A DNA stretch of 64,000 bases from Bolinopsis microptera (lineage: Eukaryota > Ctenophora > Tentaculata > Lobata > Bolinopsidae), in the NCBI RefSeq assembly GCF_026151205.1, contig NC_087082.1, positions 2,072,001 through 2,136,000 of the forward strand, given 5' to 3'. The translations under genes and the position numbers were made by a program. Under the pieces are notes generated by a model that saw nothing but the letters and a program-made list of their open reading frames with translations, searched no databases and was not told where the DNA came from. Positions 1 through 64,000 of this stretch are shown piece after piece; within the stretch, counting starts at the first letter, position 1, and the number at the start of each line of letters is the position of its first letter.

Positions 1-1253
1 CCGGCCCCGGCCAATAAATGTAACCCCGGCCCCGGCCAAAAACCATGCATTTGCCGGGAGCACAGCCGGGGATTTCATGAATGATTTTGGCACATTTTTG
101 AAAAAAATCAAACATAATTTAATGGTAATTTTGAGATTTCAAAGTTGAAAAAGTTATTGTTTACGTTGGGTACGTTTAAATAAAAAATACGGCTTAAATT
201 AAACTATGGCTAGTAACATAAAAACCGTGGTTCTTCCTCAGTATCAGACTTTTCAATTAATCGTCTCCAAGAAATTTGCGATAAAACATACGTAGTAAAC
301 TAGAAAATGAAAATACTGCACTGCAGCTAAAACTACGGCGCAACGTAAACTACAGAGTCTAACATTTATGGTAAATTTTTATGAACCGAGCCATATTTGG
401 ATGTGGGATTACTTTTAAATCCCGAGGTCCAGATAAAATAGCAGCTGAGGGTTGTCCTCAGTTCCGAGTTGAGGATTAGAAATTAAGTATGGATCTCAGG
501 ATAATGAGGATTATCCTGAGTTGGTTCACAGCACGAAGTTGCGGTTTAATCCTCAAGTCAGTGAGGATAAGCCGCAATTCGAGTTTAATCCTTCCCGATT
601 GCATCACACCAGCCTAAATTATTATCAAATTCATGTTTCAATTTCTGACTTCAGTTTGGTAAACTACCCCCGACCCCGGCCCCGGCAAAATGGAAGATTT
701 CCCGGCCCCGGCCCTGGCTATATTGGGGCTCCTTGGCCCCGGTCAGAATCCTACCCCCGGTCGACCACTGGTCACTGGTCTATTTAAAAATCCTCCTAAA
801 TGTCTCCTTCTATTCTGGTGGTTTTCAGTTTAATATCGAAGCTTTCTTTTTGAATAGAACTTTTAGTACCTCAATCGTGTCTTTTGCTATTTACATTAAA
901 CTCATAACTTGGTCCTTGAAGAAATTTTCAGTCAAAACATTGAAATTTGGGTCACGGAAAGCTGAAATCTAAAAATGTCATACCGGTAGGACATTTTCAT
1001 GATTTTCCATCAAAGATTTCTTGGTATATTCAGCTTCCAGTACCTCGATCATTTTATTTCATTGAATATTGACTTGAATACCGTTACAAAGTGAACAGGG
1101 TTTAGAACAATTGATTCGGTATGTACACCTCTAGTCACACTATTTCCAGTACATTTTACTGGATGATTTTGTTTCATTTCATCAAAATGTTTGACATTTA
1201 TATTTACCTGTATTCTGGTCACTGGTCAGTAGGTGAATCATATTTAGTTGATA
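1..1253. other. Intergenic, with CCGGCC-rich low-complexity patches
   Basis: No gene is supported here. The stretch opens with a GC-rich patch made of repeated CCCCGG units (1-40). A related patch recurs at 664-730. Both contrast sharply with the AT-rich surroundings, so they are probably parts of one dispersed repeat. The short open frames in between look like chance. Confidence 0.5.
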
Positions 1254-1256
1254 TGT

Positions 1257-1375
1257 GACAGCAATTAACCGATCAGCGTCCATTATTGACCAATCAAACT
1301 GCAGATCTCTGTCACGTGTCAAAAAATATGCTTCACCTCCCCACCAACAATCCACTTCTATATTTTATAAACTTT
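1257..1375 (+). promoter_or_regulatory. MRPL12 proximal promoter block with CACGTG E-box
   Basis: A CTGTCACGTGTC motif followed by an A-rich run, ATATGCTTCACC and then AATCCACTTCT lies about 60 to 110 bases before the MRPL12 start codon. A very similar block sits at the same relative place before ZRANB3 (3271-3345), in the same order and orientation. The sharing is read directly from the sequence. A promoter role is inferred from position. Confidence 0.5.
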
Positions 1376-1413
1376 TTTCATTATACTATTCTCAAGATCA
1401 CATAGCACACAAT

Positions 1414-2798
1414 ATGATGCAAGTATGTTTGCGGCGTGGCGTGCAGTGCGGACTGCGACGTACCCTCAGAGTGCGCTGTCTATCAGCAGTCCCAGCCCCC
1501 CAGATTGACTCGGAGTCTGGTGTAGCTGGAGTTCCTGAACACGTTCTATCTCTCGCTGATCAGATCTGCGGACTCTCATTACATGAAACTGGTCAGCTTA
1601 CCAAAGTCTTAAAAGAACGCCTTGGTGAGTTAGAGTTTAGGTTGGGTAAAGTTCTCAAGGACTGCTATTCTATAGTACATAGTAATTTTTAGCTTCAAAA
1701 TGTGGTCTAGAAAAAGCAATACATTTCACAATGGGAAGTTGTTTTTTCCATTATTGACTATGGTAAAAGTACCAGAGCACCCACAATTAATGTGATGTCG
1801 CCTGCACTGTAGAACGAACATGATTCTTGACATCTCATCTTTCTTGCATCACATTATTCGTTAGCCACCCGCTTCTTTAGTAAATGTTTGAGGGGAAGGA
1901 GAGCTCTATGATTTCGAAGAAAATAACGAAAAATAATGAAAAAATAACTAAAATTGCACCCCATCAGGTATTGGAGAGATAGCGTTGGCAGGACCTGCTG
2001 CTGCTGCTGCTCCAGCTGCTGAAACTGAAGCTGAGCCTGAACCCGTTGTTGAAGAGAAGACTTCATTTGATGTTAGATTGTTGGGTATTGACAGTAGTAT
2101 GAAAGTAAGCGAATTTGTTTGAGTTTCAGTGTTCCTGTAAAATTATTTTTAATATGTGATCATTCTAATTTAATCAGGTGTCTATTACGGATATTTTAAT
2201 CATTTTAAAAATTTTTATCATTTTCAGATTAAGTTAATAAAAGCACTGAAGGAGACAATACCAGATTTGAACCTAGTGGCTGCTAAAAAAATGGTAGAAT
2301 CTGCGCCTTGTATGTTGAGGTAACAAATAAATTAGTTATGATACACATTACACAATGTTCTAGTCTAAACATTAATGTCTAAGACAAAGGTCGCATGCCA
2401 ACTTATAGTGTCTTCCAGTATGTCAATTATGTATTATATCATCCATGATGAGCTAACTAATTGTTAACTGGAGAGAAATTCTGTCCAAACTGCACTCAGC
2501 ACGGAAGTTTTGGTCCGGAAAAATTTATATTTGAAGATTTACTAACGCTAGTACTGTAAAACTCCGGTCCAGGAAGTTTTTATTTCCCATCTTTAAAAAT
2601 GGGACAAATTTGGGAAAAATCCGTTTGTTATGCGGTACATAGAATGCCCATTTTATTATAGAAAGGATGAACTATGGACTATTGACCTCACAGCAACCAT
2701 TAATTTAACAAATGTACAGGGAGAAGATACCGAAAGCAGAGGCAGAGGCCCTTAAAGCGAAGTTAACAGAGTTTGGTGGGGACGTGGCGTTAGAATAA
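1414..2798 (+). CDS. MRPL12: Mitochondrial large-subunit ribosomal protein L7/L12 (bL12m)
   Basis: Four exons join in frame: 1414-1624, 1968-2104, 2228-2319 and 2720-2798, giving 172 aa. The N-terminus is rich in Arg and hydrophobic residues with no acidic ones, as expected of a mitochondrial targeting peptide. Next comes the L12 dimerisation segment (VLSLADQICGLSLHE), then an Ala/Pro/Glu hinge (about residues 75-95). The C-terminal domain follows, with FDVRLLGID, KIKLIKALKE, LNLVAAKKMVESAP and the final KLTEFGGDVALE. bL12m forms the ribosomal stalk that recruits translation factors in mitochondria. All introns are GT..AG and the phases match. The start is the first of two tandem ATGs; an upstream in-frame extension lacks targeting character. 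The human protein is slightly longer (198 aa). Confidence 0.9.
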
Positions 2799-3270
2799 TA
2801 ACTAAGTGATCTACTCAATGCTCATTACAATACTCATGATGATACTCTGAAACGTTTGAGAAAGGCTGTTTCTAAACTCTGAGTTTAATGATATTTTTCT
2901 GTAGACCAGCATGGACCTTGCAAATTGGCGCAGATAAATTCGGTGTAATGAACTTGATAGAGCTCGGTTTATTCATGCATTTATTATTTATTGGTTGATT
3001 TTATAGTGATTTTTGACTCGATGCGTAGAATTTCTTGCCTATTTTGCCAGTTTGTCACAGCTCAATTGGCCGAAACGGTCTTCAGCAAATTTTGTTGTAA
3101 GGCGCTATGAATATTTTATCATATTTTCGACGCTAATGTTGACGCGCGCCGAGCGCACGCGCGTTCTAATTGAAATTAACGAAGATTTTGTGTTGATTAA
3201 CAGCGGGATATTCGTCCACAAATTGCTGTTTTATAGCTGTGGCGAGGTGAGTCATATTCTTTTGACACTT

Positions 3271-3393
3271 GGCAGCAATTGATCTATTAAAACCCTGAAT
3301 CACTGTCACGTGTCAAAACATATGCCTCACCAGAATCCACTTCTGTCACCTTCTATGCGATGGAAATAACTAGAATAACCCTGCAAGGATGTC
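3271..3393 (+). promoter_or_regulatory. ZRANB3 proximal promoter block with CACGTG E-box
   Basis: This is the second copy of the block found upstream of MRPL12. It contains CACTGTCACGTGTCAAAA, then ATATGCCTCACC, then AATCCACTTCT, all within 125 bases of the ZRANB3 start codon. The gap between MRPL12 and ZRANB3 is only about 600 bases. Confidence 0.5.
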
Positions 3394-6300
3394 ATGAGCA
3401 ATGACGAGGACGGATTTGACGACTCCGATGATGACAGTTTGCTTCAAGCAGCGGTGGCATTTCAGGTTCATCTCTACTTCTTGTTAATACTTTCACTTTG
3501 CATATATTCGAAAATTATATTTTATCTCCGAAGCGAGATAATAATAAGTTAAACAAGCAATAATATTCTTCATTCTTGGGTAGAAACTTGGATAAAATCC
3601 TCAAAATATGAATTAAATCGGGGTCTACTGTACTCAAATTAAAACATCATATTATTCTTTAGTTATAATAAGTTATGTAATAAGTGAAAACTAACTTAAA
3701 AACAAGATAATTAATGGGGTTTACCTTGCGAAACTTAGGATTCGTCATTAATATCTCTTAACCGAGTTTCACAAAATTCTTTGGGTGACCCCCAAAACAC
3801 TGTGAAGATTTGTAAATATTTATATTGAATTTCACAGACGAAAATAATGTGTTCATTAATGAAGCTAAGTCTTCATAGCAACAGAAAAATTATTTTCATA
3901 ATATTTTCAGCATCCTAAATGGTTGATACGAACATAAAAATTCCCCAGCAAATGCAAAATCACTTGCGAACCAAAAATAAATCGGAACTTTAGAAATTCA
4001 AAAAAGCATACTGAGAGGGCTCACTGTATTGTTGTCAAAAGTTTTAAGCTCATGTACACACTTGTGCAGCAAGTTGTGCTTGCGGACCTCCACGATTTCA
4101 CAACTACATACATCTAATATAAAAAACTTTAAAAATTTCGCTATAATCTCCATTTCCAGCATGGTATTTAACAAAACCTAAAGCATACAACTTCCTCTTG
4201 TTCTCAAATAATATCCCCCCCCCTCCTTCAGAGCGACACAGAGTCATTGAACAAACTACCCTCCGTCCTACGAGACAGTCTCCTTCCTTTCCAACGCGAG
4301 GGTGTTCTGTTCGGGCTACAGCGTGATGGATGTCTCCTCCTGGCTGACGAGATGGGACTTGGTAAAACTCTTCAAGCTATCAGTAAGTGATGTTGTTATA
4401 TCTAACGTTTTTAGTTTATTCTTATCATCACATTTGAAGATCTGAGTCACAATCGACCTTTTACCTAGCTTGGTTCCAGTAACAATGGTACTTAGTGTCA
4501 ACGAAATGGTGAAAGAACCTAACATGCTCCTACTCAAGAAACAATGTTTTCTATTTTGTCCTTTTAGGTTTCTATTTCGACTGTTTGCAGTTTTGTAGTT
4601 GCATGTCGGTTTTTTACAAAATTAGAGAGTCTATCAGAAGTACGTCTTTTCATGGCTACAGCACGGATACTAATTGCTATTGTCTGACTCCTAGTGCTGA
4701 AACTGATACTTTGTTTCTTTATTCCAAATACCTTCTCCCTGACAAACTCCCTGAAACTGGTGATAGTAGCGTAGTAAATAATTGGGTTTGTGCTATTGTT
4801 CAGGAATTTAACTAAGGTTCCATATCTGTATAACTGTACATAAAGGAAGTCCTTGTGTTTATCTACACCCGCTGCAGCAGTAATCCACTTCTCGGTAGTC
4901 ATGTAAACGCCAATCGGTGCGTAGGAGATACAGAACACGAGAGAAACTGTTAACATTGTTAAGACTGCTTGCTTGTGGATTCCTTTCATCTTGTTGGCGA
5001 ACAAGAGCAGCCAGATAGTCGTTACTATGACAATAATGTTAGGGGTCAAGAAGAAGATCATGGTGTTAAGAGGATCTAGCCACTCCCACACATCAGGGGT
5101 GGAGAGGTACGCACACCGATACGACCTGTAGTCGAAATAGACAGGCCGGCGCATTGCCGCGCATTGTAGTGGGTAAATGTTGGACGCGAGCCAAATTGTG
5201 CCAGCTACCAAGTACCCAGTGTTCTTAGTGCGCAATCTTGCTCGGAAAGGGTAGATGATGCACGTTAGTTTTGCAACATTCAGCACCCAAATAAAATTGA
5301 TGTCCACCAGCGCCAGGAAAAATTGAAGAAACACGCTAGCCTCACAGAGCGGATGATTTAGGGGCCAGTCGTTTATAATGAGGGACCATCCCACCATGAG
5401 GATGACCACTAAAGCGTAAAGCACGTCTGCGAAGCTAATATGCTTGATCAGCATTACCGAGATGTTGTCAAGTTTCAGTGCCTTGTACTTGATGGATGCT
5501 ACTAAGACCAGAGTGTTCCCAAAGACGGAGAAAACACCGAGAATGATGCACCAACTGATGAGAAACCCCTTGTGCACATCGTCTGTTATCTCGTATAGAG
5601 TTTGGTTGTGATCCGGTACGTATGTTGTCATTTCTTTTCTGCAGACGTGTTTTCAAGTCACTAGAATTGGAGTTAGTAGGTTATTTAATTTGGGTTAAAT
5701 ACGGATCTGGTAAAACTGATCGTTTTTACAGAATTTTTAGTCTAGGTTATGATTAAATTCATCAATACAAAGAGAGCTAGAGACGGACAAAGAGAGCTAG
5801 AGACGCACAAACTGACAGATGACACAATTATATATCTAGACTACAATATAAGGCAAACAGTATACTGTTTTATTTATATTATGTTATATATACTGCAGTA
5901 TTATACCTTATCGGACTTTATTTGAACGGACATTAATTGGAGGCTGGAGGCCAAAGCTGGAGGCCGTTCAAATAAATCCGACAAGGTAGTTAAATTAAAT
6001 ACATTAAATGAATGCCTTCGAGCGTTCATTTCAATGTCCGTTCAAATAAAGCATCGTCTACGTAACACGAGAAAGAAAGCTTGCAAACAGGCCGACACGG
6101 AAAAGTACGCATGGAAACAATGCACAAAGCCCTGATGTCATTTTGATGAAGTACGAGGGAGTAAGAAACACTTGATTAGAATCAAACTTAACTTTCTGAA
6201 CACTGAAGAAACAATGACTTGCCTCATAGGGCATGCGTCGAGATACATAACACGTCAAATGATACAGTGTAGATCAGACTAGAAATAGAGTAAATAAAAT

Positions 6301-9300
6301 TTAAAATTTACAAGTCATAATAAACTGGAAACAAACAATGACTTGCCTCATGGAGCCTCTGTCGAGAAACTCATCATTGCTGACGCTTCTAACTCTAAGT
6401 ACTAACACAGAAAAGTTATAGTTTATGAGTTTAGATCAAACTAGATATAACAGGTCATAGTAAACGGGAGCAGAAACTAACTGTTACTATCCCTGCACAG
6501 TGCACTTCGTACAGTGTGCTTTGTAAAACTGATGTCTTCAGCGCTTACTGCTATAATTTCTTAAAGTAACTTAAATTAGTAGTACAATTATTCTTACTTG
6601 TAAATTTTAAATATTACTTACTTTCTATGATTGGGCGACTTTTGTCAGAATCCGATATTTTTTTGACAATAGTCGCTGTCGGTCAAGAGTATTAATTGGT
6701 ACCCGTTGTCCGGATCACATTTGTATGTCATGTGATAGTATTAACACTGACAAGCTGTAACAACCTGCCGATAACCTCACAGCTTACAGTAGTATACACA
6801 GAAGAACAATATGAAGATCATTAATCGCAATCGACAATGGCAACCAATGTTCAGTTTATTCCTTGACCAATGCTCGGAGAATCCTGTCCTGGATTGCACA
6901 GGATTTACACAAGGTTAAAGAGTCAAATTTATGGATATTAAATCTAAATATAAAAAGTGGTAATTAGCAAGGAACGATTTCGACATGACGTGAAGTATTC
7001 TGATCAGATTTCAACTTCGGACAACATTCGTTTTTTTTCGGTCACCTGATTCGTCTTACTTTAATTGTTTTTTCAAAAAAGGCAGCATTAAATTTTAATT
7101 TTATTGCAATATAAGGGCTACCTGTTCATCTAAAACAAAAGCCAAAAAGTCGAGTAAGGGACTGGGAACTTCTGTATTTCAACATTAGACTCACATTATC
7201 ACTTATCAGTTATCAGGTAGCGTTCTGATCAAATTTAGCAAGTGCTATCTTGAATATTAGATTAGCCACAGTATGAGATATGAATCTTTGTGAGTAGCGT
7301 TATTCGGTATCACATGATACAACCTTGACAGGAAGGACAGTGCAGTTGTACCAGAGTACGTAAATTTCAGAAACAGGTTCTCAACTGAACGACTCAAGTA
7401 TATGCCGTTTAGTTAGGGTCTTTGTACTGTTCTAGAATCAGATAACACATTGTTCGGACTCACCACCACTTAACAAATAACACCGGTTATTAACGTGTAA
7501 GAACTGGTTATCGCCGGTTAACGACCACTTTAAGCCGTTAGAGAGCGAAAAGTGGTCGAGCCCTGTTCAAAGCAGAGATGTGCTCCCACCAAACTGTGTA
7601 TTTCCTAAAACTGCTTCAAGAAAACCGGGACTATGTAATAACATTGTTTAAATGGAAGAACACTCGCTTCAACCTAAATATTTGGGACAAGACTGTAAAC
7701 TCTATTTAACTAAAGCAATTACAATACACAAACTGTGCGATGTCAAACGAGCAATTCTATCAAAGAAGTGAGAAAAAGTCATTAGCCATCAACTCTAACT
7801 CTCATCATGCGTGCTTGTTCATTTACGGTCTATACTGTTAATTAATGTCACATCTCTGCTTATTATCGCTGACACTATTATTATAAGCTTAATTATTTGC
7901 TCTTTGTGGGCAGTTAGTACGTATCAGAAAACGGTTGACTTCTAGTTGTGCAAATATAATTAACAATGTATTGGAGAATTTCTACTACTGTACAACTGTA
8001 CAATTAAACGAGCAATTTAAAATATTTGAATTATAAAACTTGTATCTATTTAGATATCAAGGTTAGACACGGTTTTCAGTGGGGAAGCATTTCGATTGAA
8101 AGTTTCCGTGTATATCAGAGGTCAGTATATTAAAGTCACTATTGTGACGGTACATTAGAACTAGTGGCGGATATGGTGGCGGACAAACGTAAAATAAAAA
8201 TAAAGATGTTGTATTTGGCCGAAGAAGATAATATGACGATTCACTTGCATGGTCTTCAATGTGTTTTCAGTCGTTCAAGCAATCAAAATTAGCTTCTAGC
8301 ATGCTTTGGCCAGACGAAGCCGTGTATGACAGAAGATTGCGCATTAAAGACAGGCGCTGACAGAGTCGCCAACATTTCGAATTCGTAAAACTGCGTACTG
8401 TGGCAAGGTTCCAACTGTGACAGTGTTACAACTGTACTGTGACAGAGGGGTATAGGACACGAGGGCGGACTGTGACAGTGTTACAACTGTACTGTGACAG
8501 AGGGGTATAGGACACGAGGGCGGACTGTGACAGTGTTACAACTGTACTGTGACAGAGGGGTATAGGACACGAGGGCGGACGTCACAAGGGCGGTACTATC
8601 CTAAATAAGAAAAAAAAACTTGCAACATCACACAATTTAACTTCTGTTTACAAGCGTCAATGTTAAAGTGAGTATCATGTGATCCGCCCTCGTGTCCACC
8701 CTTTTAGGAAATTGCCACCCTTGTGTCCTACGCCCACGTGTCCTCCCCTCTTATTTCTACCGCTCCTGTGTTTTCCACCCTCGTACGGTTCCCGTAAGTA
8801 AGGTGCAGTGTACGTGTTATTCGGGGAAGTAACAATAACAAGCTCGCGTGGTATCAGGATTCAGGGACCCATTCAGAAGCTGTATTTCAAAGTATCACAT
8901 ACATAAAAAATGTTGATATTTGTCCAAAACTTTGGGGAAAAGAGAACTTGACGTACGGTAAATCGGGGTTTATGGTAATCGGGGTATTCAAATACTTTGG
9001 ATCTTACATAGCTTCAACTAGCAAAGACATCAATGTTTAAGAAAGGCCTAGCATGGAAAGAACTGCAGAGTCTAGATACTTTCTGGAAATCGGACATGTC
9101 TAGGAAGATTAATACGAAGATGTTTAGAATTGCAGTAAACCTGTCTTGAAACTCTTTCCAGACTACATTTGGATCGATCTAGGCAGGAAGGGGTACGGTA
9201 AATCGGGGTTTACTGTACTATTGTATCAATATATTATAATAGATGCTACCATCTGTGACAATTGACAAGTCATTTTCTTTGTTGGCACTATTCAATGAGT

Positions 9301-10684
9301 TTTTGACAGTTTCACTGGTAACAGATGGTGAACTCTAGTTACACTAGTCTCTACTGTCCATTATTAGTTTTATAACAGGACTTCATCACTAAACCGCCGT
9401 TTCTAGTAGACCGCCGTTTCTAGTAGACCGCCGTTTCTAGTAGACCGCCGTTTCTAGTAGACCGGCCAATGGTCAACCGAAGCAAACGCATTTAGCTCGT
9501 TCTAGCAACTCGGTATTTTACCTCTCAACGGTTCATCTCAATAATTTGACTCCGATTCTAAATCTTCCATTAAGATACTGGATGAAAACCTGAGCTCGGT
9601 CCCTGGATTTAAAATATTATTCGGGGCTGAGTATTTAAAATTTCTTTAAATTTATCAAAGCAAGAATTGGGAGAATTCATCTAAACATTGGACAAAGGAC
9701 TAGCACTGAACGGTCAAATTGAACCAGAAATCTGATTGATGGTCCATCTTATAGACAGTTGAGAACTCTAAGATTAACCGCACAAGATGCTGAGAAAAGC
9801 TATTGAACAATCTGCCTCACCAATCAAGAACAAAGTCAGGTTTACAAACAACAAAGCATTGTGTGGCGAAAAGACAATGGTGTTCTCACACCAGGTAGAG
9901 TACTGAGTAGAGTAAATTCTCACGAGAACAAGCCTCAATCGTATCTACCAGTGGCACCCTCCCACCTCCTCAACCCACCACATTGGCCGGCAGTGTAACG
10001 TTAAGTAAAAGGTATAATCCCAATATTTAGTTATCCAGGTACAAAGTGTCTAAATTATTCAAATTATGTGAACTAATGAGTCAACCTATTTTTAAACACA
10101 TGAAAATGGAGAGCGTGGCGAGTAACAATTGCAAGCTAAAATTGGCATAAAAATACCGCAAAATTAGGAATTTTTGTAAACAAAGGAGGCAGCTGTCGTT
10201 AGTGTTTCAAATTTCTATATCGAATGGGGACAAAAACTATACTAGCTGGGGAGAGCGGAATGAAAAAGAGAAAGGCTGGAGAGTGAAAGCCGGAGAAGAT
10301 GAAAGTAAAGGCGAAGACAAAGCCGCGCAATAACACACGTGCTGTATCCTATTCCTACCAAACAATTGGTTGCCCGACAAAATTGACAACAGACAGCTGA
10401 AACGTAGAGAATAATTACGGACTTTGAAAGTTGAGCGGTATAGTGAATATGTAGTAGTCCGTAATCAGATACTTGACAGTTTAAATCTCTGTAGACGCAT
10501 GGAACGACGGTGACTTATTATTACTCCACCAATACTATCAATCATCTGTCTTATTACTAGATCAGTCAGAAGGACCAAAAGTATTTAAAGTATTTAAGCA
10601 TCTGTGATCTAGGAACATGGCTTGTTAAGTTGTTAGCTTGTTGTGTACCCTGACCCCTCAACCAGTGGCGTAACGTTGCCTGTT

Positions 10685-10715
<31 letters not shown>

Positions 10716-13700
10716 GCCGAAAAGGCCCCCCCCCCCCCCTGTTGGCGCTCCCTCCCCTTTTGGTGCCCCTCCCTAAAATTGAAAAAATCAGGTGATTTTA
10801 GAGGGTACGCCGATAAAATCTCTAAAAAAGTGTGTATCTAGAGCAAAACGCGCAGTTTTGCTAGTACTTTATTTAAGTTTTCGAAATTGTCCCACATTCA
10901 AACGACGATTTGGCGCCCCCTAAGACGGCGCCCCCCCCCCCCCCCCCCCCTGCACAGCGGGGTCAGCGGGGCCCTTCGTTACGCCACTGCCCTCAACCCT
11001 TAAACTAAACCTAACATCTAGCATAGTACCTACAGTTTGATGGTGTATAATACAGTCTGTTATAGTACAGTCTGCTGAGGTGATTATAACTTGAATTATT
11101 TATGTAAGATTGAATTTAAACTACATTCTGGCTTATATTATGTAGATTATATTCATTAGATTGCATAAGTTGATTGTGCAGCCAGATCTGAGTCTCAATT
11201 TACTGCTACTATCTTCGATTTACTGGCAATTTCTTACAACCCTCAAGCTCAGTACAGCTCACCTACGCCCTACATTTACCAGGAACCTTGCAGCCCCCAG
11301 TACAGCTCAACTACATTTACCAGGAACCTTGCAGCCCCCAGTACAGCTCACCTACATTTACCAGGAACCTTGCAGCCCCCAGTGCTGCTCCTCTACATTT
11401 ACCAGGAACCTTGCAGCCCCAAGTACAGCCCACCTACATTTACCAGGAACCTTGCAGCCCCCAGTACAGCTCACCTACATTTACCAGGAACCTTGCAGCC
11501 CCCAGTACTGCCCACCTACATTTATCAGGAACCTTGCAGCCCCCAGTACAGCTCACCTACATTTACCAGGAACCTTGCAGCCCCCAGTACTGCTCCCCTA
11601 CATTTACCAGGAACCTTGCAGCCCCCAGTACTACCCATCTACATTTACCAGGAACCTTGCAGCCCCCAGTACAGCTCACCTACGTTTACCAGGAACCTTG
11701 CAGCCCCCAGTACTACCCACCTACATTTACCAGGAACCTTGCAGCCCCCAGTACAGCTCACCTACGTTTACCAGGAACCTTGCAGCGCCCAGTACAGCTC
11801 ACCTACATTTACCAGGAACCTTGCAGCCCCCAGTACAGCTCACCTACATTTACCAGGAACCTTGCAGCCCCCAGTACTGCTCCCCTACATTTACCAGGAA
11901 CCTTGCAGCCCCCAGTACTACCCATCTACATTTACCAGGAACCTTGCAGCGCCCAGTACAGCTCACCTACATTTACCAGGAACCTTGCAGCCCCCAGTAC
12001 TACCCACCTACATTTACCAGGAACCTTGCAGCCCCCAGTACAGCTCACCTACGTTTACCAGGAACCTTGCAGCGCCCAGTACAGCTCACCTACATTTACC
12101 AGGAACCTTGCAGCCCCCAGTACTGCTCACCTACAGCTACATTTACCAGGAACCTTGCAGCCCCCAGTACTGCTCCCCTACATTTACCAGGAACCTTGCA
12201 GCACCCAGTACTGCTTCCCTACATTTACCAGGAACCTTGCAGCCCCCAGTACAGCTCCCCTACATTTACCAGGAACCTTGCAGCCCCCAGTACTGCTCAC
12301 CTACATTTACCAGGAACCTTACAACCTTTCCCACAACAGAATCAGGAATCCTTGTTTTGGGTGCTCCTTGATAATCTTTTTGTGCCAGATACCACATGAT
12401 ACGGGTTCCTTGTGAGGTTACTTTCTAGTCATCATTCAGCAGGCCGACTGTGAAGTTCTCATCTCTATCAAGCATCAATTTATTTTATTCATTTTGTAAT
12501 AATTAATAAGCGCATATCGGAGACATCAAAGACGGGATATATTAACCTATTACAACCTAGCTGGCCCCTTCCTTAATCATAAAATAATATTAGCAAGCTC
12601 TGGTATATATCTTTAAACGTCTCATCTGCATTACTAAACTCCAAGTCTATGGTGAACTACTAGCCCATCAGTATATTAACAGATCCGACATTTTTCTGGA
12701 ATTAGAGTTGAACAACGTCATGCCTACTTATCAAGTATGTACACTTGAAGTAAGCCAAAAAACCATGTAATGTAAGGAAAACAAAGATCTCTCAAGAAAA
12801 ACAACATTATGACTTAAAAGAATATGCAACTTGCACTGAAAATTAGAGCTTAATTTAAAGTATTTTGCTTAGCAATTAGGAAAAATGAAAAAGCTTAGCA
12901 CGGTACGGGGAAGGCGCGTACTACATATTTCAACTGGAATGTGCTTCAATTTTTCAAATCACAACATAAGTTTGTGAGAAGATCTCATATTGTCCAATTG
13001 TTCTGTAGTTGTATTATTGTATTCTATATCTTTTGTTAATAGAATACCACAGACACTATGCTGTAACAACATAATGTCTGAGAAATTCCCGAACCAAAAG
13101 AATGTTTTGATTTTGATAAAACAAAGTATGTGACCTAAATATTAATACAACAAAGGTTGATAAACCAAGGGCTAAACTTGCAAGATCTTTATCGAAAAAT
13201 TAAACACAGTTTACATCATTACTAACCGTAAAGACCTTGCATATAACGATGAATATTCGAATTCATTATTCATACTTAACAGTCAACATTTATTAAACTA
13301 CACAGTTGAATAGAGGACAAACGTTAATTAAATAGAGGACAAGTGAAGAAGGGAGCAGAGGAAGAATGAACAATACTGGTCGCATGAGTCCTGCTGTTAT
13401 GTTGCCTGACAATTCAACAATGAACAATGAGTTAGCTAATATCACTGTGGCAACGTAGGACGTACATAATATAATGAAATGAGTGGGGAATAGTTGGATC
13501 GCCAACTTTTGCTAACAGAGAAATAAAACAACAACCTCAAATACTGGTCTCAGGGTCATTGTTAAATCATAAATTATGCCTTCGAATGATAACTTATTGA
13601 AATTTCAAGTAGTAACGATCTTGCGACAAAGGGAGATGAAACCCTATAGAATATGCAATTGTAAATATGCTGAACACATGTAATCATCCCAGCTAATAGA

Positions 13701-16700
13701 TAAACCAAACTGTAACTTTTTTTAATTTATAAACAATTTATAAAGATGCAACTTGTATACTCCCTACTAATTATTGCCTGTGCTGTGCTTGATATTGCAG
13801 ATCTTGGCTTGCAATGTCGGGTTTGGCTCATTTTAATGGCATTCTTGAACTATCGGGATTTTTGATTGCTGATTCAAATCATAAATTTCCCGAACATTAC
13901 TTGAACATGATTTTGTAGGTGTAAAACGTACTTTAATATGTTAATATGACGAATTAGTGGAAGACATATAAAAAGGAGAAAAATGTATCGCTAATAGGTT
14001 GCAGTTAACATTATTGAAAATAAGTTAACATTATTGAAAATAAGTCCTTGTATGAAATTCTACATCTGAAAGTTCGAGTTGCATAGATGAGGCCAATACC
14101 CGAGTCCATTATCCCAAGATTTATAAAATCAGGACACGAAAGAAATGACATTCTCAAAAATACAAACGCTTTTAAATGGTGACTTTGATAAGGGTTAAGC
14201 ACAGGCCAATAGAACTGGTTACGGGTCTATTGGTTACGGTGATAGCAGAACTTAAACATTTCAACAGGAGCGTGTTTCAACAAGTCAATGTCTACCTTAG
14301 TCAAGGACAGCAATTAAACCATAGGTGAAGATATTGTTTTTTTTGTAGTCTATTGACATTCGCAATGATATGAAAAGGTTTAAATATGCCGTCTATTCAG
14401 CCTCCAACCAAGGAAATATGTGGATATGTCCAATGCCCTTTTGTTTTGCCGCCTTACAATTCAAAAATGTGTTTAACAGAACAAAGAAGAACCGGTGAAT
14501 ATACCACGAAAGCCCTCAAGAAATTATTTCTCATTGACCAGACCACTTTTCCATGTTCTAATGCGTCCTACTACAGAATATAGTGATACTCATTTACGCG
14601 GATGAACATAATTATTATAATTATTATAATTATCAATTAATGGCAGACATTATTATGGGCGCAACACTTCGAAACAGTTAACTACAGTTGACTGTTTGAT
14701 TGTGTTATTACCTTATCGGACTTAGATTTGGGCTGACATTAAATGTACGGACATTAAATGTACGGACATTATATGAGCGGACATAATATGAGCGGACATT
14801 AAATTAGCGGACATAATTATGTATGCTTGTAGTTGTTACTCACTGTACGTAATATCCGAACAAATAAAGTTTGACACTAGATAATTAAAACTAGTCGGAT
14901 ACATTGAGTACACTTGACAGAGTCAGGACTAAACAGTCATAAAATATTAGACAAAATTACAAAGTGATTCGCAGGAAAATAAACGAGTATAGTAGGACAA
15001 TTCTTTTGTTCCGTGCTGTATTTCAGGGTACAATAATACGAAACGAATTAGCGCAGAAACCCTCTCTTTATTTTTTGTAGCAAGAGCATTGGCTTCAAAT
15101 TATATATTTAATAGTAGTGTTGAAAGTAATGTGAATTGCACGGTTATTAAGCTGCTTATTCAAGTGTTAGTAGGGATATTTACAATAATTTATTGACAGC
15201 GTGATTCACAGGGTATATGTACTTTACCAGAACAGAATATTATTGAACAAGAACGAATTAGTTCAAGTGAATGATTTGTCGACAGTTAAGTCCCTTAAGC
15301 GTTCTCAGATTCACAGCTAATTAAAAAGTCGGCATTATAATGTCCTTATAACTGAGATATGGTATGTCCTTATAACTGAGATATAGAGGCCGATATTGCT
15401 TCTCTTATAAGGAGATATGGTGTGATAATAGTTATAATTTTACTCTGCGTTACTGAAAGTCAGCTTAACTGTAGAATAGAAAGTTTAGTGGTATAATTAT
15501 TGTAATTACTAGTAGCAATCATCACGATACTTTTATTATATATTTATTCATGAAACCACAACGCTTAGAAACCTATGCAGCGTCAATTTGACTATTTTAT
15601 CTGCCAAGCATGGAGAAAGGGATACTGTAAAATAGAGGACTGATGCAGGACTGATTAGCTTTACGAATTTTGTATTTAACCTTTCAAAAAGTAAGCTAAC
15701 AATTTGATATAGAGTGATATTTTAGATAAAATGCCAAAGCGTTCTATCTCTTGCGGAGACGGTTCTGCTGTAGTACCACCACTGTTTCATCACGGTACTA
15801 GCGTTCTGACTTCTACCGCTGTTCTGCTGTCGGCATAGACGAGTGGGAACAATTTAAACATAATTGGTTAAACAGAATTGAGTGCCTTCAAACAATTATT
15901 TAAAAACTTATTTTCCTGTTAAAAGACCTAGAACATCATAAGAAAGGTAATGACAGAAAGTTCTTTTTCAAAGTTAGCGACAAAACTAGTGGAGTTTCAG
16001 TAATCTCGTTGATGTTTTCAAGTCGAAAAAAGGACGGTGAGTATTTAATTTGATGTGCGTGGAGACAGTGAAGTGGGGGACTACCAATGGTAGATATTTG
16101 ATTAACAGTAGTACCATTAATCAAATACCTGCTCGAAGACATGGTTAATACAATCATAGCCCAACCCACAGAGTAATGAAACTGATTTCACCCTTGGATT
16201 TGGGAGTTGAGCTTGAGTGGATTGAGAACATCGTGTGTATTCGAAATTTTTGCAATACTGACATGGTCATTAATGTTCATTTAATGGTCATTGGTGGTCA
16301 TTAATAGTCATTAATAGTCATTAATAGTCATTAATGGTCATTAATGTTCATTAATGTTGCATCCCCCAGTGAAGCAGATCAGAGAAGACTAATTAGTGAA
16401 CTACCACAAGAAACAAGCTCTAAAAGGAAATTGGAAGGTAATAGCGAAGGACAGAAGAATGGAAGAAAACAGAGTTTAAAATAAAAAATAAGAATACGTG
16501 CAGTTAGGGGTCCGGTTATTCTATCGTGGCAGTATGCCCGTACGTAGACAGTGTCTGTAGGCTGTACTTTCACTGAAAGTCTCTCAGGGTTAACTGAAAT
16601 AGTACAGAGCTGGTCGCGACATGGATCCTCGACAAGGGTCCTCGCAGGTACTATCTCGGTAGTGTAACCCTATCAATCAGTACACCTCCGGCCAGGCCCC

Positions 16701-19700
16701 TCATACTCAAATGTTGATATTATCTACATTTCTAATCACCTCACAAAACAGAAGAAAGAAGAAATTAACCTAAGATGATAAAGTCGACACTGGCCTGAAG
16801 CCAAAAGAGAGATGAGGAGGACTGAGGAGCAATGCACTCGACCAGAGCCAATAAACCCAGCTGTGACGATCAGGTAAACGAATGGTCAGTCACGTCCAGT
16901 CGTGATCCTTTGATTTAATCGCTGAGTATGCAATTGGAGAGTTGAATGGTATGGATTACTTTTTGTCTAATTGATGAGCAACTATAGCATAGTATAGTAC
17001 CATATTCACACTCGAGCCCTCATCTTGGGTATTTAAACAGATAAATAGTTAATACGAGCAATGTTTGGGTAAGATTTAAAAAGGTATTTATTTTTATTAA
17101 AACAACTATAATACTACATATTCTCTGGATTATTTTATTTACAGTGAATTATATTGTAAACTATAAACGTAAATTTACTGAAATCATGGCGTTTCTCCAA
17201 AGTTCAAAGTATAATTCGGTTAACATAATCAATATATTTATTTGTGCTAATGTTCTCGTTATCTGTTCAAAAATTGTGAATTCAAGAGTATCGCTATAAA
17301 GTTTGACGCATACCCGGTTAACATAATCAATATGTTTATTTGTGCTAGTGGCAATGCAGATAGCTAATGTTCTTGTTATCTGTTCAAAAATATCAAACTC
17401 CGTAAATTCAAAGGTATCGCTATCAAAGCGTATAGCTACACGTTAAGAAAAATGAAATATACGAAATAAGAGTGTTTAGTTCGCAGACATATACATCCGG
17501 CGTCCTTTTTTCAGTGGAGAAGAGAACCAGCCAGAGTTCTTGTAATTGATAAATGACTTCTTTGGCCTGGAATTATGTTGGGTTATTTATAAAAGTCTAG
17601 TATGTAGTAGTGTAGGCACTTGAAAAGTGGTCACTAGCCGACTACTAACCACTTTTTTAATAACAGCTCCTCAAAGTAGGTCTGCTTTAGGGACCGTGCA
17701 TAGACCGTGCAGGGACCGTGCATGGAGTGTCTTTTGTTGTTGCATAGACCGTGCAGGGACCGTGCATAGACTGTCCGGAGCTAAACGACCAACTGGCCCA
17801 AAATACGAAATTTATGAAGCGGCGCCTGGTTATTCTTTAACTTGTCCGTATTTTCTACAAGGTTCAGTAAACCCCCGATTTACCGCGCCCCGATTTACCG
17901 CAAACCCCGATTTACCGCGGCTTTTTCCTTTCTCCCAAACTCAGCGGTAAATCGATAAAATGGTGATTTTCTCAAAAAAATACGAATTGTAATTAATTTT
18001 AAAGAGCGTATTTTTAGAACACTGGTCAGAGTACTTAGTGAGCTTATGTTTGGTTCAGAAAAAAACACATTGAAGAAGTTGGGAGAATTATTTTTAAAAC
18101 AGCTGTAACCATTATATCGTATTTATAACTTTATAACCTCAAGCTGTCATGGGAAAGCATATTCCGCTGAAATGTGACAAAGCTGTACAACATCTTCAGG
18201 CGTGTAAGTTGTAACAGAGCAGTTGTTCAAACGCGGGGTATTACCCCTAGGAGACGATATACTTACTTTAGGTTACTTTAGGTAGGTTCGGCAGGGATCG
18301 CTTCTGGACAACAGTATCAAGTACGTCCTCCAATCACTCCTGGCTTAGATCTTTTTGTAGAGTCCATTCCAGAAGAGAATTATTTGTGATGGCGGTATAC
18401 CCTTTTGTGGGCGGGGTGTCCGGGAAGCCTTTCAGGAATTTAGCAAGGGAGGATTTGAAAGTTTCCAAGACTTGGATTGTGTTAACTTCCTTGGGGAGCA
18501 GGTTCCATAGTTTGGCTGCTTTTACTCCAAAAGAGTTTTCATAATGGGTCGAGATTGAGCATTGTGCCTTTTTGTTAAATGCAGGCACAGTGGCCTTTAC
18601 ACCGTGTCGGGAGCTTTCCTTGAACTGCATGTTGATGTCGTTCGGAGCTAATCCATTCATCATCTTCCATGTATGGATTATGATGTATCGTTCTCTGCGT
18701 CTCTGTAATGAGAGAAGATTCAGGTTCTGCAGGCGTTCCCAGTAATCAAGGTTCTGGCAGCCACTGATTCGACGAGTGTAGTGTCGTTGGATGCTTTCAA
18801 TAGCTTCTATATCGCTGATCTTGTCAGGGTTCCACACCGGGCAGCAGTATTCGAGTTTGCTTCTCACCATGGTTTTGTAGAGTGTGAGCATGAGGAAGCG
18901 TGACCTATCTCTGAATACACTAAGGACCCATGACGTCATCGTCCTTGCTGTTTTAGCCATCTGCTGTATGTGAGAAGACCAGGAGCAGTCATTTGACAGG
19001 AGAACCCCTAGGTCCCTCACAGTTTTGGCTGGGTCAATAGTTCTTCCATTTGTTAAATTGTAACAGGAATATTGACTGGTGAAGGGCAATTCTCTTAACA
19101 GTAATGAATTGTTCAAGCTGTAATTCAATATTTCGAATTTGGCCTCATTTAGTTGCATGTTGTTCTTCAGGGCCCAATATGGATTTGTAACCAAATTATT
19201 CTCCAATCCCTAGGTTACGCTGCATTTGTATGGCAGCATAGAATAGACGAAGCCCAGTACATGAAGACAGAGATGCAGGCAATTCAGAAACTAGTATCAT
19301 AATACCAAGAGGACTCACTAGCCGGCTAATGAACACTTTATGGTTATTAGGCGGTCACTAGCCGGCTACTAGCAACACAAATGCTAGTAGTCACTAAAAT
19401 TAAAAGTAGCTACTAGGTGGCCAGTGATCATTTTTTTTATTTAGAGAGGCTGGGCCAAGATAGCCCACGAGAGGATAGCATTGAGATGCTCTGCCTACCT
19501 CTGGGGTATGATCATGGTCAATTATATTTGATATTCGATTAAAAATAGTAATCTGGTGCCATTGGTTTGCACCGTAGTCCGTTCTGTCCACTCTCTTTGA
19601 AAAGTTCCGCCGTACCGTTCTTCTCAGTAGTGTCCGGTCGCCATCTACAATGAGAAATGTAGTTCGAAAATTCGTAGCAATTTGGGGCGCCTACAACAAT

Positions 19701-22700
19701 TTTATTGTCTTAAAAAGGGTCAGGTCTTAAAAAGGGTCAGGTCTTAAAAAGGGTCAGGTCTTAAAAAGGGTCAGGTCATTTTTTTGGTGCCCCCCACTGG
19801 AACATTGTCTATCTACACTCTACAGCCAGAGATACAATTTTACCACGCTAAGTTTGATATCGTGAACACCCTCGTCCCTACTGTTCCTCCGTTGTAAGCG
19901 GTGTCAGAGGTGTTACATCGCCCCACAGAAAACACATAGTGAACTATGTACGCAATTACTTGGACCCAATACATCGAATTAATCTAAATCCATAAATTTA
20001 TGAAAAACTATTTAATAACAAACAAATCTTTTTTTTCAGAAAAATTTTACTTTAATTATATGTATCATATTACGTATAGTAATGTAACAGAAATCATACG
20101 AAGTTTTATTGATATACACCACACTAGAAATAACAGTCCACTACAAAAAATCACTTCAATAGTACATATCATATACGAATCATAGGAAGATTTATTGATA
20201 TATTACACACATTTATTGATATATTACACACTAAAAATGAATATACACTACCAACAGTCAACACTACCAAAAAAAGGATCGGTGCAGATTGCAGTGGGCC
20301 ATCGGTAACAGGAGAGATATGCCTCCCCCTAGAAATCCTTTTACTAATATAACATAAGAAACTGTGTAATTTAGTCCCTGAAGTCGGCCCGGATTCAAAT
20401 CTTAAGCATTCAAATGTCTTCACGAGCGTGTTAAATCATTTTACACTCTAACTTCGAGATTTAAAAACTGTTGAAATCAACTTAAATCTATGTACTTTTG
20501 AAAGCTGAATCACCCCCAGTCCTCTATCTACTTATTACTTAACTTCTGACATGGAGAGTACTAAGATAACATTTATTGCACTGATCACTAACGCAGTGAT
20601 GATAACATATGACATAGGTGTAAAGGCGACCATGGCCGTACCAAGCATCCCGAAAGCCACGCCAATAGCTGTCGAAATTCCTGACCCTAGTGCAAATTTC
20701 TCTGTTCCGAAGTAATCAATATCAGCAAAGATGTAACTGATAGTCATTACGGAGAACCCGTACAAGAATTTTACCATGAAATTGCTCACAACAACGACAA
20801 AAAGGCTTTCCTTCGCTAGCATCATCACTGTAAAAGCAATCACGTTTAACAATGCGACTATCACCTGTAACTTGCGGAAACTGAGCATATCTCCGATAAA
20901 GTGCCTGAATAACTTTCCAAATAAGGATGCTGAAGTAACAGTGCCCAATAACAACAAATCCGCTCCCTGAGTCACTGTCACCGAACAGTCACTGTTTGGT
21001 TCAGCGTTTTCTATTTTGAGCATCTGGATTAAGGTTGGAACGAGAAGGATTGTAAGCCAGCCTTGGAATACATTCGTCCCATCCAATAGCCCGAGTTTAA
21101 TGATTCTGGCAATAAAATTGGGAGGAACGTCCATTGTTCCTTCTGGTATATCCTGGTTTTGCTCGTTCATTGTTCCTTCTGGTACTTCCTGGTTTTGCTC
21201 GTCTGGCAGTTCTGATGTCTCTAGATAGCTGAAGTGGAGCATGAAAATGGGTGGTATGAATAAAGGTATTGAGGTGAGAAGTACAAAGATCCTCCAATTG
21301 ATTAAATCTAGCAGGAGATATCCTAAACCAGCTGACCAGACTCCACCGATAGCGTACATTACAGCCGAAATCATCAATAGATCGTGTAGAATCGCCTTTT
21401 CGGAAGCCAGCTCAGCTATCATGACATAAATAGTTGAATTGCCGAGTCCTATACAAATGCCAATGAGGGCTCTAGAAAGAAGGAGCGAGTTGTAGTCAGC
21501 AACTATAGCACAGTCCACAGTGCTTAGAACGCTTAGATAGAGGGAGAACAGCATCAACTCCTGTCTTCCAAACCAGTCTGAAAGTGGTCCGGAAATGGCT
21601 AGAGTCACAGCTAATGTGATGTAAAGTATACAATCCAATGTTCCTTCCTGCCACTCAGACAGTTCAGTGACACAGGATATTTGCTGAGTTATCACTCCAG
21701 GCAAATATGTTTCCACTCCGTGTCCAAGATTGATCAGAGCACCAAACACTGCTAATAACTTATCCGTACGTGTCCAGAACGGCTTCCGTTCAACCAAACG
21801 TGTTTCCTCCGTTTCATCGCTCTTATTTAGAGCGTCCGAGTTGGTCATCTAATTGTTGGGTATCTTTTTAATCTACAGAGTGAATGCACATTACGCAAGT
21901 AGAGATATAAAGCAAAAAGGAAATAGTAAAGACAAGATGTTGGTTCTCATTATCGACAACAAGCAGTTATACTAATACCACGTTCAGTGTAAATCATGTG
22001 AATTGTTTTAATTAGGGATCCTCTGATTGGTAACCGATCGGCTAATACGTCATCGACAAAAAAGAGCAAAACCTTAAAGGCTATTGGAAATGTTCAGACT
22101 TCAGAGTTCCAGAAACGATTATATATTTGACTATAGCAATAAAAAGCTCAAAAATCAATATACCTATTGGATTTTTTTCAACAAAATGATGTTTACCTCT
22201 GCACTTGTCCCAAATTAAATTCATAATATCGCAAACGTTATCAGTATCAATAAATACTAATTGCGCTGAGGAAATTGATCTTCAATAAAGTATTATACCT
22301 ATGGACAACAGCTGGTATAAGGTATTTCAGGAATTTGTTGGATTATATTATAGTCTCCTCCAACACCAGTCTTGCTTTAAGGGCAATTATTCAACAAAGG
22401 CAAATAGAAACAATTATAGCTTCAGTATAAGATATTTCAGGAATTTGTTGGATTCTATTATAGTCTCCTCCAACACCAATCTTGCTTTAAGGGCAATTAT
22501 TCAACAAAGGCAATTAGAAACAATTGTTTCGGTAGCATTCCAACACGTTTTGGTGACTGGAAAAAACCTTGGGAGAGGATGGATGAGCGGGAAAGAGAGA
22601 GGGAGGTTATGCTGAGAGTGAAGGAGAACATTGAAATAGAGAGGGAGGTGCAAGTAGGTTCTCTGGAGATGCAGAGCAGGTGGGGTGAGTGGAGAGAGCT

Positions 22701-25700
22701 CGTAATGAAGACGGATTTGAGCTGGCATACACTTTTTAAGTATGGTGACTCACTTATTGGGTTCATGCTAAGTGCTGTGTACGGCACCCTCTTAACCCCC
22801 TCTATGGTTTCCAAGTGGAGTGAAGATGAGGATGGGAAGTGCAAGTTATGTGAGGAGAGGATGGGCACCATTCAGCACATTTTGGCTGGGTGTAAGGTGG
22901 CCCTTAGTCAAGGAAGGTATAGATGGTGGCACGACAAGGTTCTGAAGCAGATATCTGAACAGGTTGTCTTCCATTGTGATCGCCGAGTGAACACTTATAA
23001 GAACAAGGCCGGCGATGGAAGACAGTTCATTGATTTTGTTCCTGCTGGGAGGAGAAAAGCAGGTAAAGACGACCGGAAGGAGAGTCGTGGTTTCGGGATC
23101 CTGAGTGGGTATCGGGATTGGATAGTGCTGTCAGACCTTGAGGGGCAGCTTAAGTTTCCCAGTGAGATTGTGGAAACACGGCTGAGGCCGGACCTTGTGA
23201 TATTCTCAAGGTCAGCAAAGACAGTTATTTGGTGGGAGCTAACAGTACCATCTGAAGAGCGGATCGCTGAATCGCACGAGTACAAACTCGACCGATACAG
23301 TGGTCTGCTGGCTGAGATTCAGGCGAAAGGTTGGTGCTGTTATAATGCCGCAGTCGAAGTTGGAGCTAGGGGAGTGGTTGCGCAGAGTTTGGAGAGAGCT
23401 GCGAGGAGGATTGGTTTTAGGGGAAGAGAGCTGAAGAAGCTGGTACGGGACAGTGGGAAAGAGGCAGCCCACTGTTCCAGATGGATTTACTTGTTATCGA
23501 GAAAGAGGGAGTGGGAGTTCAGGAAGGTCGAAGCTTGAGAGTTCACTATAACATCTAAAGGTACCATAAACGTTATCTCGTCGCCAATTGCGAGCTCTAA
23601 CGGGTCTCCTCAAGTGACTCTCGGATCAGATGGTGGTTCAAGGGTGGACTGCTGGGGCGCCTGACAGGAAACCGTATTGCGATTAAAGCCCCGAAACGGT
23701 GTCAGGTTGGTAACTGATGATTCTGATCCATGCTCCTGTGAGTTTGCTGTTGTATCTCAACTCGCTAAACTGAGGCATCTCCGCATCTTGGGTGAATATG
23801 CGTACATCTTCATACTAAACCCAGGTGTGGCATGTGTCAGTGAATACGGGCGAGCGGATGCAATAGCGAAGGTGGTGTGGCAAGGCCTAAAAGACACAGA
23901 CAGATAGTTGTCAGCTCGCTGACTGTAAGGGAGAAGGTATATCCGTATTTCGCTGCTACTGATGCAGTCCTTGATCTGGCAATCAAGGCTTCTCTGTTTT
24001 TCGTCTAACTATGTACCGTTGGGCTTGTGGAACCCGTAAGGGGGACATACATAGGTTAGAATGGTTTTGTGCACCAAGAGGAGTGAGGGAATGAGGGTTG
24101 AAGAGAGAGAGCTTGAGAGTTGTTAGGGTGGTTAGGATCAGTAGGTGGAGTGTTTGGTTGGAGCCTTCTGTTTTTGCTGTATAGCATTTTAGTCACTCCG
24201 CAGTTTATTAACTGTGTCTCAACTCTAAGGGCAATTATTCAACAAAGGCAAATAGAAACAATTATAGCTTCAGTATAAGATATTTCAGGAATTTGTTGGA
24301 TTCTATTATAGTCTCCTCCAACACCAATCTTGCTTTAAGGGCAATTATTCAACAAAGGCAATTAGAAACAATTGTAGCGGTAGCATTCCAACACGTTTTG
24401 ATACAGTTTCTCAAACAAACTGTATCAACAAATAATCAAGCGGGCGTTATTCTGATTAATCCCGCTGTTTTCCCCCGCTCAATATTAATAAATAATCCCT
24501 GCACAGTTTCTATAATCCCTCCCGATATTCGCTCAACCCGGTTTAGGTATAACATGTATTATATGTATAAGTATATTAACAGATATTAATTCGTCTGTCT
24601 CTGAATAAGGCTAGTTTTAATCTTATTCTTCCCACTAGAATCTGCTCGGCGCATTGTTAATATTCTGATATGTCACGTGTCCTGATGACGCGTATCACGT
24701 GACCTACTACGACGCGCATTTGTCAAAAATATTACATGACCTCACTGGCCACTAGCTGGAACTTCAAGATTGGTCACTGCCCAGCTGATGGCTATATACT
24801 AGCTATTAGGCGGTGACTAAGCGGGTTGTGGGGAAACGAAATACAGCAGATGAGCTGGCGAAGCTTGGCACAACCAGTAAATCCATTTTCAAATTTTTAA
24901 TTTCACAATCTTACATCAGAATCCTGATCAACGACTAAGTCACCAGACTGAATCAGGGAACTGATGGTTAACTAATGGTTCCAAACACACCAAAATGACA
25001 CTCGGCTGCAATCACGTCTTGGACAGTGCCCGACTATTGCCCAAATAAGAGGGCAATGTTTCCAGGACCTCTCAGTCAATGAAATATTTGACAACTAGCA
25101 TATCACCACTATTGTCAATTTCGCAAACCGCACCAAATGCCTAATTGTGCCCGAGGACCTGGACCAGACCGGTGTGACATTTAGCGACTACTCACATGTT
25201 GTCTTAGTTTATCTTTCTATCCTCTCGTGGGCCATCCAGGCCCAGCCTCTCTTTGAGAAAATCTAAAAAATAATATCTGGTCCCTTTTTGGCCCAATTAT
25301 GCAGAACCATCTAAAAATGCCCAAGACCCCGATTTAAGGTGCTCTACTTGTAGCCAGTGGTCCCCTGAACTTGTATTTGAATTTTCATCGAGAATGGACT
25401 AAAATGGCTAGTTATGAACCAAAAACCATATCCCCATATTTGGGAATATGCACCAAATTTGATATATTTTGGGCCATAAATTGGTCAAGTATCAATATCT
25501 TTGAACAAGACTAACTTTACATGAAAGGTAAATCTAATCCATACATTATTGGCCTTTAAAGAAATTAAGCGGCCAAAATTTGGATCGAGATAATATAGGT
25601 ATATTAAAATATATTAAAGTATATTAAAGTCTATATAGTATATTAAAGTATATTAAAGTATATTTAAGTATATCAAAGTATATCCCCGGGTAAAAATTGG

Positions 25701-28700
25701 GGAAAAAACCTACATTTTAATACACTTTAATATAATTGGTCCCCCCCCCCCCCCCCCCCCCCCCCAATAGCTCAACTAGTAAGTGGGCGCCATGATATCA
25801 GTTTGTATTTGGCACGGAGCATGAGGTCTGCGTATACATATGACGGACTATCATTGTCAGAGGCACTATTTGGGGGCGAGATCGCATAATTTGCCTAATA
25901 TTCTCTATATCAACTTGATTTTGCAATAAAAATTAAGAAAGATGCGGGGTGGCATGAATTTCAAACATCTACCGCACTCTCTTAACTCTAAACTCTAAAC
26001 TCTAAACTCTAAACTTATTCACAAATTAAATTCATAATATCGCAAACGTTATCAGTATCAATAAATACTAATTGCGCTGAGGAAATTGATCTTCAATAAA
26101 GTATTATACCTATGGACAACAGCTGGTATAAGGTATTTCAGGAATTTGTTGGATTATATTATAGTCTCCTCCAACACCAATCTTGCTTTAAGGGCAATTA
26201 TTCAACAAAGGCAAATAGAAACAATTATAGGTTCAGTATAAGGTATTTCAGGAATTTGTTGGATTCTATTATAGTCTCCTCCAACACCAATCTTGCTTTA
26301 AAGACAATTAAGCAACAAAGGCAATTATAAACAATTGTAGCGGTAGCATTCCAAACACGTTTTGATACAGTTTCTCAAACAAACTGTATCAACAAATAAT
26401 CAAGCGGGCGTTATTCTGATTAATCCCGCTGTTTTTCCACGCTCAATATTAATAAATAATCCCTGCACAGTTTCTATAATCCCTCCCGATATTCGCTCAA
26501 CCCGGTTTAGTTATAAGTATATTAATAGATATTAATTCGTCTGTCTCTGAATAAGGCTAGTTTTAATCTTATTCTTCCCACTAGAATCTGCTCGGCGCAT
26601 TGTTAATATTCTGATATGTCACGTGTCCTGATGACGCGTATCACGTGACCTACTACGACGCGCATTTGTCAAAAATATTACATGACCTCACTGGCCACTA
26701 GCTGGAACTTCAAGATTGGTCACTGCCCAGCTGATGGCTATAATTATATACTAGCTATTAGGCGGTGACTAAGCGGGTTGTGGGGAAACGAAAAAGCAGA
26801 TGAGCTGGCGAAGCTTGGCACAACCAGTAAATCCATTTTCAAGTTTTCAATTTCACAATCTTACATCAGACGCCTAATCAACGACTAAGTCACCAGACAG
26901 AATCAGGGAACTGATGGTTAAATTGGTACCAAACACACCAAAATGACACTCGGCTGCAAACACGTCTTGGACAGTGCCCGACTATTGCCCAAATAAGAGG
27001 GCAATGTTTCCAGGACCTCTCAGTCAATGAAATATTTGACAACTAGCATATCACCACTATTGTCAATTTCGCAACCCGCACCAAATGCCTAATTGTGCCC
27101 GAGGACCTGGACCAGACCGGTGTGACATTTAGCGACTACTCACATGTTGTCTTAGTTCATCTTTCTATCCTCTCGTGGGCCATCCAGGCCCAGCCTCTCT
27201 TTGAGAAAATCTAAAAAATAAGCGGTCTGTAGCTAGCTGGATATTCCACAAAACATTCCCCAATCGTGCAGAGCAGCCGCGCCCATATCTGGTCCCTTTT
27301 TGGCCCAATTATGCAGAACCATCTAAAAATGCCCAAGACCCCGATTTAAGATGCTCTGCTTGTATTTGAATTTTCATCGAGAATGGACTAAAATGGCTTA
27401 ATTATGAACCAAAAACCATATTTAATATATTTTGGCCCATAAATTGGTCAAGTATCAATATCTTCGAACAAGACTAACTTTACATGAAAGGTAAATCTAA
27501 TCTATACATTATTGGCCTTTAAAGAAATTAAGATCGAGATAATATAGGTATATTAAAGTATATTAAAGTATATTAAAGTCTATAAAGTATATTAAAGTAT
27601 ATTAAAGTATATTTTTTTATCTAAAACTTTTCAAACAATACATAATTATACAGAATTGAATGCTTCTAAATAAACCCAGTTATAAAAGGAAAAAACCGAT
27701 ATAGCCCTAATTTTCACTTTCCCAGAATATCGAAACCCAAATTATGTATTGAAAGAGGGGTAACCAAAACACGGTAGTGTGCAGTAATACCACACCCGCA
27801 ATAACATTGGGCCCTAGCAACAATTAATTAATCAATGAATCAAAACATATAATATTGTACTTATAGAAAATATAAAACTCTCAAGGCTCCTTCTCCGAGC
27901 TAATGACTCTAAAGTTCCTGATTACGTGAACTTTGTCCGGCTCTGCTGTCCTTTTATTGAGTAGCTGGACGACAACATTCTTGTAGGCTATTCTGTCTGC
28001 AGCTGATCTATCAGGAGTAATGTAAACAAAACTAAACCCCTCTACATGTCTTAATAACTTAGTCTTGCTCAAGATGGTACGAGCTTGATCTGAGCTTGAC
28101 AAAGTGAATTTAACTGGTCTGACTCGTTCACTGGTGTCCTTTCCAACTCTATTACATCTCAAAATTTTTGGTTTTTCGTTGAGATGGTCCAACAAAATAC
28201 CAGATACCTTAGCATCCAGGTTCTCCTCAGTCTCTGGAATCCCAAAGATAATCAGACTTTTACTTCGATCTTCTTCTAGGGCAACCCTTTTCACTGCAGC
28301 TTGGATTTTCTTCGGTGCAAAGGCGTTTTTGCACGTGTTTTTCAACAGAGACGAAAAGGTCTTAATCTCTTTCTGAGCTGCACTTTTCACAGTTCCAATC
28401 TCGTCATCCTTCTTCAAGGCTAACTTCTCCTGCAGATCACTGATTTTTGCCATATCTTCTTCTTGCTTAGAGAGTAACTTCTCTTGTAGTTCTATGATCT
28501 TAGTCGCATCTTCTATTTTTTCTTTCCTGAACACCCTGTTGTCGTCAGCTGTTTCTGTGGCAGATTGTAACAATGGACCACAATAATCGTTCAGCAAACA
28601 GCACACTGTCTCTAGCCATTCTGATAACCTTAAAGTATATCCCCGGGTAAAAATTGGGTAAAAATTGGGGAAAAAACATACATTTTAATACACTTTAATA

Positions 28701-31700
28701 TAATTGGTCCCCCCCCCCCCCTCCCAATAGCTCAACTAGTAAGTGGACGCCATGATATCAGTTTGTATTTGGCACGGTGCATAATAAAGATGCGGGGTGG
28801 CATGAATTTCAAACATCTACCGCACTCTCCTAACTCTAAACTCTAAACTCTAAACTTAACTCTAAACTGTGACTCACAGTAAGGCTTTATATGACTGGAG
28901 GTGGGTTCTTGAAACATAGAGGTGGGTTCTTGAAGCATAGTAATAATACGATAGTTTGTAGTAACAGAAACGTATGTTTTGAGCTCAGATGCATATGAAA
29001 TTATTTATTTAAATTTCTATATTAGTTAAAAAGATTGAATGATGGGATTTTAACAGACATTTGATGGGTTAGGTTCTGAAAATATGCGCCCTCCACCTAA
29101 TGACGAATAGGTGCAGACTTTCGGGGTGGAATCCAGCGGGCCCCTCTTTGTAATTGTCAGCCCAACTCGTTTTAACTTTTAGTTTTATCCCAAAATCTTA
29201 TTTCAGGCTTCTTCTCTTTCTAGTTGTTCTTGTCTAGGTATCAAAAATATTTATGACCTAAATTTAATATTACAATATTTATTTTTGACACTTCAGTGAC
29301 GACGAATTATGGCTTTATGAATGGCCACAGAGCCGACCATGTGATTCTCTGAGAAATCAATTAAACTCTCATATGAAATCATCAATAAGAATAAAACCAA
29401 ATGCAACGAAACTCTGGAAATCTGAGATGAAATCTTGTTTAAACTTAGCTTACAGTAAGAGAAAATTACAACAAATAAATTCATTACATCACCTTACAGT
29501 GTCTTAATTTGTATATTATCGGGTCCCATTATTTTGGGGTAATGATGTGCAAATCGATTATCAAGTTCAAACAATTAGGATTTAAATCTGTTAAAACAAA
29601 ATGTATCTCAGCGGCTCTTCTAATTAGAGGTCATTTTCTCGTGCATCTGCAAGTTTATTTTAAAAGGTCAGTGATCTGTGTATACGGTAAGTGTATGATG
29701 TCAATAATTCTTACCTGATAGCCGAATCTAGCTGATGAATGAAATTACGATAATTTGCAGTTAAGAAGTGAGTTTGGGAATTAGCCAAATGAATTTTCGC
29801 CAAAGAGAAAATGGCGATGACCGTATACCTGGACTCCCCCAAATTTTTACTAATCGACAAGATGCCCTCTGGGCAAGTACAATAAAATAGTTTTCGCGGG
29901 GGAGGTTTAGAAAACGATTTATGAAAATAGCCACGAAACTGTAGCAATGTGGATGCAATAAATCGACAGAAATTGACTATTCGGTCCACTGGGAGACTTT
30001 GGGGCCGAAAACTGATCCGGCCCCCAAAGAGGAGTCAGATCACGTCACCAATTAGTGACGTATAATTAGTGATGTGATCCATCTGTAGAATTTAATTGGC
30101 CCAGAAATAGGCTAGATACTGGGTAGAGTTCACATGTCAATTCTGTACAACATAGCTGTTCATTAAGAAGTAAACATGATCTGACTGCTCGACTCGTAGA
30201 TCACATAAGGGACGGGAGCTCTTGCTAAAGGGGGGTTCTCGTATCAAGGGATGTGAGACGTACGTGTCAAAGGCTTGCAAGGGGAGTGAGCCGATCTAGT
30301 GTTCTAGGTATAAATATTGGGTGATAGAAGGTAGTAGTATCGCATTTAATTCTATCAACAGTCATGCCTACCTTCTCCAAGTTCCTCAACGGTTTCAGAG
30401 GATGTAAACAGGTGCTTGATTCTGACGGATATATCTACAGCCGCAAGAAAAATGATGACACCGTCCTCTCCTCTGCTTGGCGTTGCCAGAAGAACAAATC
30501 CCTTAAATGTCCTGCCAAGTGCTATCTCGCTCTCACAGACAACAATCTTTCCCTTGGAAGTAAACCACACAACCACGATTCAGATCTGGCTACCCCACAG
30601 AGACTCGAACTCCTTACAACGCTCAAGAGGAAGGCTGCAGAACAACCCCTGTCGGCGACTCAGAACCTGATATCAGAAGTCCTTGCTGATGCTTCAACAG
30701 AAGTAAACCAGACGCTACCTAATATGGAATCCCTTGGAAAAGTCGTCCAACGAGCCAGAGCTTCTGCCTCCGGATCTGCCCAACATACCGAGTCGAAGAC
30801 TTCTCTTGAATTCGTTCTTCCTCCCAGCTGCACATCTACGAGAAGAGACGAACCATTTATCCTCTTTGATGGGAAGACTGACCGAGATGTGAGAATCATA
30901 ACATTTTATAACCAGCCAATACATTGTCTCAATTTAAAACATGTTCACTTCTTAATTTGTAGCTTCTGTGTGCAGAGTTGTCATATGAACTTTACCCCAG
31001 ATCTAGCCCATTTCTAGGTCAATTATATTCAATCCATGGATCACATCACTAATTATACGCCACAAGCTTCAAGCTTGCATGTTAATTACTTGATGACGTA
31101 TATGGTGGATCATATCACTTCGGCCCCAAAGTCTGGCAGCCATTCGGTCATAAACAGATGAAATTTCCTAAAATTGCCTAAAATTTCCTAAAATTAAATC
31201 GTTGATTTTATTTCTTTATCACTTTTCTTTTTTTAAACTTTTTTTTTGCACATTGGGCAGAAAGTTGGAGATTTAAATTTTGGGAGTATGTAGCTATAGT
31301 GATCGAGAACTGAAAAGAAAACTTTTTTTTGCACATTGGGCAGAAAGTTGGAGATTTAAATTTTGGGAGTATGTAGCTATAGTGATCGAGAACTGATATC
31401 GATCGTAAATACTAAAAATACTCTAGCACAATTGTAACTGCAATTTTACAGAGCTCTAAATGCTTAATGAATACACTTGCAGGTACCTCCCGTATTCACA
31501 CTGAGTGTTGAGTTTAGTCATTTTCCAATACGAGATTAGGGACGGGTTCTATAAACAAACAAACAAGCAAACATAAACAGATAAAAACAGTAACTGTAGC
31601 TATGTGGATGCAATAAATCGACAGAAATTCGGTCATAAACAGATAAAAACTGTAAAACAAATGAGTTGCTTCAAACACTGGTGACAGTGTTTAAATACAC

Positions 31701-34700
31701 GATCAATGTTGTTGTATTATTATCAATAACAGCGGTAGTTTATTTTCTATCACTCAGTAAAATAGCATATATCAGGACTAACAATTTAATATCAGAGAAA
31801 TCAACATCATTAACCAATTAACTAATTAATTAACTAATTATCCTTCGCAGGTATAGGAGCGATCTACGAGTCAGAGTGGCCGATGTTGGTGGTGGTACCG
31901 TCCAGTATGAAGTACGTATGGTTAGACGAGATACAGAGGTGGTTACCGCACCTCACCCCTGACGAAATACATCTTGTCAAGTGTGCGGAGGATGTTCCGT
32001 TAGTATATTCTTATTTAGTTTATAAATAGGTTTATTAGGAGGTTAATTAGTTTAATTTTTCAATTTTTAGTAAATTGTGTAATAAGTATTTGATATATTC
32101 TTAGCAAGAACTATAAGTCCCTAACTGAAGTTTTTACAATAAATGTCCCGTTTTTTCAGGGACTTAGTTCGGTGTAAGATCTCCATCGTTTCGTACGGAT
32201 TGTTCCAGTATAAACGGTTCTTCGGTCTCCTAGAGAATCTGGACATTACCTTTAAAGTTATTATCTGCGACGAGTCTCACTATCTCAAGGTACGTCAGTA
32301 GTAACCAGGTAACCAGTTACCAGGTAACGAGGTAACCAGGTAACCAGGTAAAGAGAACCTGGACATTACCTTTAAAGTTATTATCTGCGACGAGTCTCAC
32401 TATCTCAAGGTACGTCAGTAGTAGCCAGGTAAAGAGAACCTGGACATTACCTTTAAAGTTATTATCTGCGACGAGTCTCACTATCTCAAGGTACGTCAGT
32501 AGTAACCAGGTAACCAGGTAACCAGGTAACCAGGTAACCAGGTAACCAGGTGAAGAGAACCTGGACATTACCTTTAAAGTTATTATCTGCGACGAGTCTC
32601 ACTTTCTAAAGGTACGTCAGTATTTAAAAATAAACTTTATAATTAATAATATATTGACTTATTAGCTTGATAAATGATAGTTAATAGACACATATCATAC
32701 TGCTGAATAGTGATATCCCATCAACCCCCTCCTCTGTTATTAACGGTTACTCCGCAGAACTGGAAGAGTCTCCGCACGAAACACCTGGTAAAGTTACTAC
32801 AGGGCGCTAGAAGGAGGATACTCCTCACTGGTACACCTGCACTAGCTCGCCCTGAGGAGGTCATTACTTTAGTACATACTTTCAATATGTAAATATTTAA
32901 TACTTTCAACACTACTGTCTACTATATAACAAATAATTTGAGCTAGCAGAATGGTTTTCAGAGGGCATTAATGAAATTTACTATGAGCTGGTCCCAAGTC
33001 CATACGCCATTTTATTCTTTGTAATTTTCAATAACCCTGTCTAGTCATTGACTACTGATTTAGTACATGCTGTATAGAACCACATTTTAACCGTGCGTTA
33101 TGTGTGTGTTAACCGTGCGTTATGTGTCCATCGACAGATTACCGAGTTCCCTAGTATAATTATATAGTACGTTAGTTTAACTGAAGTGTTCCTGGATTCT
33201 TTTTGTTGCTGGCGGGGGAAATTAAATTGGGTTAAAGGGATTAAACCTAGAAATCAGACATTTTAGTTTAAGTTTTACCGAAGAGACGTCAGTTAAGAAC
33301 TTACTGCGTTACTTTAACAGTGCTTTAACACTGTTATCTCAATACTTAAACTGTTTGTTAATAACAGTTTAAGTTACAATTATCGAGGAAATTAGGTCGG
33401 AGAAAGTTATTTCTAGGTGAATTTTTAAGAGCGCTTATCGTCGTCGATCTGGAGTCATTTTACCGAACTTTAGTCATTGAGTAAATCAAGTTTTTATAGA
33501 AAAAAGCACCGCTCACACCACCATCCTGTGTATGGAAAGATTGATAAAATTTAGTTGGATAACGTGAGAACGGAGAAAAGAAGGAGAATATTGGGGCGTG
33601 GTTTAAAGAAAATACTTCTCATTCCTTGGTGAGTTGGTTGGGAAGACCTGAGGTGGAAAAAAACGTGTTAGCTATCACGTGGACTGCATGAGATTCCATT
33701 TATGGGGTCTATTACTATTTCTACTTAAGATGAATCAATACAAATTGAGATGAAATTAACCATGACTCACCGTATCACGTTTGGAAAAGCTAAAGTCTCG
33801 TGTTTTCTCCTTCTCTGGTCCCAGGTTTAGACTCGGTGCGGAGCCTGCATTCTAACGCTTTATCCTGCTCAATTGGAACAAAATAATAATTGTTATAAAT
33901 ATGATGATGGGTAAATATAAAAGTAAACTAGCAGTACGTTATGTATCAGAAGATCTAATTATGTTATATAGGATGCCGGAAATAAACAATACCAGAAAGT
34001 ATCACCCTGTCAACCACTTGTCCTACTAGTATACCCTGCGACCTGTACCTATTGCAACATTACATGTTGTAAGAATTGTAAACTTTTAAACTTTACCTGA
34101 CTTTCTACGTGGTTCTTACCATGAAACAGCTTATATACACGTCATAGTGTCAGATTCTTCCTTCCTTCTCAGTTGTTGACGTACTGGAAATGTTGGGAAT
34201 TTAAAATCAGGATGTGTGTAGGCATCTCCAATCATAAGCCCCGAGTCATACCAATTGTCCAATAACAAAGCGTCCTGGAATGGGAGTATCCATTAAATTG
34301 CAGTTGTATTGGGCTTTTAAATGGATATAAATCTGTTAATACGTATTCTTATAATTTCAATATGAATCAAGACGTCGGTTTATTCCCTGATCATATCACA
34401 AAAGGTGTATCTATCCGGGATTTGTATATGATATCTGAAAAAGCAAAAATTAACAGCTTATTCTGATTAATACAAGTCAGAAAATAAAACATGTTCCTAA
34501 CTCAGTCTATTTCAGTTGTACACCCAGATAAACAGCATTAAACCTGGTTACTTTGGCTCGTATACCAGATTCTGCGAGAAATATTGCCAAGGTAAATCTC
34601 ATATTTTACTATTCGAATCAACCGCTCCGTAAAATTTGAAATGACCATTTCGATCAATTTTGACCACTATGTGGTTTCCATTGGTTTGTAAGTTTTATAT

Positions 34701-36397
34701 TTGGTAAATATTTGGTCAATTTGTAATTAAACGGCATGGTGATGGATATTCAAATTTAATTGTGGCGAATTGTAGGGAACATGTCACCGCAGAGACTGCC
34801 AACTTTTTGTCCAATCAGATAGCTGTATTCTAGTCACGTGACACAAACTAACCAATCAGATCACGGCAGAGGCTGCCAACCTTTCGACCTCTCTTTATCT
34901 CAATCTTTATTACCCCCTGGTTTCGACCACACTATTGTTTTTAATTACTAAACAAATTCGGGATTTAACCATGAATTTAAGCCTATAATGCCCTAAACTT
35001 AACATCATTTACAAGAAAATTTAATTAACTTTATATAACTTCCCCACTAATAGAATTACCAATTGCAACTCTCTGATTGAACTTTTAGGACGTTACAACT
35101 ATAACAGACTGGGCCTAGACGGTATCTATACTCACTACTGGAATACCTAAACCTCAAATAATTTGTTTAACCAAAAATTAGGTTAACATAATGTTTAGTC
35201 TTCATAAGTTCTAGTTATTTGTTTTTGTCTTGCCCACGATTTCAATGAAAATTCAAAACATGCTCAAGCTATAATGCTGAATCTCTCTTTCAAAATTAGA
35301 ATTAATCAATTGACACAAGCTTACAAAAGAAACGAACCAACCAATCAGAGAGCTGTATTCTAGTCACGAGACACAAACTAACCAATCAGAGAGCTGTATT
35401 CTCATGACGGAACACAAACCTACCAATCGTAACACCTTGTCTCCCTAACACCTTGTCCCCTAACACCTTGTCTCCCTAACACCTTGTCTCCCTAACACCT
35501 TGTCTCCTTAACACCTTCTCTCCCTAACACCTTGTCTCCCTAACACCTTGTCTCCCTACTCCCTAACACCTTGTCCCCTAACACCTTGTCTCCCTAACAC
35601 CTTGTCCCCTAACACCTTGTCTCCCTAACACCTTGTCTCCCTAACACCTTGTCTCCTTAACACCTTGTCTCCCTAACACCTTGTCTCCCTACCACCTTGT
35701 CTCCCTAACACCTTGTCCCCTAACACCTTGTCTCCCTAACACCTTGTCCCCTAACACCTTGTCTCCCAGGACACTACAACTACAGACTAAAGCGGTTTGA
35801 CGTAAGCGGAGCGTCTAACCTGGAGGAACTACACCTTCTTCTCACTAATCACGTGATGATACGGCGACTGAAGAGTAAAGTTCTCACTCAACTACCTGCT
35901 AAACAGCGTCAGAAGATATCTTTTGATTTACCAGCTAGTGCTGTACGAGAGGTGGAGAAGGTGAAGTTGAGGTGCGTGGAATTAGAGTATTTATAGAGTT
36001 GGTCACTGAGGGGGTGGAATTAGAGTATTTATAGAGTTGGTCACTGAGGGGGTGGGGTTATTCTGTCTGACACCTGACAACAAGTACACTCCCCAGCCTT
36101 GCTGAACACATCCCCCGTGATAAATCACGCATTGGAATTTATGGAATAAAAAATCTTACCTTCCTAGTAGAAATCTTGATGATATTTTAATATCTAACAT
36201 CTTAGGAAGCTACTTAATTAAATATCTGAGATTTACTGTTACCCGCCAGGTTGGAGGAGGTGAAGGCTGGAGGGAATGATTATGAGGTGCGGAGTGCAGT
36301 GATGGAGTTGTATCACCAGACTGGACTGGCTAAGATACCAGCCTGTGTGGAGTACATCAAGGAGATGTTAAAACAGGTTTAGTTGGAGAGAGTTCCT

Positions 36398-36444
<47 letters not shown>

Positions 36445-39400
36445 TCTTATCTATAGTAGATAGTTGCTGCTCTGAATTAAAAGAGTCATGTTTGTAGCAA
36501 TACAAATTGTAAATAAAAAGAGCAAAAAGAGGAAATGACTCACTATAATTGCTCACCTCATAACAACTGATATCAGGGTAGCAAGTTCCTGGTGTTTGCC
36601 CACCACCTAGCAATGCTGGACGCTATAGAGAGGGAGCTGGTGGAGAGTAAGACGGATTATATTCGTATAGACGGGAGTGTTAGTTCTCTTCTGAGGCAGG
36701 AGTATGTCAGGAAGTTCCAGAGTGCGGAGAGTTGCAAGGTCGCTGTGCTCAGTATGTTATCTTTTACGTTAACAAGCCTGTCAATTTATTATTGAATTTG
36801 AATTATCACATGTTATTATTGGTTGATTGATAATAAATGTGCTGATTAATATTGCATTATGATATATGTACTCTAAAAGTGAAATATAAACTAATATTGA
36901 CCGCTATTAAGCCCTTTAAATGAGACTCCAAGTCACTGCATACTTTTACCAAATACTTTAGATACTTTAACCTGGTTTAGCAATCCTGATTCCTGGTAAA
37001 ACTGGTTTGGTTGGAATAGATAAGTGATAGCTTAAAAATTACCGCGATTAATTTACATAACACACTGTGAACAGTCACTGAGTCACTATATGACAGTACA
37101 TAATGTCATGCACTGTGAACTAGGCCACCCCGAGAATTAGTGATTACAATGCTGTTCTAATAGTTTACATAACGGTCTCACAACTCCATTAGTTACATAA
37201 CTCTGTTAGTTAGTACTGATTAGCGAACGTCATTCAGCTGGCGTTAGCATGTACTTTATAATAGTACAACAATTTCAACAAGTAAGTTATTTACGAGCCG
37301 CTCAACTTCTCACCAAAGTAAACGTGATGAACAAGCAATCAACAGCAAGTTTCAGCAAGCTATTGTTTAGTAAACAGCTTGAAGTTTAGTTGACGTAATT
37401 ATCACAAAATTGTGTATTAGCTCAAACGTCGAACTTTCAAGAATAAATACTAAAGTTGTGAAGTTCAAAAAAAGCCCTTTTATGAGTAAAAATTCGATCC
37501 GATTACACTTTACCTCACTTTACCTCACTTAACCTCACTTAACCTCACTTTACCTCACTTTACCTCACTTTACCTCACTTTACCTCACTTAACCTCACTT
37601 AACCTCAGGTATCCAAGCAGCTGGTGTAGGTTTAACACTTACAGCAGCCTCTCTGGTTGTGTTTTGTGAGCTTCATTGGTCTCCAGGAGTCCTACACCAG
37701 GCTGAGGACAGAGCACACAGGTACTTTGATCTAAGTTTAGCTTCGAACATACACCCCTCGTGGCCTCTAAATATGTACCTCATACATGACACACCCCTAC
37801 ATCAAGAAAGTTTTGAATTTCCTCGCAGGTCTTCTAAAACTTTCCTCTTCGGTACCAAATTTCTTCCAAAATCAGATTATCTGCCGCCTTTCTGGATGTG
37901 GGTGCACACCCGATCCTACCACGTGTAGGTCACAAGTCACAAGACCAATCTGAACTATCTCACCTGCACAGAGCTACCAGATCATCCTGTTATCTGATCA
38001 CATGACTTGATTACCAACTCTTGTTACCACCTCCTCACGTGGTTTATCTAGCAAACTATAACCTGCTTACCTGCAGATCAGATAGCAGAAGGGTATTTGA
38101 AACCGTTCAAGCTCACGTGATCTCTTGTTGTCTTGTTGAGAGACTCGTATTCTTATCAGCTGATCTGAGATTAATCCAATAGACTGGGACCACCAAATAA
38201 TTGCTCGCTTCTCCAAACAGACGAGCTAGCTTCGCAGTTCATCTTCTGATCTTATGAAGTTATGACGAATTTGAATTTTGTATAAGTACCCCGAATCTCT
38301 ATCTAGAAAAGTTATCAGTTTCTAACTTTCTGCAGTATACAACTTTAATTACCTGTTCCTTTATATAAATCATGATGTTCCAGCTATTTCTCGCTATTAC
38401 TACTCTGATATCCTCAACAACCTGCAATGAGATCAGTGAAACATTCGAGAGAGGGTTCGGGTTCAACCACCATTCTCTCAAGACCACTCCAACCAACACT
38501 AAAGTTCCTAAACATCTTCAAGATTTGATCAATAACCCTAACCCAAGATCTAACCGAATAGTCAGCACTAAAGCTACTTCAATGAAGATTTCTAAACATA
38601 AAATTAGTGTCTCCTACACCCTCTCTAAAGACAGTCACCGTCATGGTACTCTCAAAGACGTAGAACTAATAGTTTACCTGAAACCTTCCACTGAGATCTC
38701 GACTCTGAAGATAACAGTTTTGGGAACAGAGCAAAAGTTTAATGTCTCCTCACGATCAGGGGAACCTACAGCTCTGCCTCTGAAGATTAAAAACAAGCTT
38801 GTTGCCTCGCTACAAACCCTCGATATTGTGATCAGTGCTGAGCGGACTCTGCTGAATTCCCACGGTATAGAAGTTACTTCAACTCTGCAAATTAACAAGA
38901 TAATTAACCTCAAAGAGAAACCTCATCTCACCCTCCTTTACAAGAACCAGGAGATCCTTCAACCCTCAGCTAAGATCGCTAGAAGACACTTTCTCCAGAT
39001 GTTTGGTGAGACCCACCACTTGGAACGAAGATCCGCATCTCCCCACTGTAGAGTCCAGGACCTGATGGTAAACTTCAACAAGATCGGACTCAACTCTGTG
39101 GTGTACCCTCTGGACTTTAATGCTCACATCTGCTCGGGAGAGTGTCATATTGACCACGAGGAGACCCCAATGACCAACCACGCCCTCATTCAGAATATGT
39201 TGTATCAGAGCGGAGGGGAGGTACAGGGAGCTTCCTGTGTATCAGACCAAACTAAACCTCTAAGTGTTCTGATTGCTGTGGGACAACACTTCCATCTTAC
39301 TGTGTACGAAGACATGGTGGTCGAGTCTTGTAGCTGTAGATAATATCAATTTAATTATATTTCTAAAAGATATTTCAACTGTTTTAAGTTGATGATAACT

Positions 39401-42400
39401 GTGTGATGTTTTAATATCTTGATTTCAACTCTTAAACAATGTGCCTTTATTGCCTCAATTTCTATAAAGCTGAATATGAAAGAAAGATAAAACTTGGTAG
39501 GAATTAAAATTGATTGTCAAGAAAAAAATAATTAATTACCATACAAAATTTGTAACTGGGCACCCATATAATTACATGGAGTAAAGAATAGATTCCTCAT
39601 CTGAACTGAAAAAAACTAATAATTACCATGATTTGTAAATGTAGTATCCCATATTCACACTAATCTTTACAGGATTTCGCAAAAGAATGCTGTCAATGTT
39701 TACTATCTGATTGGTCTCGGTACCATTGACGAAACTCTTTGGAAAAAACTGAACAGAAAGGTACGTTTTCGGTTAGAAATGGGTTGGCTACCTTTGTTTA
39801 CCATGTTAATCGTTTAAAACATCGTAAACATGGCAAAGAAACAGAACAAGTTGGCTCCTATCAAGATACAACTAGTAAACACTTTTCCGCTCTTTTAGTA
39901 ATAATATTATAATTTGTTACTTGTAACCACCCACCATATCACTAGGTTGTTACTTGTAACCACCCACCATATCACTAGGTTGCTACTTGTAACCACCCAC
40001 CATATCACTAGGTTGCTACTTGTAACCACCCACCATATCACTAGGTTGCTACTTGTAACCACCCACCATATCACTAGGTTGCTACTTGTAACCACCCACC
40101 ATATCACTAGGTTGCTACTTGTAACTACCCACCATATCACTAGGTTGTTACTTGTAACTACCCACCATATCACTAGGTTGTTACTTGTAACCACCCACCA
40201 TATCACTAGGTTGTTACTTGTAACTACCCACCATATCACTAGGTTGCTACTTGTAACCACCCACCATATCACTAGGTTGTTACTTGTAACCACCCACCAT
40301 ATCACTAGGTTGTTACTTGTAACCACCCACCATATCACTAGGTTGCTACTTGTAACCACCCACCATATCACTAGGTTGCTACTTGTAACCACCCACCATA
40401 TCACTAGGTTGCTACTTGTAACCACCCACCATATCACTAGGTTGCTACTTGTAACCACCCACCATATCACTAGGTTGCTACTTGTAACCACCCACCATAT
40501 CACTAGGTTGCTACTTGTAACCACCCACCATATCACTAGGTTGCTACTTGTAACCACCCACCATATCACTAGGTTGCTACTTGTAACCACCCACCATATC
40601 ACTAGGTTGCTATTTGCAACCACCCACCATATCACTAGGTTGCTACTTGTAACCACCCACCATATCACTAGGTTGATGTAGTGGGTAAAACTCTTGAAGG
40701 ACAGGGAGGGGATATGAACACTAATGAAACTGATAATGATGATATAAAGTCTGTGTTAGCTGCCTGTACGGGAAACTCTCCTACAAAACGATCTCCTACT
40801 AAACGACATGGACAGGTATGTGTATTGTGTCCACATTCCCACTACATACTTTAACTTGCACAATTCCCACATGTTTCCTTGGGAACTTTTCCTTTCATTA
40901 GATGTTCCTTATTTGTATGCTACTAACATAATATGTTTCCCTCAGCAAGGTAAGAAGAACTCCCCAGTAAAGAAGCCCTCTTCCTCTCTCTCCTTCTGCC
41001 CGGGACAAACTAAACTGACCCCCTTTCTCAACATGTCTATAGATGAAGACTTTACTGATCCCCGTATCTCTGGCTCTTCTAAGTCGACTGTCTCCTCTAC
41101 TGTCTCCTCTACTGGCTCCTCTACTGGCTCCTCTACTGGCTCCTCTACTGGCTCCTCTACACATCTCAATAGCTCCAGGGTAGATGAGATTCTGAGTCAG
41201 GCTGAGATGAAGAGGGACAGGTTGCAGATGTCTAAATTCGAGAAGAATGCTAAGAAAAGGGGGAGAGGTAAAGAACGGAGTGAAGACGGGGTGAATAAGA
41301 GAGGAAGGGCTGGAGATAAGGGGCTCCTGCAGGTTGAGGCTTGTAGTTCTAGCAAATATTTTAAGAAAGGTGAAAAGGAGCGAACGGACGTGATTGACAT
41401 TGATTCTACCTCTGATGAAGAAACAGATTCAAATGTAGTCGGGTGTGTTATTAAAAAGAACTGTAGAACAGATTCTAAAGTATCACTTGTTCCACCAAAT
41501 AACTCTACTGCTGATATCAGACAGGAAACAAGGAATTTAGATCTGCCTCCGGTAATAGTTATAGACGAATCTTCTACGTCATCAAGCAAGGATCACCCTC
41601 AAACTCCCCCAGAAACATTACAGAGTAGCACTGAAGCAGCTGATGAAGACAGCCAGCCGACATCCTCCTCAGATTCTGGAATAGATCACACCCAAGAACA
41701 CTCTTCTGCAGTGGAAATGATCACGGAAGATGATGATGAGGACTGTTCAGACACAGACTTGTTCAGTGACAGACCCGTTGATACCCTGCAGTTTTCAGTT
41801 AGTGCACATACAGATAGGATATATTTCTACGATTACACTGGAATATACCTGGAAGTGAACTGTCTCCTGCAGGATCTGCTGGACGATACTTCTCTCCCTG
41901 AGCTCCTCACCAACAATCCTCACCACAAGGAAGCTGCGCAGGAGTTCGCCCGACACTGGTCAGGGATCAGCAAGGCTACCCAGACTCGACTACATAACAA
42001 GATCATGTCTGATTTGGATGAGGAGCTCAAGAAGGTTTTTGAGAATCGAGCTTTTTCTACCACCAGGAATTTTAAAGGTCCCAAAACAGCTGTTGACAGC
42101 GAAGAGACAGCGGAACATTCGGTGAAGCTGAGGAAACTGAATGTTGGGAAGAAGAGGGTTGAGATTGAGCAGCGATTCTCGGAGTTGGGTGACCCGTTGT
42201 GTTTAAGCTGTGAGTCTGTGGTAGTAAGACTGAAGTCTAGAACCTCAGTGAGTTGCGTTACCAGGGTAACCTCCTCCACCAACTCGGAACTCTCGAAGCT
42301 TCCATTTCAGGGGAGATTCTGCTCGCTGGACTGTTCACAGCGGTACTAATATAGTTTAATTTATTTGCTTTATTACGTGAAATTCGATTTATTTACTTTT

Positions 42401-44188
42401 TACGATTTATAATTATTGAATATTTGTATTGTACATACATTGTATTATTGAATATCCGGATAATATTAATTACATTTAATATTGATATTGATATTATAGC
42501 GGGTCTTCCTTGTACATCTAATGTTGTCAGGTACGGAGTGAAAGCAAACAGTCACAGTTTTGTAAGAAAGATCCTGTTCGACCTAGAGTTTGGAGTATGT
42601 CAGACATGTGGGCTGGATACTAATAGGCTGCTCAAGCAACTGAGGCTAGGCACTCAGGAGGAGAAGGTTAAACTTCTTAACTCTACAACTCTCAAATCCC
42701 TGACAGGTTAATATGATTAAACTCTCCGAACCAGCTTTTAATCAGCGATATTAAATCCTCATGAAAACGTTATTTCTCTCAGCATATATCCTGCATTTAA
42801 CATGATTTATTTTAGATTTCTGACACTATTCCCGACTATAGAGAAACAGAAGCGTAACATAGTGGTGCACGCAACGGAGGGGCTGTTGTGGCAAGGTGAC
42901 CACATCGTACCAGTAGCTGAGGGGGGCGGTCAGTGCGACATCGACAACTTCAGGTTAGTTCCCGCCCCTTTTTAAACAAAGTGGTGTGTTTTAGTTTACC
43001 ACGCGATGGTGAGTAGCCAATCAGTTTGAATCGTCGACCAATCAGATCACAGTACCACATCGCGTGACTAAACCTCAGCATCACTACCCACGACTATTCA
43101 AATCGGTTCCCATAACATATTATAAGTTTTTTCTTTTCCGTTTTTTATATCCGTGTTTTTAAATTCTGCGGTTGAGGTTTTTCAGCTTAATCTGATAAGG
43201 TATTAAATGATACTCAACTGTGGTCATGTGTGGTTACAGTGTGGTCTGCATAACCACACCTCTGTTTTAAATCTGTATTATAATTATAATAGATATTTTG
43301 TGAATCGTAATAATTCCCAGAAAGACGCATCTGTTCAGAATTTTGAGGTTAAAGCTTCGACATTAAATGAACCAATAGGTTTAGATTTTTTGTAAAATTT
43401 TATTAGCGTTGAGAGGATATGAATATGTTGGTTGGATAATGTTAGGTTAGTTTAAAATACACTCAACTCTCAAGACCGTGTCAATAGGACGTATTAGAAC
43501 AAAGTAAAATGTTACCCCAGCGCGAACAGTGTTTAAATCAAACAAAAGATAGCGTGAGAAAATTGAAGTGACGAAAGATAGCATGAAATTGGGAAGCGAC
43601 AAAAGAAAGCTTGAATTTGAGAAGCGAACAGTTTGAAATGAAGGGCATGGAAATTTATTCATTTTGTTTTATGAAAAAGAAGAGTAAAATACTGAAGTTA
43701 CTTTGATCACAGACCTTTCTGAAACTTGGCTGGCACAAATTATTTCCGGTTCTATCACACTACTTACCTTAATGTTTAGTCGATTTCAAATGTCTCCCAC
43801 AGCAAACACCATAAAATCAATACTATTACAATTAATTAACGAATATGATAATTAGGTAGGTACAGTAAACCGCGATTTACCGCGGGGTTTGGGGGAAAGG
43901 AAACAACCGCGGTAAATCGGGGTTTGCGGTAAATCGGGGTTTTTTGTTCACATCATGAATGTTAAGCCCTATTTGGGGGAAGGAAATAGCCACGGTAAAT
44001 CGGGGTTTTACTGTAGTTAGTTATTTAAATAGCCTATTAGATGCTTATAATTACACCATTACAGGACTCTCTGTACAGTTTGTCACAAGGTAGAGACAAA
44101 GAAACTGATGACCAGGTTGAGAGTGAAGAAGGATAAGGAGACCAACAAGAAAAAAGGTATTCTGGATATTCGACATTTTCTGGGTTAG
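3394..44188 (+). CDS. ZRANB3: ZRANB3-type annealing helicase and HNH endonuclease, 16 exons
   Basis: Exons: 3394-3465, 4232-4382, 31851-31998, 32160-32289, 32758-32859, 34516-34591, 35770-35971, 36250-36376, 36577-36751, 37609-37720, 39673-39760, 40672-40815, 40946-42342, 42531-42706, 42842-42953, 44065-44188. All phases agree and the sum is 3,336 nt (1,111 aa; human 1,079). ZRANB3 is a SNF2-family ATPase that binds PCNA and remodels stalled replication forks. Visible motifs: I (DEMGLGKT), II (DESH), III (LLTGTPA), SNF2 C-terminal motifs ([23 protein letters not shown]), a PIP-like box (QTKLTPFL) in exon 13, a substrate-recognition-like region, then HNH residues [18 protein letters not shown] and LCTVCH. 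The protein ends DIRHFLG, at the place of the vertebrate APIM motif. I see no RanBP2-type zinc finger. Intron 2 is 27.5 kb. Confidence 0.92.
4232..4382 (+). CDS. ZRANB3: ZRANB3 exon 2: Walker A exon before the giant intron
   Basis: This exon encodes the Q-motif-like [13 protein letters not shown] and the ATP-binding motif DEMGLGKT, ending in phase 1 at a GTAAGT donor. The next exon that completes the conserved text (LQAI followed by [16 protein letters not shown]) is at 31851, so the intron between them is about 27.5 kb. No better continuation was found nearby. Confidence 0.88.
4564..5631 (-). CDS. Rhodopsin-like (class A) GPCR, single exon, nested antisense in ZRANB3 intron 2
   Basis: The 355 aa protein has seven hydrophobic segments. 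TM1 carries GNTLVL and TM2 has SFADVL. A Cys at the start of TM3 (PLCEAS) and one in the second extracellular loop (YRCAYL) can form the conserved disulphide. TM7 ends NSTNPIIYY (NPxxY), followed by an amphipathic helix 8 ([12 protein letters not shown]) and a basic tail of about 50 residues rich in Ser and Thr. The N-terminus has an NQT glycosylation site. The DRY motif is replaced by AKLTC at the end of TM3, and TM6 has CISYAP instead of CWxP. The ligand cannot be predicted. The gene has no introns and lies opposite to its host, so it probably has its own promoter near 5650. Confidence 0.85.
   Translation of the reverse strand: MTTYVPDHNQTLYEITDDVHKGFLISWCIILGVFSVFGNTLVLVASIKYKALKLDNISVMLIKHISFADVLYALVVILMVGWSLIINDWPLNHPLCEASVFLQFFLALVDINFIWVLNVAKLTCIIYPFRARLRTKNTGYLVAGTIWLASNIYPLQCAAMRRPVYFDYRSYRCAYLSTPDVWEWLDPLNTMIFFLTPNIIVIVTTIWLLLFANKMKGIHKQAVLTMLTVSLVFCISYAPIGVYMTTEKWITAAAGVDKHKDFLYVQLYRYGTLVKFLNNSTNPIIYYATITSFREFVREKVFGIKKQSISFSTRSQTIAISIRAVAMKRRTSDRLSNFVKNRHATTKLQTVEIET
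5641..8405. other. Intronic stretch with fold-back and diverged repeats
   Basis: No coding potential is convincing. At 5907-5985 a fold-back pairs ACCTTATCGGACTTTATTTG with its near-complement, and 14710-14815 carries related sequence, so this is probably a MITE family. At about 6208-6470 a diverged direct repeat of about 126 bases contains ACAATGACTTGCCTCAT twice. The rest is AT-rich with nothing I recognise. Confidence 0.45.
5907..5985. repeat. Fold-back (MITE-like) inverted repeat
   Basis: The left arm ACCTTATCGGACTTTATTTG is matched on the other strand by CAAATAAATCCGACAAGGTA at the right, with a short loop that itself repeats GGCTGGAGGCC. A further related arm (GTCCGTTCAAATAAAGC) lies at about 6038. 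The same left arm begins the repeat at 14710. No target-site duplication was defined. Confidence 0.5.
8413..8577. repeat. 55-bp tandem repeat, three copies, with inverted partner downstream
   Basis: Three nearly identical 55-base units contain TGTGACAGTGTTACAACTG and end with AGGACACGAGGGCGG. The complementary text CCGCCCTCGTGTCC appears at about 8682-8696, so this stretch and its partner could form a hairpin of about 300 bases. Confidence 0.7.
8578..10654. other. Intronic stretch with small repeats
   Basis: Two pieces of a pogo-like terminal sequence (GGTAAATCGGGGTTT) are found at about 8953-8975 and 9194-9216, the second ending in CTGTA. A 17-base repeat (CCGCCGTTTCTAGTAGA) occurs four times at 9393-9460. 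No gene is supported. Confidence 0.45.
9393..9460. repeat. 17-bp tandem repeat, four copies
   Basis: Four perfect head-to-tail copies of CCGCCGTTTCTAGTAGA. Confidence 0.8.
10663..10989. mobile_element. hAT-type non-autonomous element (MITE) with 8-bp target duplication
   Basis: The 327-base element has 13-base perfect terminal inverted repeats, CAGTGGCGTAACG and CGTTACGCCACTG. It is flanked by the 8-base direct repeat CCCTCAAC (10655-10662 and 10990-10997). Both the CAGTGGCG-type end and the 8-base duplication are typical of hAT transposons. The interior has no open frame and is dominated by poly-C runs (10689-10715, 10728-10739 and 10931-10950). Confidence 0.88.
11255..12322. repeat. 41-bp minisatellite, about 26 copies, open in three frames
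   Basis: The unit contains CTACATTTACCAGGAACCTT followed by GCAGCCCCCAGTAC and is 41 bases long. Because 41 is not a multiple of three, the three forward frames read the same periodic 41-residue peptide in rotation and all stay open. This explains the three long overlapping forward frames here. Copies differ by single bases, and one carries a 6-base insertion near 12131. I do not regard any of the frames as a gene. Confidence 0.9.
14710..14815. repeat. Degenerate tandem repeat beginning with the 5907 fold-back arm
   Basis: The text ACCTTATCGGACTTA is followed by about five diverged units of the type ACGGACATTAAATGT. The first 15 bases match the fold-back at 5907, so the two are probably the same family. 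Confidence 0.5.
16259..16355. repeat. Decamer repeat (GTCATTAATR)
   Basis: About nine head-to-tail decamers of GGTCATTAAT or AGTCATTAAT with a few variants. Confidence 0.75.
17690..17775. repeat. Short interspersed GACCGTGCA repeats
   Basis: AGGGACCGTGCATAGACCGT and close variants recur, separated by a short unique segment. No gene is associated. Confidence 0.5.
17869..17955. mobile_element. Pogo-like MITE fragment
   Basis: It starts with CAGTAAACCCCCGATTTACC and contains two more copies of CCCCGATTTACCG, followed by AGCGGTAAATCG in the opposite sense. The terminal sequence is the same as in the complete element at 43863-44013. I found no intact second end. Confidence 0.5.
18260..19206 (-). 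mobile_element. CR1/L2-like non-LTR retrotransposon remnant (reverse transcriptase C-terminus)
   Basis: An uninterrupted 290-residue frame (19206-18334) matches the region C-terminal to the reverse-transcriptase core of CR1/Rex-like LINEs. It shows [11 protein letters not shown], then [45 protein letters not shown] and the terminal [10 protein letters not shown]. The catalytic YADD region and all of ORF1 are missing, so the copy is 5'-truncated. Past the stop, the minus-strand 3' end runs into a short TAACCTAAAG repeat near 18265-18283, as LINE tails of this group often do. It lies antisense in ZRANB3 intron 2. A related but separate copy is at 49350-49988. Confidence 0.85.
19207..20534. other. 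Intronic stretch with a 17-bp repeat
   Basis: GTCTTAAAAAGGGTCAG occurs four times in tandem at 19708-19775. Variants of TCACTAGCCGGCTA appear at 17627, 19318 and 19351, probably remnants of a dispersed repeat. Nothing coding is supported. Confidence 0.5.
20535..21848 (-). CDS. Major facilitator superfamily transporter (SV2/SVOP/SLC22-like), single exon
   Basis: The 437-residue protein has about twelve hydrophobic segments in two halves. The cytoplasmic signature between TM2 and TM3 is present ([11 protein letters not shown]). A charged loop of about 55 residues separates the halves. The N-terminal [12 protein letters not shown] and [24 protein letters not shown] segments resemble the SV2/SVOP and SLC22 organic-ion branches, but the substrate cannot be predicted. 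The central loop contains a perfect-length 36-base tandem duplication (21132-21203), read as two copies of NEQNQ(D/E)(I/V)PEGTM. It is intronless and antisense in ZRANB3 intron 2, so it may be an inserted retrogene, although no poly-A tail was seen. Start: the only ATG before TM1 that gives a polar cytosolic N-terminus. Confidence 0.8.
   Translation of the reverse strand: MTNSDALNKSDETEETRLVERKPFWTRTDKLLAVFGALINLGHGVETYLPGVITQQISCVTELSEWQEGTLDCILYITLAVTLAISGPLSDWFGRQELMLFSLYLSVLSTVDCAIVADYNSLLLSRALIGICIGLGNSTIYVMIAELASEKAILHDLLMISAVMYAIGGVWSAGLGYLLLDLINWRIFVLLTSIPLFIPPIFMLHFSYLETSELPDEQNQEVPEGTMNEQNQDIPEGTMDVPPNFIARIIKLGLLDGTNVFQGWLTILLVPTLIQMLKIENAEPNSDCSVTVTQGADLLLLGTVTSASLFGKLFRHFIGDMLSFRKLQVIVALLNVIAFTVMMLAKESLFVVVVSNFMVKFLYGFSVMTISYIFADIDYFGTEKFALGSGISTAIGVAFGMLGTAMVAFTPMSYVIITALVISAINVILVLSMSEVK
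22553..24225 (+). mobile_element. 5'-truncated non-LTR retroelement encoding a zinc-finger and restriction-like endonuclease
   Basis: The frame at 22579-23538 (319 aa) reads like the C-terminus of an RLE-class non-LTR retrotransposon. A zinc-knuckle [18 protein letters not shown] is followed by [10 protein letters not shown] and [12 protein letters not shown], which fit the PD-(D/E)xK nuclease core. There is no reverse transcriptase, so the insertion is 5'-truncated. About 700 bases of untranslated sequence follow. Flanking sequence of 175 bases (22378-22552) is repeated immediately after the insertion (24226-24400) with about two differences. Confidence 0.75.
25596..25690. repeat. TATATTAAAG-type short tandem repeat
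   Basis: About eight units of ATATTAAAGT and variants end just before TATCCCCGGG. The homologous array in copy 2 (27545-27612) is the insertion point of a retroelement. Confidence 0.7.
26028..28862. repeat. Tandem segmental duplication, copy 2 (interrupted by LINE ORF1)
   Basis: This is the adjacent second copy of the segment in 22213-26019. It lacks the zinc-finger/endonuclease insertion and instead contains the insertion at 27613-28629. It has an extra 65-base block near 27222-27286 and lacks about 110 bases present in copy 1 near 25825-25935. It ends with the same CTCTAAA array. Confidence 0.85.
27613..28629 (-). mobile_element. Non-LTR retrotransposon ORF1 remnant
   Basis: The minus-strand frame 28606-27881 encodes 241 aa. 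A coiled coil rich in Glu, Lys and Leu (about residues 25-75, [19 protein letters not shown]) precedes an RRM-like domain ([40 protein letters not shown]), as in L1/CR1/L2-type ORF1 proteins. It is flanked by TTAAAGTATAT on both sides (27602-27612 and 28630-28640), possibly a target-site duplication. A short T run at the left edge could be the poly-A tail on the other strand. ORF2 is absent. Confidence 0.75.
28863..29986. other. Intronic stretch, no gene seen
   Basis: A short direct repeat of AGGTGGGTTCTTGAA occurs at about 28900-28937. The remaining open frames are short and show no recognisable domain. Confidence 0.4.
29987..31141 (+). mobile_element. FLYWCH-carrying MULE-like DNA transposon, non-autonomous
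   Basis: The ends share AGACTTTGGGGCCGAA in inverted orientation, within imperfect terminal repeats (CACTGGGAG... and ...CTGGCAGCC). An 8-base direct repeat ATTCGGTC flanks it (29979-29986 and 31142-31149). Sequence matching the flanks with a single ATTCGGTC and no insert is present at 31596-31655, which fixes the boundaries. The element contains the FLYWCH frame listed separately. No transposase catalytic domain remains. Confidence 0.82.
30364..31017 (+). CDS. FLYWCH zinc-finger protein fragment inside MULE-like element
   Basis: The 217-residue frame begins with a FLYWCH-type DNA-binding domain (about residues 10-70): [26 protein letters not shown], and the closing HNHDSD. FLYWCH fingers form the N-terminus of many MULE transposases in animals. 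The following 100 residues ([20 protein letters not shown]) resemble the linker region of those proteins. The expected transposase core does not follow; after DRDVRIITF the frame becomes hydrophobic and looks like intron or internal-deletion sequence. It is most likely a transposon-derived gene fragment. Confidence 0.7.
   Translation: MPTFSKFLNGFRGCKQVLDSDGYIYSRKKNDDTVLSSAWRCQKNKSLKCPAKCYLALTDNNLSLGSKPHNHDSDLATPQRLELLTTLKRKAAEQPLSATQNLISEVLADASTEVNQTLPNMESLGKVVQRARASASGSAQHTESKTSLEFVLPPSCTSTRRDEPFILFDGKTDRDVRIITFYNQPIHCLNLKHVHFLICSFCVQSCHMNFTPDLAHF
31142..31850. other. End of ZRANB3 intron 2
   Basis: A tandem duplication of about 80 bases begins TTTTTTTTGCACATTGGGCA and occupies about 31240-31397. 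The MULE empty-site paralogue lies at 31596-31655. The intron ends TCCTTCGCAG. Confidence 0.6.
31239..31397. repeat. Tandem duplication of about 80 bp
   Basis: Two nearly identical copies contain GCACATTGGGCAGAAAGTTG and GAGTATGTAGCTATAGTGAT. Confidence 0.8.
32290..32650. repeat. GGTAACCA minisatellite with three copies of the ZRANB3 DESH exon end
   Basis: After the exon ending at 32289, the intron repeats the last 54 or so bases of that exon three times (about 32351-32409, 32432-32490 and 32553-32611). Each copy keeps the coding text [16 protein letters not shown] and a GTACGT donor. The copies are separated by CCAGGTAA octamer arrays of different length. The last copy has diverged (HFLK instead of HYLK). 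The copies lack an upstream acceptor in the right phase, and reading through a donor meets a stop at once. Confidence 0.88.
32860..34515. other. ZRANB3 intron 5
   Basis: AT-rich intron from the GTCATT donor after RPEE to the TATTTCAG acceptor. The frame extending exon 5 past 32859 is not supported, because the next exon ([19 protein letters not shown]) joins in frame at the donor. No other gene is seen. Confidence 0.5.
35089..35150 (+). pseudogene. Relic or poison copy of ZRANB3 exon 7 start
   Basis: TTTTAG followed by GACGTTACAACTATAACAGA closely resembles the genuine exon 7 start at 35770 (GACACTACAACTACAGACTA), including the acceptor position and phase. In the phase used by exon 6 it would read [12 protein letters not shown] and then stop at 35150 with no donor before the stop. 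It is either a decayed duplicate of the exon start or an optional last exon giving a truncated protein. Confidence 0.45.
35434..35767. repeat. CTAACACCTTGTCTCC minisatellite ending at a splice acceptor
   Basis: About 20 units of 14-17 bases run right up to the ZRANB3 exon 7 acceptor. The final unit supplies CCTTGTCTCCCAG, so the pyrimidine tract and acceptor are made of repeat sequence. Confidence 0.88.
36401..36441. repeat. (TC)n microsatellite
   Basis: Uninterrupted TC dinucleotides, about 20 units, in the intron after ZRANB3 exon 8. Confidence 0.95.
36752..37500. other. ZRANB3 intron 9, unique part
   Basis: AT-rich intron sequence. I see no other gene or repeat before the decamer array that follows. 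Confidence 0.4.
37503..37608. repeat. TACCTCACTT decamer array ending at a splice acceptor
   Basis: About ten head-to-tail decamers of TACCTCACTT or AACCTCACTT end in AACCTCAG, the acceptor of ZRANB3 exon 10 at 37609. The last unit differs from the others essentially by gaining the AG. Confidence 0.88.
38372..39343 (+). CDS. Divergent TGF-beta superfamily ligand, single exon, nested in ZRANB3 intron 10
   Basis: The 323-residue precursor starts with a signal peptide ([15 protein letters not shown]). A prodomain of about 200 residues with low similarity follows, then a dibasic region ([10 protein letters not shown]) that may be the cleavage site, and a cystine-knot domain of about 100 residues. 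Knot landmarks: [59 protein letters not shown] to the end. Six knot cysteines are present. The cysteine normally next to SC in the CCVP motif, which bonds the two subunits, is missing, as in GDF9, BMP15 and Lefty. The usual GWxxWI is replaced by [10 protein letters not shown]. Subfamily unclear. Same strand as its host, no introns. Confidence 0.87.
   Translation: MMFQLFLAITTLISSTTCNEISETFERGFGFNHHSLKTTPTNTKVPKHLQDLINNPNPRSNRIVSTKATSMKISKHKISVSYTLSKDSHRHGTLKDVELIVYLKPSTEISTLKITVLGTEQKFNVSSRSGEPTALPLKIKNKLVASLQTLDIVISAERTLLNSHGIEVTSTLQINKIINLKEKPHLTLLYKNQEILQPSAKIARRHFLQMFGETHHLERRSASPHCRVQDLMVNFNKIGLNSVVYPLDFNAHICSGECHIDHEETPMTNHALIQNMLYQSGGEVQGASCVSDQTKPLSVLIAVGQHFHLTVYEDMVVESCSCR
39915..40671. 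repeat. 33-bp minisatellite, about 23 copies, ending at a splice acceptor
   Basis: The unit is GTTGCTACTTGTAACCACCC followed by ACCATATCACTAG. The last unit ends at 40671 with CACTAG, which is the acceptor for ZRANB3 exon 12 (40672). Every unit therefore ends in the same acceptor-like text. Because 33 is a multiple of three, long repetitive open frames occur on both strands. They are repeat artefacts, not genes. In the ZRANB3 frame each unit ends with a TAG stop. Confidence 0.93.
40946..42342 (+). CDS. ZRANB3: ZRANB3 exon 13: PIP-like box and substrate-recognition region
   Basis: This largest exon (466 codons) starts [10 protein letters not shown]. It carries [10 protein letters not shown], a PCNA-interaction-like box, then a run of TGSS units encoded by a 12-base tandem repeat (41089-41160). 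A long acidic/serine-rich disordered region follows. The C-terminal part from [17 protein letters not shown] matches the region of vertebrate ZRANB3 before the HNH domain, ending GDPLCLSCE and RFCSLDC. There is no RanBP2-type zinc finger, the domain that gives the vertebrate protein its name. Confidence 0.88.
42531..44188 (+). CDS. ZRANB3: ZRANB3 exons 14-16: HNH endonuclease domain
   Basis: Exons 42531-42706, 42842-42953 and 44065-44188 encode [19 protein letters not shown], then [20 protein letters not shown] and TLCTVCHK. The metal-binding and catalytic His/Asn residues and the structural Cys pairs are all present. The acceptor for the middle exon is CCCGACTATAG at 42841; an AG nine codons upstream would introduce a stop. 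The last coding residues DIRHFLG align with the C-terminal PCNA-binding APIM of vertebrate ZRANB3, but the motif is degenerate. Confidence 0.87.
43863..44013. mobile_element. Pogo-like MITE with TA target duplication
   Basis: A 151-base element begins CAGTAAACCGCGATTTACCG and ends CGGTAAATCGGGGTTTTACTG in inverted sense, flanked by TA on both sides (43861-43862 and 44014-44015). The CAGT..CCCCGATT terminal pattern and TA duplication are those of pogo/Tigger-type elements. Related fragments occur at 8953, 9194 and 17869. It sits in ZRANB3 intron 15. Confidence 0.85.
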
Positions 44189-44815
44189 GTTATTTAAATA
44201 AAAAAAGGGTTCTTGCTCCTTTGGTTTGGCGGGAACTTGAGAGACAGGTTTTTATTCAGTGTTATCAAAAATAGTTGTTTAATGTTTACAATTGTAGGTA
44301 GATAAAATAATGAGCTTAATTAAATTATTATTTTTTAACCGACCGACTTCTTATATTAAGTAGGTTCAATAATTCGTGCGACACAACTGCAATTTGTTTT
44401 AGCTACATTTGCTGTGACAAGGTTTTTAGATAAAATGATACTGACGGAAACCAGCATTTAAGATAATCTTTTGTTTTGTATGAATTTGTTTTTAGCATAA
44501 TGTGGTAATAACGTGATGAAGATAGACAACTGACACGCTGAAAAGCTAAAATTCTATATTTTTAATCAACTGTAATGTATTTTATCATGTATTTGTATAT
44601 TATTGACATTATTGCTGACTACTATAATATATTGACAATAAATTCAAACTAATTTATTAAATTATTCCTGCAGTTTCGTTAGCTTACCTCAATATTGGAC
44701 GCTTTCCACAGCCTAACTGTCATTGTACAAATTATACTGATTACAATAGATATAGTGATAATATATCTCCTTCTTGCCAATATAATATACTGACTACCCT
44801 AACTATCTTATAGCA
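44189..44815. other. Spacer between ZRANB3 and TRAP1
   Basis: AAATAAAA at about 44206 and ACAATAAATTC at about 44635 are candidate polyadenylation signals for ZRANB3. The remainder is AT-rich and should hold the TRAP1 promoter. Confidence 0.4.
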
Positions 44816-47800
44816 ATGAGACTCTACAGAAAGCTGCCCCTGCGGCTGGTCTCGCAGACCCTAACCTCCACCCCATCTCGTCTCTACCACCTCACCACCC
44901 CTCTCCTTTCCTCCTCTGACCCCCAACCTAACCCTCAGAAGCACAGCTTTCAGGCTGAGACCCGCCAACTGCTGGACATTGTGGCAAGGTCTCTGTACTC
45001 AGAGAGAGAAGTGTTCCTCAGAGAGCTGGTTTCGAACGCAGCTGATGCACTCGAGAAGTTGAGGTACACTCAGTTGAAGGGGGAGGAGATTGATGACCCT
45101 TCAGCTACTCTTCATGTGGAGTGTTCCTGAGTGAGTCACTCAACTCTCTCACTATTGAGGATAACGGGATTGGTATGACGAAGGAGGAGCTGATAGCGAA
45201 TCTGGGGACCATAGCCAGGTCAGGTTCCAAAGAGTTTGTGAAGACAGCAGGAGCAGATGGTGGTGATACGAGCAACATTATAGGTCAGTTTGGTGTTGGT
45301 TTCTACTCCGCCTTTATGGTGGGAAGTCACGTGACAGTACTTACAAGATCAGCCAAACCCGGCTCAGTGGGCTACGTGTGGAACAGTAATGGAGAAGATG
45401 GGTACGATATCCAGGAGGCAGCAGGACTCCCTAGAGGAACCAGGATAGTGATCCAGCTGAAGGAGGACGCCCTGGAGTTCGTAAAGAAGGACAGAGTGAG
45501 GGAGGTGTTAAGAAAACACAGTAACTTTGTGGGGTACCCTATCTACCTGGATGGTGTACAAGTTAACACTATAGAGCCTCTTTGGACTAGGAAGTCCTCT
45601 GATATTCCTGATCAGGAACACGCGGAGCTCTACCAGAGCTTGTCGGGTAGGAAGGATAACCCCATGTACACCATGCAGTTTGCAGTGGAGACCCCGGTTA
45701 GTATCAAGTGTGTCCTCTACGTTCCCCAGTTCATGCCCCAACTTGACATTGCTAATCTAAAGAACTTTGGGATCAGTTTGTACTGTAAGAAGGTGATGGT
45801 GCAAGCACAGACTCCTAAACTCCTCCCCGAGTGGCTGATGTTCCTACATGGTGTGGTGGACAGTGAAGATATTCCTCTGAATCTTAGTCGGGAACTTCTA
45901 CAAGAATCAGTTGTTATCACCAAGATAAAGAGTGTTATCACTGGTAAAATGATATCTTATCTCAACAGACAAGCTAAGAGGGATCCAGGAAAGTATGAGG
46001 AATTCTACAAAGAGTTTGGGAGGTTTCTTAGGATCGGGATAGTCACCACAGAGAGTCAGACAGAGAAGGAAGACCTGGCTAAACTCCTCAGGTTTGAGTC
46101 GAGCAAGGAAGAAAAGGGCACTATTATCTCACTAGACCAGTATATTGAGAGGGCACCAGAAGGGCAGAAACAGGTGTACTATCTCTCAGCTCCATCTAGA
46201 GATATGGCCATGGAGTCACCCTACTTCGAGACACTCCAGCAGAACGATCTGGAGGTGCTCTTCACCTACAACAAGGAGGACGATGTGGTGTTGTTCAAGC
46301 TGGAGAACTACAAGGACAGGAAGCTGTGCACCGCCGAGGCTGCTAACGTCAAACCAGTGGATAAACCGGAGGAACCAGGACACGAGAAGTTGGAGAAACA
46401 GGAGGGAAATAGGCTGGCTACCTGGTTCAGGTTAGCACTCAAGTAGCACTGTCTTTCATTCAACCCCTGATGAAAACTTTTTAAATATATTAAATTCCTT
46501 GAAATAAAAGTTGAATGATATTATTTTATGGCACGACAGTCATTTTCTATTTTATTCTCCATGCGCCGTGTAAAAAATCATATGAATTTTTCTGAAATGA
46601 AATGACAAATATCATTTCTAATCTGCTTATACATCATTACACTCCAGAGACGCCTTGGGACGGGAGAATGTAAAGGAGGTGAAGATGTCAGACCGTCAAC
46701 ACTCCCAACCTGCTGTCGTGACTGTTGAGAACCTTACCACTCTCAGACGGTACTACTTATTCTTATTATTATTATTAGAAAGTGATTATCGTCGTTTTGG
46801 CCTGCAAAATGTTGCGAACATTTTAATTAATATAAGTGATAAGTACAAGACGACGCCACCCACAATTAAGTGATAAGAACAGGGTGTACCGCATAAAGTG
46901 TGATTCATAAATTCGACACATATTGACACAATGTGATGAATTTTTTTTTTTTTGGAAAACGAAATTAAATATATACAAAATAGTATTACAGGTTATATAT
47001 TATGAAAATCATCATTGCAAAAATAAAACCCAGTCCAAGGGACTGAAAAAATTAGTTGACTTTCGATTCGAAAGAGTTAAATTCTAAATCATCCATGTTA
47101 GATAATTCGTAAGTTTTGTTTGAGGTATTTCTTGATCCTCTAATACACAATAAAATTAATTTCCTAATTAAAAATGATAATTTACACCGATAAAAATTTA
47201 TAATATCGTTGTAATTCTGCTTTTTCTTATAAGCAAGTTTGTTGCAAAGCAGTTTCTCAAATGTCCTGGCTTGAGGTCCCATGCCACCAGTTACTGAATA
47301 AATTAATGGAGCAAATGATCCGTGCTCTACATTAAGTATTCTCTCGTTGTAGCATCGTGTTTTCTGTCTCTCGGCGTTCTCCATGGTCTTCTTTGTCGAA
47401 TGTTGAAGGTAGGAATTAGAATTAGGATTAATTACCTTAACATCGAAAAAAGCCATTTGGCCCGGCCTATAGAAACCACGAGCTCTAATATCGGGTCTTG
47501 CCTGGTCACCCGTTAGTGTTGAGGACCTCTTGAACTGCTCTCCTTCTAGTTCTTGAAGCTGAGGTTCAACTTCCACGTCCGAGCAAACAGTGTTCAGCAA
47601 GCCAGCTAAAAAATCCCTAATTTCGTTGTGTCTGATAATGATGTAGCCACCAAGATGGCAATTTAGAGAATGGTTCACATCAAACTTTTTTCCGCATGGA
47701 CATTGTGATGGCAAACGATCCAGATCTAAGTTGTATCGCAATCTGATAGAATCCCTGAATTCAGATTTATTTAGAACGAAACCATGTTTTCTAAGTGGTA

Positions 47801-50800
47801 AACATGAGAGCCAATTTGAGCTCCCTGGTTCGCTAATCTGCTCCAAAACCCTTGCAGTCTTCTCATCAACCTTTTTAAGTATCTCTTCTTGTTGTTCTTT
47901 ATATTCCAAAACACGCTGTTTTAACATGTCTTGGAGCTCATCTGTCGATTCCGTGTCGGTTGCAGCAAGAGATTTGCCTTTCATGGAATTTACCAGTCCC
48001 CGGGTTACCAAAAGCGATGCAGCAATGTGATGAAGAGTTTTTAGCAACTGCTCCTTCATAATATTTTGTATCATTTTTCAAAAAGTCACACTTTCTGTGG
48101 TACACCCTGTATAATGTATATTTTTTTTTTTTGGAAAACAAATAGAATAATATATAACAATATAATTTACAACAATGTATATCGACCAGATTTGAAACAA
48201 CAATTAATTGAGTCCATAGGACTCATAATTAGCTAAGCTTTGATACAAAGCATGCGAACTCAAAGTCGCTTTCACAACTTTTGTCAACTGAATTGACATA
48301 AGATCTGGTTCCTCTTATACACAGGAGAACCAGCTTCCTGATAATAAATGATAATTTACATCTTAAAAATTTTACAACATCTGAATAATTTTGTTGCGTC
48401 TTATAGGATATTTTCTCACACAATAACCTACAAAATGTTCTCGCTTCTGGCCCGCTGCCACCCGTGACAGAGTACACCAGTGGACAGAAACTCCCATGTT
48501 CGACATTCAGAATTCTCTCGTTGTATAACCTCCGCTTCTGAGTCTCAGCTCACTCGTATATTTTTTCTGTTGATGATGAGAGATAAGACTCAGAATTGGG
48601 ATTGAGAAACTTTATGTCGAAATAGGAGTTCTGTCCCGGACGATAGAATCCCCTGGCACGGACGTCAGGGTGGGCATTGTCTCCTGTTAAGTTAGTGTGG
48701 TACTTGTTGAGAAAGTCTCCCCGTCTAAAGTCTGTAGGTGGGGCTCACATTCTACGTCTTTGCAAACAGTTGATAGTTGTTTGGCTATGAAATCGCTAAC
48801 TGATTTGTGGCGGATGATGATCTAGCCTCCTCTTGGACAGTTTAGAGCATGGTGATGTCCATTTTGGCCCCACAAACACAGGATTGAGGTAATCGTGGAA
48901 GGTCTTTGTTATATCGAAGAAGTAGACTATCCCTGAATTCCCCTTTGTTCAATGTGAACCCATAAGACTTAAGAGGTAGGACAGTCAACCAACTTGAGCT
49001 TCCTTTTTCTCTTGCCTGATTAATTGCACGTGTAGATCTATCACTGATTTCATTGCAGATTAACGTGTATTCTAATTCATGCTTTTCTGCCCTCACTTTT
49101 AGAATTACTTTCAGCGACTCGGAATCATGATCTATATCCGTTTCAATTCCGGCCATGGCCTTTACTAAGGACTTAGTCACTTCCATGGATGTTTTATACT
49201 CATCTGATGCCAACTTTGATAAAACTTGTATGCCTAGTCCCCCACATCGTACGGGTAGCGCAACCGTTCTTCTCTCTAATGGTGTACCTACCTTGGGTAC
49301 CTTGGGTTCGTTTCGGGCCAGCACGCCCAGGCCAAGACATCTTGCGTCTCCACCACCGGTGTCTCCGTTATCATGTCTTGCTCACAGCCCATTCCAAGAT
49401 TGATTTGCCGTTAGCCGCTGTATATCCAGGGGTAGGAGGGGTGTCGGGGACGGTATGAAGAAAGCGATCAAGTGCTGCCTTGAATTTTGGCAAGGTTGGG
49501 ATAGACTTGATGTCGTGAGGCACAGCGTTATACAAAGCAGAAGCCACTGAAGGGAAAGAATGGAACCTCATGGTGTTGGTGCTTTTGTATTTTGATCCGC
49601 CAAGAGGACGAAGACATGTAACTCCTCTTTTTTGAGAGTGTTGGAAAGAAATGTTTACACTGTTGGGAATCTCACCGTAGTAAATTTTCCAGACAAGGAT
49701 GATCATGTACCTCTCGCGGCGGCGCTGTAGGGAGTAGAGATCAAGCTGCTTCAGGCGCTCCCAGTAGCTAAGATGCTTGTACCCTGCTATTTTTGCAGTG
49801 AATGAGCGTTGGATCGACTCAATCATGATTATATCACACTGCAGGTGAGGCGACCAGAGAGCACAACAATACTCGGTAATAGAGCGGACGTATGTCTTGA
49901 AGAGCATCATCATCGTGTCTTTGTCTCTGGTAGAGAAAGTTCTCAGTACCCATCCAGCTTTGCTCGCTGCCTCAGTGTAATAGGGCATCCAAATAAAGCC
50001 GGTATGAATTTCTCATCGATAAGCATGTCAAGAGGTTGCAAGTATTGATCTAGTCCTTCAATTGTTCTCATGAAGTATGTCATTTTGTGCCTAACTCCAT
50101 GAGTGAATGCTGCATAATGTATATTAATGCTTTTCATGCAAACAAGTGAAAACGAATATTTTATGTCATGTATCCTGGGTTTGGACAGGATATGCCCGCT
50201 TAAAATACTTCCATCGCGTTACATAACATAATTTTCTGAAACATATATTACATTTACAATAAATTATACAACATTACAATCAACAAAATAAATTTAATCG
50301 CAGAATCTCAAATACAAATAATCGTAAATTAAACACAAAAAACAAAATAAACAAGCAACAAATGAATTTACAAATGCACATCCTTTGACAACATACTCCT
50401 TCATAAAATTAATTTTTGACAAAAAATTGTTAGACGGTAATATAATGGTTACTAATTTATAAGTCACAAATAATAAATCAATACAAATATAATTAATCAC
50501 AAATACTAAGTGGTAAGTATATTACATATGTAATTTTATTACTTGAAATATTCGCATAATAATCTCCCCACCCCAGATACTTGGAGATGGCCCCACCAGA
50601 CCAGAAGGAAGCGAGCTACAAGTACCTGCTCCACAACAGTGTGGTACTGGAACTGAACCCCACTCATCCCATTATCAAACAGCTGGCACCTCTCAGAGAG
50701 AGCAACCCAGAAGTAGCGGGGTTAGTTGCCAGCCAGCTCTTCGATAATGCTCTAATGAATGCTGATTTGGTGCACGATCCCAGACGAATGGTGGGCAGGA

Positions 50801-50865
50801 TTAACAAGATTTTACAGGCAGTCACTGAAAGTGAAGTCCCGACTGATGCGGATGTTAAGGAATAA
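44816..50865 (+). CDS. TRAP1: TRAP1, mitochondrial HSP90 chaperone, with a frame break in the N-domain
   Basis: Exons: 44816-46430 (broken near 45125), 46648-46749 and 50577-50865. The N-terminus ([18 protein letters not shown]) is a good mitochondrial presequence. GHKL ATPase motifs follow: [13 protein letters not shown] (catalytic Glu and Asn), DNGIGM, and [12 protein letters not shown]. The middle domain shows [19 protein letters not shown], the HSP90 signature. The C-terminal dimerisation domain ends [16 protein letters not shown]1 folds clients in the mitochondrial matrix. The first part (to HVECS, stop at 45128-45130) and the second part (from about 45121) are in different frames. The gap is a few bases, so it could be a real mutation, an allele, or a sequence error. 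An AATAAA at about 46503 lies in the next intron. Confidence 0.88.
46431..46647 (+). other. TRAP1 intron with stop and possible polyadenylation signal
   Basis: If the donor at 46431 is not used, the frame ends after four more residues (TAG at 46444-46446), followed by GAAATAAAAG at about 46501. This could produce a short isoform lacking the C-terminal dimerisation domain. Confidence 0.3.
46927..48085 (-). mobile_element. Non-LTR retroelement C-terminus with restriction-like endonuclease (copy A)
   Basis: The minus-strand frame 48074-47052 gives 340 aa. It contains [20 protein letters not shown], a zinc motif [30 protein letters not shown], then [20 protein letters not shown], which fits a PD-(D/E)xK nuclease core, and [19 protein letters not shown]. 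Proteins of this type lie C-terminal to a reverse transcriptase in invertebrate retroelements. The reverse transcriptase is missing here. A T run at about 46939-46951 marks the probable poly-A end. Inserted antisense in the last TRAP1 intron. Confidence 0.75.
48120..50137 (-). mobile_element. Non-LTR retroelement with restriction-like endonuclease (copy B), broken and interrupted
   Basis: A second, more decayed copy of the same family lies directly upstream on the minus strand. From its 5' side: [20 protein letters not shown] and [10 protein letters not shown] (50137-49990), then [17 protein letters not shown] and [20 protein letters not shown] with CVCGAKM (49324-48842), then [15 protein letters not shown] (48477-48229). 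The parts lie in different frames or are separated by stops. A CR1-like LINE (49350-49988) sits between the first two parts. Its T run at about 48121-48132 again marks the 3' end. Confidence 0.7.
49350..49988 (-). mobile_element. CR1-like LINE fragment nested inside copy B
   Basis: A 205-residue frame shows [66 protein letters not shown] and [15 protein letters not shown]. This is the post-catalytic region of a CR1/Rex-like reverse transcriptase, similar to the remnant at 18260-19206. Both flanks belong to the other retroelement, so it inserted later. Confidence 0.78.
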
Positions 50866-51132
50866 GGAATCCCTGGAATGAGATTTTTTTAATGTTTAGG
50901 ATTTTTATAACTTATTATTTTGGTAAAGTTTTATTTTTCACAAAAATGATCCTTGACTTGCTTTGTTGTAAATCCATGCCAAATGCCAATTGCCAAATCA
51001 TTGGGATATAAACTGAATCACAATTGCTGCTATTTTTTCCTGACAACCTATATTCAGCTAATTTGCATTTGATGTATTTAATATAATTATTTGATGATAA
51101 GATCAATATTAATCACTGCTTCTGTTTTAGTT
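50866..51132. other. Spacer between TRAP1 and the next gene
   Basis: Only 267 bases separate the TRAP1 stop from the next start codon. TTCTGTTTTAG just before that ATG looks like a splice acceptor, so the next gene may have an untranslated first exon within this gap or further upstream. Confidence 0.4.
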
Positions 51133-54100
51133 ATGACGATGTCAAACCAAACCACCCCTAATGTTACCCCGAAAGAGGATCCTGATGAAACAAATGCCTT
51201 ATCTTCTTGTGCTTGTTCTGAACCAGAAGTAGCAGCCTCACAGTCAATAAAGACTGAGGAGGAGAAAGAGGAGGCAACACCAGAGTCCCTGGTATTTGAA
51301 CCTATCCCAGAGTTCTGGGAGGAATTACACGACCTCCAGCCTGTAGGTTCAAAACTGGAAACACCCACAACTGCACCCTCAGTCTCTAACCACCTGGAAC
51401 CTCATAAACGCAATCCTTCTGAAAACACAACTACTAATGAGAATGAAGTTGCTCCTACAACTTCAGTAACGGATCCTCTAAGCTTGACTATACCTAATTA
51501 CGGGTCCCCCATGACGTCCCCTATAGATGTGATAACCCCAATTAACATTGTTTACTCAAGAGAAGGTGTGCCACCTCCCTTCATAGTGAGATACGAAGAG
51601 GAGGAGGATGAGGACAAGAAGGGGATTAATATTAATGGGGACATCAGATACGACGATAAAAAGTTAGTAGTATAATTAATAAATAGCTGTTATTTATTAG
51701 GTAGCTCAAGAATAACAGGGTGTATCACGTGACTATCACAAGAATAACAGGGTGTATCACGTGACGATCACACATCTTAAGACTGATATACCCCTTGAAG
51801 CATTACTTTTGTGTGATCCGTGCAACCTGACCACTCATCACTTATATCAAACGTATGTCATTTGTTTATTCTTATCTGTTTTTTTCTTTTTCTTGACATT
51901 TGTTTATTCTTATCTATTTTTTCCTTGCTTTTGCTTTTTGTTCTTTATTTTGGCCCTCTCTGTGTATAATTGTACAGGGGGGGGGGTCCAAGGGGAACTT
52001 TGGGGAACTTTGGGAAAGTCCCCCAAGATTTCTGAAGTTCCCCAAAAAAAAGTTCCCCAAAACTCCCCAAAGTTCCCCAAAATTCCCCAAAATTATTCAA
52101 AATTATTCAAAATTATTCAAAATTATTCAAAATTATTCAAAATTATTCAAAATTTCTCTAATATACATTAATACCCATTAATGTTAACATGTATGTTATT
52201 ATAAGGTATAATCTTAACTTACTTGTTGATACTTGCAGCATGATAATTTTTTTGGCATGATAATTTTTTTGGGGAACTTTGGGGAACTTTGGGGAACTTT
52301 GGGGAATTTTGGGGAAATTTCTGAAGTTCCCCAAAAAAAGTTCCCCAAAATTCCCCAAAATTATTTGTTTCATTGATAATTTTTTGGGGAACTTTGGGAA
52401 AGTCCCCCAGGTTTCCTGAAGTTCCCCAAAAAAAAGTTCCCCAAAACTCCCCAAAGTTCCCCTTGGACCCCCCCCTGTACAAAGATTGTTGTTTGGATCA
52501 TAATCAAATAAATTAGAAGCTCTAAACCAGTCTCCTCCTGTGATCTGTCGGTATGCCAGAAATGTCCATAAAGAGCCTAACACTATTAAGAAATCAAAAT
52601 ATGTCTCATAATTTGTAGATTCTATGTTTTGAAGATTACAGACACTAGAACCCTCAATATACAGACAATAAAGATATTGTTTAATCTGACAACATACTTC
52701 ACACTGTCTCAACACTCGAAAACAAAACATTTCCCAGTAAACATCTTCCATGAAGACTGTTGGAACACAAAATATCGTGCTTTTAGTGTTGTATCTTCCA
52801 TGAAGACTGTTGGAACACAAAATATCGTGCTTTTAGTGTTGTATCTTCCATGAAGACTGTTGGAACACAAAATATCGTGCTTTTAGTGTTGTATCTTCCA
52901 TGAAGACTGTTGGAACACAAAATATCGTGCTTTTAGTGTTGTATCTTCCATGAAGACTGTTGGAACACAAAATATCGTGCTTTTAGTGTTGTATCTTCCA
53001 TGAAGACTGTTGGAACACAAAATATCGTGCTTTTAGTGTTGTATCTTCCATGAAGACTGTTGGAACACAAAATATCGTGCTTTTAGTGTTGTATCTTCCA
53101 TGAAGACTGTTGGAACACAAAATATCGTGCTTTTAGTGTTGTATCTTCCATGAAGACTGTTGGAACACAAAATATCGCGCTTTTAGTGTTGTATTTTTGA
53201 GCTTATTTTTTTCGTTTTTTCCTCGTCAAAACTTTATCCTTGAACTTGATGATTTTTTGCTTGTTTTATTATCTACCTAGCATTTTTGTAGATTACACTA
53301 CTTTGTTCACATTCTCATGTTTCTAACTATTTTTTCCTCAATTTCTTCTCAATTAAAATCAACTTGTTTGCAGGGATGACTACAAGTACCATCAGGAGGA
53401 TGATATAGTGAACAAACCCCCGGAATCAGTAATGGAACCTTCCTTAGCCGTGAGTATATAATGTCATGTAAAAAGTACATAGAGTGTCGAGAGCATCATG
53501 TTTCCAATTAATCCAGTAGAAATAACGTATAGTAGAACACGTGTTAATACGTGTTAACACGTGTTAATATATATCACAATTCAGACAAAGTACTGGAAGG
53601 TAAATGTATTATATTATACTAGAACATTCTGGACTTTTCTAGAAACATAAAGCAGCAGCAGCAGCCCTCCACCTTGGTAATCATAACTCTGTACCCAGGA
53701 CGACTGCAGGCGAGCACTAGGAGACTGTGACTTTCCAACCGTGGCGGATCTTGTCGAGTCCCAGCAGCTGGTATACGAGGTGAACCCAGTTAAGATGCCT
53801 GTAAAGATACCGTGCTTTACTGCTGAGGAGAGCGAGTCTCAACCTCAGTTACTGTCTCCTCATGCGGACCTGACTTGTGAGACTCTTAGAGCTGCTTACA
53901 GGTTAGATTATATCTCTTAATCCTTCATACGCCACCTTGGTTTTACTTAATATAATTTTGTGTTTTTTTTATAAGTTCAAATAAGTGACTGGCTCCTACT
54001 GATGCTTCATTATTGGAATAACTTACGTTGACAGAGATTAGATCTAGAGCTTGTGTATTCGAAATGTGAATCTAACTGTTATCCAAAGAACTTTGGAATC

Positions 54101-56200
54101 CCCCCCCCCCCCCCCCCCCCCCGATAACATTTTTTATTTCAGAAAACGCCTGGAGATCGTGAAGTCCCAGCCCCTGTCTCGGAACTCCCTTCCTCGTGGA
54201 TCTCAGAAGATACAGGACATAATAAACAAGAAGCTCGACGAAATGAAAGAAGAAAAGGAGAAGCTTGAACGCTGGATTAGGGAAATGGAAAGTTTGAGAA
54301 CTGTTCAGAGTCAACCTGCAGCTGAAGAAGTAAAAGATAAGCAGACCGTATCGGATAAGATTAAAGTCTGTCGTGTCTTGAAAGACAGGAGTTTGAAGAC
54401 GAGCGGAGAGCAGAAAATGAACGATTTAAGTCAAGACAATAAAGAAATACAAGAAAACGAAGGAACGGAAGGAGATAACCTAGATAAGGGTGACATCCTA
54501 GAAGAGGAAGCCATGGATACAGATAATAGTCAGGAGATCGAACTAGATAACGATAAGAGCCGAGCAGATGGTACGCGCTATAAGAAAAGACGACTAGAGG
54601 AAGAAGAAGAAGAAGAAGAGGTTGAGGAAGGTACCACAAAAAGAAGGAAGATTGTGAACGAATCATCGGCTCCACAGTCAGACATCAGCGCTCAGATAAC
54701 GAACTTGTCACGTGATATTCCGCAGGGTTCCCGAAACCAATCAGGTTCATTCATACCTCTATAATATTATTCATACTTCTACATTATAACACTTTATTTT
54801 ATTCTCAGTAAATTATAACTTAACTGTTATCGAAATATCACTTTTTAGCTAACTTTACAAGTCGTTATAAATTGAACCACTTTCAGAACGTCCCGTGATA
54901 GTAGTAGGTAAACACATCAACCATCCTGGTGTTGTGAAAATGGAGAGGAAAAGTGATTCCAGTTCTGGAGTGTCGGATGCAATGGAACACTTCCCCAATC
55001 CCGCTGATAAAACTATTAAAACACCTCGACAAAAAGAGGAGATGTGTGAAGAGTCTGCTGAAACACCTCGACAAAAAGAGGAGATGTGTGAAGAGTCTGC
55101 TGAAACAATGAGGCGGGGGAAGAGAATTATGGAAATAAAGCAGGAGGCCAAACTTGCTAAGTGGTTTTCCGACACGGAACTTTCAGGTGCGTTTCTTTAT
55201 TTTATAAAATAAATGTATAAATAAATTTTATTTATAAAATAAATGTATAGATCAATTTTATTTTATAAATTGTAACCGACTTCGTGCGTCATAGTAAATT
55301 CAGTTATATTATATTCTTGATTTTATGGGACTATTATGGAAATTAAAAACAGTTGAAATGTTCGTAATTCTCCAATAACAAGATGTGCTCGAAATCTGTG
55401 GAACAGTTTGAACAGTTTCTCGAAATTTCCGGAACCGTTCGAGCAGTTTTTCGAATCGGTGGACGTATGGGCGGGGAACTTTTCACCTCGCCACTTGTCA
55501 GTACCTGATTAGGTGATGAAGGTGTTTGGGTTTGGAATATCGTAGTGGATAAAGTCTCTGCGAAGTTTTATTATTTGGTGCAGGGAGCGCTGCACAGGCA
55601 CTCCCAGGGGAATGTTACTCTTTAAAATTTAGTCCTTGTCCAGCGTCCGCCTAAGTGATGAATTCCTTTTACGGATAAAATATTTTCATCGTTGCAGACA
55701 TTCGATTAAACTACCCAAACTAAATTATAGTTAATACTACTAAATTAATGATTCAACTGTACTAAATTATTGATAATTGTACTAAATTATCAGTCTCCTG
55801 TCTTTGAGGGTGTGGAGTGCGGAACGTAGCTTCTTTCATCACTTAACTATGCCGCCCCACTTTTGTTCACGCATGTCAAGCAATAAAGCATTAAAAACCT
55901 AATATAATGCACTTTCATTATTTCATGCCGCCTTTTACATAAACATATTATCACACCATTATTAACTTATTAAGCTAAATAACTTGAATTCCTTTGCGGT
56001 AATGTAAGTAGATTCTATTATGTAATGCAGATATTAAGCTAAATAGTTAACAATCTACATTCTTCTCAGGCATCCCAGTTACGTTCAGCATGCTACGAAA
56101 CATGGCTAAAGGGTGGGCACCTCACCTTTCCTCCGACCAACTTCTATTCGAGTTCCTCTCTCGATTCCAACTCAACTTCCGGCCTTCCTCCGGTCGATGA
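51133..56200 (+). CDS. Unrecognised acidic coiled-coil protein, six exons
   Basis: Exons: 51133-51662, 53374-53449, 53699-53901, 54143-54744, 54887-55186, 56070-56200. They join in phase to 613 aa. I do not recognise the family. The first exon is Ser/Thr/Pro- and Glu-rich and ends in an acidic cluster (YEEEEDEDKKG). The middle holds RKRLEIVKSQ and a coiled coil (KKLDEMKEEKEKLERWIREM), then a Glu-rich run next to a bipartite nuclear-localisation-like KKRR and KRRK pair. Exon 5 has a 42-base tandem duplication coding TPRQKEEMCEESAE twice. The last exon is the most ordered part (FSMLRNMAKGWAPHLSSDQL). Composition and NLS suggest a nuclear protein. Intron 1 carries a MITE and a 50-bp satellite. 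Confidence 0.65.
51975..52477. mobile_element. MITE with long CAGGGG..TCCAAGGGGAACTTT inverted repeats and TA duplication
   Basis: The left end CAGGGGGGGGGG followed by TCCAAGGGGAACTTTGGGG is mirrored at the right by CCCCAAAGTTCCCCTTGGA and CCCCCCCCTG. TA flanks both ends (51973-51974 and 52478-52479). The interior is built of repeated GGGGAACTTT and TTCCCCAAAA units and an AAAATTATTC array, so the whole 503 bases can fold back on itself several ways. No coding capacity. Confidence 0.85.
52745..53194. repeat. 50-bp satellite, nine copies, almost perfect
   Basis: Nine exact-length 50-base units start CTTCCATGAAGACTGTTGGA and end TTTTAGTGTTGTAT. The only difference I see is one base in the last copy (CGCGC for CGTGC). 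It lies in intron 1 of the unrecognised gene. Confidence 0.95.
54100..54122. repeat. Poly-C tract near a splice acceptor
   Basis: A run of about 22 C lies 20 bases before the acceptor of exon 4 of the 51133-56200 gene (TTTTTTATTTCAG). The forward frame crossing it is an artefact. Confidence 0.85.
55187..56069. other. Last intron of the 51133-56200 gene
   Basis: Contains a diverged repeat of TTTATAAAATAAATGTATA near 55198-55265. Nothing else recognised. Confidence 0.4.
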
Positions 56201-57133
56201 ACAGAGACTGGACCAAATACCAATTTCCGTTTCTGAATTCTGATGAAGTATCTTGCATCCGGTGAGCCGTTGTGCGTACAAAATCTGGCCTTTCCAAATA
56301 TTGTACTGTTCCCACGTTTGTTCATTATGTTTTTATCCACCGAAACTAACATTAAGGTTGAAATCAATACTAATTAATGGACCTGGGAATCAAAGTGATT
56401 TTAACCTAAGTGTATTTTAACGGAACGTGAGCCCGGCTCCGCATCCGGCATCAGCTAGAAGGTTCGACCTGATCAGTTACAATGCGCTGTGCACGTACCT
56501 CGTCTTGTTTTCTCCTTAAATACCTTGTATTTCTAATCTGCATGACACTTCATTTCTGAGTTAGAAAATTACCTGCGGTCCATTTTTGTGCTTTTGTAAG
56601 TATCCGTGTGCAGTGTTTTAGGTTTAAATTGTTCGTAAATAAACACCAAATATCGGGAAAATTATCCCCTCAAAACTCGTTGTCACGTTCGATGAAATTA
56701 TTTAAAAGTTAAAAATATCATTTCCGTCAATGGTATTTCTTGAGCCATTCTCCTAGTGTGCCGAAATAATAATTCCATTGTCATAAAATGCGGTAATTAT
56801 TCTATTTTCTAACCTTATCTGCAGATTACTTCCATTTTATAACAATCGAAACAATCGGATCCCAATAATCCTAATTACGTTACTCGTTCCGATTTAAACC
56901 GTTTAAAAATGGTGATAAAACTGTTAATTGACAAATAATAACTCTTTAAATACCTCTTATTGTTATCTGGACCGAAGTGTTGTGCTCGTTCATTAGCATT
57001 ATTTTGAAGTCCCCATTATTCCTCTAATGTAATCAACGGTAAAAACTGCTAAATGTCCCCCAACTCGCTTAGAACGGAGTTAACATTTTTTGCGGTTTAG
57101 TTACGATTTGCTTTGATGGTTGTTGCGGATAGA
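56201..57133. other. Intergenic
   Basis: Contains the 3' region of the preceding gene and, presumably, the promoter of the first alternative exon at 57134. No coding region is supported. Confidence 0.4.
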
Positions 57134-57148
57134 ATGTCCAACTTCTCG
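57134..57148 (+). CDS. Candidate alternative first exon A (MSNFS)
   Basis: ATG plus four codons followed by GTAAGT. Phase 0 matches the shared exon at 63418. Confidence 0.4.
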
Positions 57149-60100
57149 GTAAGTAGATTTGAGTTTTATACCTTTACAAAATTATTCCGGCTACTGAGTA
57201 TCTACCTTAATTTTCACGTCCTGTAGGTACACAGTGCGCTGTAAATGCTATCACTCATTACGCTGCGGAATGCAATGAAATTTAGTTTTGAGTTCCCGGT
57301 ATATTCGAATATTTGAAATACAAGATCCGTTGACAGGTTGACGAGTTGACAACCGTGCATAGTGCATATTTTAAACAAAGTTTCCTGTTATTTCCTGTTA
57401 CTGTAACACCTTGACACAGATTGTCCAATACAGCTGGTGACCGCTAATTAATATAAATACAATATAAAGTAATCACTGACATTATATAATAAATATAATA
57501 TAATAAAGTAATCACGGAGATCACACGCCCACAAAACTGTTAAACAAGTAACATGTGGACTGTGGAGCTCTCTCGTTGTGGTAATTTGAGGTGAGCTCCA
57601 GACTCTGTTAAAACCATAGCCATTCACTAGCTGTCCTGTTAAACGCTGACCATGATGTTTTGTGTTTACAATCCCGCTCACGGAAACGATTACTCGCGAT
57701 AACGGAAACTGAAAGCTATCCGGTGTGATGAGTTAACATGGTGTTATATCATGGTTTACAGTGTACTCGTTCATTATCTATACAGTCCTAGGTCATTTCG
57801 AGTTGGGAGTCCTGCTCTGCTGTGTTTTAGGTGATTTAGGTTTTTAATTAGGTTACGAGATGGACATCATTTGTGCTGATTACTACTTTTGGAGCCATGT
57901 AAGTATACAGTGAAAAACGCTTTTTTTGCCAGCAAGGAAATCGTTTTTTTGTAACAATATGATTTCAATCTTAGATCACTTTACTGTTGCGGATGAAGCC
58001 TGATCTCAGGCTTTGTCATGGGAAATAGGATCCACGTGTTTCATCTGACACCTAGTAATTTGTCTTTAGTCGACAGTCGTTCGCTTTGTCTCCATCAGTA
58101 ATTATTGTTAATCTCTGTTGACGGATTAGCTGGGATCTTGGCACAGGGTGGGAATGTGAGTGCTATAGAAAATAACAGCTGTAGCCGATTATAATTAGAT
58201 TACTTTAAGTTCACAGATCACAAGAGTTGAAAAAAACAAAGGACGTGACTACTTCACCGATCTCCATTAGTCGAAAAAACAAAGGGCTTGATATTTTATT
58301 TTTTAATGCCAATACTTCACGGCTGGGTCAAGGGCTAAATTTTTTTAACTGTCACAATCAAAGGAATTTCGGTTTTTCCAATGGCTATTCCATTGTTATA
58401 AATGGCATGTCGTCTGGTGTTTAGCCATCACTTTAGTGGACAGCACTCCTCCCGCCAAGTTCAGGACCTAGTAAGTCTGAACGGAGGAGGATCATGTCGG
58501 ACTAGAGACACTTGTGTCTCAACCCTCTACCACTCACATCAGGGCGTCCTTCAATCGGACAAATTGAGAGATTGTAAACCGATTATCGGGCAGAGGCTGG
58601 ACCTGAAATTAGATTGTAACCCATATCTTATAAACAAGAGGGAATTAGTTACAGAGGTAACAGTCCCATGATAAGAGATGTGCTGATAAGTGTGGGGTGC
58701 CCAGCCCCTCAGTTACAGTTGCTACAATCTCCCAGCTAACCCCGAGTAAGTGAGGTCTCAGGGCCACTCCAGGAGCCCTCAGTATTGTGTGTCTCATGGT
58801 TATTATCACACCTTTGGTTTGACGAGGACGGAATTAGTTACAACAATTGTCTAGCATGTGTGTCTAGCGAGAATCCCGAGCAAGGCGGTGTCAATGGCAG
58901 CTGGTTGTCAGGGAGGAATCATTGTAAGGGAGAGGGAGAGAGTGAGGGTAATCCTGCTTAGCACAAAGTAACATCACGTGACCCATCAAAAGCGGCACGC
59001 GTCCTATTTCTGGTGCCACCAAATATAGATACCCCCATAAAGAGCTTATCTCTGTCCAGGATCAGCTCACTGAGTACATACTAGACCGTGTCACCACACA
59101 GCAGCTTCTCTGAGAGGAGATATCATCTCTGGTACGAGATACTATCCCCTACAAAGGTATGTCACGTATTCACGGGGCTGCAATACGGCTTCTCTCTCTG
59201 CAAGCTCTGCAATACATGTAGATGATGGTATGAAGTAAGGGTTCTCAGTGTTATAGAGCTAGGAGTAAGGGTTCAGGTCCTGGATAGGTTTCCCTCATAA
59301 TCACGTCACTATGTGTCGGCATGTGCCGGCAAGGGTGAAATGTGCCTGCCTTAGGTCCAGTTCCCGGGGTAAACTGCCGTGAAAGTATGGGCTCGGATTT
59401 GATTATCAGAAATATTTACAAGGGAGGAAAGTCCGTAGACCGGTTTGCGCCAAAACGTTAATTCTACGATCTAAAGATTTGCAGATTTGTCTCTGAAACC
59501 AATATAGCACATACTCCTCGCCTGTAACATCGTTACCCCCAAAAGGGCGTCCCTCTAATCGTCCCTCTAATCGGATATAAATGAGACATTGAAAGATTTT
59601 ACCCAGACAGTATTGCAAGATTGTACTCTCTTTCCCCGTGGATATGGTACCGCGCTATATGCCGATATAGGCAGGTTTCCAAAGCGACACACCGCTGTCA
59701 GGGCGACATCCCCGTTACCAGGGCGACATCCCGTACCTAGGACGGTGCATACTGGCCTGATGTTGACGTCAGCTTGTACTGAAGTTTGGAATATTTTCAG
59801 GGCTGGGTGTGGTACAGAGTGCACTACACGTGAGATATTTTACAGGACAAGCATTCACGTGTCATGAACAAAGTTGAGGTGAGATTGAGGGTCTCCAGCC
59901 AAGGGGAAAGTGGTGTTTATCTTGCACGTGGTGCTGTGTGGTTGTCAGGGAGATATCCTAGTAGCACGTGTGAAGTGTTTGTCAGATATGCGAGGGTAAT
60001 ATTACTGGTAATACAGTTAGACAGAGGGTGAACTATAATCCCGTGTCATCAGGACCCTGTCATCCCAGTTCACGGGATTGTAACCCTTAGGTCTCTCCTT

Positions 60101-63100
60101 CTTAATTAGCTCCCGATATCGGTACGCAACGTTTTTCAGGCCGCTAGCATCCGGTTTATGTCATGCTGCAGTACATGTAATAAGGTCGGTATACGGGAAG
60201 TAGGGTCAGACAGCACCGTCCTTTTCTCGTCTCTACAGCCGTTTTGTGCGGGCTCTAACCACTTCTCTCTCTCCACAGTGTTATCATGAAGGTCAGTTAG
60301 TTGTACTTGTGTTGACGTAATTATCCGCGCTCTCTCGCTATTGATACTTGTAAACGTAGCGAGTTTATTGTAAATTGTGCTTGCAATTCTAAAAAGCGTG
60401 CTAGATCCTAACTCGCGTGTCGTATAATCATGTGTTGGCCAGCGTGCAGAGTAATTGTTATGCAGTACAAACAACTGTGACAGACAAAACACCACCTAAT
60501 GAGCTCATTCATGTCATGAAATACAAGCAGCACAGTTTCCAGACACACCGTGCTAGACACCAAGACCGTGGCGTCATCAGTAAAGTGCGCTTTAACCTGC
60601 CCCATCACGTGGTCCGTCTGTCAATCCATCAGGGTCACGTGCTGATCACAAGGGATGATCACGTGACGGATTTCCGGTCCGTCAGTGGACCTCGTAGCAA
60701 CACGACAAAGTTACGTAACACAACAAGACACTCAGAACACAGAGTTTGTTTGACAATTAGCACTGTCATATGACACCAGCACAAACTGGTCACGAGGTGC
60801 GTTTCTCTTACATCACAGGTAGCAGTAACCGGCCAATCTGCAGACCGCTTCCTAGGCCCGAGCTATGACGCGTCCCACGTGCGTGGGTCACGTGCCCACG
60901 TGCGCGCGTCATCTTGATGTCGTCACTATCAGGGTGGAAGTTGGGCAGCTGAGCTGCAGAGCGCTGTAAGATGTACCGTCTGACCTTATCGCTGCCGGAT
61001 CTGAGCTAGTAACTCCCTCACTCTGCTCACTCTGTCCTTCTCTTTTCCTCATTGGATGATCAGGTCAGGTGACATGGAGGACTCAGGGGTGTTGCTATTC
61101 TTGTGCAGCCACTATAAATAGTGCTGCAGCTACTCCTTCACAAATAGTTTACATTGTCGCTCCCGCAGCTCCCAAAAATCGCTTGTACTTGTGTATCAGT
61201 ATTCAGTTTTGCAGTCGCATAGAACTTCGTTAATTTTATCTCTGCTTAACTCCTTCATAAATAATATTTTATGACTTTCGTGATGAGATACAACCCCAGT
61301 CCCTCCGTAAGTCAACTAGATGTCATTCTGCTTTGTAATTATATTGTATAACATGGTATATCAAGTATCTGGAATCTGCAAACAGAGGTATTCATTACGT
61401 ATCGCAGCAATTATTCGTGCAGTTATTAGGGTAGGAAGTAGTTTGTGTAAGCATACAGTACGGGTAAAAACTCAGCGTATTAACGAGACCTGACACTGTC
61501 AACTAGACGGCACCAGCTAATTATTTTTGTGTTTTTCTTACGCAAAAAAGAAACCCTAATTTTAAAATTTCTGCCCGATAAGACAGGAGTTAGCCAATGA
61601 AAAGGTTTGAGCTGACCAACGCGGAAGCTATTTGGAAGCCCCTCAATGAATACAGAGTTCTATCAATAGCTATAGCCCAACAGATTGGTTTCGATACCAC
61701 CGTTACATCATTTGACTCAATCAGATCCCAAAATAGCCGGTAGTTACCAGCCCTCAGGCTCATGTCCTTTGTATCGGGTGAGGTTTCGATAAGAGAGCCC
61801 GGTCTAGGGAGACGGGCGTGTGGTAGTTACAATTCCGTGTCACGTGCCAACTCTTTCTCACGTACCACGTGACATCCTTCCCGCTCTCTCATTGGCTGCT
61901 CCTACGTTTCCCGCCATTTTGCTCGTTAAAGATATGCGTTTGGTGGGGGCGATTGGGATACATATAAATATGTTGGATGGGTAACGCTGGAGCAAGTCAC
62001 AGACGAGGTGTCACTAGCTCATGTAGTGGTGCTTGTTAGTCTCGAGCCCCTTTCCGGTCATCAGTACGCACTTCAAATTATCTTAACACTATGGTCCTAG
62101 CCGCCCCTTCGTGGTTTTAGAACTAGCTTGTCAACCTCTACAGTATCAACATGCATTCTAATAGTAAGGTGAGTCCGGTGGTTCTGTTTCCTGCGTTTTT
62201 GTGCTAGTGGTTTCCCGCTTTCCGTTAGTGGTTTTCCGAATTCTGCCAGTGGTTTTCCGGATTCTATCGGCGGTTTCCGATTTACATTTTACGAAATTGT
62301 GCTTTCATCAGCATGCAATTGCGCCTTCATGCAATTTGTTTTATCCATCTCCATGACTGAGGTTTACAACTTTCGGCTATCGGTTTTTAGTCACTGAGGT
62401 TTGCACGATATCGTTGAGAAGCAGTGAGAAAGTGTTCAGTAAAGTGATAGGTTAGGGTTGGTAGCAGGAGTTGAACAGGTCAGCAAGTAAGATGCTAAGT
62501 CAGCCTGCCTTGAGTACTAAGCCTCCTGTGGTTACTTGTCGGTTTTATAACCCTCTCCACTTCTCCATTAATCAGTTATCAGCCCCGAGGAACGATTGGT
62601 TTTACCGACCGCTTATGTCCTCCCTGTTCAGTCGGAATATCCTCTAAATTAGATCAATTCAATGAAATACAATTAATATTACAAATGTTGGACTGGTGCA
62701 GGGATATTTGGAAACCTCTTATATCCGGCCCCATAATATTAATATAGTAGGTCATCAGTGGGAGAATTAATTAAATCAGAAACTGAGTATAACTTGATCA
62801 TATGTCACCTATACTAACAGGGCTGTTCGTCCAATTCAACCCCCCATTTTATACCTTTTCATAATTCTAGCAATTTGATGTGGTAGGTATATCCAATACA
62901 AACAAAATTTTGGACCAATCAATGCTGCTGAGTTTCAAACGGACCAATAATAGATTGGTCCTGAGGAATAATTCATAGACGTTATTTTGAAAACATTACC
63001 ATGTTATGGGCTCCTATGTCCTCTAGATTCCAGAAGGTGTGTCATTGAATACGGCTGAGTAAAGCAAAGCTTACTATTCATGTGGAGTGTGGAGCCACTG

Positions 63101-63645
63101 TTCGTTCTTAGTTAATGCCCGTTTTTGAATGTTTCATTCTAGAAACTGTTTTTACCACTGCCCGTTAGGTCTGAGCTATGGGTTTTGCGGCTTTTACCAG
63201 AAGGTATATTAAGTCAATGTTGGTTCGGTAGAGGAGTCCGACCTGTATGAAATGCAAAATACCTGAAAGATTAACTCAAATCCGTAGAATAGTTTTGTTG
63301 TTAACTACCTAAACTTCATTCTTATAGAACGAAATGAAGTTCACTTTTATCTTCAGCCGTCCCCTATTCTTATTTAAATAACATTACCCCTAAGTTCTAA
63401 CGGTCCCCGTTTTTCAGCTGTCGGGATTATTGCCCCACAATAACAGTCGGGACGGGTTCACAGCACCCCATCACGGGTCCCTGAACCTTGGAGGCGGTGG
63501 AAGCCGGAGCAGCAGTAGCAGCAGCTCCATCAACCACTCCTACGTGAAGGAGGGTCTGAGACATGCCATCCACGCCAGAAGGGCCCTCTCACATAACCCT
63601 ATTATCAGCCAAGAGGACCTGGCTCCCCGCAACATCCAGTTCAAG
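57134..63645 (+). CDS. 5' part of an unrecognised gene with four alternative first coding exons
   Basis: Shared exon 63418-63645 (76 codons, phase 0 at both ends) starts LSGLLPHNNSRDGFTAPHHG. It has a Gly/Ser-rich stretch, then SYVKEGLRHAIHARRALSHN and ends NIQFK at a GTATGT donor. Four upstream segments each have an ATG, an open frame and a strong donor, and each ends in phase 0: 57134-57148 (MSNFS), 57860-57898 (MDIICADYYFWSH), 61271-61306 (MTFVMRYNPSPS) and 62151-62168 (MHSNSK). Any of them joins the shared exon in frame. TATA boxes precede the third (61111-61120) and fourth (61971-61980). Multiple promoters giving different N-termini are likely. The gene continues beyond the window. I do not recognise the product. 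Confidence 0.5.
57860..57898 (+). CDS. Candidate alternative first exon B (MDIICADYYFWSH)
   Basis: Thirteen codons from ATG to a GTAAGT donor, phase 0. The residues are partly hydrophobic with three aromatic residues in a row (YYFW spaced closely). Confidence 0.4.
59036..59156 (+). promoter_or_regulatory. Possible untranslated first exon and promoter
   Basis: A TATA-like CAAATATAGATA lies at about 59020, and a strong donor (CAAAG then GTATGT) at 59157. There is no ATG between them in a useful frame, so if transcribed this would be a non-coding first exon whose translation starts downstream. Confidence 0.25.
61111..61120 (+). promoter_or_regulatory. TATA box for alternative first exon C
   Basis: ACTATAAATA lies 150 bases upstream of the ATG of exon C. 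Confidence 0.5.
61271..61306 (+). CDS. Candidate alternative first exon C (MTFVMRYNPSPS)
   Basis: Twelve codons from ATG to GTAAGT, phase 0, with a TATA box at a plausible distance. Confidence 0.45.
61971..61980 (+). promoter_or_regulatory. TATA box for alternative first exon D
   Basis: CATATAAATA lies about 170 bases upstream of the ATG of exon D. Confidence 0.5.
62151..62168 (+). CDS. Candidate alternative first exon D (MHSNSK)
   Basis: Six codons from ATG to GTGAGT, phase 0, with an upstream TATA box. Confidence 0.45.
62169..63417. other. Intron before the shared exon
   Basis: AT-rich sequence with GTGGTTTTCCG repeated near 62210-62265. It ends with CCCCGTTTTTCAG. Nothing else recognised. 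Confidence 0.4.
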
Positions 63646-64000
63646 GTATGTGTGGTATGTGTGTTATGTGGGGTATGTGGCGAATACACTGTATACTGTA
63701 TAGGGTATGTGGGGTGTATAAGTTAAATAATGTTTTACGTAACTACTGCTTATTATATGAGTTGTAAATATGTTGTAATTTTCTAGCATATAGTTTGTAA
63801 AAAATTTGGAACTTTGCCAGGTATTTCGCTTTCTACCACATGCACTAACTATTTGTAAAACATTGAGTCTCCTCGAAATGTTAAGATTATCCCGATTCGT
63901 AAATTTAATACAGAACCGTTGTACCAGTGTGCTGAATTTTTCTTTTTTTTAACGAAAATGTCGAGTAGGAATCGCTTTCGGTCGACAGATAATTCGTTTA
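63646..64000. other. Intron running off the window
   Basis: Begins GTATGTGTGG with a short GT-rich stretch. No further exon is visible before the window ends. Confidence 0.4.

Follow-up and report, generated by a model that had tools for sequence, protein, structure and literature searches.

A 33-bp minisatellite spanning the acceptor boundary of a ZRANB3-like exon in the ctenophore Bolinopsis microptera, with related arrays at other splice junctions

Results

The ZRANB3-like gene and its neighbourhood

The window described here, a 64,000-nucleotide stretch of the Bolinopsis microptera genome (C11:2072001-2136000, from an assembly of 264.65 Mb in 232 contigs that represents one haplotype), contains a ZRANB3-like gene, of the DNA-repair type, on the forward strand, 13 exons of which were placed between 4232 and 42706 and give no stop codon when concatenated. 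Its translation matches the SNF2 domain (PF00176, 5.1e-34) and Helicase_C (PF00271, 2.9e-17), and an HNH domain (PF01844, 2.6e-9) was found in the separately submitted translation of E14-E15, a pair of exons lying further downstream in the same orientation. A SNF2 helicase with a C-terminal HNH nuclease domain is the combination found in ZRANB3, with HNH as its defining feature; ZRANB3 is further characterised by an NZF zinc finger and PIP/APIM motifs. We infer that a single mRNA includes both the helicase exons and the HNH exons (42816 and 44065), across an E13/E14 boundary without an in-phase join: E13 (42706) and E14 (42816) are out of phase by one base, for which a small unseen exon or an assembly indel is a possible cause.

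The first mapped intron of the gene, 4383-31850, is 27.5 kb long and contains two antisense open reading frames, GPCR-like (4564-5652) and transporter-like (20535-21848), together with a reverse-transcriptase-like piece at 18334-19209, all three named by eye. Another intron houses a TGF-beta-type ligand reading frame (38369-39343; PF00019, 3e-20) with the same orientation as the host gene. At ~45097-45130 a TRAP1-like (HSP90 family) coding exon switches frame with no obvious intron, probably because the assembly is wrong by one base or because the frameshift is genuine.

Between exon E10 (39673-39760), with AAG as its last bases and a phase-0 end, and the exon at 40672-40815 lies a forward-strand intron of 911 nt (39761-40671) with the donor GTACGT, of which 759 nt are a minisatellite. 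The downstream exon had been called exon 12 in an earlier, sequence-only reading of this DNA; it is E11 here, the 11th placed in a mapping that starts at 4232. It has a purine-rich start, begins with GTTGATGTAG in phase 0 and carries on the frame from the phase-0 end at 39760. Furthermore, the alignment of the host protein with the Swi2/Snf2 chain 7zb5_E ("Helicase-like protein", presumably Mot1) is ungapped across the junction (query residues 315-459). Frame and alignment together bear out the proposal that the last AG of the array (40670-40671, closing the unit at 40639-40671) is the real acceptor and that the exon starts at 40672.

Anatomy of the 33-bp array

Tandem Repeats Finder placed the array at 39914-40675, with a period of 33, 23.1 copies and 98% matches, and reading it unit by unit gave 23 forward-strand units at 39913-40671; exact copy numbers in this assembly, here and in the other arrays, may be off, since near 45100 a coding exon seems to change frame. 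The spacing is exactly 33 in 22/22 unit steps. The description of a 33-bp minisatellite whose units each end like an acceptor proved accurate: ATATCACTAG closes all 23 units, which thus end CACTAG with the AG kept in every one. Each unit consists of about 29 nt of the 3' end of the intron plus GTTG, as at the start of the exon. Unit 1 deviates at its first base, with T for G (it begins TTTG); all other variation consists of C/T exchanges, at positions 5, 8, 12 and 16 of the unit, and units 3-6 and 14-21 form runs of identical copies. The array extends from -757 to +4 relative to the junction, so that the repeat unit spans the intron-exon boundary, and the splice signal is preserved copy by copy (AG in 23/23), both of which are marks of the boundary-spanning minisatellites that were named mirages in lancelets (PMC3087553).

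A pattern search of the 264.65-Mb genome (232 contigs) with a 25-nt unit core, allowing <=3 mismatches, returned 23 places, all within the array; the core gave 0 matches on the opposite strand and the reversed control pattern 0, in a search tool with which a missing match does not prove absence. The array locus was thus found in single copy in the assembly, and an origin from a dispersed repeat found no support, as this search gave no unit copies elsewhere in the genome.

Splice signals of the units

Acceptors were compared by position matrix with a set of 61, made up of 15 from the host gene and those 46 of 50 myosin acceptors that scored >6.2. All 23 unit acceptors score 3.0-3.1, which agrees with the earlier count of some 23 tandem candidate acceptors and means that a choice among them can rest only on position and exon context. 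The real acceptor is the third lowest of the 61 and reads TAG, where 59/61 read CAG (TAG 2/61), a contrast that is inflated, as the 46 myosin acceptors were picked by the matrix at >6.2 and boundary choice favours CAG and high scores. Such weakness leaves room for leaky choice, or for an on-off switch. Outside the array, the best AG of the intron (39879-39898, forward strand) scores 2.32 and is directly followed by an in-frame TAA.

Each unit also carries a branch-point-like motif, represented in the last unit by GCTACTTGTAAC (40642-40653, forward strand), with its A at 40652, 19 nt from the intron end. TTGTAAC is present in 22/23 units and TTGCAAC in unit 22, the A lying 19 nt before the final base of the intron, and this motif may serve as the branch point. 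Across the reference set, TAAC occurs between -45 and -12 in 28/61 introns, and in 13/61 and 14/61 in two intervals further upstream.

The first 60 nt of the exon starting at 40672 are purine-rich: their best 20-nt stretch contains 17 purines, as many as are reached in 13/207 exons (this one included), against <=9 purines in the best 20 nt of the sequence that follows an internal unit. By other measures the exon start is less marked, its purine fraction being reached by 21/207 exons, its longest purine run by 20/207 and its GAR count by 72/207.

For each of the 22 upstream acceptors the added distance is a multiple of three and brings in, in frame, the TAG of the next unit, just as the sequence-only reading had predicted. 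Any acceptor ending in TAG would do the same if the exon is entered in phase 0 and the unit length is a multiple of three, and by itself the stop is no evidence of regulation.

Other repeats in the host gene

The host gene contains further arrays on the forward strand. At 32232-32622 the 3' part of E3 and its donor are present in four copies, a donor-side boundary duplication whose last exon-type bases lie at 32289, 32409, 32490 and 32611, with 8-bp GTAACCAG repeats filling part of the spacers. A 16-bp TAACACCTTGTCTCCC array of 21 copies (35430-35767) stops just before the acceptor AG of E6 (exon start 35770), and a 10-bp CACTTTACCT array of 10 copies (37506-37607) ends on the A of the acceptor AG of E9 (exon start 37609); no AG dinucleotide occurs across either of these two arrays. 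Upstream of E6, at 35089-35130, TTTTAG-GACGTTACAACTATAACAGACTGG looks by eye similar to the E6 start, GACACTACAACTACAGACTAAAGCGG, and is perhaps a decayed copy of the E6 acceptor and exon start. Within the first mapped intron, a 41-bp minisatellite of 25.5 copies (11269-12320) is open in all three forward frames for ~400 codons.

Arrays at junctions elsewhere in the genome

Exons of myosin, kinesin, TCP1 and dynein genes were sampled by protein family regardless of repeats, with exon-rich stretches preferred. The rows used were 50/73 for myosin (7 stretches), 113/144 for kinesin/TCP1 (25) and 67/72 for dynein (18), the rest lying outside the stretches; from these 230 rows, 38 acceptors and 26 donors that had no candidate or a score <=4 were excluded, leaving 192 and 204. 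Boundaries outside ZRANB3 were called by a small position matrix trained on ZRANB3 introns and refined on myosin introns.

Arrays span 13/396 junctions (~3%), divided into 8/204 donors and 5/192 acceptors, or 4/191 acceptors if the doubtful myosin acceptor L009 6175 is left out. By family, the spanned acceptors number 1/49 in myosin, 4/87 in kinesin/TCP1 and 0/56 in dynein, and the spanned donors 0/47, 5/96 and 3/61, respectively. The largest are in one kinesin gene (L034, C12:14428000-14435750), in which a 26-bp acceptor array of 112 copies (sense ~2255-5165) is accompanied, at the next matched exon, by a 33-bp donor array of 52 copies (sense ~5635-7380). The acceptor arrays keep the AG throughout (L034 112/112, L022 24/24, L028 4/4, L033 4/4), as the donor arrays do the GT (L034 52/52, L021 8/8, L026 5/5, L022 2/2, L058 5/5, L054 4/4, L050 2/2); in the donor array of L032, 26 GT sites were counted from unit to unit, of which the last apparently lies outside the array.

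In the arrays scored, the mean internal-copy score lies within ~0.8 of the real site, and in L034 the real-site score is reached by 27/111 internal acceptors and 5/51 internal donors. Selection weakening the internal decoys was considered and left no clear sign in these means, although the real site tops the range in some arrays. Every internal copy would lead to a frameshift or stop in 11/12 sampled arrays read at unit level, donor arrays being read over the extension only; the exception is L054, in which 3/3 internal donors would add open, in-frame sequence. With frameshift or stop already the usual outcome, there is no need to invoke selection that gives each internal copy a stop.

Elsewhere in the sample, a myosin intron (L013, C3:11060500-11070400, sense 4361-6251) holds ~240 copies of the 8-mer AGTAACCA with 211 AGs, ending ~14 nt upstream of an acceptor, and two sampled arrays fall wholly within called exons.

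Placement of arrays relative to junctions

Array density in the sample is 0.78 per kb of non-exon DNA, from which random placement expects 8.93 junction-spanning arrays; 13 were observed (Poisson P(>=13) = 0.12). The junction arrays are thus consistent with random placement of abundant minisatellites, and a mild excess is possible. For intronic AGs taken at random, the frequency of an upstream copy is 0.12-0.22, above that of real acceptors (1/15, 1/49, 5/87), and random GTs have a neighbouring copy at 0.12-0.26, above that of donors (1/15, 0/46, 4/96); this background counts positions, so that long arrays weigh heavily in it, and L019 1658 is doubtful.

The three arrays of the host gene that touch acceptors had at first suggested that arrays are targeted to acceptors. 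This was rejected on finding that array coverage of the acceptor window in myosins (6/50) equals the intron background of 0.117; in the host gene the coverage is 4/15 against 0.205, also not above background. The fit to random placement, the background coverage and the comparison with random AGs and GTs together give no sign of arrays aimed at junctions; the arrays that span them look like what is left where duplication crosses an exon edge in a minisatellite-rich genome with tolerant splicing.

Discussion

Origin and tolerance of the array

The reading that we favour, at a probability of about 0.78, is that the array is an acceptor-side mirage minisatellite whose exon-proximal copy is used, the 22 others being removed with the intron and neutrally tolerated. 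By analogy with the lancelet arrays, tolerance rather than retention for a function would be the most likely reason for its presence.

In its origin, a 33-bp boundary segment (about 29 nt of intron end plus GTTG) would have been copied on the spot, with short direct repeats of TTG as the probable end points. The repeated stretch opens with TTG at 39914 and closes with TTG at 40675, so that a duplication bounded by such repeats, in an intron originally ~185 nt long, is plausible. Slippage or unequal exchange would then have brought the array to 23 copies, and the runs of identical units suggest that expansion was recent. Differences in array length between individuals are plausible, given these runs and the analogy with lancelet mirages, in which copy number is described as differing between haplotypes (PMC3087553).

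The mechanism would then require that the last copy be chosen from a row of equals. Normal splicing would mean that the exon-proximal copy beats 22 close rivals in the ZRANB3-like gene, or 111 in the L034 kinesin gene. Classic work on duplicated 3' splice sites counts against this, since the copy closer to the 5' splice site can prevail there, an outcome that in this array would single out unit 1. Pairing of sites across the intron favours that opposite end of the array, whereas pairing across the exon picks out the copy needed for the protein, which would point to exon definition: the last copy would win through recognition of the exon as a whole, perhaps aided by the purine-rich sequence beside it. 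The remaining 22 copies would be spliced out with the intron, and use of any of them would yield transcripts with premature stops.

Alternative explanations

The alternative that best survives, though we hold it unlikely, is that the array acts as a rheostat: a share of transcripts would be spliced to stop-bearing upstream units and degraded, so that more units would mean less ZRANB3 protein. The in-frame stop at 22/22 upstream choices, the equal strength of the acceptors and the place of the real acceptor among the weakest of 61 all agree with it. Against this, the frameshift or stop that every internal copy brings in 11/12 sampled arrays means that the stop in the ZRANB3 array needs no special reason, arrays are not significantly enriched at junctions, and the published lancelet arrays gave no aberrant mRNA. 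The boundary duplications of the lancelet Adh and TnC genes "do not generate aberrant mRNAs" (PMC3902484), and RT-PCR of the globin genes likewise indicated undisturbed splicing (PMC3087553). The suggestion that choice of unit could switch protein production off therefore found no support in the sequence, given acceptors of equal score, array-spanned junctions at a frequency of ~3% (13/396) in numbers that fit random placement, and undisturbed splicing in lancelets. A genome-wide version, in which the copy number of splice sites in rapidly mutating minisatellites sets the loss of premature-stop transcripts per allele, perhaps per cell, we regard as quite improbable; were the rheostat reading true, many genes with tens to >100 near-equal duplicated splice sites would be involved.

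It is very unlikely that the array serves as a splicing aid, its tandem branch-point and acceptor modules helping U2AF and the branch-point machinery to find a weak acceptor. The regular TTGTAAC, whose A precedes the AG at a distance of 19 nt in 22/23 units, is what such a role would call for, and two further introns of the host gene end in pyrimidine-rich arrays that reach the acceptor; yet coverage of acceptor windows is not above the intron background in myosins or in the host gene, and since each upstream unit brings its own AG, extra copies would divert rather than help. Finally, a boundary elsewhere, for instance at the AG at 40704, which keeps the frame and skips 11 codons, would make the array an unrelated intronic minisatellite, and this is highly improbable, as the 11 codons extend the protein alignment ungapped across the junction and that AG scores 0.65 against 3.0 for the unit acceptor.

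Comparison with known systems

If the favoured reading of an acceptor-side mirage is right, the ZRANB3 array and its relatives would carry boundary-duplicating minisatellites beyond lancelets and into a ctenophore; a limited literature search by title and abstract found no report of them in ctenophores. Engineered duplications are the usual means of studying how the spliceosome chooses among equal splice sites. In this genome, conserved genes provide natural examples, with 2 to 112 near-equal copies on both the acceptor and the donor side; intron definition, which would make the intron as short as possible, and exon definition, which would do so for the exon, each predict use of a different end of the array.

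In NAGNAG-type tandem alternative acceptors, too, a single exon has more than one consecutive acceptor competing for it. The ZRANB3 array differs from these in its 33-bp spacing, in the branch-point-like motif that goes with the AG of each copy, and in the number of copies, 23. In the human IFI6 (6-16) gene, minisatellite units at an exon boundary are described as acting as splice donors that are used in alternative transcripts (PMC4526556). The likeness lies in minisatellite units that carry splice sites at an exon boundary; the IFI6 units are donors, whereas those of ZRANB3 are candidate acceptors, although donor arrays occur elsewhere in the ctenophore genome. The parts consulted of three other papers (PMC4039745, PMC2812944, PMC3618361) do not deal with boundary duplications of the mirage type.

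The closest counterpart is the lancelet mirage, described as an intron-exon boundary, at either an acceptor or a donor, that has been duplicated in tandem, with many copies keeping AG or GT (PMC3087553, PMC3902484). The cases given are Adh3, the globin genes BflGb6 and BflGb9, TnC and PGBD5 (PMC3087553, PMC3902484). The ZRANB3 array shares with them a minisatellite-like duplication of the boundary in which the AG is kept. Copy-number differences and normal splicing are reported for the lancelet arrays, whereas the ZRANB3 array is assigned to the class by its anatomy. Compared with lancelet mirages, it stands out for its 23 near-identical 33-bp copies, and its relatives for reaching up to 112 copies and for spanning ~3% of the sampled junctions.
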